From: a bacterium
GTDB taxonomy: Bacteria; Chloroflexota; Chloroflexia; Chloroflexales; Kallotenuaceae
Direction of reading: 5' to 3'
Length of the DNA: 39,525 nt
Assembly (NCBI GenBank): GCA_016781505.1
Contig: JADDQF010000035.1
Coordinates: 1-39,525 of the forward strand
Part shown: positions 1 through 39,525 of the stretch, in pieces
How positions within the stretch are numbered: the stretch's first letter is position 1
Layout of the letters: each line of letters starts with the position of its first letter
Position numbers and translations under genes: made by a program
The notes under the pieces: model-generated
The model's input: only the letters and a program-made list of their open reading frames with translations
The model's database searches: none
What the model was told of the DNA's origin: nothing

Positions 1-67
1 TGCCACCCTCGCTTCGGGAGCCGTCGATGGAACATGGCGTGGCAACAGGGTTGTTCGGGCGGGCCAC

Positions 68-233
68 AGATACCACACAGTCATCAGCAGATACCAACCC
101 CAAACCCAGCCGACGGCGAAGGGCGGCAGCGTGGTGTAGGCGCCGGGCACATGCGCGAGCAGGCGGGAGACCAGCAGCAGCCACTGCAAAAACGGCCACG
201 CCAGCAGTGCCAGGAGTTGGCCGAGCGGCGTCC
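68..233 (-). pseudogene. comEC 3'-end fragment, copy 1
   Basis: On the minus strand this reads as the last transmembrane part of ComEC (TPLGQLLALLAW, then a LLAHVPGAYTTLPPF-type stretch ending near WYL). Positions 121-233 are identical, base for base, to 5184-5296 and 8855-8967. Positions 68-120 differ from copy 2 at 9 of 53 bases with no gaps. Homology stops abruptly at 233, so the rest of the gene is missing. The reading frame stays open to the window edge but has no recognisable homology beyond about position 68. No gene was recognised in 234-493. Confidence 0.8.
121..233 (-). repeat. 113-bp direct repeat, copy 1 of 3
   Basis: This is the identical core shared by the three comEC 3' ends; the other copies are at 5184-5296 and 8855-8967, in the same orientation. 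It was checked base by base. Confidence 0.95.
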
Positions 234-493
234 GAACCGGTTTCTCGCGGACGCTCTGAGCCGAACGTCGCGGATGAAGGACACCAGGCAACGACAGGCA
301 GACGCTGCAGGCGGCACCCGTGGAGCACAGGGTGCGCCTGCAGCTCCCATCTTGACCCCTGAAAACAATGCCGGTTGAACACTACCGCAGCAGTGACCAG
401 TGTCACCTGCACGACGGAGGGAGGGAAGGCCGTCTCACCCATATGCTTGATGACACCACACATATAGACCCGCGAAGGATGGTGGCTGTTGTG

Positions 494-2284
494 CTAGCCG
501 GGCCACCCCCTGTTGTCCGACCCTCCGTCTCCCAACCGGCATCGGCGCTCCAACGCAGGGGGTGCCTGCTCCGGCGTGGTGGTATGGCCAACCACTGCAC
601 GTTCAGAGTGACGAACTGGCGTTGCGTATGGCAAGGTAAAGCTAAAGGTGGACCCTTGACCTTGCGTGCTTTGGACAGCAATCTCTCCTCCATGCAGGTC
701 AATCAATGAGCGCGTGATAGCTAAGCCGAGTCCTGTGCCACCTACGTCTTGGGTCATATGATTTTGGACACGAAAGAACTTTGTAAAAATTTGGGACTGT
801 TCATCTGGCGCAAGCCCTACCCCGGTATCATGAATATCGACCTGGAGGTACTCCTGCTCCGCATGTGCGGCCACGGTAATATGACCATGTGCTGGAGTAT
901 ATTTGTGGGCGTTCGACAGCAAATTTAGCAGGATTTGAACAACGCGGTCTGGATCGCCACTGACATCCGGCAGTCCTTCTGGGAGCTCCAGCATTAACCG
1001 CTGCTGCTTCGCTTCCAGCTCTCCGTGCAGCAACGTCGCGACGTGCCGAATGAGCGTCGCGATGTTAAGCGCGGTGCACTGCAACTCGATCTTGCCGGAC
1101 TCGATGCGTGAAAGATCAAGCAGATCGGTAACAAGCACAGTTAACCGATCACTATTGCGCTTGGCAACTCCCAGCAAGTGGCCTTGCTGTTCCGACAGTG
1201 GGCCGGCGGCACCATCCAGGAGCAAGCTCACAAATCCGTTGATCGCATTGAGAGGCGTGCGCAGTTCATGTGAGGCAAGTGCGACAAAATCCGACTTCAT
1301 GCGGTCTACTTCACGCTCGCGCGTGATATCGCGGAACACGTAGAGCCGACCGACCGGTTTATTGTCAACGCCTTGTACGGGAGTCGAAAACAGTTCCAGA
1401 TCCCGTCGATTCGGCCACTGTTGGCCAAGGATCGTCGTAAATTGGCGTTCAACATCGGTTACACTCGCCGCGACCAGATTGCGGACTTCGTCCGGCTCAG
1501 CAAAGATGCGTTCCACGGTAGCTTGTAACGCAGTAATATGTTGACCCAGCACGTCGTCTGCATGAACGCCAAAAAACTCTGTCAACCGCCGATTGATCGT
1601 CATGAGTTGACCATCTGGTGAGACCAGCGCCATTGCCTCGCCAGTTGCATCCAACACGGCCCGATGTTCCCGTCGAGCCCGCTCAGACGTAGCATATTCC
1701 TGAGCCAGCACGTCCAGTGTTGCACGAACCTGCTGCTCCGCATCGGCTCGCTCCGCCCGAAATTGCTCCAAGGTGCGCACAATTAACCAGAGCAAACCTG
1801 TGGCCATAGCGATAATGAAGGCAATGACGAACGTATCGACCGTCCACGGAATACCACTCAGCTGAGAAATCAGCCCGAGCATGATCAGCGCAATAACGCC
1901 ACATATCAGAGCGGCAGTCGGACCGGAAATAAGGCTGGCGACAAGGACCGGGATGAAAAACGCGGCGCCGTGCGGCCGCGTCAGCAGCAGGTCGGGGCGA
2001 TGCAAGGACAGATACACCAGCAACATGCCGGTGAGGAGCATACCACCGGGGGCTATCGCGCGGCGATGGGCGAGCAGAAAAACAATGCCACACCCGCAAG
2101 CTAAGCCGAGGGTTCCAAGGATCACGCGGCTTGAGGAACGTGGATCAGTGATGGCCAACGGGAGGGCGGCCAGTGCGATGATCCCGACCAGCAGTGCGGC
2201 GCCCTTGAGCAGTTGGCCGCGAACGGCAAGTTCACGGTCTTCGCTCTGCACCTTCAGCAGGGTTTGTAAGCGCAACGGAAGCAT
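494..2284 (-). CDS. Membrane PAS-domain sensor histidine kinase
   Basis: A 596-residue hybrid-free sensor kinase. The N-terminal third carries about five hydrophobic segments, so it is an integral membrane sensor. A PAS domain follows (around 205-320, with DATGEAMALVSPDGQ). The HisKA phosphoacceptor is in SHELRTPLNAI, with His339. The ATPase domain has an N box (LLNLLSNAHKYTP), a G1 box (DTGVGLAPDE) and a G2 box (GGTGLGLAITRSL). I start at the ATG at 2284, which has a GGTGGA six bases upstream; an in-frame TTG at 2314 would add ten residues. No response regulator is adjacent, so it is an orphan here and its partner must lie elsewhere. It sits in the block between comEC fragments 1 and 2, downstream of the diterpene genes and on the same strand. 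Ligand unknown. Confidence 0.9.
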   Translation of the reverse strand: MLPLRLQTLLKVQSEDRELAVRGQLLKGAALLVGIIALAALPLAITDPRSSSRVILGTLGLACGCGIVFLLAHRRAIAPGGMLLTGMLLVYLSLHRPDLLLTRPHGAAFFIPVLVASLISGPTAALICGVIALIMLGLISQLSGIPWTVDTFVIAFIIAMATGLLWLIVRTLEQFRAERADAEQQVRATLDVLAQEYATSERARREHRAVLDATGEAMALVSPDGQLMTINRRLTEFFGVHADDVLGQHITALQATVERIFAEPDEVRNLVAASVTDVERQFTTILGQQWPNRRDLELFSTPVQGVDNKPVGRLYVFRDITREREVDRMKSDFVALASHELRTPLNAINGFVSLLLDGAAGPLSEQQGHLLGVAKRNSDRLTVLVTDLLDLSRIESGKIELQCTALNIATLIRHVATLLHGELEAKQQRLMLELPEGLPDVSGDPDRVVQILLNLLSNAHKYTPAHGHITVAAHAEQEYLQVDIHDTGVGLAPDEQSQIFTKFFRVQNHMTQDVGGTGLGLAITRSLIDLHGGEIAVQSTQGQGSTFSFTLPYATPVRHSERAVVGHTTTPEQAPPALERRCRLGDGGSDNRGWPG

Positions 2285-2435
2285 ACGCAGTCCACCAGAA
2301 TGGGCGGCAGGCAAGTCTAGCTACCGCAGGATTTAAGCTGAGCAACCCATCGAATCGGAGTCATACGGCGGAAAGCATCCACGGCTCGTCGTTGCCCCAA
2401 CTGCGTGGCTCAAGGATGAGCCTACGCGCTCCGCT

Positions 2436-3299
2436 TCATGCTTGGTCAGATGGATCGGATGCCACCGGCGCAGGATACCAGAACGAGCCGAGCCGCCGGC
2501 CCACACCAAGCGTCACACCATGCTCCCAGGCAGCACGATAGGCTAACGCCTCCTCCGCGCGGCCCGTTTTGTCGTCGCGCCATGTCGGGCGGATAAAGGC
2601 ATAGTCATACAAAATAGTGCGCAACTCGCGCTCGTCGATCTCGTAGCCGGGTCGCTGGGTCCAATAGCATTGGAGTTCATCCGCCAGCAAAGGGGGCACC
2701 AGATCCGGCCCAATAATCGGCTTGCCAAAACTAACCATCAATGATGCGGGTGGAATTGTATCGCCATATAGCACTTGGACCACCTCGGCGCGGGTTCGAG
2801 CACCGTGGATTGCCGCTTGTAAGACCCAGGACCACAGCTGATCGGTATCAAGTGTGGCAATGTACCACAACGTTGGTCCGCTTGCCGCGCTGGTTGCCGC
2901 TGCAAGTCGCTGCGCGATGTCACGCAGTTCCGGCGTCTGTTCGCCAGCAATGATGAGCCGCACCCGCCAGTTACCGGCCTGGTACGCGGCTACTGACTCT
3001 GGCCCGGCCAAGCCCCAGCTCATCCATGACAGCCACCGCTCACGCACAAGACCTCGTTCAGCGAACATTTTGGGAATAGCTGATGGTGCAATCAGATGGT
3101 TGATGCCCAGGCTGAAGAAGCGCGCGAAACACGCCAGCATCCGTGGGCGCGACCAACGAACATAGGCGTCGTCAATTGGAATGCCAGCAAGCGCCGCAGC
3201 CCGGCGCGTTCCACCGGCGGCAAAGATTACGCTCTCGGGTGCGTGGACCGCGACCTCAGCTGCGGAAGCGGCGAGAAATTCCTCAAGGCTCGGCGACAT
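2436..3299 (-). CDS. Rv3378c-like diterpene synthase (cis-prenyltransferase fold)
   Basis: A 287-residue protein resembling M. tuberculosis Rv3378c (tuberculosinyl adenosine/tuberculosinol synthase) and the Herpetosiphon kolavelool synthase family, which act on the cyclised diphosphate made by a class II cyclase. Visible matches to the recalled Rv3378c sequence are a GGTRR motif near residue 30, an LGINHLIAPS stretch, a serine/glycine-rich FGKPIIGPDLVPPLL region, and RTILYDYAFIRP followed by a C-terminal GVTLGVGRRLGSFWY. Length fits the family (about 290). The residue corresponding to Rv3378c Asp34 appears to be Gly29. Start: ATG 3299 has GGGAG nine bases upstream and begins one base after the cyclase stop; ATG 3308, overlapping that stop, is the alternative. 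The two genes are tightly coupled, which supports sequential action on geranylgeranyl diphosphate. Confidence 0.75.
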   Translation of the reverse strand: MSPSLEEFLAASAAEVAVHAPESVIFAAGGTRRAAALAGIPIDDAYVRWSRPRMLACFARFFSLGINHLIAPSAIPKMFAERGLVRERWLSWMSWGLAGPESVAAYQAGNWRVRLIIAGEQTPELRDIAQRLAAATSAASGPTLWYIATLDTDQLWSWVLQAAIHGARTRAEVVQVLYGDTIPPASLMVSFGKPIIGPDLVPPLLADELQCYWTQRPGYEIDERELRTILYDYAFIRPTWRDDKTGRAEEALAYRAAWEHGVTLGVGRRLGSFWYPAPVASDPSDQA

Positions 3300-3300
3300 G

Positions 3301-4845
3301 TCACTCATCTCCCTGATCCAACAGCAATGCCAGCAGTGCACTGAGCTCAAATGCGCGGGCGATACGTAACGGACGATAGGTTTCTTTGCCAATCCACCGC
3401 TTCAAGCCTGTGGAGGCAAACGGGCGATACTGTTCAAGCAGCCATTCCTTAGCCCGGTTGAGCGCAGCTCCAACCTGCGGCAATGTAAGCTGCTGTTGCA
3501 CATACTGGAGCGCGAGGACCGCATACGCGGTCTCTTCCGCCGTCGTCCCTGCACTACCCCATCCTCCATCAAGATGCTGGTGGGTCAGCAACGCATCGAC
3601 AGCGGCGAGCAGTGCGTCCCGGTGACGAGAGGCTTGCAATGCAAGCATCACGTGTCCAGTAGTGTACAGCCACGAACTATGCCATTTGTCGCTTGGCCAG
3701 CGGCCGTCAGGTAATTGACGCTGTAACACAAAGGCCTCCACTTGCGGCCGGGCCTCGCCAAAGAGTGTCAGTGCGTGGAGCGCATGTGCAGTGAGGGATA
3801 AGGATGGTTGCTGCTCGCCAACATAGGCCGAGAAGTGGTCACCCATTTCGAATTGCCGCAGCACAGTCTGGTCAACTGGGCGACCAGACGCACGCAAGAC
3901 GGCAAGGGCGACGGCTGTATTGTCTCCATCAGGCAGGAAGGAATCGCTCATACCAAGGCCGCGGGCACCGAGGGCCTGCATCAAGTCGTCAAGCTGGACC
4001 GACACCCGATCGTGCACCCGTTTGTCCGTTAGCAGGCCTGCGTTAAAAAGGCTAAACAGCGCAAATGCTTGTTCAAACCGAGCAATCGGCCAAACCGTCG
4101 GCACCACACCGGGAATCCCAGCTTCAGTGGCTGCCCCAGCCGCAAGGAGATACCGGTGTGCCAGCACACTGGGTTTCGTTAATGGCGCAGACGGACCCGC
4201 CGCGCGGAGCCAGGCAGCCGTTGCAGCCGGACTATTTCCAACACCACCCGCTGGATCGACCAGCTGCGGATCGGGATGGACACCCCACGCCTCCCATGAA
4301 TGGATCGCCGGCGTACCGGCGCGTGGTTGTGCTCGAGCGATTATGGTGCGCCGACGAAGCCCGAAGCTAATGAGCGAGGAGTATAACTGGAGCGGTAGCG
4401 CTAAGCCTACAGCAGTAGCCTCTTCCAATAACCGAGGCAGAAGCAGTTCAACACCGACAGGAATGTCATCGGCCAATGAATCCATCCACTGCTCCGCTTG
4501 ACGGTGGAGAAACGCGAGCCCGGACACTACGGCGGCACGCGCGGTTGGATGCTGATCATAGACGTGCAACGCGAGTATTGCTGCGAGGGTTGGCACATCG
4601 CGGGCCGACGGCGTTGATGGATCGCCCCATCCGCCATCACTTTGACGTTGCTCCAGCAACCATTCGACCACCGCTTGGGCACCTTCTAGCGGAGGGTAAA
4701 GCCGCAAAACCTGCGCCGTATCATAGACAGAGGGGCTGATCAGGCCACCATCCTTGCCGAGGTCTTGCACTACAGTTCGGAGTTCGTTCAAAATTAAGTC
4801 GACCAAGTAAGACATGAACTTCTCAGATAGCTGCACTGCGGCCAT
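3301..4845 (-). CDS. Class II diterpene cyclase (halimadienyl/kolavenyl-diphosphate synthase type)
   Basis: 514 residues, close to the length of Rv3377c-type bacterial class II diterpene cyclases. These protonate and cyclise geranylgeranyl diphosphate while keeping the diphosphate. The alpha-barrel repeats are visible: QSDGGWGDP near 68-76, LPDGRWPSDKW and LDGGWGSAGTTAEETAYAVLAL near the C-terminus, and the GNSPAATAAWLRAAG element at about 203-217. The acid motif reads D306-G-D308-N309-T310, so the usual DxDD has Asn in the fourth place, while the Asp expected to donate the proton is kept. Squalene-hopene cyclases are longer (about 630) and less likely. Start: ATG 4845; an in-frame ATG at 4815 is possible, and neither has a strong ribosome site. 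First gene of a two-gene operon. No prenyl diphosphate synthase or methyltransferase is adjacent. The exact product cannot be read from sequence. Confidence 0.8.
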   Translation of the reverse strand: MAAVQLSEKFMSYLVDLILNELRTVVQDLGKDGGLISPSVYDTAQVLRLYPPLEGAQAVVEWLLEQRQSDGGWGDPSTPSARDVPTLAAILALHVYDQHPTARAAVVSGLAFLHRQAEQWMDSLADDIPVGVELLLPRLLEEATAVGLALPLQLYSSLISFGLRRRTIIARAQPRAGTPAIHSWEAWGVHPDPQLVDPAGGVGNSPAATAAWLRAAGPSAPLTKPSVLAHRYLLAAGAATEAGIPGVVPTVWPIARFEQAFALFSLFNAGLLTDKRVHDRVSVQLDDLMQALGARGLGMSDSFLPDGDNTAVALAVLRASGRPVDQTVLRQFEMGDHFSAYVGEQQPSLSLTAHALHALTLFGEARPQVEAFVLQRQLPDGRWPSDKWHSSWLYTTGHVMLALQASRHRDALLAAVDALLTHQHLDGGWGSAGTTAEETAYAVLALQYVQQQLTLPQVGAALNRAKEWLLEQYRPFASTGLKRWIGKETYRPLRIARAFELSALLALLLDQGDE

Positions 4846-4902
4846 GACATGTTCGCAGGAATGCTGGCTCGGTTGTGGCGGCGACTGCCTCTCGGGAACA
4901 AC

Positions 4903-4931
4903 ATTTTATGCCGCATTGCCGTCTGTTGCCA
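4903..4931 (-). promoter_or_regulatory. Candidate sigma70 promoter for the diterpene operon
   Basis: Read on the minus strand: TGGCAA, 17 bases, TAAAAT, ending about 58 bases before the cyclase ATG. The -10 is fair and the -35 weak. It is the best-spaced candidate in this gap. Confidence 0.35.
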
Positions 4932-5081
4932 CAGGCCAGCAACACAATCATAGGCAAGGAGGTATCCTGCGATCTCCTCAGCACCTCCCGCTTGACACTA
5001 GTCAGGCCAGCATTGATTATCAAACTACCAGCAACGGAGCCGAGTACCAAGAGTCCTGCTTGAAGCTGAAGGATACCTGTA

Positions 5082-5325
5082 TCAAGTATAGCGCGTTGAC
5101 GGATTTTTGACTATATAGCGGTCAACGCGGAGATACCACAGACTGATGAGCACATACCAACCCCAGACCCACCCGACGGAAAAGGGCGGCAGCGTGGTGT
5201 AGGCGCCGGGCACATGCGCGAGCAGGCGGGAGACCAGCAGCAGCCACTGCAAAAACGGCCACGCCAGCAGTGCCAGGAGTTGGCCGAGCGGCGTCCAGAG
5301 CATACCGCCAAGGGTGGCCAGTGCT
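5082..5325 (-). pseudogene. comEC 3'-end fragment, copy 2
   Basis: The minus strand encodes the ComEC C-terminus from MLWTPLGQLLALLAW to WYL in an open frame of 73 residues from ATG 5303. It then ends in an unrelated tail (RVDRYIVKNPSTRYT). Similarity to the intact gene continues upstream to about 5325 with scattered differences, then stops. The core 5184-5296 is identical to the other two copies. With copy 3 the identity extends to 129 bases. The next 53 bases differ from copy 1 at 9 sites and from copy 3 at 11, without gaps. It has no upstream half and is presumed non-functional. Confidence 0.85.
5184..5296 (-). repeat. 113-bp direct repeat, copy 2 of 3
   Basis: Identical to 121-233 and 8855-8967, in the same orientation. 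Confidence 0.95.
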
Positions 5326-5331
5326 AATCAA

Positions 5332-5430
5332 CAGGATGCTCGACTGTACGGCATGATGATCCTGACGATGCCGGATGACCAGGTCGAACGCGTGGACACC
5401 GTCCTCACCCCCGACAAGCTCCATTGGTGA
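5332..5430 (+). pseudogene. C-terminal fragment, possibly SnoaL-like tail of an ECF41/SigJ-type sigma factor
   Basis: The plus strand reads DARLYGMMILTMPDDQVERV, continues DTVLTPDKLHW and stops at 5430. That pattern (a strand ending in a V-x-T-V-x-x-PDKL motif just before the stop) resembles the C-terminus of SigJ/ECF41-type sigma factors, whose SnoaL-like domain ends in a NPDKL motif. Nothing upstream encodes the rest; the comEC fragment begins within a few bases on the other strand. It looks like the cut end of a lost gene. The assignment is by pattern memory only. Confidence 0.4.
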
Positions 5431-5858
5431 CGACAACCGGTGGAAGCAGGCGACGTGCCTCCATGATCGTGGTCCAGGATTCAGGAAACACGGAGCCTGC
5501 TACCTGGGTTAGCAGCTTGAGTCGATTGCCTACCCGATGGGAGGGTGCCCGCGACGATGCGCTCCTACACTGGCGCTACAGAGCAGCGCCATGCACGGTA
5601 CACGCTGCCGTCATCGAAGCAAACGCCGACGAACTGATGCAGCTTTTCGAGCGCGGGATCGAGTGGAGCGGGCTCGGGGCAAACCGGGCTACGGAGAGCC
5701 AGCGGCATTGCATATCTTCGCCTTTCCGTTCTTTATGTGGACACTTCCTCTCGGCGGACAAGCGGTCTGTAAACGTCCGGCTAAGGCTGTACCTGGAATA
5801 AACGTTCGTTTATGGTGAAATGGCAAAGACAGTAACGTCGTCTTCCCGACCTTCCGGT
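5431..5858. other. 428-bp stretch without a recognisable gene
   Basis: Open frames on both strands here (for example 5424-5801 on plus) match nothing I recognise, lack a convincing ribosome site and have no hydrophobic or motif structure. It is probably junction debris between the comEC fragment and the MFS gene. A short inverted repeat lies at 5798-5813. Confidence 0.5.
5798..5813. repeat. Inverted repeat, possible operator
   Basis: ATAAACG-TT-CGTTTAT: perfect 7-base arms around a 2-base centre. The form resembles a regulator half-site pair, but it lies just after the MFS stop codon rather than before a start, so it may be a relic. Confidence 0.3.
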
Positions 5859-7097
5859 CTAGGAGTGCCCCTGGCGCCTGCGGAACAGTGCCCAGAAGAC
5901 CAGCGCACTCAGGCCGGTGAGGGCCGCACCGAGCAGAAAGAGGGCACGGTAGCCGAACAGGGTGATGATATAGCCGCCGCCGAAGGTGAGCGCGGTGAAG
6001 CAGATCCCCGCCGCCATCTCGGTCACACCGGCGGTCGTGGCGCGCCGGTTCAGCGGAACGAGGTCGAGGAAGTAGACGATCGAGGCCGCGTAGCGCACGC
6101 CTGACAGGCCGGAGACGAGCAGCAGGCTGAGCCAGGCCGCGCCCCAGTGGGGGATGAGCGCGAGCGGCAGCATGCCCACTGCTGTCGCCAGCGACGCGCC
6201 GATCACCACATTGCGGTTGCCGAAGCGGGCGCACAGGGCGGCGCTGGTCAGCGCCGCTGGCACGCTGACCAGGCGCCCGATGGCCAGCAGCACCCCGATC
6301 TGCGCCGTCGGCACGCGCAGCTCCGCGTCGAGGTAGAGGTTGATGAAGGTACTGGTCACGGCCAAGCCGGCGATCTGCAGGACCCGCACGAGTGCGATCA
6401 GCGCGAGGAGACCCAGGATCGATGGGGCCGCCCGTGTGCCAGGCGCCCCTGCTGGCAGCGCCGGCATCTCGGGGACGGCGCCAGGCTGGATGCGGGCGAG
6501 GGCCAGCAAGCCCGGGATGACCATTACTCCCGCCACCATCAGACCGTAGCGGTAGGGCATCGGCTGGTCGAGCGACACCCCCGTGAGGATGCTCACACCG
6601 GGCGGCAGCAGGCCGCCCAGCAGGCTGCCCAGGAAGGAGGCCAGGCCCAGCAGGGCCGTCTGGGTCGCGTATGCCTGGTTGCGCTGGTCGGTCGCTACCA
6701 ACCCGAGGAGCATTGGCGCGGTGTTGACGAAGGCGAGGGCCAGGCCAAGGTAGAGGCAGATGATCATGGTGATCAGCCAGGGCAGGCGCGCGGCGGCCGG
6801 CAGCAGATCGGCCAGCGGCAGCAGCACCCCGCCCACCATGAGCAACCCCAGGCCCCAGAGCATGATCCGCTTGCTGCCCCAGCGCTCGCCGAAGATGCCA
6901 GCCGGCAGGCTGGCCAGCGCAAAGACCACCATGCCCGCGGCGTTCACCAGGCCGATCACCTCAGGCCCGTAGCCGAGCCGGGCGAGGAACAGGTTGAGCA
7001 GCACCGCATAGACGCCGCCGTCTACGGCGAAGCCAAGCAGCGCGACCGCCAGGTAGTAGCGCCCCAGATCGGGCCGCAGCTGGCGCAGGCCATCCAC
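5859..7097 (-). CDS. Major facilitator superfamily transporter
   Basis: About 412 residues with roughly twelve hydrophobic segments in two halves separated by a loop (PGAVPEMPALPAGAPGTRAA). The typical MFS loop 2-3 signature appears as AGIFGERWGSKRIM, with its counterpart ARFGNRNVVIG in the second half. It acts in the cytoplasmic membrane; substrate unknown, though a drug/metabolite efflux role would fit the family. The coding DNA is visibly GC-richer than its neighbours, suggesting a different origin. Start uncertain: the called codon is GTG at 7097. The only good ribosome site (AAGGAG on the minus strand, near 7124-7130) is about 26 bases upstream and would better serve an in-frame CTG or ATT near 7112-7115, extending the protein by a few residues (ILIARRYV). 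It lies in cargo block B, convergent with the comEC fragment side and divergent from the hydrolase. Confidence 0.85.
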   Translation of the reverse strand: MDGLRQLRPDLGRYYLAVALLGFAVDGGVYAVLLNLFLARLGYGPEVIGLVNAAGMVVFALASLPAGIFGERWGSKRIMLWGLGLLMVGGVLLPLADLLPAAARLPWLITMIICLYLGLALAFVNTAPMLLGLVATDQRNQAYATQTALLGLASFLGSLLGGLLPPGVSILTGVSLDQPMPYRYGLMVAGVMVIPGLLALARIQPGAVPEMPALPAGAPGTRAAPSILGLLALIALVRVLQIAGLAVTSTFINLYLDAELRVPTAQIGVLLAIGRLVSVPAALTSAALCARFGNRNVVIGASLATAVGMLPLALIPHWGAAWLSLLLVSGLSGVRYAASIVYFLDLVPLNRRATTAGVTEMAAGICFTALTFGGGYIITLFGYRALFLLGAALTGLSALVFWALFRRRQGHS

Positions 7098-7272
7098 ATA
7101 GCGACGGGCAATCAGGATCGGTGCTCCTTATCTGCTACGACGGTGTAGGACGGCCTATGCTACCATACTCTTGGTGTGCCAGATGGGCGGTCACGCTTGG
7201 CGGACCAATCAGCACCATCCCATGTAAGGGCGCTCTCCAAAGCTGGCGTAATGCCCTTCAGGCTCAGCGTGC

Positions 7273-7526
7273 AGTGCTGGAGCACTACCGAGCCGCCCTT
7301 GCGCTGGGCGACGCCAGCCGCGTGGGAGAACGCTGGGAGCGGCCGGTGCCGCCCTCGTCTTTGATCGGGAACCTGATGGTGAATTGGCACGGTTGGTTGC
7401 GGCACAGCTTGTGTTCGACGAGCTTGATAGCTACTGTTCTTGGCTGCACCCTTGCTAGAAGCGATTCATGTGGTCGGTCGCGACCTGGGCAGCCGAGGAG
7501 TCATTGGTTATCCAGCTGCTTGCTGA
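7273..7526 (+). pseudogene. Frameshifted coding remnant, unidentified
   Basis: Three protein-like pieces follow one another in different frames: VLEHYRAALALGDASRVGE (about 7273-7332), then AGAALVFDREPDGELARLVA and onward (7342 to a stop at 7458), then LLEAIHVVGRDLGSRGVIGY ending at 7526. Each has the helix-like composition of real protein, but no single frame spans them, so I read this as a decayed gene. The family is not recognised; the first piece recalls TPR-type helices. The rest of the gap (7098-7617) holds nothing else I can support. Confidence 0.25.
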
Positions 7527-7617
7527 TACAACGTCAAAAAAAGCATTGCCGCCCTGCCTTGGTCATGCACGACCAGTGAGCTCGAGCTATTGCGCTCGTA
7601 CCACAAGGAGGTCTCGT

Positions 7618-8592
7618 ATGAGCATGAACCAGCACACGCCGATCAACTACCTGGACTATTCCAGCCGCGACGACATTCTCAGCGGGGGCGTAAAACTGAT
7701 CCCGATCGACACCCCAAAAGGCACGTTTCGCGTCTGGACAAAGCGTATTGGCAATCATCCGACAATGAAAGTGCTCATCCTACACGGTGGACCGGGCTCG
7801 ACCCACGAATATTTTGAGGCGTTTGACAGCTACTTCCCAGCGGCCGGTATTGAATACTATTACTACGATCAACTCGGCTCGTACTATAGCGACCAGCCGG
7901 AGGACCCTGAGCTATGGGAGGTACCGCGCTTTGTGGAGGAGGTTGAGCAGGTCCGCACCGCGCTCGGGCTCAACCGCGAGAACTTCTACCTGTACGGTCA
8001 GTCCTGGGGTGGAGTTCTCGCGATCGAGTATGCGTTGAAGTACCAGCAGCACCTTAAAGGTTTGATCATCTCTAATATGATGGCCAGCATTCCACAATAC
8101 AACGAGTACGCGCGCAGCGTGCTGATGCCCGGCATGGACCAGGCGGCACTGACAGAAATCCAGGGGTACGAGGCAGCGCAAGACTACGGGAACCCCCGCT
8201 ACATGCAGCTGCTGGTCGAGCACCACTACATCTACCATGTGCTGCGCATGCCAGCTGCAGAGTGGCCGGAACCGGTCAATCGCGCCTTCAAGCACACCAA
8301 CTCGGCCATCTATATTCCGATGCAGGGACCCAGCGAGCTCGGCGCCAGCGGCAAGCTGTTGAACTGGGATCGGACGGCTGATCTTCCGAAGATTGCGGTA
8401 CCAACCCTGGTCATTGGGGCCGAACACGATACCATGAACCCGGCACACATGCAGTGGATGGCGACACAGGTGCAGCAAGGGCGATACCTTTACTGCCCCA
8501 ACGGTAGCCATCTGGCACTGTACGACGATCAAGAAGTCTACTTCCGAGGCCTCATTCAGTTCATTCACACCTGTGATGCGGGCCAGAGGTAA
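7618..8592 (+). CDS. pip: Proline iminopeptidase-type alpha/beta hydrolase (peptidase family S33)
   Basis: 324 residues. The oxyanion-hole motif HGGPG is at 56-60, the nucleophile elbow GQSWGG has Ser129, and the likely acid and base are Asp271 (GAEHDTMNP) and His298 (NGSHLALYDD). This combination is typical of proline iminopeptidases, cytosolic enzymes that remove N-terminal proline. Related hydrolases acting on amino-acid amides or small esters share it, so the substrate is not proven. There is no signal peptide. Start ATG 7618 is fixed by an AAGGAGG at 7605-7611, six bases upstream; a longer in-frame start upstream lacks such a site. It stands alone on the plus strand in cargo block B, convergent with comEC (about 130 bases apart). 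Confidence 0.85.
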   Translation: MSMNQHTPINYLDYSSRDDILSGGVKLIPIDTPKGTFRVWTKRIGNHPTMKVLILHGGPGSTHEYFEAFDSYFPAAGIEYYYYDQLGSYYSDQPEDPELWEVPRFVEEVEQVRTALGLNRENFYLYGQSWGGVLAIEYALKYQQHLKGLIISNMMASIPQYNEYARSVLMPGMDQAALTEIQGYEAAQDYGNPRYMQLLVEHHYIYHVLRMPAAEWPEPVNRAFKHTNSAIYIPMQGPSELGASGKLLNWDRTADLPKIAVPTLVIGAEHDTMNPAHMQWMATQVQQGRYLYCPNGSHLALYDDQEVYFRGLIQFIHTCDAGQR

Positions 8593-8722
8593 GTGATTGT
8601 GAGCAACTACGTGCGAAGACCCTCAAATGGCTGCAATGAATCACGGCATGAGCTCTTGTTTGCTGGCCCGCGTCGCAACATTGCATGCCGACGGCAGGTA
8701 GGGGATTTCCATACCGAGCTCC

Positions 8723-10252
8723 TTATGCCGGGTGCCGCACCTTGGCGTGCTTGCCCGACGCGGTCGACAGCAAGCCCACAGATTGCGCACTGAGAAAGCG
8801 CAGGTACGAAACGCTGATGAGCAGGTACCAGCTCCAGACCCACCAGACCGAAAAGGGCGGCAGCGTGGTGTAGGCGCCGGGCACATGCGCGAGCAGGCGG
8901 GAGACCAGCAGCAGCCACTGCAAAAACGGCCACGCCAGCAGTGCCAGGAGTTGGCCGAGCGGCGTCCAGAGCATACCGGCCACGCTTGCCAGCGCGCCAA
9001 ACACCATCGCATATGGCACGGCCGGCAGCATCAGCACATTGGCCAGCGGCGCGATCAGCGACAGCCGCCCGAAGTGGTATAGCAGGATCGGCAAGGACAG
9101 CAGCGAGGCGGCCAGGGTGGCCGTCAACGGTTCCACCGCCCAGGCGAGCCACTTCCAGCGAAACGGACGATGTGCACCGAGCACGCCCTCGATCGGGCGG
9201 GCAAACGCAAACAGACCGGCCGTGGCCAGGGCACTTAGTTGAAAGCCAATGTCCCACAGCACATGGGGATCGGGGAGCGTCATCGCGACACATGCGACCA
9301 GCAGGCTCGTCCATGCTTCACTTTCCCGATCCACCAGCGTTGCCACCACGGCGAGCCCGCCCATCACGGCAGCGCGCACCACCGACGGACTCGCGCCCAC
9401 AAACAGCACGTATAGCACGATCAGCGGGCCGCTCACCAGAGCCGACCGTTTCCGCGCCACCTTGAACCTAGCCAGCAGCGCGGCGATGCCGGCGATGATG
9501 ACCGAAATATTCCAGCCCGAGATGACCAAAATATGTGATGTTCCGGTCGCCGAGAACGCATCGAGGACATCATCTGGAATCGTCGACTGCACACCCAGCA
9601 AAATGCCCACCATCAAGGAAGCATGTGGTTCCCCAACGAGATGTAAGATGGTCCTCCGCGCATGGTCGTTTAATCCGAGCGTGGCACGCTGCCACCATGT
9701 CCCGGCTTCGTCAGTATCCGGGTGCACCGTCAGCTTCGGCTTGGACATCATGGCATAGATGCCGTGGCGTGCCAGGTACGCCCGGTAATCGAATTCATCG
9801 CCCGCTTTTGGTTGCTGAAGCCCGCCCATCACGGTGATGCGCTGGCCATAGCGCAGCTCGGGATGCGGCGCCAGCTTCAACAGCACACGCCCATGGACCT
9901 GGCGGGTATCCTTGCCCAGCGTCAACTCCGCAGCCGTGAGCACAGCCGTCTGCTTGTCTTCGCGTCGATCCGGCTGCTCGGCCACAACACCGCTAACGAT
10001 TACTTTATGGCCAGTGTAGGCCCAAACACTCGCAGCGGTAGTGACGGGTTGCGCATACGCCAGTCGCGCCGCACCCAGCAAACACGCGGCAGCGAGCAGG
10101 AACGGCAGCCGTATATCGCGGCGTGGCCACCAGATGCAGCCAAGCAGCGCCACACAACCCGCGCCAAAGCCCGCAAGGTCGGCGGGCAGTGCCAGCCAAT
10201 CGCCTAGGACGATCCCGATCAGCCAGGCAACGCAAAACCAAAGGAGAGACAT
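8723..10252 (-). CDS. comEC: ComEC/Rec2-family DNA uptake channel, short form
   Basis: 509 residues. ComEC forms the inner-membrane channel that brings single-stranded DNA into the cytoplasm during transformation. The N-terminus has membrane segments and a soluble DUF4131-like part (GHKVIVSGVVAEQPDRREDKQ). The Competence domain follows, with TGTSHILVISGWNISVI near 240-256, PSVVRAAVMGG, and many transmembrane helices to the end. The C-terminal metallo-beta-lactamase-like domain of longer ComEC proteins (B. subtilis is about 776) is absent; the protein ends soon after WYL in a unique tail (RFLSAQSVGLLSTASG). The same final transmembrane segment is duplicated at copies 1 and 2, each with a different tail. 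Start ATG 10252 has no clear ribosome site. It lies downstream of the GT87 gene on the same strand. Confidence 0.88.
   Translation of the reverse strand: MSLLWFCVAWLIGIVLGDWLALPADLAGFGAGCVALLGCIWWPRRDIRLPFLLAAACLLGAARLAYAQPVTTAASVWAYTGHKVIVSGVVAEQPDRREDKQTAVLTAAELTLGKDTRQVHGRVLLKLAPHPELRYGQRITVMGGLQQPKAGDEFDYRAYLARHGIYAMMSKPKLTVHPDTDEAGTWWQRATLGLNDHARRTILHLVGEPHASLMVGILLGVQSTIPDDVLDAFSATGTSHILVISGWNISVIIAGIAALLARFKVARKRSALVSGPLIVLYVLFVGASPSVVRAAVMGGLAVVATLVDRESEAWTSLLVACVAMTLPDPHVLWDIGFQLSALATAGLFAFARPIEGVLGAHRPFRWKWLAWAVEPLTATLAASLLSLPILLYHFGRLSLIAPLANVLMLPAVPYAMVFGALASVAGMLWTPLGQLLALLAWPFLQWLLLVSRLLAHVPGAYTTLPPFSVWWVWSWYLLISVSYLRFLSAQSVGLLSTASGKHAKVRHPA
8855..8967 (-). repeat. 113-bp direct repeat, copy 3 of 3 (within intact comEC)
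   Basis: Identical to 121-233 and 5184-5296, in the same orientation. This copy is inside the full-length gene. Confidence 0.95.
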
Positions 10253-10359
10253 AGTGCAGCTATTTTCTTCAACGTAAAGGGGCTATGGACGAACAGCGGC
10301 CAGGCAGGAGTCGTCATCGGCGGCGGTATGCAAAGCTGGTTTTTGCACACGCCGAAGGC

Positions 10360-11625
10360 TTAGCGCACCGGTACCCGCCGCGCTGCAAGCAGCAGGTGCG
10401 TCGCAAGGCAGCCTAGGAGGGTGATACACGGCACCAGCACCAGACTTGCCTGGAGCTCGGCATTAGCAGCGAACAGCGTCAGAACATACACCGCCAACAA
10501 GCTTACGCGCAATTCAACCCATTCATGAGCCGGCCAGCGCAGCAGACGATCGATGAGCACAAGGCCCGGCAAAATCAGGAGCGCCAGATCGTAAACTGGC
10601 AGATGCGGCCCGATCACGATCATACCCAGCAGCGTGATGGCATAGCGCAGCGGTAACTCCCCCGTTCCGCGCCACCAGATCCACCCAAGCCCAACAAAAA
10701 CAGCCGCCGCGCAGGTCCAGCCCAGCATGTTGGCTAGCAGGCCCTGGCCAAAAACAAGCAACCACAACGGCTGCCACGAAAACATCTTCGACGCCTGGCG
10801 CACTTCCTCGCTTTGATATAAAGGCGAACGGAGCACAGCCACCCAATCATGCACTGCTGCCCAGCCCCAGAACCACAGCGTTAGCCCACCCAGCAGCAAC
10901 GCAGCTATGCTAAAACTCGCCAAAGCCCGCCAATGCTTGCCAAGCAACAAAAGTGGCAGCAGCACCACAAAAAGCTGAGGCTTGAACAGGCCAAGCGCGA
11001 TCAGCAGCCCGGCCAGCCCGTCGCGGCGCTGCGCCAGAGCGAGCAGGATGCCGCTATGGAGCAGCAGGCTAAGACCTGTGTTTTGGCCGGCACTCAACGC
11101 ATAGTAGACCGGCGCGGCTAGAAGCGCTAATGCGCATAGCAAGCTCCCCGAGCTACCTCGCAGCGCGGGCAGGATCGAGCGCAAAAGGGAGATGCTCGCG
11201 ACAAAAGCCGATACCATGCATGCCGACCAAACCAGAAACGCCGCGCCATACGGCAGCATGGAGAATGGGATAGCGACAAAAGCATAGTGCGGTGGGTTGA
11301 CATACGCCGAGAGGGTCTTGCTGGACACAAACAGGTGCTGAAGCGCTCGCTGCTGCTCCAGATCGTAGAGCTCCTGCGCACTGCCTTGGCGCACCAACAA
11401 ACCACCAGTGTAAAAAGCCGGAAAATCCGGTCCCAGCACTACGCCGCTGCGATCCCGGCCATTGGTCCCGCCAAACCACAAATAAAACAGCACCCCCCAC
11501 ACCGCAAGCATCAGCGCGATGTAGGCTGGCGCGGCGAGGCGCAACAAGCGCCACGAGACTAACAGGTGCGCCGTACGTTTGAACGGCCCAGCAGATACCG
11601 GCTTGCTGCTACCGACCACCTGCAT
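10360..11625 (-). CDS. GT87-like polytopic membrane glycosyltransferase
   Basis: 421 residues with about ten hydrophobic segments. After the first membrane span comes GPDFPAFYTGGLLVRQG and ELYDLEQQ, then YVNPPHYAFVAIPFSMLPY, the layout of GT87 (DUF2029) enzymes. These use polyprenyl-phosphate sugars to transfer residues, often mannose, on the outer face of the membrane; Asp in the first loop is the usual catalytic candidate. It starts three bases after the MOSC stop codon, so the two are co-transcribed. A neighbouring comEC follows after about 107 bases. Acceptor and donor are not evident from sequence. Confidence 0.8.
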   Translation of the reverse strand: MQVVGSSKPVSAGPFKRTAHLLVSWRLLRLAAPAYIALMLAVWGVLFYLWFGGTNGRDRSGVVLGPDFPAFYTGGLLVRQGSAQELYDLEQQRALQHLFVSSKTLSAYVNPPHYAFVAIPFSMLPYGAAFLVWSACMVSAFVASISLLRSILPALRGSSGSLLCALALLAAPVYYALSAGQNTGLSLLLHSGILLALAQRRDGLAGLLIALGLFKPQLFVVLLPLLLLGKHWRALASFSIAALLLGGLTLWFWGWAAVHDWVAVLRSPLYQSEEVRQASKMFSWQPLWLLVFGQGLLANMLGWTCAAAVFVGLGWIWWRGTGELPLRYAITLLGMIVIGPHLPVYDLALLILPGLVLIDRLLRWPAHEWVELRVSLLAVYVLTLFAANAELQASLVLVPCITLLGCLATHLLLAARRVPVR

Positions 11626-11628
11626 CGC

Positions 11629-12057
11629 CTATTCCACCGTCACCGGATCGCCCAGACGCGCCAAGCCCGTCTGCAGGACGCGGGTTAGCACGCCGCGTCG
11701 GTCACGCAGCTCTTCCCGTAATCCAGGCCGCACTGTCTCAAGCTCGCCACACACTGTGCACGGACCGGTTACTTCCAGAAGCGCAGCGCCAACGCGCACC
11801 CGTTGGCCGGCCGCGAGCGCATTCACATCCAGGCCGCGAACCGTGATGTTTTCTTGCAGCTCGCCGGGCTGCAAAGCCACAAACTGCAGCGTTGATTCGT
11901 CCAGCAGCAGCACTTGGCGTTGCGAGCCGGCGCGCGCCTTGCGGTCGTCACGCAAGCCCCAATCGGCTACAATCTCCGTTTCCGCTAACGGAATCATCGG
12001 CGTGTTGCGCTGCTTGGAGATAAAGATGCCGCAAACTTCAGCTACCTGATCGTTCAT
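11629..12057 (-). CDS. MOSC-domain protein
   Basis: 142 residues, essentially a stand-alone MOSC (molybdenum cofactor sulfurase C-terminal) domain. The visible elements are a GIFISKQRNTPMIPLAETEI start, WGLRDDRKA, RQVLLLDE, PGELQENITVRGLDV, and a cysteine-bearing GPCTVCGELE that matches the conserved Cys of the family. MOSC domains are thought to carry or transfer sulfur in metal-sulfur cofactor work; the partner is unknown. I start at ATG 12057. A GTG at 12069 would add four residues, and neither has a good ribosome site. It is coupled to the GT87 gene downstream, with no obvious shared pathway. Confidence 0.85.
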   Translation of the reverse strand: MNDQVAEVCGIFISKQRNTPMIPLAETEIVADWGLRDDRKARAGSQRQVLLLDESTLQFVALQPGELQENITVRGLDVNALAAGQRVRVGAALLEVTGPCTVCGELETVRPGLREELRDRRGVLTRVLQTGLARLGDPVTVE

Positions 12058-12359
12058 TATGGTTGACACCGGGTTAAGTGGTTAGGGACCAACGCCTTGA
12101 TACGGAGCGGTACGTTTCATTGTAGCACGCCGCGACCGCAACGGAATTGCTATTTGAGCGTAGCTACTTGGCAAGCGGCACCTAGTCCCAATCGACTTCC
12201 CGTAGCTCATAACCTGCTACGCTTCCGTCCAAGCACAGTGGAGCTCCGCAGCCAGCCAGCGAACTGGTGACAACGGAGCTCCGTTTGTGCGCTACCGATT
12301 CGATTGTTGTGAGGTTGCCAGACGGCCGCGGAGCGCCATGAGCTCCCTCAGTCGTCGCC
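12058..12359. other. Intergenic gap with a 14-bp palindrome
   Basis: No gene recognised. A perfect palindrome AACGGAGCTCCGTT lies at 12272-12285, and its core GGAGCTCC recurs at 12240-12247, giving a potential long-loop pairing between the two. There is no T-run, so a rho-independent terminator for the upstream BioD-like gene is not supported. The promoter of the MOSC operon should lie here but was not identified. Confidence 0.45.
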
Positions 12360-13427
12360 TCAGGAGGGCGGAGACATCTGCAACAGCTGCGTCAAGCGCG
12401 CCCAGTCGATACTGTTCGCCGCGAGCGTATGGAATCGTTCGCGCTTGGCTCCGCCAAACCGCAGATGGCCCATCAAGGCTTCCAGGCGTTGCACCGTTGA
12501 CAATGTGTCTTCCGGTGTCAGCACCAGCGGCACGTTGCGTTCCGTCGCCCGACTCATCACGGTTGCGGCGGGCCGCAGGTTGCCGGTCAAGATCACGCAG
12601 GAGGTCGAGGTTTCCAGGGCAGCCATGGCAATATCGGCGCGGTCGCCACCGGTAACCACAACTTTGTTAGGCTTGCGCCGGAAGTAGCTCAGCGCCGCTT
12701 CGGCGCTCATCGCGCCAATCGACAAGTTCTCAACCAGCCGCGTTCGATCGCCGTCGCCGATCACCTGGCCGCCGATCTGCTCGATGACATCCCGCACCGT
12801 GGCTGCTTCGGTTTGCGCATCATGCGGCACAATACCCAGCACCGGCACGTTGGACTTTTCCAGGAATGGGACGACCGTGCTGCGAACATAGTCGATTTGC
12901 GACGGAAATACTTGATTCAGTATCACACCGATGAGCCGCTTTCCCAGATAACGCTGCACGGCCACAATAATATCCACCGCACTGGTTGAGCGAAAGCGGT
13001 TGATCAGCAGCACCGGCGCGTCCAGGATGTCACTGACCTGATCCGCGCTCAGCCCCAGCAGTGCGCCTTCGGCCCAGGTGTTCGCGCCTTCCAGCACCAC
13101 CACATCCTTGCCCGCCGACACTGCCTGATAGGCATTTTGCAGCCTGGACCGGAAATCGGCCGCTTCACCGCGCAGGACGCTTTCCACCACCCGTGTGGTT
13201 GCCAGCACCGGCGCGATCTGCTCAGGCGTTTCCCGCAGCTCAAACATCTCGCGCATCAGCTGCGCATCCTGGTCCAACGCGCCCTGCTCGGTTTGCGCAA
13301 CGGCGACGCTCACCGGCTTCATATACCCCACTGAGCGACCCTGCCCGCGATAATAATCCAGCAGCACGGCGCAGATTGCACTCTTGCCAACAAACGTTTC
13401 GGTTGATGCGACGTAGATGGTAGCCAT
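12360..13427 (-). CDS. BioD-like P-loop plus DRTGG-domain protein
   Basis: 355 residues. The N-terminal half resembles the dethiobiotin-synthetase-like domain found at the N-terminus of long phosphotransacetylases, with a P-loop-like ASTETFVGKSAI, then KPVSV and DVVVLEGANTW. The C-terminal half (about 200-310) is a DRTGG domain, with GGDRADIAMAALE and ILTGNLRPAATVM. No phosphotransacetylase catalytic domain is present. Free-standing proteins of this form are usually next to acetate or acetyl-CoA genes and are thought to be regulatory; here it follows the ADP-forming acetate-CoA ligase on the same strand after about 94 bases, which supports a role in acetyl-CoA/acetate balance (inference). Start ATG 13427 has AAGG seven bases upstream; a more upstream in-frame start at 13466 lacks a site. 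Confidence 0.8.
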   Translation of the reverse strand: MATIYVASTETFVGKSAICAVLLDYYRGQGRSVGYMKPVSVAVAQTEQGALDQDAQLMREMFELRETPEQIAPVLATTRVVESVLRGEAADFRSRLQNAYQAVSAGKDVVVLEGANTWAEGALLGLSADQVSDILDAPVLLINRFRSTSAVDIIVAVQRYLGKRLIGVILNQVFPSQIDYVRSTVVPFLEKSNVPVLGIVPHDAQTEAATVRDVIEQIGGQVIGDGDRTRLVENLSIGAMSAEAALSYFRRKPNKVVVTGGDRADIAMAALETSTSCVILTGNLRPAATVMSRATERNVPLVLTPEDTLSTVQRLEALMGHLRFGGAKRERFHTLAANSIDWARLTQLLQMSPPS

Positions 13428-13521
13428 CTCAGCACCTTCAATCCATGGACAATCCGCAACGAACAATAACCCGCCCTATGCTGTTTATCGTTCGCTGCAA
13501 TTGCCAATTGCTACAAGTTCA

Positions 13522-15636
13522 TTAGTCGTTCAAGATAATGCGCGCGTCGAGCACGATTGAGCCTTGGCCATGATCGTACACCATCAGCGGATTGATATCC
13601 ATCTCCACAATTTCGGGAAAGTCGGTCACAAGCTGCGACGTGCGTAAAATCGTGTCAAGAATGCTCGGAATATCGGCCGGCGCTTGGCCACGCACACCGC
13701 GCAGAATCGGGAAGGACCGGATGGCTTCGATCTGCTCCTGCGCCTCCTGCTGCGACAGCGGCGCCAGCCGAAACACCACGTCCTTGAGCACTTCCACATA
13801 AATACCGCCCATGCCGAAGCCGATCATCGGCCCGAGCTGCGGATCACGCGAAACACCGACCAGGCACTCGCGGCCTTTGGGCGCTTGCTGCTGCACAAGC
13901 ACACCGCGGATATCGGCGTTTGGCTGGTACCGCCGCGCCCGATACTCGATCAGCTCGTAGGCATCCCGCGCTTCATTGGCGCTTTCAATCCCGGCGCGTA
14001 CACCACCGATATCGGATTTATGCAGGATATCGGGTGAGGAGATTTTGAGCACCACGGGATAGCCAATCCGGTTGGCAATCTCAACCGCTTCCTCGGGCGA
14101 GCGAGCAAGCTGCGACTCAGGCAGCCGCATTCCGTATGCCGCCATGACCTCGCGCGCCTCGACCTCGCCCAGCTCAAGCCGACCTTGCCCGCGCACCTCG
14201 TCAAATGTGCGCTGCACTCGCTCCCGGTCGACGTCGAAGGAGACGTAGTCGCCCGCTGGCCGATCCAGCCATTGCTTGTACGCGACCATCGCCTTCAGGG
14301 CGGCTACCGCGCGCTCCGGAAATGGATAATTGGGAATGTGGCGCTCGTTCAAAATCTTGAGCGCCGGGCCCAAGCTCTTCTCGCCCATGAACGACGTCAC
14401 TACCGGCTTGATGCGCTCACCGCCGTTCGCCTGCTGTGCTGCCGTCAAGTCCGCGATCACTTGAGCGGTCTCGGGCACATCGCTTTGGGCCTGCGGTGTA
14501 AACAGCACCAGCACGGCGTCTACGTTGGGATCGGCCAGGGCCGCTTTAATACCGGTATGGTAGCGATCCGATTTTGCGTCGCCGATGATATCGATCGGAT
14601 TGTACACATTCGCCGTGGGCGGGAGCTGGGCATGAAGCTCTTCAATGGTCGCTCGCTCGAAGCGTGCCAGCTGGAGGCCGGCATGTTCAACCGCATCCGT
14701 GGCCAGAATTCCAGGTCCACCTGCATTCGTGACGATGGCGATGCGGTCGCCGCCAATCAGCGGCTGGTAGGCGAAAATAAGGGCTTGATCGAACACATCT
14801 TGCATCGTTCGGGCACGCAGGATACCGCTTTGGCGAAAGGCCGCCTCATACGCGTTTTCGGAACCTGCCAGCGAGCCGGTATGTGACGAGATGGCGCGCG
14901 AGCCGGCATCGGTTGTGCCGGATTTAATGGCAATCACCGGGGTTTGTTTCGTGACCTGCCGCGCTACCTGGATAAACTCCGGGCCGCGCGAAATGCCTTC
15001 CAGATACGCCAAGATCACCCGCGATTGGGGATCGTCGTTCCAGGCCTGCAGCAAGGCCACTTCATCAACGTCCGCCTTGTTGCCCAGCGATACGAAGCGC
15101 GAAAAGCCGATGCCTTCAACGACGGACCAGTCCAGGATAGCGGTGCAGATCGCGCCGGACTGGGACATAAAGGCAATGTTGCCTTCAAGCGGCATCAGCG
15201 CGGCGAACGATGCATTCATGTGCGCTACGTTGTCGATCACCCCTAAACAATTGGGCCCGACCATGCGCATGCCATAGCGCCGCACAATCGCCAGCAGCTC
15301 ATCTTCTAGCTTACGGCCTTCGCTGCCAACCTCCCGGAATCCGGCCGTGATCACAATCAGGCCTTTGACCCCTTTTTCGCCGCATTCCGTTGCAACCTGG
15401 AGCACAGCTTGCGGCGGGACAACAACGACGGCTAGTTCGGGTGTTTCGGGCAGCGCAGCGACGGAAGCAAACACTTTGTGCCCCAAAACTTCAGTTGCCG
15501 TGGGATGAATCGGGTAGATCGCGCCGGGAAAATTGTTCTGGACGATGTTGCGCAACACCGTATGGCCGAGCTTACGCTCATCCGGCGACGCGCCAACAAC
15601 GGCTATAGCCTGGGGCGCGAAGATCGCTTCCAGCAT
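13522..15636 (-). CDS. ADP-forming acetate-CoA ligase (fused alpha and beta)
   Basis: 704 residues. It catalyses the reversible conversion of acetyl-CoA, ADP and phosphate to acetate, ATP and CoA. Order of domains: CoA-binding Rossmann part (IFAPQAIAVVGASPD at the N-terminus), two succinyl-CoA-ligase-like parts, with the phosphorylated His252 in SSHTGSLAGS, then a C-terminal ATP-grasp domain (from about 480, with YPVVLKISSPDILHKSDIGGV). This is the single-chain form seen in many Chloroflexota and archaea. Acyl selectivity is not readable, and the related protein-acetyltransferase (Pat) fusions are excluded by the lack of a GNAT domain. Start ATG 15636 has GGAGG eight bases upstream; an upstream in-frame ATG at 15684 has none. 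It is followed by the BioD-like/DRTGG gene. Confidence 0.9.
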   Translation of the reverse strand: MLEAIFAPQAIAVVGASPDERKLGHTVLRNIVQNNFPGAIYPIHPTATEVLGHKVFASVAALPETPELAVVVVPPQAVLQVATECGEKGVKGLIVITAGFREVGSEGRKLEDELLAIVRRYGMRMVGPNCLGVIDNVAHMNASFAALMPLEGNIAFMSQSGAICTAILDWSVVEGIGFSRFVSLGNKADVDEVALLQAWNDDPQSRVILAYLEGISRGPEFIQVARQVTKQTPVIAIKSGTTDAGSRAISSHTGSLAGSENAYEAAFRQSGILRARTMQDVFDQALIFAYQPLIGGDRIAIVTNAGGPGILATDAVEHAGLQLARFERATIEELHAQLPPTANVYNPIDIIGDAKSDRYHTGIKAALADPNVDAVLVLFTPQAQSDVPETAQVIADLTAAQQANGGERIKPVVTSFMGEKSLGPALKILNERHIPNYPFPERAVAALKAMVAYKQWLDRPAGDYVSFDVDRERVQRTFDEVRGQGRLELGEVEAREVMAAYGMRLPESQLARSPEEAVEIANRIGYPVVLKISSPDILHKSDIGGVRAGIESANEARDAYELIEYRARRYQPNADIRGVLVQQQAPKGRECLVGVSRDPQLGPMIGFGMGGIYVEVLKDVVFRLAPLSQQEAQEQIEAIRSFPILRGVRGQAPADIPSILDTILRTSQLVTDFPEIVEMDINPLMVYDHGQGSIVLDARIILND

Positions 15637-15726
15637 GCGGGCAACCTCCGAATGCATACATACCACGTATGCCAGCGTTTTCACGGCAAGGCATGTGCCG
15701 TCAAATCCGGCGTTACGTTGCCGAGG

Positions 15727-16650
15727 TCATGCGGTTGCCCAGATTTGCAGTTGAGGATACAGCTCGGAATCGACGCGCAACACCTTAAACAGACGAGCAA
15801 GCAGGTAGGCTAACCGGAGGGATACCGATCCACGTCGCGACTTAAAAGGGGAAGAAAAGGGCACTGTCGGCAATTTCTCGGTGCTGTCACCCGGGCCAGG
15901 AATAGGCATAATCTCGATGGATGAGAAGCCCACTTCCCGCGCCATTGTGCGGAGAGCTGCTGGTGAAAGCCACTGCAGATGCGCGAGAAATTCTGTTGGC
16001 CGTCCACGCAAGCGTAGATACAGTTTCAACCAGGATTTCCCCAGGGCAAGTGGCGCAAATATACCATAATGCGCCTCGTAGAATGAGCGATAGTTAGGCG
16101 CTTGTGCAAATAACAGCCCACCTGGTTTGAGAATTCGACGAATTTCACTGAGTGTATTCCGCAGCTCAGCGACGTGTTCAAACGTTTGGAAGGATGCAAC
16201 GACATCCACGCTCGCGCTTGGCAGAGGCAGTGTTTCAGAGTATGCCTGGATGAGGGTAAGCGGAAGCGCATTAGCCTGGAACAGGGAGCGCGCAATCCCT
16301 AGCGACGACTCGTAGCGATTGGTGGAAGACTCGACGCCGACAACGTCGAAGCCTAATGCCTTCCCTGTGAGCACAAACAGGCCCATGCCACTGCCCACCT
16401 CAACAAAGCGTAATTGTCCAGCCTTGGCAAGGGTAACCCGATCTATGATCTGCTGCCACTGTTGAATGCGGGTGGAAAATGACCAGTAGGCAGCTAAACT
16501 CGACTCGGGGTCATGCGAGCCAAGGCTCGCTGCAATACGCCGTGCATGTTCAAATGAGGCCCAGAGCGTTGCTGGTGGAAGGCTGATAGGTTGCGAACCT
16601 ACTATCCCTAAGAGCGAACGTTTGTTATAGATCACGAGGGGCAGATCCAT
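15727..16650 (-). CDS. SAM-dependent class I methyltransferase
   Basis: 307 residues. Motif I is VEVGSGMG (83-90), followed by an acidic strand end (VVGVE) and the typical Methyltransf_11 block FQTFEHV...LKPGG. About 80 residues precede the fold and a basic C-terminal tail follows. The substrate is unknown; proximity to glycan genes suggests a sugar or lipid-linked acceptor, but this is only context. The ATG at 16650 lies just 13 bases after the strong hairpin terminator of the upstream gene and has no ribosome site, so transcription must either read through or begin at an atypical, near-leaderless position. An alternative GTG at codon 6 exists. Confidence 0.8.
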   Translation of the reverse strand: MDLPLVIYNKRSLLGIVGSQPISLPPATLWASFEHARRIAASLGSHDPESSLAAYWSFSTRIQQWQQIIDRVTLAKAGQLRFVEVGSGMGLFVLTGKALGFDVVGVESSTNRYESSLGIARSLFQANALPLTLIQAYSETLPLPSASVDVVASFQTFEHVAELRNTLSEIRRILKPGGLLFAQAPNYRSFYEAHYGIFAPLALGKSWLKLYLRLRGRPTEFLAHLQWLSPAALRTMAREVGFSSIEIMPIPGPGDSTEKLPTVPFSSPFKSRRGSVSLRLAYLLARLFKVLRVDSELYPQLQIWATA

Positions 16651-16663
16651 CTACAACATTAAG

Positions 16664-16700
16664 AAGGTGGCACTGGATAAACTCCAGTGCCACCTTTTCT
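16664..16700 (-). terminator. Strong intrinsic terminator of the surface-protein gene
   Basis: Perfect 14-base arms (AAGGTGGCACTGGA and its complement) at 16664-16677 and 16683-16696 around a 5-base loop. It begins 20-odd bases past the stop codon at 16720. On the minus strand it is followed by a T-rich CTTCTT, and on the plus strand by TTCT, so it could work both ways. Confidence 0.8.
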
Positions 16701-16719
16701 CCGAAGTTACTAGGCGAAG

Positions 16720-18153
16720 TTATTGGCCCGACACATTCATACCGGTGTAGTCTTCACCTGCTTGCGTTGGGTTGCCGGTGTAAACACGGGCGACCGTAAC
16801 CAGGCTACCGGCGTCTGCCAGCACAATCGCGCCACCGCCGAACGAGGTGCCCAGGCAGTCTGCACCGCCGCCGTACTCGCCAAAGCGACCACAGGGATCA
16901 AGCGCGTTACCAGCAGCTGGATTCGACGACGCCTTTTGACCAGCCGCGATGTTGCCGATGGTGTGAGTGCCAACAACCGAACCGTTGCGGTCGACGTACT
17001 GGACGCGCACGTTCGTGGCGGCCGTCGAGCTGATGTTCTGGATAGCGATGTCGGTGCGCTGCCGTGCGCCACTACCGAAGGTGGCGTTTGGCGACCAGCG
17101 CACATACGGCAGAGCGACGTTGGTCGAGCCGGTGCCTTCAACTGCGCCCAAGAAGGACGAGGTGATGTTACCGCCAGCGACCTTGCCTACCGCAACCAAC
17201 GTACCTGTACCATTAGTCCGCTCCACAATCGCCGAGCCGATCGAACCCCGTGGCATCTTGGCGCAGCCTGCGATACTCCGCTTAGCACCAGCCGGCAAGC
17301 TGTATGGACCGTCGATCACATCGGCTTGACCGTTGATCTTGTAGCGCACCTGGAAGTCAAGAGGAGCGCTCTGGCTGGCATTCTGCACAGCGTAGAACGT
17401 CGAGAAAAGCCCGACGTACTCACAGTTGGCCGACGGCATGTAAACGCGCGCGCCGCTGTTCGGCGTACCTTCAAAGCTCGAAGCGCCATTACCGTTGACT
17501 TGCAGCTCGTTGACGCCCACGACGACGTCGGTCGATGAGGACACAATTGCCGAACCGCTGAAGGTTGCGCCAAGCTCAGCGATTTGTGTAGCGTCGAAAT
17601 ACCTCGCAGCATTTGCCGCCAGGTTAGGAACCGTGATGGTATGAGCCGCGGTTGTGCTGCCAGCAGCAAAGAACTGAACCGTTACGTTCGCTGCGGCTGC
17701 GCCCGCGTTCTGTACCGAGAAGATGGTTGAGTAGTTCGAGCTGTTCTTCAGCACGGTTGCAACCAACTGCTTCGAAGCGCCGCGGCTGAAACCATTCGAC
17801 AAAGGACGGTTTGCGATTCCGCTGGCGAACTGCACAACCGTTGCGATAACTGGCTGCTCTGCAGAAAGAACTGCAGAACCTTTGAACGAGCTGCCTAGAC
17901 CGGTCACCGAGCCGACGAGCAATGACGCGCTCGCCTTCGGGTTCAGCGTGCCGGCCGAAAAGCTTGTGGCGGTGCCGTTGTTCTCAGGATAAAAGTCGAT
18001 GTTGACCGGTGTGGCTGTGGTACCAACATTCTGATACGTGATCGATACCTGGAACGCCGCACCATACGCCGCTGCGTCAGCCTCGCTTGGCATTACAACA
18101 GCTGCCAGACCAGTTACTGCCGCTAGGGCAAGACCCAATAATTTCCGCTTCAC
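16720..18153 (-). CDS. Secreted surface protein with four tandem beta-type modules
   Basis: 477 residues. A signal peptide is clear: MKRKLLG, a hydrophobic core, and an ADA cleavage site near residue 27. The rest is four diverged modules of about 100 residues. Each begins with a strand ending in a Q-N pair (ITYQNVG, FSVQNAG, YAVQNAS, IAIQNIS) and closes with a G-S-A or G-G-A strand (FKGSAVLS, FSGSAIVS, GSIGSAIV, FGGGAIVL) followed by a valine-rich strand. The composition is Ala/Ser/Thr/Gly/Asn-rich with few charged residues, as in extracellular adhesive or sheath proteins. No anchor, transmembrane helix or catalytic motif was seen. The start is GTG 18153, fixed by GGAGG seven bases upstream. 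It has its own promoter and strong terminator, so it is a single-gene unit and may be abundant. Confidence 0.75.
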   Translation of the reverse strand: MKRKLLGLALAAVTGLAAVVMPSEADAAAYGAAFQVSITYQNVGTTATPVNIDFYPENNGTATSFSAGTLNPKASASLLVGSVTGLGSSFKGSAVLSAEQPVIATVVQFASGIANRPLSNGFSRGASKQLVATVLKNSSNYSTIFSVQNAGAAAANVTVQFFAAGSTTAAHTITVPNLAANAARYFDATQIAELGATFSGSAIVSSSTDVVVGVNELQVNGNGASSFEGTPNSGARVYMPSANCEYVGLFSTFYAVQNASQSAPLDFQVRYKINGQADVIDGPYSLPAGAKRSIAGCAKMPRGSIGSAIVERTNGTGTLVAVGKVAGGNITSSFLGAVEGTGSTNVALPYVRWSPNATFGSGARQRTDIAIQNISSTAATNVRVQYVDRNGSVVGTHTIGNIAAGQKASSNPAAGNALDPCGRFGEYGGGADCLGTSFGGGAIVLADAGSLVTVARVYTGNPTQAGEDYTGMNVSGQ

Positions 18154-18192
18154 TACCAGACCTCCATGTATGTGACTTCGGTGTACGGTGCA

Positions 18193-18221
18193 ATCTTAGA
18201 AGGATTGAGCCGGATCAACAA
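18193..18221 (-). promoter_or_regulatory. Sigma70-type promoter of the surface-protein gene
   Basis: Minus-strand reading: TTGTTG, 17 bases, TAAGAT, ending 39 bases before the GTG start and leaving room for a short leader with GGAGG at 18161-18165. Confidence 0.5.
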
Positions 18222-18280
18222 TAGTACAGTGGAATGATTTAGTTGGATTATTTTGGGTTATATCTACAGGTAAGCATCAA

Positions 18281-18296
18281 TAACCCGATCGGGTTA
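18281..18296. promoter_or_regulatory. 16-bp perfect palindrome between divergent genes
   Basis: TAACCCGATCGGGTTA is fully self-complementary. It lies about 60 bases upstream of the surface-protein -35 and about 80 bases upstream of the candidate lipoprotein -10, a place where a dimeric regulator could act on both genes. Confidence 0.45.
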
Positions 18297-18378
18297 ATCG
18301 CCTTAAATACCGCATTACAAAGCCATTTCTTGATATCCAAGCAAATCGATTATCTTGTCCGCTTATGGCGTGTGGACG

Positions 18379-18387
18379 TGGTACACT
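18379..18387 (+). promoter_or_regulatory. Candidate extended -10 for the lipoprotein gene
   Basis: TGgTACACT is an extended -10 form, with no well-spaced -35. It would give a leader of about 70 bases. Confidence 0.25.
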
Positions 18388-18463
18388 TCCACCGCTACAG
18401 CAAAGCAACCAGCAGTGTGCAAGCACTTCCTAGCAAAGTTTATTCGAGGAGGTCAATCAGACA

Positions 18464-18931
18464 ATGTTTGGACGACTTGTAAGCGTGTGCTTACTCGCGT
18501 GGCTGATCGTAGGTTGTACAACCAACAAGGCACCTGTGATTCAAGGGCCGCGGCCTTCGGTCGCTGCTCCAACTGTGGGTAAAGCCAATGTGGTTGGCCA
18601 AGCACTTGGCGCCGGTACGCAAAGCCCAATTAAAAAAACACCCGTTTATTTGGCTCAAGTGTACACCGACCCCCAAAGCAAGCAATCGGCATACGCGCTT
18701 AACCTCGCCAGCAGTCCCGCCACAATATCCGACGAGAATGGCTTTTTCGCCTTCACTGACGTCGATCCCAACCAGTATGTGATTATTGTGGGCGATTATT
18801 ACGGTGAGAATGATGTTGTGCGCGCCAGCAACGGGGATGCGCAGGTATATGAGCTCAAAGCGGGAGAAGTTACTGATGTGCAAGCTGTGCAGGTCAAGCC
18901 ATCAGTTGCCACACAGCCAGCATCCCAATAA
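18464..18931 (+). CDS. Small lipoprotein with a carboxypeptidase-regulatory-like fold
   Basis: 155 residues. A lipoprotein signal ends in the lipobox IVGC with Cys18, so the mature protein is membrane-tethered outside the cytoplasm. The body has a short Pro-rich linker and then a pattern of strands (KTPVYLAQVY, ENGFFAFTDVDPNQYVIIVGDYY, YELKAGEVTDVQAVQV). This resembles carboxypeptidase-regulatory or SpaA-like beta-sandwich domains, which are structural or binding rather than catalytic. Start ATG 18464 has GAGGAGG ending eleven bases upstream. It is divergent from the surface protein and convergent with a methyltransferase. Its specific role is unknown. Confidence 0.75.
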   Translation: MFGRLVSVCLLAWLIVGCTTNKAPVIQGPRPSVAAPTVGKANVVGQALGAGTQSPIKKTPVYLAQVYTDPQSKQSAYALNLASSPATISDENGFFAFTDVDPNQYVIIVGDYYGENDVVRASNGDAQVYELKAGEVTDVQAVQVKPSVATQPASQ

Positions 18932-18982
18932 AGTCCGTCGCCAACACCGCCCGATCTCAGAGGATAATGGACATTGGCGCGG

Positions 18983-19642
18983 TTATTTACGGGCATATAT
19001 TGACAACAACACTGGATTGTTGGGATCAGATTGCTCGAGCGCGCGGCGCGGCAGATGATAGCTCATCCAAAACCAATATGTTGCTATAACGGCCAGTCTG
19101 TTGCCGTACCCTTTAATCTCGATCTGGTTAAAGTGCTCTCCAAACAAGAGCTGCAGCGAGTCCTTGGTGAAGCGCCAATAATCATGGGGATCAGCATGAT
19201 ACGGGTAGGCCGCGGGCACCGTTAGCAGCAGTCTGCCGCCCGGCTTCAACATGCGCCGCAATTCGGCAGCAGCTTTGAATGGATCGGCAATATGTTCCAG
19301 CACTTGGGTGCAAACAATCACGTCAAAAGTGTTGTCAGGAACAGCGACACAATTTTGCAAGTCAGCGATGATCGTTACCTCAGCTCGGGGGACAACATCC
19401 ATGACGTCGTAGCGCTCAACCGAACCCGGAAGAAACATGCGGCGATAGACCGGGGTCCCGAACTCCAGAAAATGGCCAGCGCACTCGTGCGCGTACTGCT
19501 GCAAAAATTGTTCGATATAGTGCCGTCCCGGAGTATCGGGTTTGCCGCTCAAAAACGTGAATGGATTGAGACCGGCTCGCCATACAATCCAAAGCAAGCT
19601 AGACAACAGCCGCTTGATGCAGAATTCTATTGCAATAAGCAC
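18983..19642 (-). CDS. SAM-dependent methyltransferase, end of glycan locus
   Basis: 219 residues. The glycine-rich motif I is the variant LEFGTPVYRRM rather than GxGxG, as in a subgroup of locus-associated methyltransferases. The later blocks are canonical: DVIVCTQVLEHI, LRRMLKPGGRLLLTVPA, and PHDYWRFT. A basic, hydrophobic N-terminus (CIKRLLSSLLWIVWRAG) may touch the membrane. It is the last gene of the colinear glycan run, 22 bases after the GT4 gene. Methylation of a sugar or glycan end is a reasonable inference; no acceptor can be named. Confidence 0.8.
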   Translation of the reverse strand: MLIAIEFCIKRLLSSLLWIVWRAGLNPFTFLSGKPDTPGRHYIEQFLQQYAHECAGHFLEFGTPVYRRMFLPGSVERYDVMDVVPRAEVTIIADLQNCVAVPDNTFDVIVCTQVLEHIADPFKAAAELRRMLKPGGRLLLTVPAAYPYHADPHDYWRFTKDSLQLLFGEHFNQIEIKGYGNRLAVIATYWFWMSYHLPRRALEQSDPNNPVLLSIYARK

Positions 19643-19664
19643 GCGTCACCATGTTTCTTTGTTA

Positions 19665-20840
19665 TCACGCTTGAAGATAGCGTTCGTAGAGCTGTCGATA
19701 GAGCTTGGCATACCGCTTAACGGTGTGCCGCATCGCGAATTGTTCGGCGTGCACTTCGGCGGCACGCGCCATTGCATGAGCGCATTGTCCTTGGGCATAG
19801 TGCTGCAGCATGGCCTGGGCGAGTGCGTGCGGATCGCGTGGCGGCACGAGCAGCCCTGTTTGCCCGTCGAGCACAAGATCTCGCGTACCCGGCACATCAG
19901 TAGCTACCACTGGCGTACCGACTAGCATCGCCTCAAGCACAACTGTCGGTAAGCCTTCCCACAGTGACGGCAGCACAAACACATCCAAGCTATCAACAAT
20001 ATCTATAACGTCGGTGCGCGCTCCGAGCAGAGTTATAGCATCGTCAAGCCCCAGCTCGGCAATTTGTGCGCGTAGCTCATCAGTTTTCTCGCCTTTGCCG
20101 ACGATGAGGAGCTGCGCATTCGGCAGCATGTTCCGCACGTGCTGCATTGCCTGGACCAGATAAGGCAGTCCTTTCTGGGGGCTAATGCGGGCAACCGTGC
20201 CAAACAAGGGGGTATCAGCGCCGATGCCGAACGCCGCACGCATATCCTTTCCTGTTCGCTGCGCTTGCACGACTTCCGCGTCAACGCCGTTGTGAGCATA
20301 CTGTGCGTGGGCTTGGGCTAACCTTGCAGACCAGCGTTGGTCGAGCAGCTTGACAATGGCCTGTGAAACAGCCATTTCTTGCGTGCAGATGAAAGGATAC
20401 AGCATATGCATGAGCCTGCCAAGCCGTGGTTGGAAGGTCCACTCTAGCTCTGTATGCCCCGTACGCACCAGAAGTGGCGCAGCGCCAGTCAGTCTGAGTG
20501 CCACACCCACAATATCCGCAAACTCATTATGGGTATTGATGATATCCGCACGCCAGCGACGAATCTGGCGGTAGCACCCAGCAAAGGCCGAAGCAGTATC
20601 GATACGTATTGTGTCACGGAACGGAGCGCCGTAAAAGATTGGAATACCCTGCGCCGCGATCGCGCGGTGCCAACGACGTTCGACCGGCGTATCGTAGGAC
20701 CAGAGGCAGCACAGCGCAACATCAAACTGTTCACGAGCCAAAGATTCGGCCATGCGAATACCAAACAACTCGGAACCACCACCAAGATCACCGACCGAGA
20801 ATCCGGCTATAATTTGGACAACCCGAATCTTTTTGTTCAT
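19665..20840 (-). CDS. Family GT4 glycosyltransferase
   Basis: 391 residues with a GT-B fold. The N-domain glycine loop is SVGDLGGGSELFGIRMAESL. The C-domain has the nucleotide-sugar site GTVARISPQKGLPYLVQAM, and the family motif EGLPTVVLEAMLVGTPVVAT includes the paired glutamates. It transfers a sugar from a nucleotide donor to a growing lipid-linked glycan at the cytoplasmic face. Its ATG overlaps the stop of the pyruvyltransferase gene by four bases (ATGA), so the two are translationally coupled. Sugar and linkage unknown. Confidence 0.9.
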   Translation of the reverse strand: MNKKIRVVQIIAGFSVGDLGGGSELFGIRMAESLAREQFDVALCCLWSYDTPVERRWHRAIAAQGIPIFYGAPFRDTIRIDTASAFAGCYRQIRRWRADIINTHNEFADIVGVALRLTGAAPLLVRTGHTELEWTFQPRLGRLMHMLYPFICTQEMAVSQAIVKLLDQRWSARLAQAHAQYAHNGVDAEVVQAQRTGKDMRAAFGIGADTPLFGTVARISPQKGLPYLVQAMQHVRNMLPNAQLLIVGKGEKTDELRAQIAELGLDDAITLLGARTDVIDIVDSLDVFVLPSLWEGLPTVVLEAMLVGTPVVATDVPGTRDLVLDGQTGLLVPPRDPHALAQAMLQHYAQGQCAHAMARAAEVHAEQFAMRHTVKRYAKLYRQLYERYLQA

Positions 20841-22129
20841 CCTTTGCCTACAACCATCCGCAGCAGTGCAGGCAGGGTCTGCTTCGTGCGGCCCGCACGC
20901 TGGACATACGCGCTAGCCTCCGGCTGAACAGCCTGCTGTTGTAATCGACTGAACATCGCCCCGAGTTGCTCTGCCGTTAACTCATTAATGTCACAGCACC
21001 AATCGGTAAGCCCTACCGCGCCCAAAACCCCTGCCGTTTTTTGCAGGTAGCCGATGGCGATGCTTGGTACGCCTGCATTTAACGCCAGAATAACGGAGTG
21101 CAATCGTGTCCCGACAAAATAATCCATTTCGCCATAAGCCGCCTGAATCACATCCGGCGGGAGCACATCGTCGATCAGGATCACTCGACGCGCTTGCGCA
21201 ACACGTTCACGAAGCCGGGCATGCACCAGCCGATCATCCTCCACCGCGGTTGGCCCGCAGCATTGGTTGAAGAAGACAACAACGCCACCCTTAGCAGTAA
21301 TCGTATCGATAAAGCTAATCAGAGCTTGCTCGTAGCGCTGCTGGCGGTCGAAAGCTATGTTTTGTCCATGCCAGTTGATAGCAGTCATACCGACCAGAAA
21401 CGCCGGCTGTAAGGAGACGGCCCGAACATGCTCGCGCAGCTGCGCGGTCCGCTCGTCTGGCGCGGAGGTCATGCCAAAGGCAAGGTCCGGCGCGTACAAG
21501 GCGCGTTCAGCACAGCCTAGCGCCTGCAAGATAGCAAGGGATTGACGTTCACGTACAAAGGTCAGCCTCGCCCGCCGCACGATCCATTGCACGATACGGC
21601 GCTGTGGTATATCGTACAGTGGGCCAATTGATTGTGGCAACAGAACCAGCGGCTTACCCATAAGGACGGCAAGTACGCAGTTGATCAAGCGCAGATTAAA
21701 GCCACCTAGCACGCCGTCATGTGGGCCAGACGCATAGATATAGCCACCGCCACACGCTAACACAAGCTCGGCAGCGGCGAATGCACGTACAAGGTCATGT
21801 TTTCGGTCGTCCACAAAGAGTCGCGGGGTGAGGTGCGTGAGCCGATAGATCAGTGCCTGCAACACAAGCAGAACGATCAGTCCGGCCTGTCGCCAACGTG
21901 CAACCGCGACGGTTGTCTCGCCGTCTTCCGCGGTTCGCGTCATCCAGGTTAGCGGTGAACTGCGGATCGGGTAGCCTGGCAGCATTGCCTGGGCAGATAC
22001 CGTATCGTTAAAAGTGAGCACAATCTCGACCTGGGGCACGCCTGCTTGAAGCAGGCGCAGCGTTTCAACCAAGATCGCGTGATCGCCGACATTGAGGACC
22101 GAATGATTGTTAATCAGCAGGACCTTCAC
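20837..22129 (-). CDS. Polysaccharide pyruvyl transferase family protein
   Basis: 430 residues. The N-terminus INNHSVLNVGDHAILVETLRLL and the C-terminal block GTRLHSVILALNAGVPSIAIGY followed by LQKTAGVL are the signature of the CsaB/WcaK pyruvyltransferase family. Such enzymes add a ketal-linked pyruvate from phosphoenolpyruvate to sugars in exopolysaccharides or S-layer-binding polymers, giving negative charge. Some family members have other activities, so the reaction is likely but not certain. It overlaps the flippase gene upstream and the GT4 gene downstream, each by four bases. Confidence 0.85.
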   Translation of the reverse strand: MKVLLINNHSVLNVGDHAILVETLRLLQAGVPQVEIVLTFNDTVSAQAMLPGYPIRSSPLTWMTRTAEDGETTVAVARWRQAGLIVLLVLQALIYRLTHLTPRLFVDDRKHDLVRAFAAAELVLACGGGYIYASGPHDGVLGGFNLRLINCVLAVLMGKPLVLLPQSIGPLYDIPQRRIVQWIVRRARLTFVRERQSLAILQALGCAERALYAPDLAFGMTSAPDERTAQLREHVRAVSLQPAFLVGMTAINWHGQNIAFDRQQRYEQALISFIDTITAKGGVVVFFNQCCGPTAVEDDRLVHARLRERVAQARRVILIDDVLPPDVIQAAYGEMDYFVGTRLHSVILALNAGVPSIAIGYLQKTAGVLGAVGLTDWCCDINELTAEQLGAMFSRLQQQAVQPEASAYVQRAGRTKQTLPALLRMVVGKG

Positions 22130-23415
22130 TGCCGCAGCCCACGAACAGCAACCAGAGCGCCCGTACAGTACAGGATAAACAGCACTGCTTCCACCGCCAC
22201 ATACAAGAATGCTGCGCCATTCGAGCCGTACGCGGGGATCACGAAGAAGCCTCCAACAACGCTTACGGCGACGGCGACGGCTTGCAGCATCACCCGCCAG
22301 TGGGCCTTGTTACAAGACAGCAGAACTGCCACACATACGAAACTGCCCGACTTAATCAACGGAACAACGCTCATGATGCTGACAAATGGCAGGGCTGCAC
22401 CGTACTCCTGTCCGAACAGCACGGTGACGAGCATATCCCCCATTAGCCACAGGCCGACCCAAACGCCAACGCCATAGCATAAAACACTGCCAGCCATAGC
22501 TCGCACAAGTCCCCGAAAGCCCTGACGGGAAAGACCCGGCGCATTCAGCAGTGGCAGCCCGACGTAGAATAACAGGCTCGGTATCAGGAACATGAACGAA
22601 ATTGTGTGTAGCGCTGTGCGATAGATGCCAACAGTGGCCGGCTCGACTGTAGCGCCAAGAATTGCTATCCCCGCTTGGCTGTACAAGTTTCCGAGAACGT
22701 CGGCGGCAACAAATAACCATGCTCCCTTAACCAAGTGCCGCAGCTTGACGAAGTGCTCCAGATCCGGGGGATAAAGCTGCCAAATCTTGGCCAGCAAAAT
22801 CAGGGTTATGAAAATATTGCAGGCAGCCTGAATACTGAGGAGCGCAAAGACACTCTGCTGTGTATTCGCCGTTGTTGCCAGCAGAATGAGAACGGACAGT
22901 GGAGTAAGTGTTTGGAAGATTGCGACGCGCACATTCTGTTGCGTTGCGCGCAGTGCGCTATAACCCGTTTGGGCAAAACTATCAAAAATGATCGCGGCAA
23001 CTCCAACCACGAACGCCGACGATAGAACAATGTCACTTGACCAGGCAATCGTAAGCAATGCAAGGAGGACTGCTGCACCAAATGTTTTAACAAAGAGGAC
23101 TTGCCACACATTCTGCACCAACGATGCCGGGTCGCGTCCACCTTCTTGCAGGATCCACGTGTCAAGCCCCATCCCCAAAAGGCTCGCTAGGAGGCCAAGC
23201 GATGTTGTGACGGTGGCGTACTCACCGTATAGCAGTGTTCCGAGCCGCCTTACGATCAGAATCTGTACGAGCGTCATCAGCAAGCGTGCGATAAACGCTC
23301 CCGAAATTGCGGCCGCAACTTGACTGAACAGCACCTTAACCAGTGCTGTAGGCGAGTAGCTTTCCGTTGTGATGCGCTGCCGCCAGTAAGCCGTCAGTGA
23401 TTTATATACTGTCAT
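22126..23415 (-). CDS. Wzx-type oligosaccharide flippase
   Basis: 429 residues with about twelve to fourteen hydrophobic segments, opening with VAAAISGAFIARLLMTLVQI and LGTLLYGEYATVTTSLGLLAS, the characteristic start of polysaccharide-biosynthesis (MATE/MOP superfamily) flippases. It would move lipid-linked repeat units across the cytoplasmic membrane for a Wzy-type pathway. No Wzy polymerase was clearly identified nearby; the GT-C-like 690-residue protein is one possible candidate. It overlaps the pyruvyltransferase gene. Confidence 0.9.
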   Translation of the reverse strand: MTVYKSLTAYWRQRITTESYSPTALVKVLFSQVAAAISGAFIARLLMTLVQILIVRRLGTLLYGEYATVTTSLGLLASLLGMGLDTWILQEGGRDPASLVQNVWQVLFVKTFGAAVLLALLTIAWSSDIVLSSAFVVGVAAIIFDSFAQTGYSALRATQQNVRVAIFQTLTPLSVLILLATTANTQQSVFALLSIQAACNIFITLILLAKIWQLYPPDLEHFVKLRHLVKGAWLFVAADVLGNLYSQAGIAILGATVEPATVGIYRTALHTISFMFLIPSLLFYVGLPLLNAPGLSRQGFRGLVRAMAGSVLCYGVGVWVGLWLMGDMLVTVLFGQEYGAALPFVSIMSVVPLIKSGSFVCVAVLLSCNKAHWRVMLQAVAVAVSVVGGFFVIPAYGSNGAAFLYVAVEAVLFILYCTGALVAVRGLRQ

Positions 23416-23472
23416 ACGTTAGGTAATGCGCAGCCCAAGGCTACACACGAGTTCCTTTGGACCAATTGAGCA

Positions 23473-24381
23473 TTATAATGCTCGTTGATCTTCCCATCCT
23501 CTCCGCCCCTGGATCTGTGGAAACTCTTTGAGGGGTTGGATCAGGCCTTCCCCGATACCTTTGAGAAACGGCGGTATAAAGTGTCGTTGGCGCTTTGCAA
23601 GAAATTCGCGGAGCGCAAAGTAGCCCAAGTGCAGCACCATTGCCAGATACGGCACAGCGCTATGCCGCCGATAATAGATGGCACCGCTTCGCCCGTGCAT
23701 CCGCCAAAAGAGGGGAGACTCTGGCTGTGTACTTTGCGACACTTTGTGCCACAACGCAGCCTGTGGTACGCCCAGAATCAATAGCCCTGCCTTGCGTATC
23801 CGCACCGACAGGTCCAGATCTTCCCACATAAAGAAGTAGGTCTCGTCCAGCAAGCCGGCCTGCTCAAAGGCGCGGCGAGTGATCAGAATACAGCTGCCAA
23901 TCGCGTACTCCAGCACACGCAGCGGATCACCTGGTCTCTGCCGCCGCTTTTCCATGATGATCGCCGGCGGGAACCAGCGATAGCGGCCTCCAGCCGACCA
24001 AATTTTTGTCGGGGCGTTGAAATAGAAGGCAGTAGGCACAAGAATTCCGGCCTGAGGATGTTGGGCAGCGTGAACAAGATGGTGCAATAGATCAGGGCTG
24101 ACGGCCGTATCATTGTTCAGCATCACAACGCCGTCCGCCCCATGTTCTAACGCATAACGAAATCCAACGTTGTAACCAGCCGGCACCCCAAGATTACCTG
24201 CGTTTTCGATAAGGTGTACTTCTGGAAAATCGCTTCGGACGCGTACCGGAGTTCCATCATTTGAAGCATTATCTACGACCACAACGTGATAATTGGGATA
24301 GGTGAGCGCACGCAATGACCGGAGACATTCGAACGTATCGGCATAATTGTTCCACGTCAGAACAATGATCCAGACCGACAT
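23473..24381 (-). CDS. Family GT2 glycosyltransferase (rhamnosyltransferase-like)
   Basis: About 302 residues from ATG 24381. GT-A features: WIIVLTWNNYADTFECLRSL at the N-terminus, VVVVDNASNDGT for the nucleotide site, NAGNLGVPAGYNVGFRYAL, and the metal-site region VMLNNDTAVS. The later LLDETYFFMWEDLDLSVRI contains the ED motif that supplies the catalytic base. It transfers a sugar, often rhamnose in close relatives, from a nucleotide donor. The start is uncertain: no ATG in this frame has a convincing ribosome site, and longer forms from 24450 or 24516 are open. The locus has an AT-rich 200-bp gap just upstream, probably a secondary promoter. Confidence 0.85.
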   Translation of the reverse strand: MSVWIIVLTWNNYADTFECLRSLRALTYPNYHVVVVDNASNDGTPVRVRSDFPEVHLIENAGNLGVPAGYNVGFRYALEHGADGVVMLNNDTAVSPDLLHHLVHAAQHPQAGILVPTAFYFNAPTKIWSAGGRYRWFPPAIIMEKRRQRPGDPLRVLEYAIGSCILITRRAFEQAGLLDETYFFMWEDLDLSVRIRKAGLLILGVPQAALWHKVSQSTQPESPLFWRMHGRSGAIYYRRHSAVPYLAMVLHLGYFALREFLAKRQRHFIPPFLKGIGEGLIQPLKEFPQIQGRRGWEDQRAL

Positions 24382-24583
24382 GTACGGGAATGTACGATTG
24401 TCCACAATCTTTTGAGGCTTCACCGAAACCAAATCAGAACCTATATTCATCGTACAAATAAAAAACGCACGATTTGACGTTGCAACCCAACACTTTGCCA
24501 AAGATGGACGCTTCACGTAAATAAGAATAAAAAGTTGCGAACCGTAGCTTTAATAGCTCGGCGTAAATATTTATGAGGCCCAA
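24382..24583 (-). promoter_or_regulatory. AT-rich gap, probable internal promoter region
   Basis: About 200 bases, clearly AT-richer than the surroundings, between a methyltransferase and the GT2 gene. One possible arrangement is TTAAAG, 18 bases, TATTCT on the minus strand. It may restart transcription within the glycan locus. Confidence 0.25.
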
Positions 24584-25279
24584 TTAATCGCTACTGCATT
24601 CCCGGCGTGTCACTCGTCCAAAAATATGCCCACGCTCACCTTGGCGGCGCGGCTGATCAGCCGCAAAACACCAGCGTGTCCCAACGTCCGCCAAAGCCGG
24701 CGCTATCCGATCAAGCACATGCAGTGGCACAAACGCAGCCCGCAGAAATGGCTCATCCCAGAAGAAGAGCTCCATCTGCCAGCTGGTGTCGGGCAATAAT
24801 CTGTGTAGCTGCTCCACGGTATAGCCATTGCGTACATGGCCAAACACATGATTGGCATACGGCTGCACAAACGAAGGCCACAGCCTTGCAGCGCGGGCCG
24901 GGGTGCTGAACCACAGCGTGCCGCCGGGAGCCAGTACGCGCAGCAGCTCGTGCATAACCTTACGATCCTGCTCAATATGCTCAAGCACGTCAAAGGCCAG
25001 GATGCAGCTGAATCGCCCATCACCGATCGGCAGCTGTCGCGCATCGGCCTGGATAATTTCCGGCCCGCCGACCGAACGGGCCCGCGGAGCAAGGTCAACG
25101 CCAACCCGCAGCCGCGCAGCGCTTTGATACAAAAAGCTGGCGTCATCGCAGCCGACGTCAAGCATGCGCTCGCCGTGGAGATCGAGCGCAAGCACATGAT
25201 TGGCGACCAGCCAGCGGTAATACGAGGCAAAATATGGCCGTGTCCGGCCAGGTGTTTTCAGTGATACACGTTCAGCCAT
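24584..25279 (-). CDS. SAM-dependent methyltransferase
   Basis: 231 residues from ATG 25279. Motif I is MLDVGCDDASFLYQSA, the acidic strand end is GVDLAPRA, and the post-motif FDVLEHI plus LLRVLAPGGTLWF block is canonical for Methyltransf_11. It overlaps the preceding GT4 gene by 22 bases, so the pair is coupled. It probably methylates a locus sugar or lipid intermediate (inference). An ATG at 25300 would add seven residues with deeper overlap. Confidence 0.85.
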   Translation of the reverse strand: MAERVSLKTPGRTRPYFASYYRWLVANHVLALDLHGERMLDVGCDDASFLYQSAARLRVGVDLAPRARSVGGPEIIQADARQLPIGDGRFSCILAFDVLEHIEQDRKVMHELLRVLAPGGTLWFSTPARAARLWPSFVQPYANHVFGHVRNGYTVEQLHRLLPDTSWQMELFFWDEPFLRAAFVPLHVLDRIAPALADVGTRWCFAADQPRRQGERGHIFGRVTRRECSSD

Positions 25280-26457
25280 TGCAGTGCCAGCCGATCCCAA
25301 CGATAAGCGGCGCTACGCTTGCGTGCAGCCGCCGCCAATTGCGCTCGACCCTGTTGATTTTCAACGACCTCGATGATTCCGTTCGCCAGCGCTTCAGCGC
25401 TACCGGGCGTGACAAGCACACCTGCATCCTCGCGCAACATCTCGCCGCGATCGCCGACGTTGCCGGTGACGACGGGAACACCCAGGGCCAGGCTTTCCAC
25501 GATCTTAAGCGGTGAACGAGCGCGGGCAACGGCATCATCAGCAACCGGATCGACCGAGCACGTCGCGAGTGCCAGAAAGGTGGGCACGGCCGAGGCGGCA
25601 ACCGCGCCAACAAACAACGCCCGCGCGCCTAAACCTAGCGCTGCGGCCCGCCGTTCAAGCTCGTGGCGATCCTCGCCATCGCCAACCAGCAACAGTCGGG
25701 CAGTCGGCACCCGCTCGGCAACCAGAGCAAACGCATCCAGCAACAGATCAACATTATGCGTTGTCTTGCTCAGCGTTCCGACATACACCACCAGCGGTTC
25801 GGAACCAACGCCAAGCGCGGATCGCAGTCCTGCTACCTGCCGGGTCGGTGGATCGTTAAGTCGCGCCGGAGCCACGCCGTTCGGCACATACTGTATCCGT
25901 GCCGCGGGCACACCCAACGCCACATAGTGCTGCTCTAAAAATCGGGTATTGACGGTTACCGCGCTTGCAACTTGGGGCAATTGGTCTTCCCAAAACTGCA
26001 CGACGCGCTGCTGCCAAGCGGCGCCAAAGCGATTACCACCCGCTTCATAATCATCACAATCAACACACAGCCGACGCCGTGAGCCCTGGGCTGCCAGCAC
26101 TCCCGCTAAGCCGTTGATGGGCTGCGGCTTGCATACATGGACAATGTCTGCGCCGACCTGAAACGCTGCCCGCGCCAGTGCCGCCGCGCCCAGCAGCGAA
26201 ACATACAACAGCGGCAGCGGACGATAATATCGACGCTGTCCAACCGGCCCGTACACGTGCATCTGGCCGACGTAGTGTACCACGACTCCCGCGTGTTCCT
26301 GTCGGCGCTGAGCGATTGGCAGTTGATCATAGGTGTGGTGCAGCAACAATAGCTGCGGCGCGTGCCCGAGCTTGGCCAACTCCTGGGCCAGGGGCAGCCA
26401 CCTGCCCCGTGGCGACGGATAATCAAGACTGGAGGTGCCTAGAAATGCGATCCGCAT
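25258..26457 (-). CDS. Family GT4 glycosyltransferase
   Basis: 399 residues with a GT-B fold. N-domain MRIAFLGTSSLDYPSPRGRW. C-domain VVYVGTLSKTTHNVDLLLDAF, VGDGEDRHELERRA, and a modified acceptor-side motif ARARSPLKIVESLALGVPVV, which keeps only the second glutamate of the usual E-x7-E. The lysine before IVE is common in one GT4 branch. It acts at the cytoplasmic membrane face in repeat-unit assembly. It is 29 bases downstream of another GT4 gene. Confidence 0.85.
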   Translation of the reverse strand: MRIAFLGTSSLDYPSPRGRWLPLAQELAKLGHAPQLLLLHHTYDQLPIAQRRQEHAGVVVHYVGQMHVYGPVGQRRYYRPLPLLYVSLLGAAALARAAFQVGADIVHVCKPQPINGLAGVLAAQGSRRRLCVDCDDYEAGGNRFGAAWQQRVVQFWEDQLPQVASAVTVNTRFLEQHYVALGVPAARIQYVPNGVAPARLNDPPTRQVAGLRSALGVGSEPLVVYVGTLSKTTHNVDLLLDAFALVAERVPTARLLLVGDGEDRHELERRAAALGLGARALFVGAVAASAVPTFLALATCSVDPVADDAVARARSPLKIVESLALGVPVVTGNVGDRGEMLREDAGVLVTPGSAEALANGIIEVVENQQGRAQLAAAARKRSAAYRWDRLALQWLNVYH

Positions 26458-26486
26458 CGGTTACCCGCGCCTCGTATCAGCCGCGA

Positions 26487-27677
26487 TCATAACACTCGTG
26501 GCGACGCCAGCCACGCGTCGGACTGCTCATCCTGCGCTGCAACCAGGGGATCGGAAATTTCCTCGATCAGATGGACCAGTGGCATCCACGAGGCCGATTC
26601 TTTGGAAACACAAATGTTATGGGTTAAGGGGTCACCCAAATTGTCTTGAAAATAGCGGAGGATTGCATGGCTGAGCGCTGCGCTGTCGCCCGGTGGCACG
26701 ATCAGCCCCGTCCGGCCATCCTCAATGGTTTCAGGCATGCCGCCGACCGAGGTCGCGATAACCGGCGTTTCAAACCCAAGCGCAATCTGCGCGACACCGC
26801 TCTGCGTTGCTTCCAGATAGGGCAGCACAACCACATCGGCCGCCGAGAAATACACGGCTAGCTCCTCGTTGGGCACGTACTCGCTGTAAAATTGCACCGC
26901 AGCGTTGAGGCCAAGCTGGCGCACCAGGTCGTGATAGGGACGAGCGTCTTCCCAAAACTCGCCCACAACCAGCAGCCGTACCGGCATTTGCTCGCGCACC
27001 GCTGGCAACGCTTTGAGCAAGTGGCGCAAGCCTTTGTAGCGCCGGACGAAGCCAAAGAACAGAACCACCGGCTCGTCGTCGGACAAGCCGAGCTTGGCCC
27101 GCGCTTCGCTCCGCTGCAACGGCGTCCTGCTGAACACATCGTAGGGGGGATGCGTTGTGCCTTTGATGTTGGCCCACGGCAGCGCCCGGCGCAGCAGCGC
27201 AAAATCTTCCTCGCTCATCACAATAAACGCATGGCCACGCCACAAAATCCGGCGCAGCAGGTACCAGTCGAAAACGCCACCGTCGGGCGAGATAATATGG
27301 TGACACAAAAACAGGATGCGTGTTTTGGTGTACCGCCGAATCATTCTGGTAAGAAAGAAAAGCATCGGTGACCAAAACGGCGTCCACCATTGCAGGATCA
27401 ACAGATCCGGTGCTTCGCGCTTGATGATGCGGAAGGTGCGCCACCATGACAAAAAGCTCATCGGCGTCAAAATGCGATCGCAGTCGACACGCAGCGCGGT
27501 ATCGCTAGGACTTGGGTCCATTGCCGTGTTGCCGGGATACAGCCATTTAGGATACTGCTTCAAATAGGAGATAAAGCGAACGCTGTGCCGCAAGCGTAGG
27601 TGCTGCACCAGCAAGGTTGTATAGTGAGCAATACCGCCGCGAAAGGGATAGGTCGGCCCAATGACCACAATTCTCAT
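26487..27677 (-). CDS. Family GT4 glycosyltransferase
   Basis: 396 residues. N-domain VVIGPTYPFRGGIAHYTTLL with the GGI loop. C-domain VVLFFGFVRRYKGLRHLLKAL, VVLPYLEATQSGVAQIALGF and SVGGMPETIEDGRTGLIVPP. The acceptor motif has Glu and Ala-Gln variants of E-x7-E. It resembles the first-step or early sugar transferases of Chloroflexota exopolysaccharide loci, though donor and acceptor are not readable. It is downstream of the LuxR-Kelch gene by about 51 bases. Confidence 0.85.
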   Translation of the reverse strand: MRIVVIGPTYPFRGGIAHYTTLLVQHLRLRHSVRFISYLKQYPKWLYPGNTAMDPSPSDTALRVDCDRILTPMSFLSWWRTFRIIKREAPDLLILQWWTPFWSPMLFFLTRMIRRYTKTRILFLCHHIISPDGGVFDWYLLRRILWRGHAFIVMSEEDFALLRRALPWANIKGTTHPPYDVFSRTPLQRSEARAKLGLSDDEPVVLFFGFVRRYKGLRHLLKALPAVREQMPVRLLVVGEFWEDARPYHDLVRQLGLNAAVQFYSEYVPNEELAVYFSAADVVVLPYLEATQSGVAQIALGFETPVIATSVGGMPETIEDGRTGLIVPPGDSAALSHAILRYFQDNLGDPLTHNICVSKESASWMPLVHLIEEISDPLVAAQDEQSDAWLASPRVL

Positions 27678-27728
27678 AACGTCGTTTTACCTCGCCATAT
27701 TAAGTGCAATTTGCAGTCAGCAGGACCG

Positions 27729-29216
27729 CTACGACCCAGGCAGCAAGGTTCGAAACAGCGCTTGGTAGCTATACATGGTTGTCGAGAACGCGCCAGGCCC
27801 GAGCTTGCCGCCGAGAATCATGATCGTTTCATCAAAAAGCGTCGCGCCGGGCTGACTGCCGATGATCGCCGGAGCTTCAAACGATTGCCAGCGCTCAGTA
27901 CGAGCGTCGTATTGGAGCGCATCGGCCGCCGCGTCGCCGCCAAAAACATAGATGTTCCCCAGTGCGACGGCGGTGCTAAACCTGCTCCGCGGGCGGGGCA
28001 AGGGCGGGCGATTAACCCAAGGCTGCGTGTCTTCCTGCGCCGGCAAGTATTGCTCATTATTTGCCACCGGCCCCGCCTTGTTCTCGCCGCCCAGCACAAA
28101 GATGCTGCCCTCGACCACGGCCGCATCGGCAAAGGCGCGCGCCGTGGGCATCGCTTCGAGCTCGCTCCAGGCGTTCCCGCTGGGATCGTAGGCAAACACT
28201 TCATCCCGGTAGCTCGTGCCATCCCAGCCACCAAACAGGTATAGCTTGCCCTCGAGCGCGGCCAAGCCATAGCCGCTGCGTGGCTGCGGCAGATCGGCGA
28301 GCTTTTCCCAGCGGTTGGTCCGCGGATCATAGCGTTCAAACGCAGCGACGATATCCTTTGGATCAGCCGAGCGGCGGCCACCTGGTATGTACAGCTTCTG
28401 GCCAATCGTCACAGCCCGCACATCGGTCACAGGCGTCGGCTTTTGCGCCCGCTCCTGCCAATCGCCGGAGCGGGGCTCGTACCGCTCAACCGTGTTGAGC
28501 ACGCCACGCTCATTTTCACCGGCGATCACAAACAGTTGCTCCCCAACCGCTGCCAGTGCAAAGCCGGCACGGGCGGTTGGAAGTGCGGCCAACTCTTTCC
28601 AGCGGGCTTGATTGAAACGAGCAGCCTCTTGTGTTTGCGCATCCCCTGCGTCACCCGCCCGCACCAGCCAAGCTACTGCCACACCCCCTAGCGTCAAAAC
28701 CAGCAAGCAGATCGCCAGCAGCGCAAGCATAGCCTTTGATCGACGACCTCGAGGCGTATTGACGGCTGTATCACGCGGCGCAACAGCTGGCGTTACCACA
28801 GCTGGTTGTGGTTCGGCTCGATCTTGGAATGGCGGCGGTGTTTCGGCTGTTTGCGGCAGTGCCCCAACCTCGGGCGCGCTGGCCCCGTTGTCGTCCGGCA
28901 GGGGTGCAGTGGTCTCCGGCTCTGGCTCGGCGACCAGCTCCTCGGCAGCAGGCAGCGGCAACACTTCGCTTTCCCCGACGGGGGATGGACCGGCGACGGC
29001 ACGATCAACAGTGACAATCCCGGTACGAACGGCGTACATGGATGCTTCAGTACGTGAGGCGGCGCCGATTTTCCCAAACACATTGCGCAGGTGGACCTTG
29101 ACGGTGTTGATGCTGATGCCAAGTTCGTTTGCGATCTGTTGATTGGAACGACCGCTGGCCACAAGGTAGAGGATTTGCCGTTCGCGCTCGCTTAGCTGTT
29201 GGGTCTCGTTGATCAT
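27729..29216 (-). CDS. Membrane one-component regulator: LuxR-type HTH, TM helix, extracellular Kelch repeats
   Basis: 495 residues. Residues 5-64 are a GerE/LuxR-type HTH (LSERERQILYLVASGRSNQQ and ELGISINTVKVHLRNVFGKIG). A Pro/Glu-rich linker (65-157) leads to RGRRSK and one transmembrane helix (161-186), which places the HTH inside. Residues 206-490 hold about six Kelch repeats, each with W-x-x-L or W-x-x-R, a GG-like glycine pair after a hydrophobic strand (IYVFGG, LYLFGG, IFVLGG) and a YDP or YEP turn. Kelch propellers bind sugars or proteins. The layout resembles ToxR/CadC-type regulators but with different domains at both ends. It has no receiver domain, so it is not a response regulator. 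In the middle of the glycan locus, it could sense extracellular glycan and control the locus (inference). Start ATG 29216 lacks a clear ribosome site but begins the HTH naturally. Confidence 0.85.
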   Translation of the reverse strand: MINETQQLSERERQILYLVASGRSNQQIANELGISINTVKVHLRNVFGKIGAASRTEASMYAVRTGIVTVDRAVAGPSPVGESEVLPLPAAEELVAEPEPETTAPLPDDNGASAPEVGALPQTAETPPPFQDRAEPQPAVVTPAVAPRDTAVNTPRGRRSKAMLALLAICLLVLTLGGVAVAWLVRAGDAGDAQTQEAARFNQARWKELAALPTARAGFALAAVGEQLFVIAGENERGVLNTVERYEPRSGDWQERAQKPTPVTDVRAVTIGQKLYIPGGRRSADPKDIVAAFERYDPRTNRWEKLADLPQPRSGYGLAALEGKLYLFGGWDGTSYRDEVFAYDPSGNAWSELEAMPTARAFADAAVVEGSIFVLGGENKAGPVANNEQYLPAQEDTQPWVNRPPLPRPRSRFSTAVALGNIYVFGGDAAADALQYDARTERWQSFEAPAIIGSQPGATLFDETIMILGGKLGPGAFSTTMYSYQALFRTLLPGS

Positions 29217-29288
29217 GCGATTAATCGGTCGTCCATTGGCCCAGCCAACTTTCCGAGTGATGGATCATGCCACACAACCATGCCAGCG

Positions 29289-31361
29289 TCAAGGATTGGG
29301 ACGAACTGCAAAAATAGTGACACCATCCGCATCGTAGACGGGAATGAACAGGGGATTACCAAACAAGAGCTCGGGCTTGATTGGCCCGCCTTGTTTGCCT
29401 AAGAAAACATGGGTGATCTGCTGCTCGCGTACCAGCTGCTCCAGCGCTGCTTGATCGGTCGGCCGGAGCGCGCGAATGCGTTGGTTGAGCGCTTCGACCG
29501 CCTGTTTGTAGGCAGGACCGCCATAAATATACATCGCCGGCGGAGTTGTAACCCACCGTTGCGCTAAAGGTAAAAGCCACCAGCCCGCATCTGTGCCACG
29601 CGGCGATCCGTTCAGCCAATCCGCGCTGTTGACCAAAAACCGTGCATCCGGCGCGGTATGGGTTGCCGCCCATTCCAAGGCTGGCATATCCGCCGGAGTA
29701 GCCAGCACCGTTCGCGCATTCACAACCGGTATTTGGAAACGATTGAGGTTCCAGGCGGGCGGCAAGGGTATTCCGCTCAACTGCCACGTGCCAAAGAGTG
29801 CAATTGCGGCGGCTGCGGCTCCGCCGACAAGCTTAGCTGCAGGGTGCACGGAGCGCGCGAGGAGCGGCCGCAGCCAGATTAATGCTTGGTCGATGCAGAA
29901 CGCCGCCAAAATCCCCACGGGCAAAAATAGCGCGATAATCACGGTCTGGTTGGTAACAAACCAGGATGGTGGTAGTCCAAGGATCGTTGGATTTGCCAAC
30001 ACGCCGAGCGCTGCAACCCACGCCGCGACGGCGACGATCCGCCAGCGCGCCATGAGCATAGCCCAGATCGCGCCGATGCCCGCCAGCGAGAACAACAGCC
30101 AGTTGTTGCCAACCAGCAGCAAGCCCCAATCAACACTGTTGTAATCAGCCGGGCCGGCTAGCTTTTGCGGCTGGACTGCAACGGGCACGAGCACCTTCCG
30201 CACCATCGTCATCACCCACGGGCTCGCCAAGAGCGCCGCCAGCGTGCCCATCACGGCCACGCGCGCCACGACCTGGCCTGCCTGTTGTGGCCGCTGCACA
30301 ATTGCCACACCCGCATACACCACCGCGAAAACCACGTAAAAGGTGAGCACTTGGTAGTGAATCAGCATGAGCCCGCTGAGCAGCAGCGCATTCAGTCCAC
30401 ACAGCCGCCAGTCAAACGTTGGCCGCTCAAGGAGGGCCACAAGCACGATCATCAAGCTCGGCAAAACCAGCAGACCCGTCAGCTGGGTGTAACGGCCCCA
30501 GGTGACATAGTAGGCGGGGAACAACGACAACAAGCCTACCACACCGCCCGCAATCAGGCCGGCCCGCGGCGAGCGTAGCAAAAACGAGGCGACGCCATAC
30601 ATGGTCACGGCCATCAGCGCGTTGAGCGCTTGTCCGCCCCACAGGACGGCCAATGCAATCGGAAGCGCGGCAACTACCTTGAGCGTCGCAATAACCGTGT
30701 GATAACCCCAGTGATACACCAGCGGGTCAACCGGCATGTATGGTTCCAGCGAGGTTGGAATGCGCCCGGTTTCGGCCACAATGCGCGCCAGCAGTGTATG
30801 GTGCAGGGAATCGACCCACAGCGGGAGTACCACACCGCGTATCTCCACCGCCCGGGTGAAAGCCACGAGCAGGAGCAGCCCAAGCCAGCTGCCGAGCAAC
30901 CACAGCGGTACGCGTCGACTCCCGCTGCGTTGCCAACACCAGCCCGCCAGCAGCACAACGCCGAGTGCTTGGCCACGCAGCACCGCTGGTGTTAGGTGTA
31001 GGCCGAGCGTACTGCTCCACAAAAACAGAAGCGGAACGATGCAGAGGCTCAGACTAAGCCACAGTGCGGGTGCGGCCAGACGCGGCAGACGCAGCTCGAC
31101 GTCGACCAAAGACCATACGATATAGCCGGGGCCAAAGAGCACAATGCCCGCTGCCACCAGCAGCCGCCCCACAGGTCCACTGGCAAAGAGCGCCAGCCCA
31201 AGCAAAGCTAATGTTATGGGAATCGCCGCCCGCACAAACACCGATCTTCTCCGCAATCTTGAAAAGCGATCACCTGGGCAGATGGACGTGTGTCGGTAGT
31301 GTACCAACCGGCAGTTGATTTTGGTGACGTTGCGCCGCCGGAAGGCCAACAGGACCGGCAC
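29289..31361 (-). CDS. Large polytopic membrane protein, GT-C-like glycosyltransferase or polymerase candidate
   Basis: 690 residues with about twelve to fourteen hydrophobic segments, then a soluble C-terminal part (about 560-690). The first large loop carries a WVDSLHHTLLARIVAET stretch with Asp and paired His, as in GT-C fold enzymes that use polyprenyl-phosphate sugars. Another loop has YHWGYHTVIATL. No specific family assigned; a Wzy-like polymerase is a second possibility. Start uncertain: ATG 31361 (AGGA five bases upstream) or GTG 31241 (GGAG seven bases upstream), the latter starting nearer the first membrane span. It is co-directional with the M23 peptidase upstream and the Kelch regulator downstream. 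Confidence 0.7.
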   Translation of the reverse strand: MPVLLAFRRRNVTKINCRLVHYRHTSICPGDRFSRLRRRSVFVRAAIPITLALLGLALFASGPVGRLLVAAGIVLFGPGYIVWSLVDVELRLPRLAAPALWLSLSLCIVPLLFLWSSTLGLHLTPAVLRGQALGVVLLAGWCWQRSGSRRVPLWLLGSWLGLLLLVAFTRAVEIRGVVLPLWVDSLHHTLLARIVAETGRIPTSLEPYMPVDPLVYHWGYHTVIATLKVVAALPIALAVLWGGQALNALMAVTMYGVASFLLRSPRAGLIAGGVVGLLSLFPAYYVTWGRYTQLTGLLVLPSLMIVLVALLERPTFDWRLCGLNALLLSGLMLIHYQVLTFYVVFAVVYAGVAIVQRPQQAGQVVARVAVMGTLAALLASPWVMTMVRKVLVPVAVQPQKLAGPADYNSVDWGLLLVGNNWLLFSLAGIGAIWAMLMARWRIVAVAAWVAALGVLANPTILGLPPSWFVTNQTVIIALFLPVGILAAFCIDQALIWLRPLLARSVHPAAKLVGGAAAAAIALFGTWQLSGIPLPPAWNLNRFQIPVVNARTVLATPADMPALEWAATHTAPDARFLVNSADWLNGSPRGTDAGWWLLPLAQRWVTTPPAMYIYGGPAYKQAVEALNQRIRALRPTDQAALEQLVREQQITHVFLGKQGGPIKPELLFGNPLFIPVYDADGVTIFAVRPNP

Positions 31362-31406
31362 ATGCCAGTCCTGTTAAGGAAGGAGAATGTTGGAGCGAAC
31401 GATCTG

Positions 31407-33008
31407 TTACGGCAAGTAGCGCATGGGGTTGACCGCCTTGCCATTGCGCTTAACGGTGAAGTGCAGGTGCACACCGGTGGAATATCCGCCGCCCCGCCGA
31501 TCATACGTGCTGCCCATCGAGCCGATGCGATCACCCGCATTTACACGCGCGCCAACTCGGACACTCGGCTGGCTAGTCAGATGACCATACTCCGTCACAA
31601 AGCCATCGCCATGGTTGATCTTGACACAGTAGCCATAGCCGCTGCACCAGCCCGCAGCGATCACCCTGCCGGCACGAGCGGCACGGACGGGCGTGCCTCT
31701 GCGGTTCGCAATATCCACCCCGTTGTGGAAGCGACCAATCCGGAAATTACGGTAGCCAAAGCCCGACGTTAGATCGCCCGATGTTGGCCACACCCAGCGA
31801 CCACTGGCCACCGGCGCAGGTGCTTCTGCCGCTTTCGTTTCGGCTGCGGGAGCTGGCGCGGCTGGCTCAGCCGGCTGCACCTCCACAACAGGCAAGCTCG
31901 GCACATCGGTCACTGCCGCAACCTGATCGGCAATGCCATCCTCGACACCCAGCAGGTCGGCGGCAATCCAGCCTTCGGTGCCATGGGGCGTCCGAACCTT
32001 GAACCAATTCTCGTGTCGCCCGATCAACGCGACTTGAACATCGCCTTGCAGCTTGGCAATCTTTTCAAATTCAACACTTGGCCCAACCCGGATGCGGGTT
32101 TCGTCGTCGAGCACCATGCCGACCGCAATCGCGGTCACTTCCGAAGCCGAGGCTTCGGCTGGCCCGGTGCCAATGGCCGTTGCGCTGGGGATGAACAGCT
32201 CTTCGCCAGGGAGCAATGCCCGCCCGGAGCTCAGGTTATTGGCCGGGAAGAAGCGGATGGTGCTGGACGGCACATGGTATTGCTCGGCGATACTTTCCAC
32301 CGTTTCGCCATCGACAACCTTGTGCGGAAACCCGGAAACCCGCGGAATACGCAGCACTTGCCCAATCGCGAGCATTTTGGGATCGATCTGATTCGCCGCC
32401 ACGATCGCCATCACCGACACATTGTATTGCTGGGCGATTTGACCAAGCTTCTCGCCGAGCGCAACCTTGTGCGTGGCCACAAATGCCGAGCCCGCAACGA
32501 CCTGGCGCGGCAGCAGGGAAGGCACGAGCGAATCCTGCATCTCGTTGACCACAGACACCCGCTGCGTTGTTAACGTATCACCCAACACCACTGGCACCGC
32601 TACCCCAGCATGGACCTCAAGCTCGTCCGCATCGGCGACATGGTCGGTTGCGACCGTGGCACCCTGCGTCCAATCCATGCCGAGTGCCAGCCCGGGAAGT
32701 CCGCGCGTCGCAATCACGATCAGCACCAGGCTTAACACCGTCGCATGGCCGGCAAAGCGGCGTGGCAGCATCCACATGTGATGGGGCGTGTGAGCCCGAC
32801 TAGCGGGATGCGTAACCGCAGTGTTGGTTGCCGCGGATGCTCCGCGTTCCAGATAATCAAGGGTAGCCCAAGCATTTTGGGCGGCGGTTCGTTGGCGTTG
32901 CCAAAAGAAGAAGGATAGGCGAGGCCGTCGCTGGATGAAGAGTTGTGGATCGTCTAAGACCGGCACATGATCGAAGTGCGATGCCCGATCGTGGGGCTGC
33001 GCGTTCAA
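31407..33008 (-). CDS. LysM, SH3 and M23-peptidase cell-wall hydrolase
   Basis: 533 residues. A cytoplasmic N-terminus (1-88) is followed by one hydrophobic segment (about 89-109) that anchors or exports it. Two LysM domains follow (about 179-222, HKVALGEKLGQIAQQYNVSV, and 228-274, HKVVDGETVESIAEQYHVPS), then an SH3-like domain (about 294-354, TRIRVGPSVEFEKIAKLQGD). The C-terminal M23 zinc peptidase (about 414-529) has His428 and Asp432 in HNGVD, His476 in YGHL, and His514 and His516 in VHLHF. It would cut peptidoglycan peptides outside the membrane, or act in septum or envelope remodelling. The start is TTG 33008, fixed by an AAGGAGG six bases upstream; a longer frame opening at 33086 has no site and reads through non-protein-like sequence. 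Confidence 0.9.
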   Translation of the reverse strand: MNAQPHDRASHFDHVPVLDDPQLFIQRRPRLSFFFWQRQRTAAQNAWATLDYLERGASAATNTAVTHPASRAHTPHHMWMLPRRFAGHATVLSLVLIVIATRGLPGLALGMDWTQGATVATDHVADADELEVHAGVAVPVVLGDTLTTQRVSVVNEMQDSLVPSLLPRQVVAGSAFVATHKVALGEKLGQIAQQYNVSVMAIVAANQIDPKMLAIGQVLRIPRVSGFPHKVVDGETVESIAEQYHVPSSTIRFFPANNLSSGRALLPGEELFIPSATAIGTGPAEASASEVTAIAVGMVLDDETRIRVGPSVEFEKIAKLQGDVQVALIGRHENWFKVRTPHGTEGWIAADLLGVEDGIADQVAAVTDVPSLPVVEVQPAEPAAPAPAAETKAAEAPAPVASGRWVWPTSGDLTSGFGYRNFRIGRFHNGVDIANRRGTPVRAARAGRVIAAGWCSGYGYCVKINHGDGFVTEYGHLTSQPSVRVGARVNAGDRIGSMGSTYDRRGGGYSTGVHLHFTVKRNGKAVNPMRYLP

Positions 33009-33015
33009 ATACGCC

Positions 33016-33022
33016 CCTCCTT
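33016..33022 (-). promoter_or_regulatory. Ribosome binding site that fixes a TTG start
   Basis: AAGGAGG on the minus strand, six bases before TTG 33008. It decides the start of the M23 peptidase. Confidence 0.8.
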
Positions 33023-33103
33023 GGGTAGGCCAATGCTCGCGGCACGCGGGTACACCGCAGCAAACTATGACCACACGGGCAAACATGGCCCATGGCTTCG
33101 GCT

Positions 33104-33132
33104 ACGATACCCGAAAATCAGCCATTTGTCAA
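33104..33132 (-). promoter_or_regulatory. Sigma70-type promoter of the M23 peptidase and downstream genes
   Basis: Minus strand: perfect TTGACA, 17 bases, TATCGT. It leaves a leader of about 90 bases before the TTG start. It may be the promoter of the upstream part of the glycan locus. Confidence 0.6.
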
Positions 33133-33190
33133 TCTTTTGTCAGATTATGGCAGCGCCCGAAGGTACGCGGAGTGGACATCCGATTGGAGG

Positions 33191-34033
33191 TTATCGACGC
33201 TGGACCACCAACACCAGTGGCAGCTTGTCAAACGAGTCGACTTGCACGTTTGCTTGATCAGTTTTGACATACAAACCCGTGGAGCTGCCGCCATCCAGAT
33301 TTAATGCCGCGTCGAGCTCAAGGTCTGAGTTTTTCAAAACATTGGCCAGCTCTGGCAGCGTGAATGTATTTGTGTCGCTGACGATCAGCAGAATCCGCCC
33401 ATGAATATCACGGGCGATCACGCTGCGCCGCGAGCGATCATTATCAGGTTCCAGGTCCGAAACAACGCCGCCCGGCTGAATCAGCATCGGCGAGGACTGC
33501 ATCGCCTGCTGTAACGTTTCATCGGGATCGAAGGGCTGCTGGCGCAGGGAGCGAAGCTCAAACTGGCCTTGGGCGTTGACGACCACCATGCCGCCAAAGC
33601 CTTCGTACGATTCGCCCGTGCGAATACCGTCAAAAATAACCAACGCGGTCGCTTTGCCTTGTTGATCAAAATAGCCGCCGTTGATGATCGCCAGCGGCTT
33701 GATCGCTTCGTACCATTCGCGCAGTGAGCCAGCGTTGGCCACATCATACTTTACCCGAATGGAGTAGGATGCCGGGTCGAGCCGCACCATCGTCAGATGG
33801 CCCGCTTGCCCGTTCACATCGAAGCGCGCCGAGCGCAGCTCCATCGCGCTGTCGATCTGTTGCCAGGTGGTGGCTGGCGCAGATGCAGCCGCAGCCGCAA
33901 GTGGCTGCCCCACGCCGGAAAGCGGTGCGGAAGCGGCCGGTTGTGGCTGGAGCGGCTCAACCTTGCAGCCGAACAACACGCCAGCAACTAAAACGAAAAT
34001 GGGAAGGCTGTGACGCAGCCGCGGCCTGGGCAT
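33191..34033 (-). CDS. Lipoprotein of the phosphodiester glycosidase (NAGPA) family
   Basis: 280 residues. A lipoprotein signal ends in LFGC with Cys23, then a low-complexity Ala/Pro linker. The catalytic-type domain (about 70-278) shows LAIINGGYFDQQGKATALVIFDG, GGMVVVNAQGQF, and near the end LNLDGGSSTGLYV. These match the NAGPA family (phosphodiester glycosidase, related to the lysosomal uncovering enzyme), in which the two glycine-rich DGG/NGG elements form the active site. It may act on envelope glycans outside the membrane. Start ATG 34033 has GGAGGAG seven bases upstream, preferred over the frame opening at 34120. It is divergent from mutS. Confidence 0.85.
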   Translation of the reverse strand: MPRPRLRHSLPIFVLVAGVLFGCKVEPLQPQPAASAPLSGVGQPLAAAAASAPATTWQQIDSAMELRSARFDVNGQAGHLTMVRLDPASYSIRVKYDVANAGSLREWYEAIKPLAIINGGYFDQQGKATALVIFDGIRTGESYEGFGGMVVVNAQGQFELRSLRQQPFDPDETLQQAMQSSPMLIQPGGVVSDLEPDNDRSRRSVIARDIHGRILLIVSDTNTFTLPELANVLKNSDLELDAALNLDGGSSTGLYVKTDQANVQVDSFDKLPLVLVVQRR

Positions 34034-34059
34034 GAACACACTCCTCCAAGTCGCACGGT

Positions 34060-34068
34060 ATTGTAGCA
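34060..34068 (-). promoter_or_regulatory. Candidate extended -10 for the glycosidase-family lipoprotein
   Basis: TGcTACAAT on the minus strand, with no good -35. It would give a leader of about 20 bases. Confidence 0.4.
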
Positions 34069-34165
34069 TACGCGCTACTGTGGTAGTCGTTTTGGTTGTC
34101 GTGATCATGGTTATCCACAAACGGTGGACAAGCTGTGGAACAAATATTCTAGCGTCGCAACGCTA

Positions 34166-34174
34166 TGGTATAAT
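34166..34174 (+). promoter_or_regulatory. Extended -10 promoter for mutS
   Basis: TGgTATAAT: a perfect TATAAT at 34169-34174 with the TG extension and a poor -35. It predicts a leader of about 100 bases containing a small CCATAC/GTATGG hairpin. Confidence 0.5.
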
Positions 34175-34279
34175 GCCTGCACCTCAGCTGAACGCTGCCA
34201 TACATCATAAGTATGGTGGTCGGATCAGTGCTTCGAATGCAAGCCAAGCAGACATGTTTCAAGTGAGCCGGAGTACCAC

Positions 34280-37222
34280 ATGACGAGCAATGAGCAGAAC
34301 ACACCGATGATGCGCCAGTATCGGCAAGTCAAAGCGCAGTATCCCGACACGATCCTTTTTTGGCGCCTGGGCGACTTTTACGAAACCTTTGACGAGGATG
34401 CCAAGCTGCTGGCGGCAACCCTGGATGTAACGCTTACTCGCCGCAACCATACCAAGGGCGAAGGCGTGCCCATGGCCGGCGTGCCCTACCATGCGGTGGA
34501 AAGCTACGTCCAGCGCTTGCTCCAGCTCGGCTATCGCGTGGCGATCGCCGAACAAACCTCGCCTACTGAGTCGTCCCAAGCCGATACACGCGCCAAAAGC
34601 GTGTATCAACGCAATGACATGATGCGCGACTATGCGTCGAGCAAAGGCATGGTTGATCGCGAAGTTGTGCGGGTGTTAACGCCGGGCACGCTGGTGGAGC
34701 CGGCCCTGATCGACGCCAGCAGTAATAACTATCTGGTCGCCGTGATCATGGATCGTGGCCGAATCGGCTTGGCCTACACCGATATTTCAACCGGTGAGTT
34801 CGGGGCAACCGAGATCGAAGGCGGCCGGGCTATGCTGCGCTTGGAAGGCGAGCTAACGCGGCTGCATGCGGCGGAAGTGCTTGTTTCCGAGGATGAGAGC
34901 TGCCGGCCGCCGATGCTGCAACCGCGGAATGCGCGGCTCGAGCAAGATCTGCAACCGATGCGCCGGGAAGAACGCGAGCGCCTCCTGCCGCACGAGCGGG
35001 TTGCCCGCAAAGTGGATGGCCAAGCCGGGAGCGGTGCGTGGGCCCAAGGCCGCGTAACGCCCTGGCCGGCTTGGCGCTGGGATCTACAAACCGCACGCGA
35101 TGCGCTTAAACAGCAATTTGGCATCGCATCGCTGCATGGCCTTGGCCTGGGCGACAAGCCGCTGGCTGTACGGGCCGCCGGCGCCGTGCTGCAATACCTG
35201 GCTGAAACCCAACGCATGGCGATCACGCAGCTTACAGGTTTGAGCTGCTACAGCATCGACGATTTCATGTTTCTCGATCCGCAAACGCGGCGCAATCTCG
35301 AGCTGCTCGAAAGCTCGTCGGGCAAGAAGCATGGCTCGCTGATCGATGTGCTCGACCAAACCCGTACTCCGATGGGCGCGCGCCTGCTGCGCCAATGGAT
35401 TTCACAGCCGCTGCTGGATATTGCACGGCTGCGCCAGCGTCAAACCGCGGTGCAACGTTTCGTCGACGACGCCATGCTGCGAGCGGAGGTTCGTACCCGG
35501 CTGCGCAGCGTTGGCGATCTCGAGCGTACGGTTAATCGCGTTGTGCAGGGCGTCGCACTGCCCCGGGATCTGGTGCGCTTGCGCGAAGCGCTCCACGCAT
35601 TACCTGAGCTGATCGCGCTGCTCGATGCTGCGGCAGTTCGCCCCCTTGAAACGGAGCACGGTGAAGCCCCAGGCGCTGCGGAAGCGTTCGAGTTGGAAGA
35701 TGCGATCTTCGCGGATGATCCAGCAACTACCGGGACTGGGGACTCCGGCATCAGCAGCTTGCTGGATCCGTGTACCGATGTGCTTAAATTACTCCAACGG
35801 GCGATCGCCGACGCTCCGCCCGCCCTGCTGGGCGGCTGGAATCCCAAGGATGCTGAAAATGTGATTCGCCGTGGCTTCGACCCGGACATCGAAGAGCTGA
35901 TCCAGCGCGGCACCGAAGCCCGCCAGTGGATGAACGATCTGGAGCGGCGTGAGCTTGAGCGCACAAATATCAAAACGCTCAAGGTCGGCTACAACAAAGT
36001 CTTCGGCTGGTACATCGAGGTATCCAAAAGCACGCCCGAAAAGGATATTCCGCCCGAGTACGTGCGCAAACAAACGTTGGTCGGAGCCGAACGCTACAAG
36101 ACCGCCGAGCTGGACGCGTTTGAAACGATTCTGATGCGGGCTGAACAGCGCCTGAATGAGTTGGAGCGCGACGCGTTCAAACGTGTGCTGGAGCTAGCCG
36201 CGCAGCAAGCCAAGCGGCTGCTCACCACTGCGCGCGGCCTGGCCGAGCTGGATGTGTATGCCGCACTCGCCGATGTTGCGGTCCGTGGGCGCTATGTTTG
36301 CCCAACGCTGTCCGAAGAGCCGAGCCTGCGCATCGTCGCCGGGCGGCATCCGGTGGTCGAGCAAACGCTGGAACAGGCCTTTGTCGCCAACGATATCGAG
36401 ATGGACACGGCGAGCGCGCAGATGTTGGTCATTACCGGGCCCAACATGAGCGGCAAAAGCACCTACCTCCGGCAGGTCGCCCTGATTGTGCTTTTGGCGC
36501 AGATCGGCGCATGGGTACCGGCTGAGGCGGCCGAGATCGGCCTGGCTGACCGCATCTTTACCCGGATTGGCGCCCAGGATGACATCGCCACCGGTCAAAG
36601 TACATTCATGGTTGAGATGACCGAAACCGCCAGCATCCTTTCCCAAAGCACCCGCAAAAGCTTGATCGTGCTCGACGAGATTGGCCGGGGCACCAGCACC
36701 TACGACGGCTTAGCCATCGCGCGCTCCGTGATCGAGTATATTCATAATCATCCGCGCCTGGGAGCGCGCACGCTCTTTGCCACGCACTACCACGAGCTGA
36801 CCGAGCTTGCGAATATCCTGCCGCGGGTTCGCAATTACAGCGTCCAGGTCAGCGAGTCCGATGGACACGTCGTGTTTCTGCATACCATTGTGCCGGGCGC
36901 CGCAGACCGCTCCTATGGCGTGCATGTAGCCGAGCTGGCCGGTATTCCCAAATCCGTGGTCCAACGCGCCAAGCAGTTGCTGGCTGAGCTGGAAGGCAGC
37001 AGCAAACATGAACGGCAACGCGTGCGGAATTTGATGCAGCAGGGAGCGCCGGCCGATCCGCAGCTCCAGCTTTCACTTTTTGCCACACCGGCAGACCATC
37101 CGGTGGTAGCCATGCTGCGCGAGCTGCAGATCGAGGAACTCACGCCCATCGAAGCGCTGACCCTGCTGTACGAGCTTCAACGTCAAGCACGAGAATCGCT
37201 GCAAGCATCAGCGGGAGGATAA
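34280..37222 (+). CDS. mutS: DNA mismatch repair protein MutS
   Basis: 980 residues. MutS finds mismatches and, as an ATP-driven clamp, starts repair. The mismatch-reading motif F33-Y-E35 is in GDFYETFDED. The core domain carries LKVGYNKVFGWYIEVSKS, the Walker A is GPNMSGKST with Lys726, and the Walker B and signature follow as SLIVLDEIGRGTSTYDGLA. The HTH/dimer C-terminus is present. It is longer than E. coli MutS (853), with insertions by eye of about 40 residues near 228-262 and about 45 near 450-497, the latter acidic and low-complexity. Start ATG 34280 has GGAG seven bases upstream. It is a single gene; no mutL is adjacent. MutS1 type, not the Smr-bearing MutS2. Confidence 0.97.
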   Translation: MTSNEQNTPMMRQYRQVKAQYPDTILFWRLGDFYETFDEDAKLLAATLDVTLTRRNHTKGEGVPMAGVPYHAVESYVQRLLQLGYRVAIAEQTSPTESSQADTRAKSVYQRNDMMRDYASSKGMVDREVVRVLTPGTLVEPALIDASSNNYLVAVIMDRGRIGLAYTDISTGEFGATEIEGGRAMLRLEGELTRLHAAEVLVSEDESCRPPMLQPRNARLEQDLQPMRREERERLLPHERVARKVDGQAGSGAWAQGRVTPWPAWRWDLQTARDALKQQFGIASLHGLGLGDKPLAVRAAGAVLQYLAETQRMAITQLTGLSCYSIDDFMFLDPQTRRNLELLESSSGKKHGSLIDVLDQTRTPMGARLLRQWISQPLLDIARLRQRQTAVQRFVDDAMLRAEVRTRLRSVGDLERTVNRVVQGVALPRDLVRLREALHALPELIALLDAAAVRPLETEHGEAPGAAEAFELEDAIFADDPATTGTGDSGISSLLDPCTDVLKLLQRAIADAPPALLGGWNPKDAENVIRRGFDPDIEELIQRGTEARQWMNDLERRELERTNIKTLKVGYNKVFGWYIEVSKSTPEKDIPPEYVRKQTLVGAERYKTAELDAFETILMRAEQRLNELERDAFKRVLELAAQQAKRLLTTARGLAELDVYAALADVAVRGRYVCPTLSEEPSLRIVAGRHPVVEQTLEQAFVANDIEMDTASAQMLVITGPNMSGKSTYLRQVALIVLLAQIGAWVPAEAAEIGLADRIFTRIGAQDDIATGQSTFMVEMTETASILSQSTRKSLIVLDEIGRGTSTYDGLAIARSVIEYIHNHPRLGARTLFATHYHELTELANILPRVRNYSVQVSESDGHVVFLHTIVPGAADRSYGVHVAELAGIPKSVVQRAKQLLAELEGSSKHERQRVRNLMQQGAPADPQLQLSLFATPADHPVVAMLRELQIEELTPIEALTLLYELQRQARESLQASAGG

Positions 37223-37284
37223 GCAAAAACAGCCAAGCAACTGGCCCAGGCAATTTCCTTCACCCTATATTTACTTTTCCATGG

Positions 37285-37313
37285 TTGCAGGACCGAGTTT
37301 TCATCTTTATAAT
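37285..37313 (+). promoter_or_regulatory. Sigma70 promoter of the riboswitch-ECF operon
   Basis: TTGCAG, 17 bases, then a consensus TATAAT at 37308-37313. The predicted start near 37320 lies exactly at the beginning of the riboswitch, which makes the pair convincing. Confidence 0.8.
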
Positions 37314-37320
37314 GAGCGAA

Positions 37321-37406
37321 GACGTTTGGGCAACTGTGGCGAAAGCTACAGCACGCAAAGCTATGGGTCTACGGCTTGATCGAGCTATGATTGCCAAGCC
37401 GCCGTC
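37321..37406 (+). ncRNA. GEMM-I (cyclic di-GMP-I) riboswitch aptamer
   Basis: It carries the conserved landmarks in order. GGGCAA is followed by P2 (CTGTGGC, a GAAA tetraloop, GCTACAG; seven pairs, one of them G-U). Next comes the invariant CACGCAAAGC joining region (37352-37361), then P3 from GGGTCT (37365-37370) to GATTGCC (37389-37395), with an apical GGCT/AGCT hairpin. Closing P1 uses GACG at 37321 and CGTC at 37403. The run GGG keeps G at the position that is A in cGAMP-preferring variants, favouring c-di-GMP. The intercalating A of ACGC is present. No fold was computed. It lies in the leader of an ECF sigma gene. Confidence 0.85.
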
Positions 37407-37432
37407 ACATGAGCGGTAGCTTGGCATTTTTC
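37392..37432 (+). terminator. Intrinsic terminator overlapping the riboswitch 3' strand
   Basis: TGCCAAGC (37392-37399) pairs with GCTTGGCA (37419-37426), with extra CGC/GCG pairs inside a small bulge, followed by five T. Its left arm is the 3' strand of the aptamer (P3/P1), so terminator and ligand-bound aptamer exclude each other. Confidence 0.8.
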
Positions 37433-37716
37433 TTGCATAAGCTATCCCCGGTTTGGCCAAGGTTGGTTGCTTGAATGTATCCCCTGTTTCGGCAACCTTC
37501 GCTGCGGATCTAACCTCGTTCATGTTAAAGCCAGTTGTTTGGCAGTTTTTTGGCTGGCTTGCAACTGTCCACTTGCACTTGTTTGCAATTTTTCCAAGGC
37601 GCTGCTGCCGTAGGCGTATCTTTTTGTTCGGTCCCGCGTTTTAATTGTCACAGGGGATCGAACAATTTGTTATATGCGTATGCGGAGGACGTTGCGCGAG
37701 GCTAGGAGTGCGTCCC
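37433..37716 (+). other. Leader between the riboswitch terminator and the ECF sigma gene
   Basis: A 284-bp stretch with no gene. It has several T-runs and weak repeats (AAGGTTG at 37459-37465 and its complement at 37493-37499; AAGCCAG and CTGGCTT near 37527-37556). No second promoter with acceptable spacing was found, so the ECF gene probably depends on read-through from the riboswitch. Confidence 0.5.
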
Positions 37717-38304
37717 ATGCCCAGCTCTATCGATCTTCCATCGGCCATCGCACGTGCGCGTGAGGGACAGGCTCAGGCAATACGTGAGTTGTACGATGTG
37801 TATTCCGATCCCGTGCGTCGGTATTGTTACGTCCGGCTTGGCGATAGCGAGTCGGCACAAGACTGTGTACAAGAAGTATTTGTTTGCATCTGGAAAGGTG
37901 TCAAGAACTTCGAGTACCGCGGGGATTTGTCGTTCACTGCGTGGTTATATACCATCGCGAACAACGTACTCGTCAGCTACGTGCGCAAACGCCGGCGGGT
38001 ACAACAGGTGCCGCTCACCCCGGAGCTCAACTTAACCGATCCGCGTAGCCATGACTCGGCCCGGAACATTTGTGATCGGCTGGCGTTACGCGACGCGATC
38101 AGTCAGTTGACGACGGAGCAACAGCAGGTTATAACTCTCAAGTTCTTTGTGGGCTTGTCCAACCTAGAGATTGCCGAAATCGTGGGCCGCAGCGAAGGCG
38201 CTGTCAAGGCGCTGCAACATCGTGCGATCAACCGATTGCAGCATATTCTTTCGAACGAATGCGCCAGTCTATTCGCCGACTTCAGTGTGGGAGAGATGGC
38301 GTAA
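37717..38304 (+). CDS. ECF-type RNA polymerase sigma factor
   Basis: 195 residues. Region 2 (about 20-95) has IRELYDVYSDPVRRYCYVRL, DCVQEVFVCIWKGVKNFEY, FTAWLYTIANNVLVSYVRKR; region 4 (about 130-180) has LTTEQQQVITLKFFVGLSNL followed by EIAEIVGRSEGAVKALQHRA. Sigma factors of this type recruit RNA polymerase to stress or envelope promoters. Start ATG 37717 has AGGAG eight bases upstream; the more upstream in-frame ATG at 37645 lacks one. The following gene encodes a membrane protein likely to be its regulator. Upstream are the c-di-GMP riboswitch and terminator, so its level should follow c-di-GMP. Confidence 0.92.
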   Translation: MPSSIDLPSAIARAREGQAQAIRELYDVYSDPVRRYCYVRLGDSESAQDCVQEVFVCIWKGVKNFEYRGDLSFTAWLYTIANNVLVSYVRKRRRVQQVPLTPELNLTDPRSHDSARNICDRLALRDAISQLTTEQQQVITLKFFVGLSNLEIAEIVGRSEGAVKALQHRAINRLQHILSNECASLFADFSVGEMA

Positions 38305-38337
38305 CGGTGGTTGAGTCCATGTCAAGAGGATGGAACT

Positions 38338-39525
38338 GTGTCTAAGTTGTCCTTTACAGAAGCATTAGATCAGGCACTTGAACTGCTTGAACAAGGCCAT
38401 CCTCTCGAATATTGTGTTCAGCAATTCCCGGAATATGCTGACGAGCTCCGTCCGTTGTTGATGGTCAGTGCGGACCTTCATTCCCTGGCGGATCTGTCAT
38501 TCCCATCATTCGATAAAGCCACGATCGAGCCCGATTGGGAATCGATCCTGGCTCAAACACCACAACAGCCGCACCGCCGTTTCCGCACGTATGGCTTGGG
38601 GCTGGGCCAGCTTTTCCATAGCCTGCAATATCATCCTGTGCAGCGCTATGCCTCCCTTGCCGCGGCGATCATCATTTTGTGCATGGTTACGTGGCGCGGC
38701 ACAACCCATAGCGCCGCCGACAGCATGCTCTACCCGCTTAAGCGCAGCGTGGAGCAAGTCGAGTTTGTCGCGGCGCAAGATCCGGCGGATCGCGTCAGCC
38801 TCCATATTCAATTTGCCCACCGTCGGCTTAACGAATTGCGAACCCTTGCCTATCAAGAGCAGCGGATCGACCCGCCACTTGTGAACGAGCTGATCGAACA
38901 AACACGCAGCGCGATCGAGCAAGCTAAGCAAGGCGGCGTTAACCAGGCGGTGGTGTATGAACAGCTTGATGCCCTTTTGTCTGAAACAGATGCCTCGCTG
39001 GATCATCTGAAGCAACTCGGCATGGCTGTGCCAGCCGAGGATGTTGCCGTGCTCGACACTGCCGCTGCAACTGTGGATCTGCTACGTGATGATCTGACAA
39101 CGACGGTCGAGCCCGTCGGTGCAGCGCCGACGTCAACATCAGAAGCGGTAGCCGACGCAGGCACAGCCTCGTCGCCGACCGTACCCACGGCCACGCCGGT
39201 TGAAAGTGGAACGTCACAAGCTCCCACACCACAAGATGCAGGCAGCGATACAACGGGCACCGAGCAGACCGGCGCTGACGGTCAATTGGCACCAGTAACG
39301 CCAACGGCTACCGCCACTCCGGCTGGTCCATCGGCTACGGCTGTGCCAACCACACAACCCGCAGCACCGGCAGCGCCGGCAGCAACTGTGGCGCCCGTGG
39401 CGACCATTGCTGCTCCCACAGCGGCACCGACTACGCAACCAACTGCTGCGCCCGCCACGGTGCCGACGTCAGTGCCGTCGCCCGAGCCGACTGCCGAGCC
39501 AACTCCTGAGCCCACTGCCGAGCCA
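38338..39525 (+). CDS. Membrane DUF5667 protein, putative anti-sigma partner (3' end beyond window)
   Basis: At least 396 residues, running off the window. It starts at GTG 38338 with GAGGA about seven bases upstream, 33 bases after the ECF stop. An N-terminal cytoplasmic part (1-103) with an acidic FTEALDQALELLEQG region precedes one transmembrane helix (about 104-119). A DUF5667 domain follows outside (about 128-225, beginning LYPLKRSVEQVEFVAAQDPA and HRRLNELRTLAYQ). After that comes a long Pro/Thr/Ala-rich tail with PTATP and EPTPEPTAEP repeats that could span the wall. This ECF-plus-membrane-DUF5667 pairing is common in Actinobacteria and Chloroflexota; an anti-sigma role is inferred from position. 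No zinc HxxxCxxC motif is seen. Confidence 0.8.
   Translation, partial: MSKLSFTEALDQALELLEQGHPLEYCVQQFPEYADELRPLLMVSADLHSLADLSFPSFDKATIEPDWESILAQTPQQPHRRFRTYGLGLGQLFHSLQYHPVQRYASLAAAIIILCMVTWRGTTHSAADSMLYPLKRSVEQVEFVAAQDPADRVSLHIQFAHRRLNELRTLAYQEQRIDPPLVNELIEQTRSAIEQAKQGGVNQAVVYEQLDALLSETDASLDHLKQLGMAVPAEDVAVLDTAAATVDLLRDDLTTTVEPVGAAPTSTSEAVADAGTASSPTVPTATPVESGTSQAPTPQDAGSDTTGTEQTGADGQLAPVTPTATATPAGPSATAVPTTQPAAPAAPAATVAPVATIAAPTAAPTTQPTAAPATVPTSVPSPEPTAEPTPEPTAEP

Follow-up and report, generated by a model that had tools for sequence, protein, structure and literature searches.

The window analysed here, a stretch of DNA of 39,525 nucleotides, carries on its minus strand a gene in which a LuxR-type DNA-binding domain, a membrane helix and a Kelch propeller are joined, and which lies among genes for glycan synthesis. 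The question that this locus raises is what such a protein could sense and which genes it could control. The protein, which we call the regulator, probably turns genes for cell-surface sugars on or off in answer to an external signal. We somewhat favour the view that it is a transmembrane transcription regulator whose LuxR-type head and propeller sensor control the exported-glycan locus; it would then bind DNA, signal by means of dimers, recognise a ligand, and activate or repress a regulon. Its domains, fold, predicted topology and orthology were computed, as was the conserved glycan/GT-C neighbourhood. The parts of the gene, with the evidence for each, are the following.

27729..29216, minus strand: the regulator, 495 aa, in the order GerE helix-turn-helix, linker, transmembrane helix, Kelch propeller (open reading frame, Pfam, AlphaFold model)
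29264..29292, minus strand: promoter-like site of the regulator, TTGACG-17-CATGAT, with TG before the -10 (extended -10) (sequence)
29013..29201, minus strand: GerE/LuxR-type helix-turn-helix, aa 6-68 (Pfam, model, conservation)
28737..29012, minus strand: disordered linker rich in Pro, Ala and Glu, aa 69-160 (model, conservation)
28659..28730, minus strand: single transmembrane helix, about aa 163-186, with RGRRSK just before it (hydrophobicity, model)
27753..28601, minus strand: six-bladed Kelch propeller, aa 206-488 (Pfam, model, structure comparison)

The reading frame is intact, starts with ATG and has its bounds exactly at 27729 and 29216; a chance open reading frame is ruled out, given that the regulator is conserved in many genomes. 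The first-pass annotation had described a LuxR-type helix-turn-helix (HTH) fused through the membrane to a Kelch propeller, and this description is borne out by GerE and Kelch matches above the Pfam cut-offs, by one transmembrane (TM) segment and by a confident AlphaFold model built on 41 relatives. A DNA-binding domain and at least one TM region in a single chain are what define a transmembrane transcription regulator, and this protein has both, namely GerE and one TM segment. The Pfam matches include no receiver, histidine kinase or autoinducer-binding domain, which supports the one-component logic that had been proposed for this protein. Two more familiar identities were discarded: an ordinary response regulator, for want of a receiver domain, and a quorum-sensing LuxR protein, since the HTH starts at aa 6-8 and there is no N-terminal autoinducer domain among the Pfam matches.

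The DNA-binding head is N-terminal. GerE (PF00196) matches aa 7-62 with an E value of 4.3e-20 and 71.5 bits, the cut-off being 23.5, so that the Pfam gathering score for membership of the LuxR/GerE HTH superfamily is exceeded. In the AlphaFold model this region forms four helices (aa 10-64, pLDDT about 96), and the nearest solved structures, aligned over approximately aa 6-67, are the DNA-binding domains of VraR, VpsT and NarL. The TVKxH motif of the recognition helix is intact, and residues K40, V41, H42, R44 and N45 are invariant across 41 relatives. The HTH has a mean relative entropy of 3.11 bits, versus 1.4-2.3 for the blades of the propeller, and no other part of the family is as well conserved; from this conservation it is probable that the relatives recognise similar DNA.

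The linker that follows is poorly conserved (0.47 bits) and has a pLDDT of about 40-50; a long and unconserved segment is as expected for a tether. It leads to the sole hydrophobic segment of the protein, aa 163-181, with a Kyte-Doolittle mean of 2.74, and in the model the helix spans aa 162-203, running past the membrane. The net charge of the flanks is +4 on the N side and -1 on the C side. Among the relatives, 62/69 have exactly one TM segment, and their N side has a mean net charge of +1.6 versus +0.5 for the other flank, the N side being the more positive in 44 and the less so in 12. The more positive N flank, together with the N-terminal position of the DNA-binding domain, places the HTH inside and the propeller outside; thus the arrangement proposed from the first reading, i.e., an inside HTH, one TM helix and an outside propeller, agrees with the prediction drawn from TM counts, flank charges and the model. 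A long disordered linker and a single TM helix would also suit a releasable domain, so that the HTH could be freed by proteolysis, with a cut outside and then another within the membrane, once the propeller had been engaged or sheared, and act as a soluble factor. We consider this very improbable, given that no protease gene was recognised among the conserved neighbours of the regulator and that nothing in its sequence demands such a step.

The sensor that we assign to the regulator in the favoured reading, i.e., that of a membrane-bound transcription factor, is the propeller. Kelch families match over about aa 205-470, above their cut-offs (Kelch_1, PF01344, E 1.1e-43; PF24681, E 6.4e-44), and aa 206-488 are modelled as six blades with a pLDDT of about 98, in line with the residues 200-495 given earlier for this domain. 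The six repeats close a ring, as in a Kelch propeller, and the blades are marked by six tryptophans that are invariant or nearly so (W206, W253, W303, W350, W400 and W443) and by six GG-type doublets. Judging from the repeat register, the last blade appears to be closed by the first strand (W206), which comes right after the TM stalk. Within the propeller, conservation is highest in blades 2 and 3, where K259, P260 and P278 are near-invariant, and our guess is that a binding site lies there. A NanM or mutarotase-like enzyme was considered and ruled out, with scores of 71.9 and 61.1 bits versus family cut-offs of 416 and 256, respectively. The nearest solved folds are NS1-BP, KEAP1 and the designed SAKe Kelch propellers, with Z scores of 36-38. 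Ligands of Kelch propellers include both proteins and sugars.

The regulator belongs to a family that keeps its domain order unchanged in full-length relatives of 34-58% identity. A scan with one genome per species gave at least 439 relatives, and the best 80 of these are all from Chloroflexota, comprising members of Chloroflexales, Anaerolineae, Ardenticatenia and Thermoflexus. When a profile was run at E <= 1e-50 against 400 sampled genomes of this phylum, 62 were matched, mostly with one full-length copy each: 36/40 in the order to which the regulator belongs, 0/14 in the other orders listed for its class, and 26 genomes elsewhere in the phylum. Its own genome encodes 14 GerE proteins; only in the regulator does a TM segment come after an HTH at the N-terminus, the other 13 having the HTH at the C-terminus. 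In a search of plasmids, 723 records matched one domain, and none covers 80% of the regulator or carries both of its parts; therefore, there is no sign of a mobile origin. The composition had been called unusual, and it is so among known regulators; within Chloroflexota, in contrast, it is ordinary, given this mostly single-copy orthologue family.

What the regulator could control is suggested by its neighbours, which are listed below from one end of the block to the other.

16720..18153, minus strand: homologue of a secreted beta-domain protein that we call C5 (homology)
19665..20840, minus strand: GT4 glycosyltransferase
20837..22129, minus strand: polysaccharide pyruvyl transferase (Pfam)
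22126..23415, minus strand: polysaccharide flippase, Polysacc_synt (Pfam)
23473..24516, minus strand: GT2 glycosyltransferase (Pfam)
24584..25300, minus strand: SAM-dependent methyltransferase (Pfam)
25258..26457, minus strand: GT4 glycosyltransferase (Pfam)
26487..27677, minus strand: GT4 glycosyltransferase, 51 bases downstream of the regulator and on the same strand (Pfam)
29289..31361, minus strand: polytopic protein of 690 aa with a GT-C/oligosaccharyltransferase fold, just upstream of the regulator (model, structure comparison)
31407..33086, minus strand: LysM-SH3-M23 peptidase, peptidoglycan hydrolase-like (Pfam)

Thus the regulator shares its strand with the LysM/SH3/M23 peptidase, the 690-aa polytopic protein, three GT4 and one GT2 glycosyltransferases, methyltransferases, the flippase and the pyruvyl transferase. 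The conservation of this neighbourhood was assessed with 25 genes of the window, not picked for recurrence, as queries against 17 regions around orthologues, 49 around further relatives (the far set) and 20 control regions of 20 kb taken at set positions in five genomes of the regulator's own order. Homologues of the 690-aa gene were found in 12/17 orthologue, 11/49 far and 0/20 control regions (Fisher p 3e-6 for orthologue versus control, a value that is indicative only, since the regions share ancestry and such p-values overstate their independence). The two GT4 genes beside the regulator recur in 10/17 orthologue, 13-14/49 far and 1/20 control regions, and the GT2 gene in 5/17, 16/49 and 0/20, respectively. 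The LysM/SH3/M23 peptidase is not a conserved neighbour (2/17 orthologue regions), and the queries from beyond the glycan block (MutS, ComEC, MFS and others) mostly have no or almost no homologues in the regions. The place in a glycan locus that had been noticed at first reading is therefore more than a feature of this one genome: glycan genes around the regulator recur near its relatives more than in random regions. Just past the glycan block lies a gene for a NAGPA (phosphodiester glycosidase-domain) protein, at 33191-34120 on the minus strand, with a homologue in 1/17 orthologue regions; at 37645-39525, on the plus strand, an ECF-type sigma factor gene is followed by one for a DUF5667 protein, cut off by the end of the window, and the two look like a sigma factor and its partner.

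The association with glycan genes is not without exceptions. Three orthologues of apparent Herpetosiphon type have none of the tested glycan genes within 10 kb, their neighbours being a PAS histidine kinase, Tex and a phosphoesterase, and one Anaerolineae clade adjoins a BMP-type ABC transporter instead of glycan genes; the link is thus common and not universal. These exceptions, the promoter-like site that the regulator gene has of its own, and a mostly single copy per genome, as for a general regulator, would all fit a protein that controls something beyond the glycan locus, e.g., the general state of the wall or envelope, the neighbourhood then being an ancestral gene order that has simply been inherited. 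We regard this as unlikely, because the glycan association recurs in distant clades in which the surrounding gene order is different.

The most conserved neighbour, with homologues recurring across Chloroflexota, is the 690-aa gene. Its product matches no Pfam family, and its model has a mean pLDDT of 78.5. It resembles oligosaccharyltransferases (yeast STT3 and AglB) with Z scores of 23-24 over more than 420 residues, the best of these matches having a Z of 24.4 with 466 residues aligned at an rmsd of 5.1; the next matches are AftA and ArnT, with a Z of 20. As in the oligosaccharyltransferases STT3, AglB and PglB, a GT-C fold is combined with a C-terminal globular domain. In the alignment, D184, H187 and H188 are invariant in the first loop, and the C-terminal domain contains an invariant DxGWW (D591-W595) instead of WWDxG, which is the oligosaccharyltransferase motif. 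By its modelled structure, this is a GT-C protein of oligosaccharyltransferase-like shape. GT-C-fold enzymes act on the outside of the membrane, the side predicted for the regulator propeller.

This neighbour offers a different candidate for what the propeller binds. Like ToxR with ToxS, the regulator could bind a protein partner, the GT-C transferase or C5, and so signal the condition of the machinery for export or glycosylation and not the free polymer. In several relatives the GT-C gene, the most conserved neighbour, is immediately upstream of the regulator and on the same strand, and C5, whose only match is a weak one to CARDB, recurs near the regulator in 15 relative loci (Chloroflexota glycan loci); moreover, the closest solved propellers (KEAP1, KLHL and NS1-BP) are protein-binding domains. 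However, C5 was detected beside some members of the family and not all, and the similarity to KEAP1-type structures comes from the Kelch fold in general, which leaves this partner hypothesis rather doubtful. In one subclade (L066, L071, L080, L088 and L089) a TPR-like protein with one TM segment, C8, is encoded directly upstream of the regulator; it is possibly a different partner there.

The first-pass annotation had also suggested a check of DNA-binding sites upstream of 27677, 29216 and 33008. When dyad words were searched for in 181 upstream regions of the relative loci, nothing stood clearly above shuffles or control regions, and no shared operator motif was obtained. A TGnTATGATC element is present at a similar place upstream of regulator orthologues; the only conserved upstream signal in the relative loci is the promoter -10 (TATGATC/TATAAT), which is indistinguishable from an overlapping operator. 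In Anaerolineae members L052, L055, L058, L068 and L085, TATAAT begins just 12 bases ahead of the regulator start codon, which suggests leaderless mRNAs.

Returning to the sensing of the glycan itself, the regulator could work as follows. The cytoplasmic HTH would be tethered by a flexible linker of approximately 90 residues, whose length would allow the domain to contact promoter DNA from its membrane anchor, and a single TM helix that extends into a short stalk would hold the six-bladed propeller at the outer surface. The propeller would bind a ligand present in the wall zone, for which the exported glycan is the likeliest candidate, or else a surface protein glycosylated by means of the adjacent GT-C transferase; the signal passing through one helix would alter the pairing or spacing of the HTHs on DNA, and with it the transcription of the surface-glycan locus around the regulator gene. 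We tentatively propose, as one possibility, that this conserved and mostly single-copy regulator of Chloroflexota uses its propeller to read the state of the surface glycan, with direct feedback to the genes in the GT-C (oligosaccharyltransferase-fold) glycan locus, i.e., that it is a product-sensing one-component switch without a kinase.

Transmembrane transcription regulators are well documented, and the single-pass form is the commonest (56%); they share with the regulator a DNA-binding domain and a transmembrane region in one chain (PMC10269533). In its main text, that survey mentions neither LuxR/GerE nor Kelch, and the GerE-Kelch combination may be listed in it uncommented. No paper on the GerE-TM-Kelch architecture was found in the open-access literature, and we do not know of an earlier report there of these parts in combination. 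ToxR and CadC have the same order of an N-terminal cytoplasmic HTH, a linker, one TM helix and a C-terminal extracytoplasmic sensor (that of the regulator by prediction); in contrast, the regulator has a GerE HTH and not an OmpR-type winged helix, its sensor is a Kelch domain and it belongs to a different phylum. Trans_reg_C, the defining winged helix, is absent from its Pfam matches, so that it is not a member of the ToxR-like family, although in the favoured reading it works like ToxR and CadC. The LuxR regulators of Coriobacteriia (DadR, CadR and HcdR), for which control of adjoining genes was shown genetically, are also membrane proteins with a LuxR-type HTH; nevertheless, these 12-TM proteins have 10-12 N-terminal TM helices and a C-terminal HTH, whereas in the regulator the HTH comes first, followed by one TM helix and a large outside domain, and one E. 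lenta strain has 83 transmembrane LuxR proteins (PMC9734109) versus one copy of the regulator. VpsT, VraR and NarL are cytoplasmic, with an N-terminal receiver-type domain and a C-terminal HTH, unlike the membrane-bound regulator with its N-terminal HTH. KEAP1, NS1-BP, KLHL and the bacterial NanM share the six-bladed Kelch fold, but the propeller of the regulator, unlike those of KEAP1, KLHL and NS1-BP, occurs outside any BTB or ubiquitin-ligase protein.

The regulator offers a direct handle on the control of surface polymers in Chloroflexota: its ligand and its DNA sites are measurable with purified domains, and its gene adjoins that of a predicted extracytoplasmic glycosyltransferase. Among transmembrane transcription regulators, the Kelch propeller would be an addition to the sensors already known, and the regulator would show a second way, besides that of the 12-TM LuxR proteins, to put a LuxR-type HTH on the membrane.

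Follow-up and report, generated by a model that had tools for sequence, protein, structure and literature searches.

The leader of an ECF sigma factor gene from a genus of uncultured Chloroflexota bacteria is, judged by its sequence, a genuine c-di-GMP-I riboswitch, and we consider it reasonably probable that this c-di-GMP ON riboswitch primes a self-amplifying BldN-like sigma factor for surface proteins that is restrained by a DUF5667 protein. The window is the whole stretch of DNA analyzed (39,525 nucleotides, contig JADDQF010000035.1); its genome is designated G000 and the other three of the genus G001, G002, and G003, together the four congeners. The features of the window are as follows.

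37285 to 37313, + strand: P1, a sigma-70-type promoter (TTGCAG-17-TATAAT), from the sequence, with its spacing kept in the congeners
37319 to 37406, + strand: c-di-GMP-I (GEMM-I) riboswitch aptamer, from an RF01051 match and compensatory pair changes
37392 to 37434, + strand: intrinsic terminator/expression platform, from folding; stem 37392-37399 with 37419-37426, then TTTTTCTT
37479 to 37487, + strand: ATCCCCTGT, left half of a conserved inverted repeat, its halves co-changing in the congeners
37615 to 37641, + strand: P2, a predicted BldN-type ECF promoter (CGTATC-N16-CGTTT), from conservation and a match to the BldN consensus
37650 to 37658, + strand: ACAGGGGAT, right half of the inverted repeat, co-changing with the left, at the expected P2 start site
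37704 to 37708, + strand: AGGAG, Shine-Dalgarno sequence of the sigma gene, from the sequence and conserved in five orthologues
37717 to 38304, + strand: ECF sigma factor gene, BldN-like, 195 aa, from Pfam, NCBIfam, and structure matches
38338 to 39525, + strand: gene of a DUF5667 (PF18915) single-pass membrane protein, candidate anti-sigma factor, running past the window end

The GEMM-I aptamer of the original prediction was borne out by a search with Rfam model RF01051, which matched 37319-37406 on the + strand at full length (model positions 1-87 of 87) with 58.1 bits and an E value of 5.5e-9, the gathering threshold being 35 bits. No other Rfam family reached its gathering threshold in the window, and a sub-threshold microRNA model lying over the terminator hairpin (21 bits, cut-off 53) was taken as chance. 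Across the four congeners, the aptamer pairs 37336-37349, 37360-37399, 37362-37397, and 37376-37383 each carry changes at both bases but still pair, the second and third of these falling in the terminator-competing helix. The GAAA tetraloop is invariant in the same genomes, as are 65% of the aptamer positions versus 15% of those in the spacer 3' of it. The aptamer model starts 6 bases past the -10 box of P1, a perfect TATAAT (37308-37313) situated 17 bp from TTGCAG (37285-37290). A consensus promoter had been claimed at this site, and the -10 box agrees with that description, but it was overstated for the -35 box, which is weak and has 3 of the 6 consensus bases. P1 is absent from the list that a promoter scanner returned for the window; TTGC-N19-TATAAT is kept in all four congeners.

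The claim of an overlapping intrinsic terminator also held. Folding gave a terminator with its stem at 37392-37426, a T-tract at 37427-37434, and about -20.6 kcal/mol, the 5' arm of which reuses the 3' strand of the aptamer; the common bases, 37394-37399, pair with 37360-37366 in the aptamer and with 37419-37424 in the terminator. The minimum-energy fold of the whole leader contains the terminator (-42.3 kcal/mol, versus -31.1 kcal/mol with the aptamer enforced). A separate anti-terminator was looked for in the leader and not found. Because the aptamer and terminator folds are mutually exclusive and no separate anti-terminator was seen, ligand binding should prevent termination, and this anatomy makes an ON switch acting by transcription termination the most likely form of the riboswitch. 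Seven core pairs of the terminator are possible in 4/4 congeners, where the terminator follows the changes in the aptamer through G-U pairs. The terminator is strong in G000 and G002. G003 and G001 have weak hairpins (-10.2 and -12.9 kcal/mol, respectively) with interrupted U-tracts (CUAUUUCUU, CUAAUUCUU), which makes termination doubtful in these two; the strength of riboswitch control probably differs between species of the genus. A second terminator-like hairpin at 37530-37543 was set aside, as it is not conserved in the congeners.

The downstream genes were correctly predicted to be an ECF sigma gene and a membrane partner. The sigma gene starts with the ATG at 37717 and stops at 38304, and its product (Pfam domains Sigma70_r2 and r4_2; PF04542, PF08281, and PF07638) contains only sigma-70 regions 2 and 4 in about 200 aa, as is the criterion for an ECF sigma factor. 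The best NCBIfam model was TIGR02952, the BldN family; its score of 146.6 bits is below the curated cut-off of 206.45, and we therefore term the protein BldN-like only; the original prediction had not recognized this link to BldN. The best solved structural relative was 6dxo (BldN), which we take to be the S. venezuelae BldN-RsbN structure. The partner gene has a likely GTG start at 38338 and a frame that ends at about contig position 39831, ∼300 bases beyond the window. PF18915 matched its product with 45.5 bits (cut-off 27), and one hydrophobic segment, read by eye, precedes the DUF5667 domain. Nearly every close sigma orthologue of the order has an adjacent partner in which a short N-terminal part and one hydrophobic segment accompany a DUF5667-like region. 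BldN-like ECF genes followed by DUF5667-like genes were seen across the whole order (L030-L055). In a PDB search, neither the partner nor a 12-sequence profile matched an RsbN chain, and the sole match under 0.01, HEM_3.C9, is apparently a designed protein; by sequence and profile, there is thus no sign that the partner is homologous to RsbN. No mention of DUF5667 was found in the literature searched. From its position and topology, the DUF5667 protein is a candidate anti-sigma factor. The wiring had been described as acting by RNA rather than by an anti-sigma factor alone. Since the DUF5667 partner accompanies the sigma factor throughout the order, which the original prediction did not note, an anti-sigma factor probably still contributes to the control; the riboswitch is an extra layer upon a pre-existing sigma/partner system and not a replacement for it.

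The arrangement of P1, aptamer, terminator arm, P2, sigma gene, and DUF5667 gene is common to 4/4 genomes of the genus, and its recurrence in G001, G002, and G003 excludes chance. The closest sigma orthologues in these three genomes are 88, 80, and 79% identical, and the same aptamer, sought upstream of the orthologous genes as had been suggested, was present before each; G003 has no GEMM-I besides this one. The end of mutS lies upstream of the sigma gene in 5/5 genomes of the family having this sigma factor, including G005 of another genus, which encodes the same gene pair (sigma 73% identical) without an aptamer. A search for a degenerate aptamer in G005, and upstream of the genus's sigma paralogues, found none. 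As G005 has the gene pair but not the aptamer, the riboswitch was either gained in the window's genus or lost in that of G005.

GEMM-I aptamers were found in 90 of 400 sampled Chloroflexota genomes (31 of 158 for the class). The downstream DNA was examined for ∼108 sites outside the genus, although it was shortened by contig ends at some of them; one site (G422) directly precedes an ECF gene and ∼107 do not, which rules out widespread GEMM-to-ECF wiring in the phylum. At another locus (L209), an ECF gene is located on the other side of the GEMM-I, on the opposite strand. G422 belongs to another class of Chloroflexota; its BldN-like ECF gene (31% identical) has its ATG ∼97 nt after the aptamer and no adjoining DUF5667 gene. 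The predicted fold of this GEMM-I (L255, 1501-1592) puts an AAGGAG ribosome site in a hairpin. On these sequences, the GEMM-I-to-ECF link appears to be rare and to have arisen at least twice, unless G422 represents an ancient state.

Seven further GEMM-I aptamers occur in the window's genome, preceding mostly secreted enzymes or surface proteins (a subtilase, GHL15 hydrolases, and a TSP3-repeat protein). They share the aptamer family with the sigma-linked site but differ in that their targets are not regulators and that the ribosome site is near the end of some of them. Thus, the GEMM-I aptamers at L022 4365-4450 and L023 1775-1849 end ∼20 bases before the start codons of two related GHL15-type secreted hydrolases, a distance that suggests translational control. 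Tandem GEMM-I aptamers were noted at L021 (922-1006 and 1099-1183) and L024 (1939-2017 and 2114-2208), the targets being a secreted TSP3-repeat protein and the subtilase; G002 also has a tandem GEMM-I before a similar TSP3-type protein.

P2 lies 102 bp before the sigma ATG, downstream of the terminator. The motif CGTAWC-N16/17-CGTTT is found 101 to 107 bp before the ATG in 5/5 family orthologues (the four congeners and G005), and its single match in the window compares with 0.03 expected. The published promoter consensus of Streptomyces BldN is CGTAAC-N16-CGTTGA (PMC2375139), which P2 matches in layout. P2 is probably an autoregulated promoter that is independent of the riboswitch, and we infer autoregulation of the sigma factor through it; because it lies past the terminator, this promoter probably bypasses the riboswitch. 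Its conservation in the four congeners and in the riboswitch-less G005 leads us to predict transcripts that start below 37432. The original prediction had the riboswitch gating the operon. A switch does stand between a housekeeping-type promoter and the ECF operon, but with P2 downstream of it the gating is partial.

The inverted repeat ATCCCCTGT/ACAGGGGAT, with halves ∼160 bases apart, occupies the terminator-to-sigma interval, and both halves have changed together in G003 and G001. The repeat may form a long-range RNA helix or serve as a protein site. A putative motif for protein binding around AGGGGATCGA was considered and dropped, as the matches elsewhere in the genomes resemble coding background.

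For the putative regulon of the sigma factor, a tight BldN-type motif gave 12 matches in six genomes versus 2 for the reversed control. A loose pattern was not enriched in G000 (8 matches versus 23 for the control), and the regulon is therefore unproven. Several of the motif sites precede a phytase with carbohydrate-binding modules and other proteins with secreted-like starts, a hint that the sigma output consists of secreted or surface proteins. The BldN-type motif was also seen upstream of similar membrane-anchored proteins with an 'FFG' segment (L090 365, L098 381 on the - strand, and L100 391; G000, G003, and G002); the G000 protein had no Pfam match.

We hypothesize a riboswitch-primed, self-amplifying sigma circuit. 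Binding of c-di-GMP would stabilize the aptamer and thereby withhold its 3' strand from the 5' arm of the terminator, RNA polymerase would read through from P1 into the sigma gene, and the read-through would supply a c-di-GMP-dependent pulse of the BldN-like ECF sigma factor. This factor would recognize its own promoter, P2, past the terminator and so amplify its own synthesis, the co-encoded membrane DUF5667 protein, a probable anti-sigma factor, would restrain it, and the output would be a limited number of secreted or surface proteins. More tentatively, the riboswitch may be the ignition of this anti-sigma-restrained system, making it a threshold, possibly bistable, switch for a surface-protein program.

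Three other readings bear on the ligand, the direction of control, and the weight of the riboswitch. Position 37329 of the aptamer, which we take to correspond to the ligand-contacting G20 of Vc2, is G, whereas cGAMP variants have A there, and the remaining core fits the consensus. This G favors c-di-GMP over cGAMP as the ligand, and binding of c-di-GMP by the leader RNA is what we infer. Eight GGDEF proteins over the Pfam cut-off are encoded in the genome, so c-di-GMP is plausibly made. Given these GGDEF proteins and this core, a different cyclic dinucleotide, such as 3',3'-cGAMP (GEMM-Ib), is very improbable as the ligand, even though GEMM-I variants for cGAMP exist (PMC7266159). An OFF switch or another platform, in which c-di-GMP promotes termination as at C. 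difficile flgB (Cd1) or translation is controlled, has the precedent of OFF c-di-GMP-I switches over a sigma gene (PMC6366702) and is compatible with the weak terminators of G003 and G001. We regard it as unlikely: the terminator arm (37393-37399) is inside the aptamer helix 37360-37366/37394-37399, which makes the bound fold and the terminator mutually exclusive, the search for a separate anti-terminator came up empty, and the ribosome site is ∼270 nt downstream of the terminator.

The riboswitch might instead yield mainly a short attenuated P1 RNA, with the sigma operon driven in practice by P2 only and the c-di-GMP link marginal. Retention of P2 in G005 and the poor conservation of the spacer between the riboswitch and P2 modules speak for this, but four species, one of them with no GEMM-I elsewhere, have retained the aptamer and terminator arm beside the sigma gene, and no other downstream gene is available. 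We judge this reading a little less probable still than an OFF switch, while granting that P2 may make the riboswitch quantitatively minor. An ON riboswitch that primes the sigma gene is the reading that we retain.

In the literature searched, outside of which most subscription papers fall, no report of an ECF sigma gene under a c-di-GMP riboswitch was found, in line with the novelty originally proposed. The riboswitch class, the mechanism, and the control of a sigma gene are already known; what appears to be new is an ECF sigma gene as the target. We know of no ECF-type second promoter at the Cd1/flgB locus of C. difficile. There, a GEMM-I riboswitch controls sigD within the flgB operon (PMC6366702), sharing with the window the aptamer class, transcription termination, and the use of c-di-GMP to control a sigma factor along with its regulon; it differs as an OFF switch and in having a flagellar sigma gene inside a long operon, whereas the ECF gene of the window is the first gene. 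In Streptomyces, BldD-(c-di-GMP) represses bldN (PMC4151990, PMC4255298), which is likewise c-di-GMP control of a BldN-type ECF sigma factor with an adjacent anti-sigma gene and surface-protein targets; the control there is negative and exerted by a protein repressor on DNA, whereas in the window it is exerted by riboswitch RNA and is predicted to be positive. The BldN-RsbN pair of 6dxo, the closest solved sigma factor, resembles that of the window in promoter layout (CGTAAC-N16-CGTT) and in its adjacent partner gene, but the sigma factor of the window is below the BldN cut-off and its partner is a DUF5667 protein with no RsbN match. The S. venezuelae BldN-RsbN structure paper is cited in PMC7406223.

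The finding adds an ECF sigma factor to the outputs of c-di-GMP riboswitches, so that a second messenger would reach a sigma regulon by RNA, and the two-promoter circuit, riboswitch-primed and self-amplified, lends itself to reporter tests that need no culture of the organism. If the model is true, c-di-GMP control of BldN-type sigma factors would have arisen separately, and with opposite sign, in Actinomycetota, as the BldD repressor, and in Chloroflexota, as a riboswitch (at least twice, with G422). This suggests that BldN-type sigma factors recur as a point of entry for c-di-GMP across distant phyla, reached through different molecules and possibly with opposite sign.
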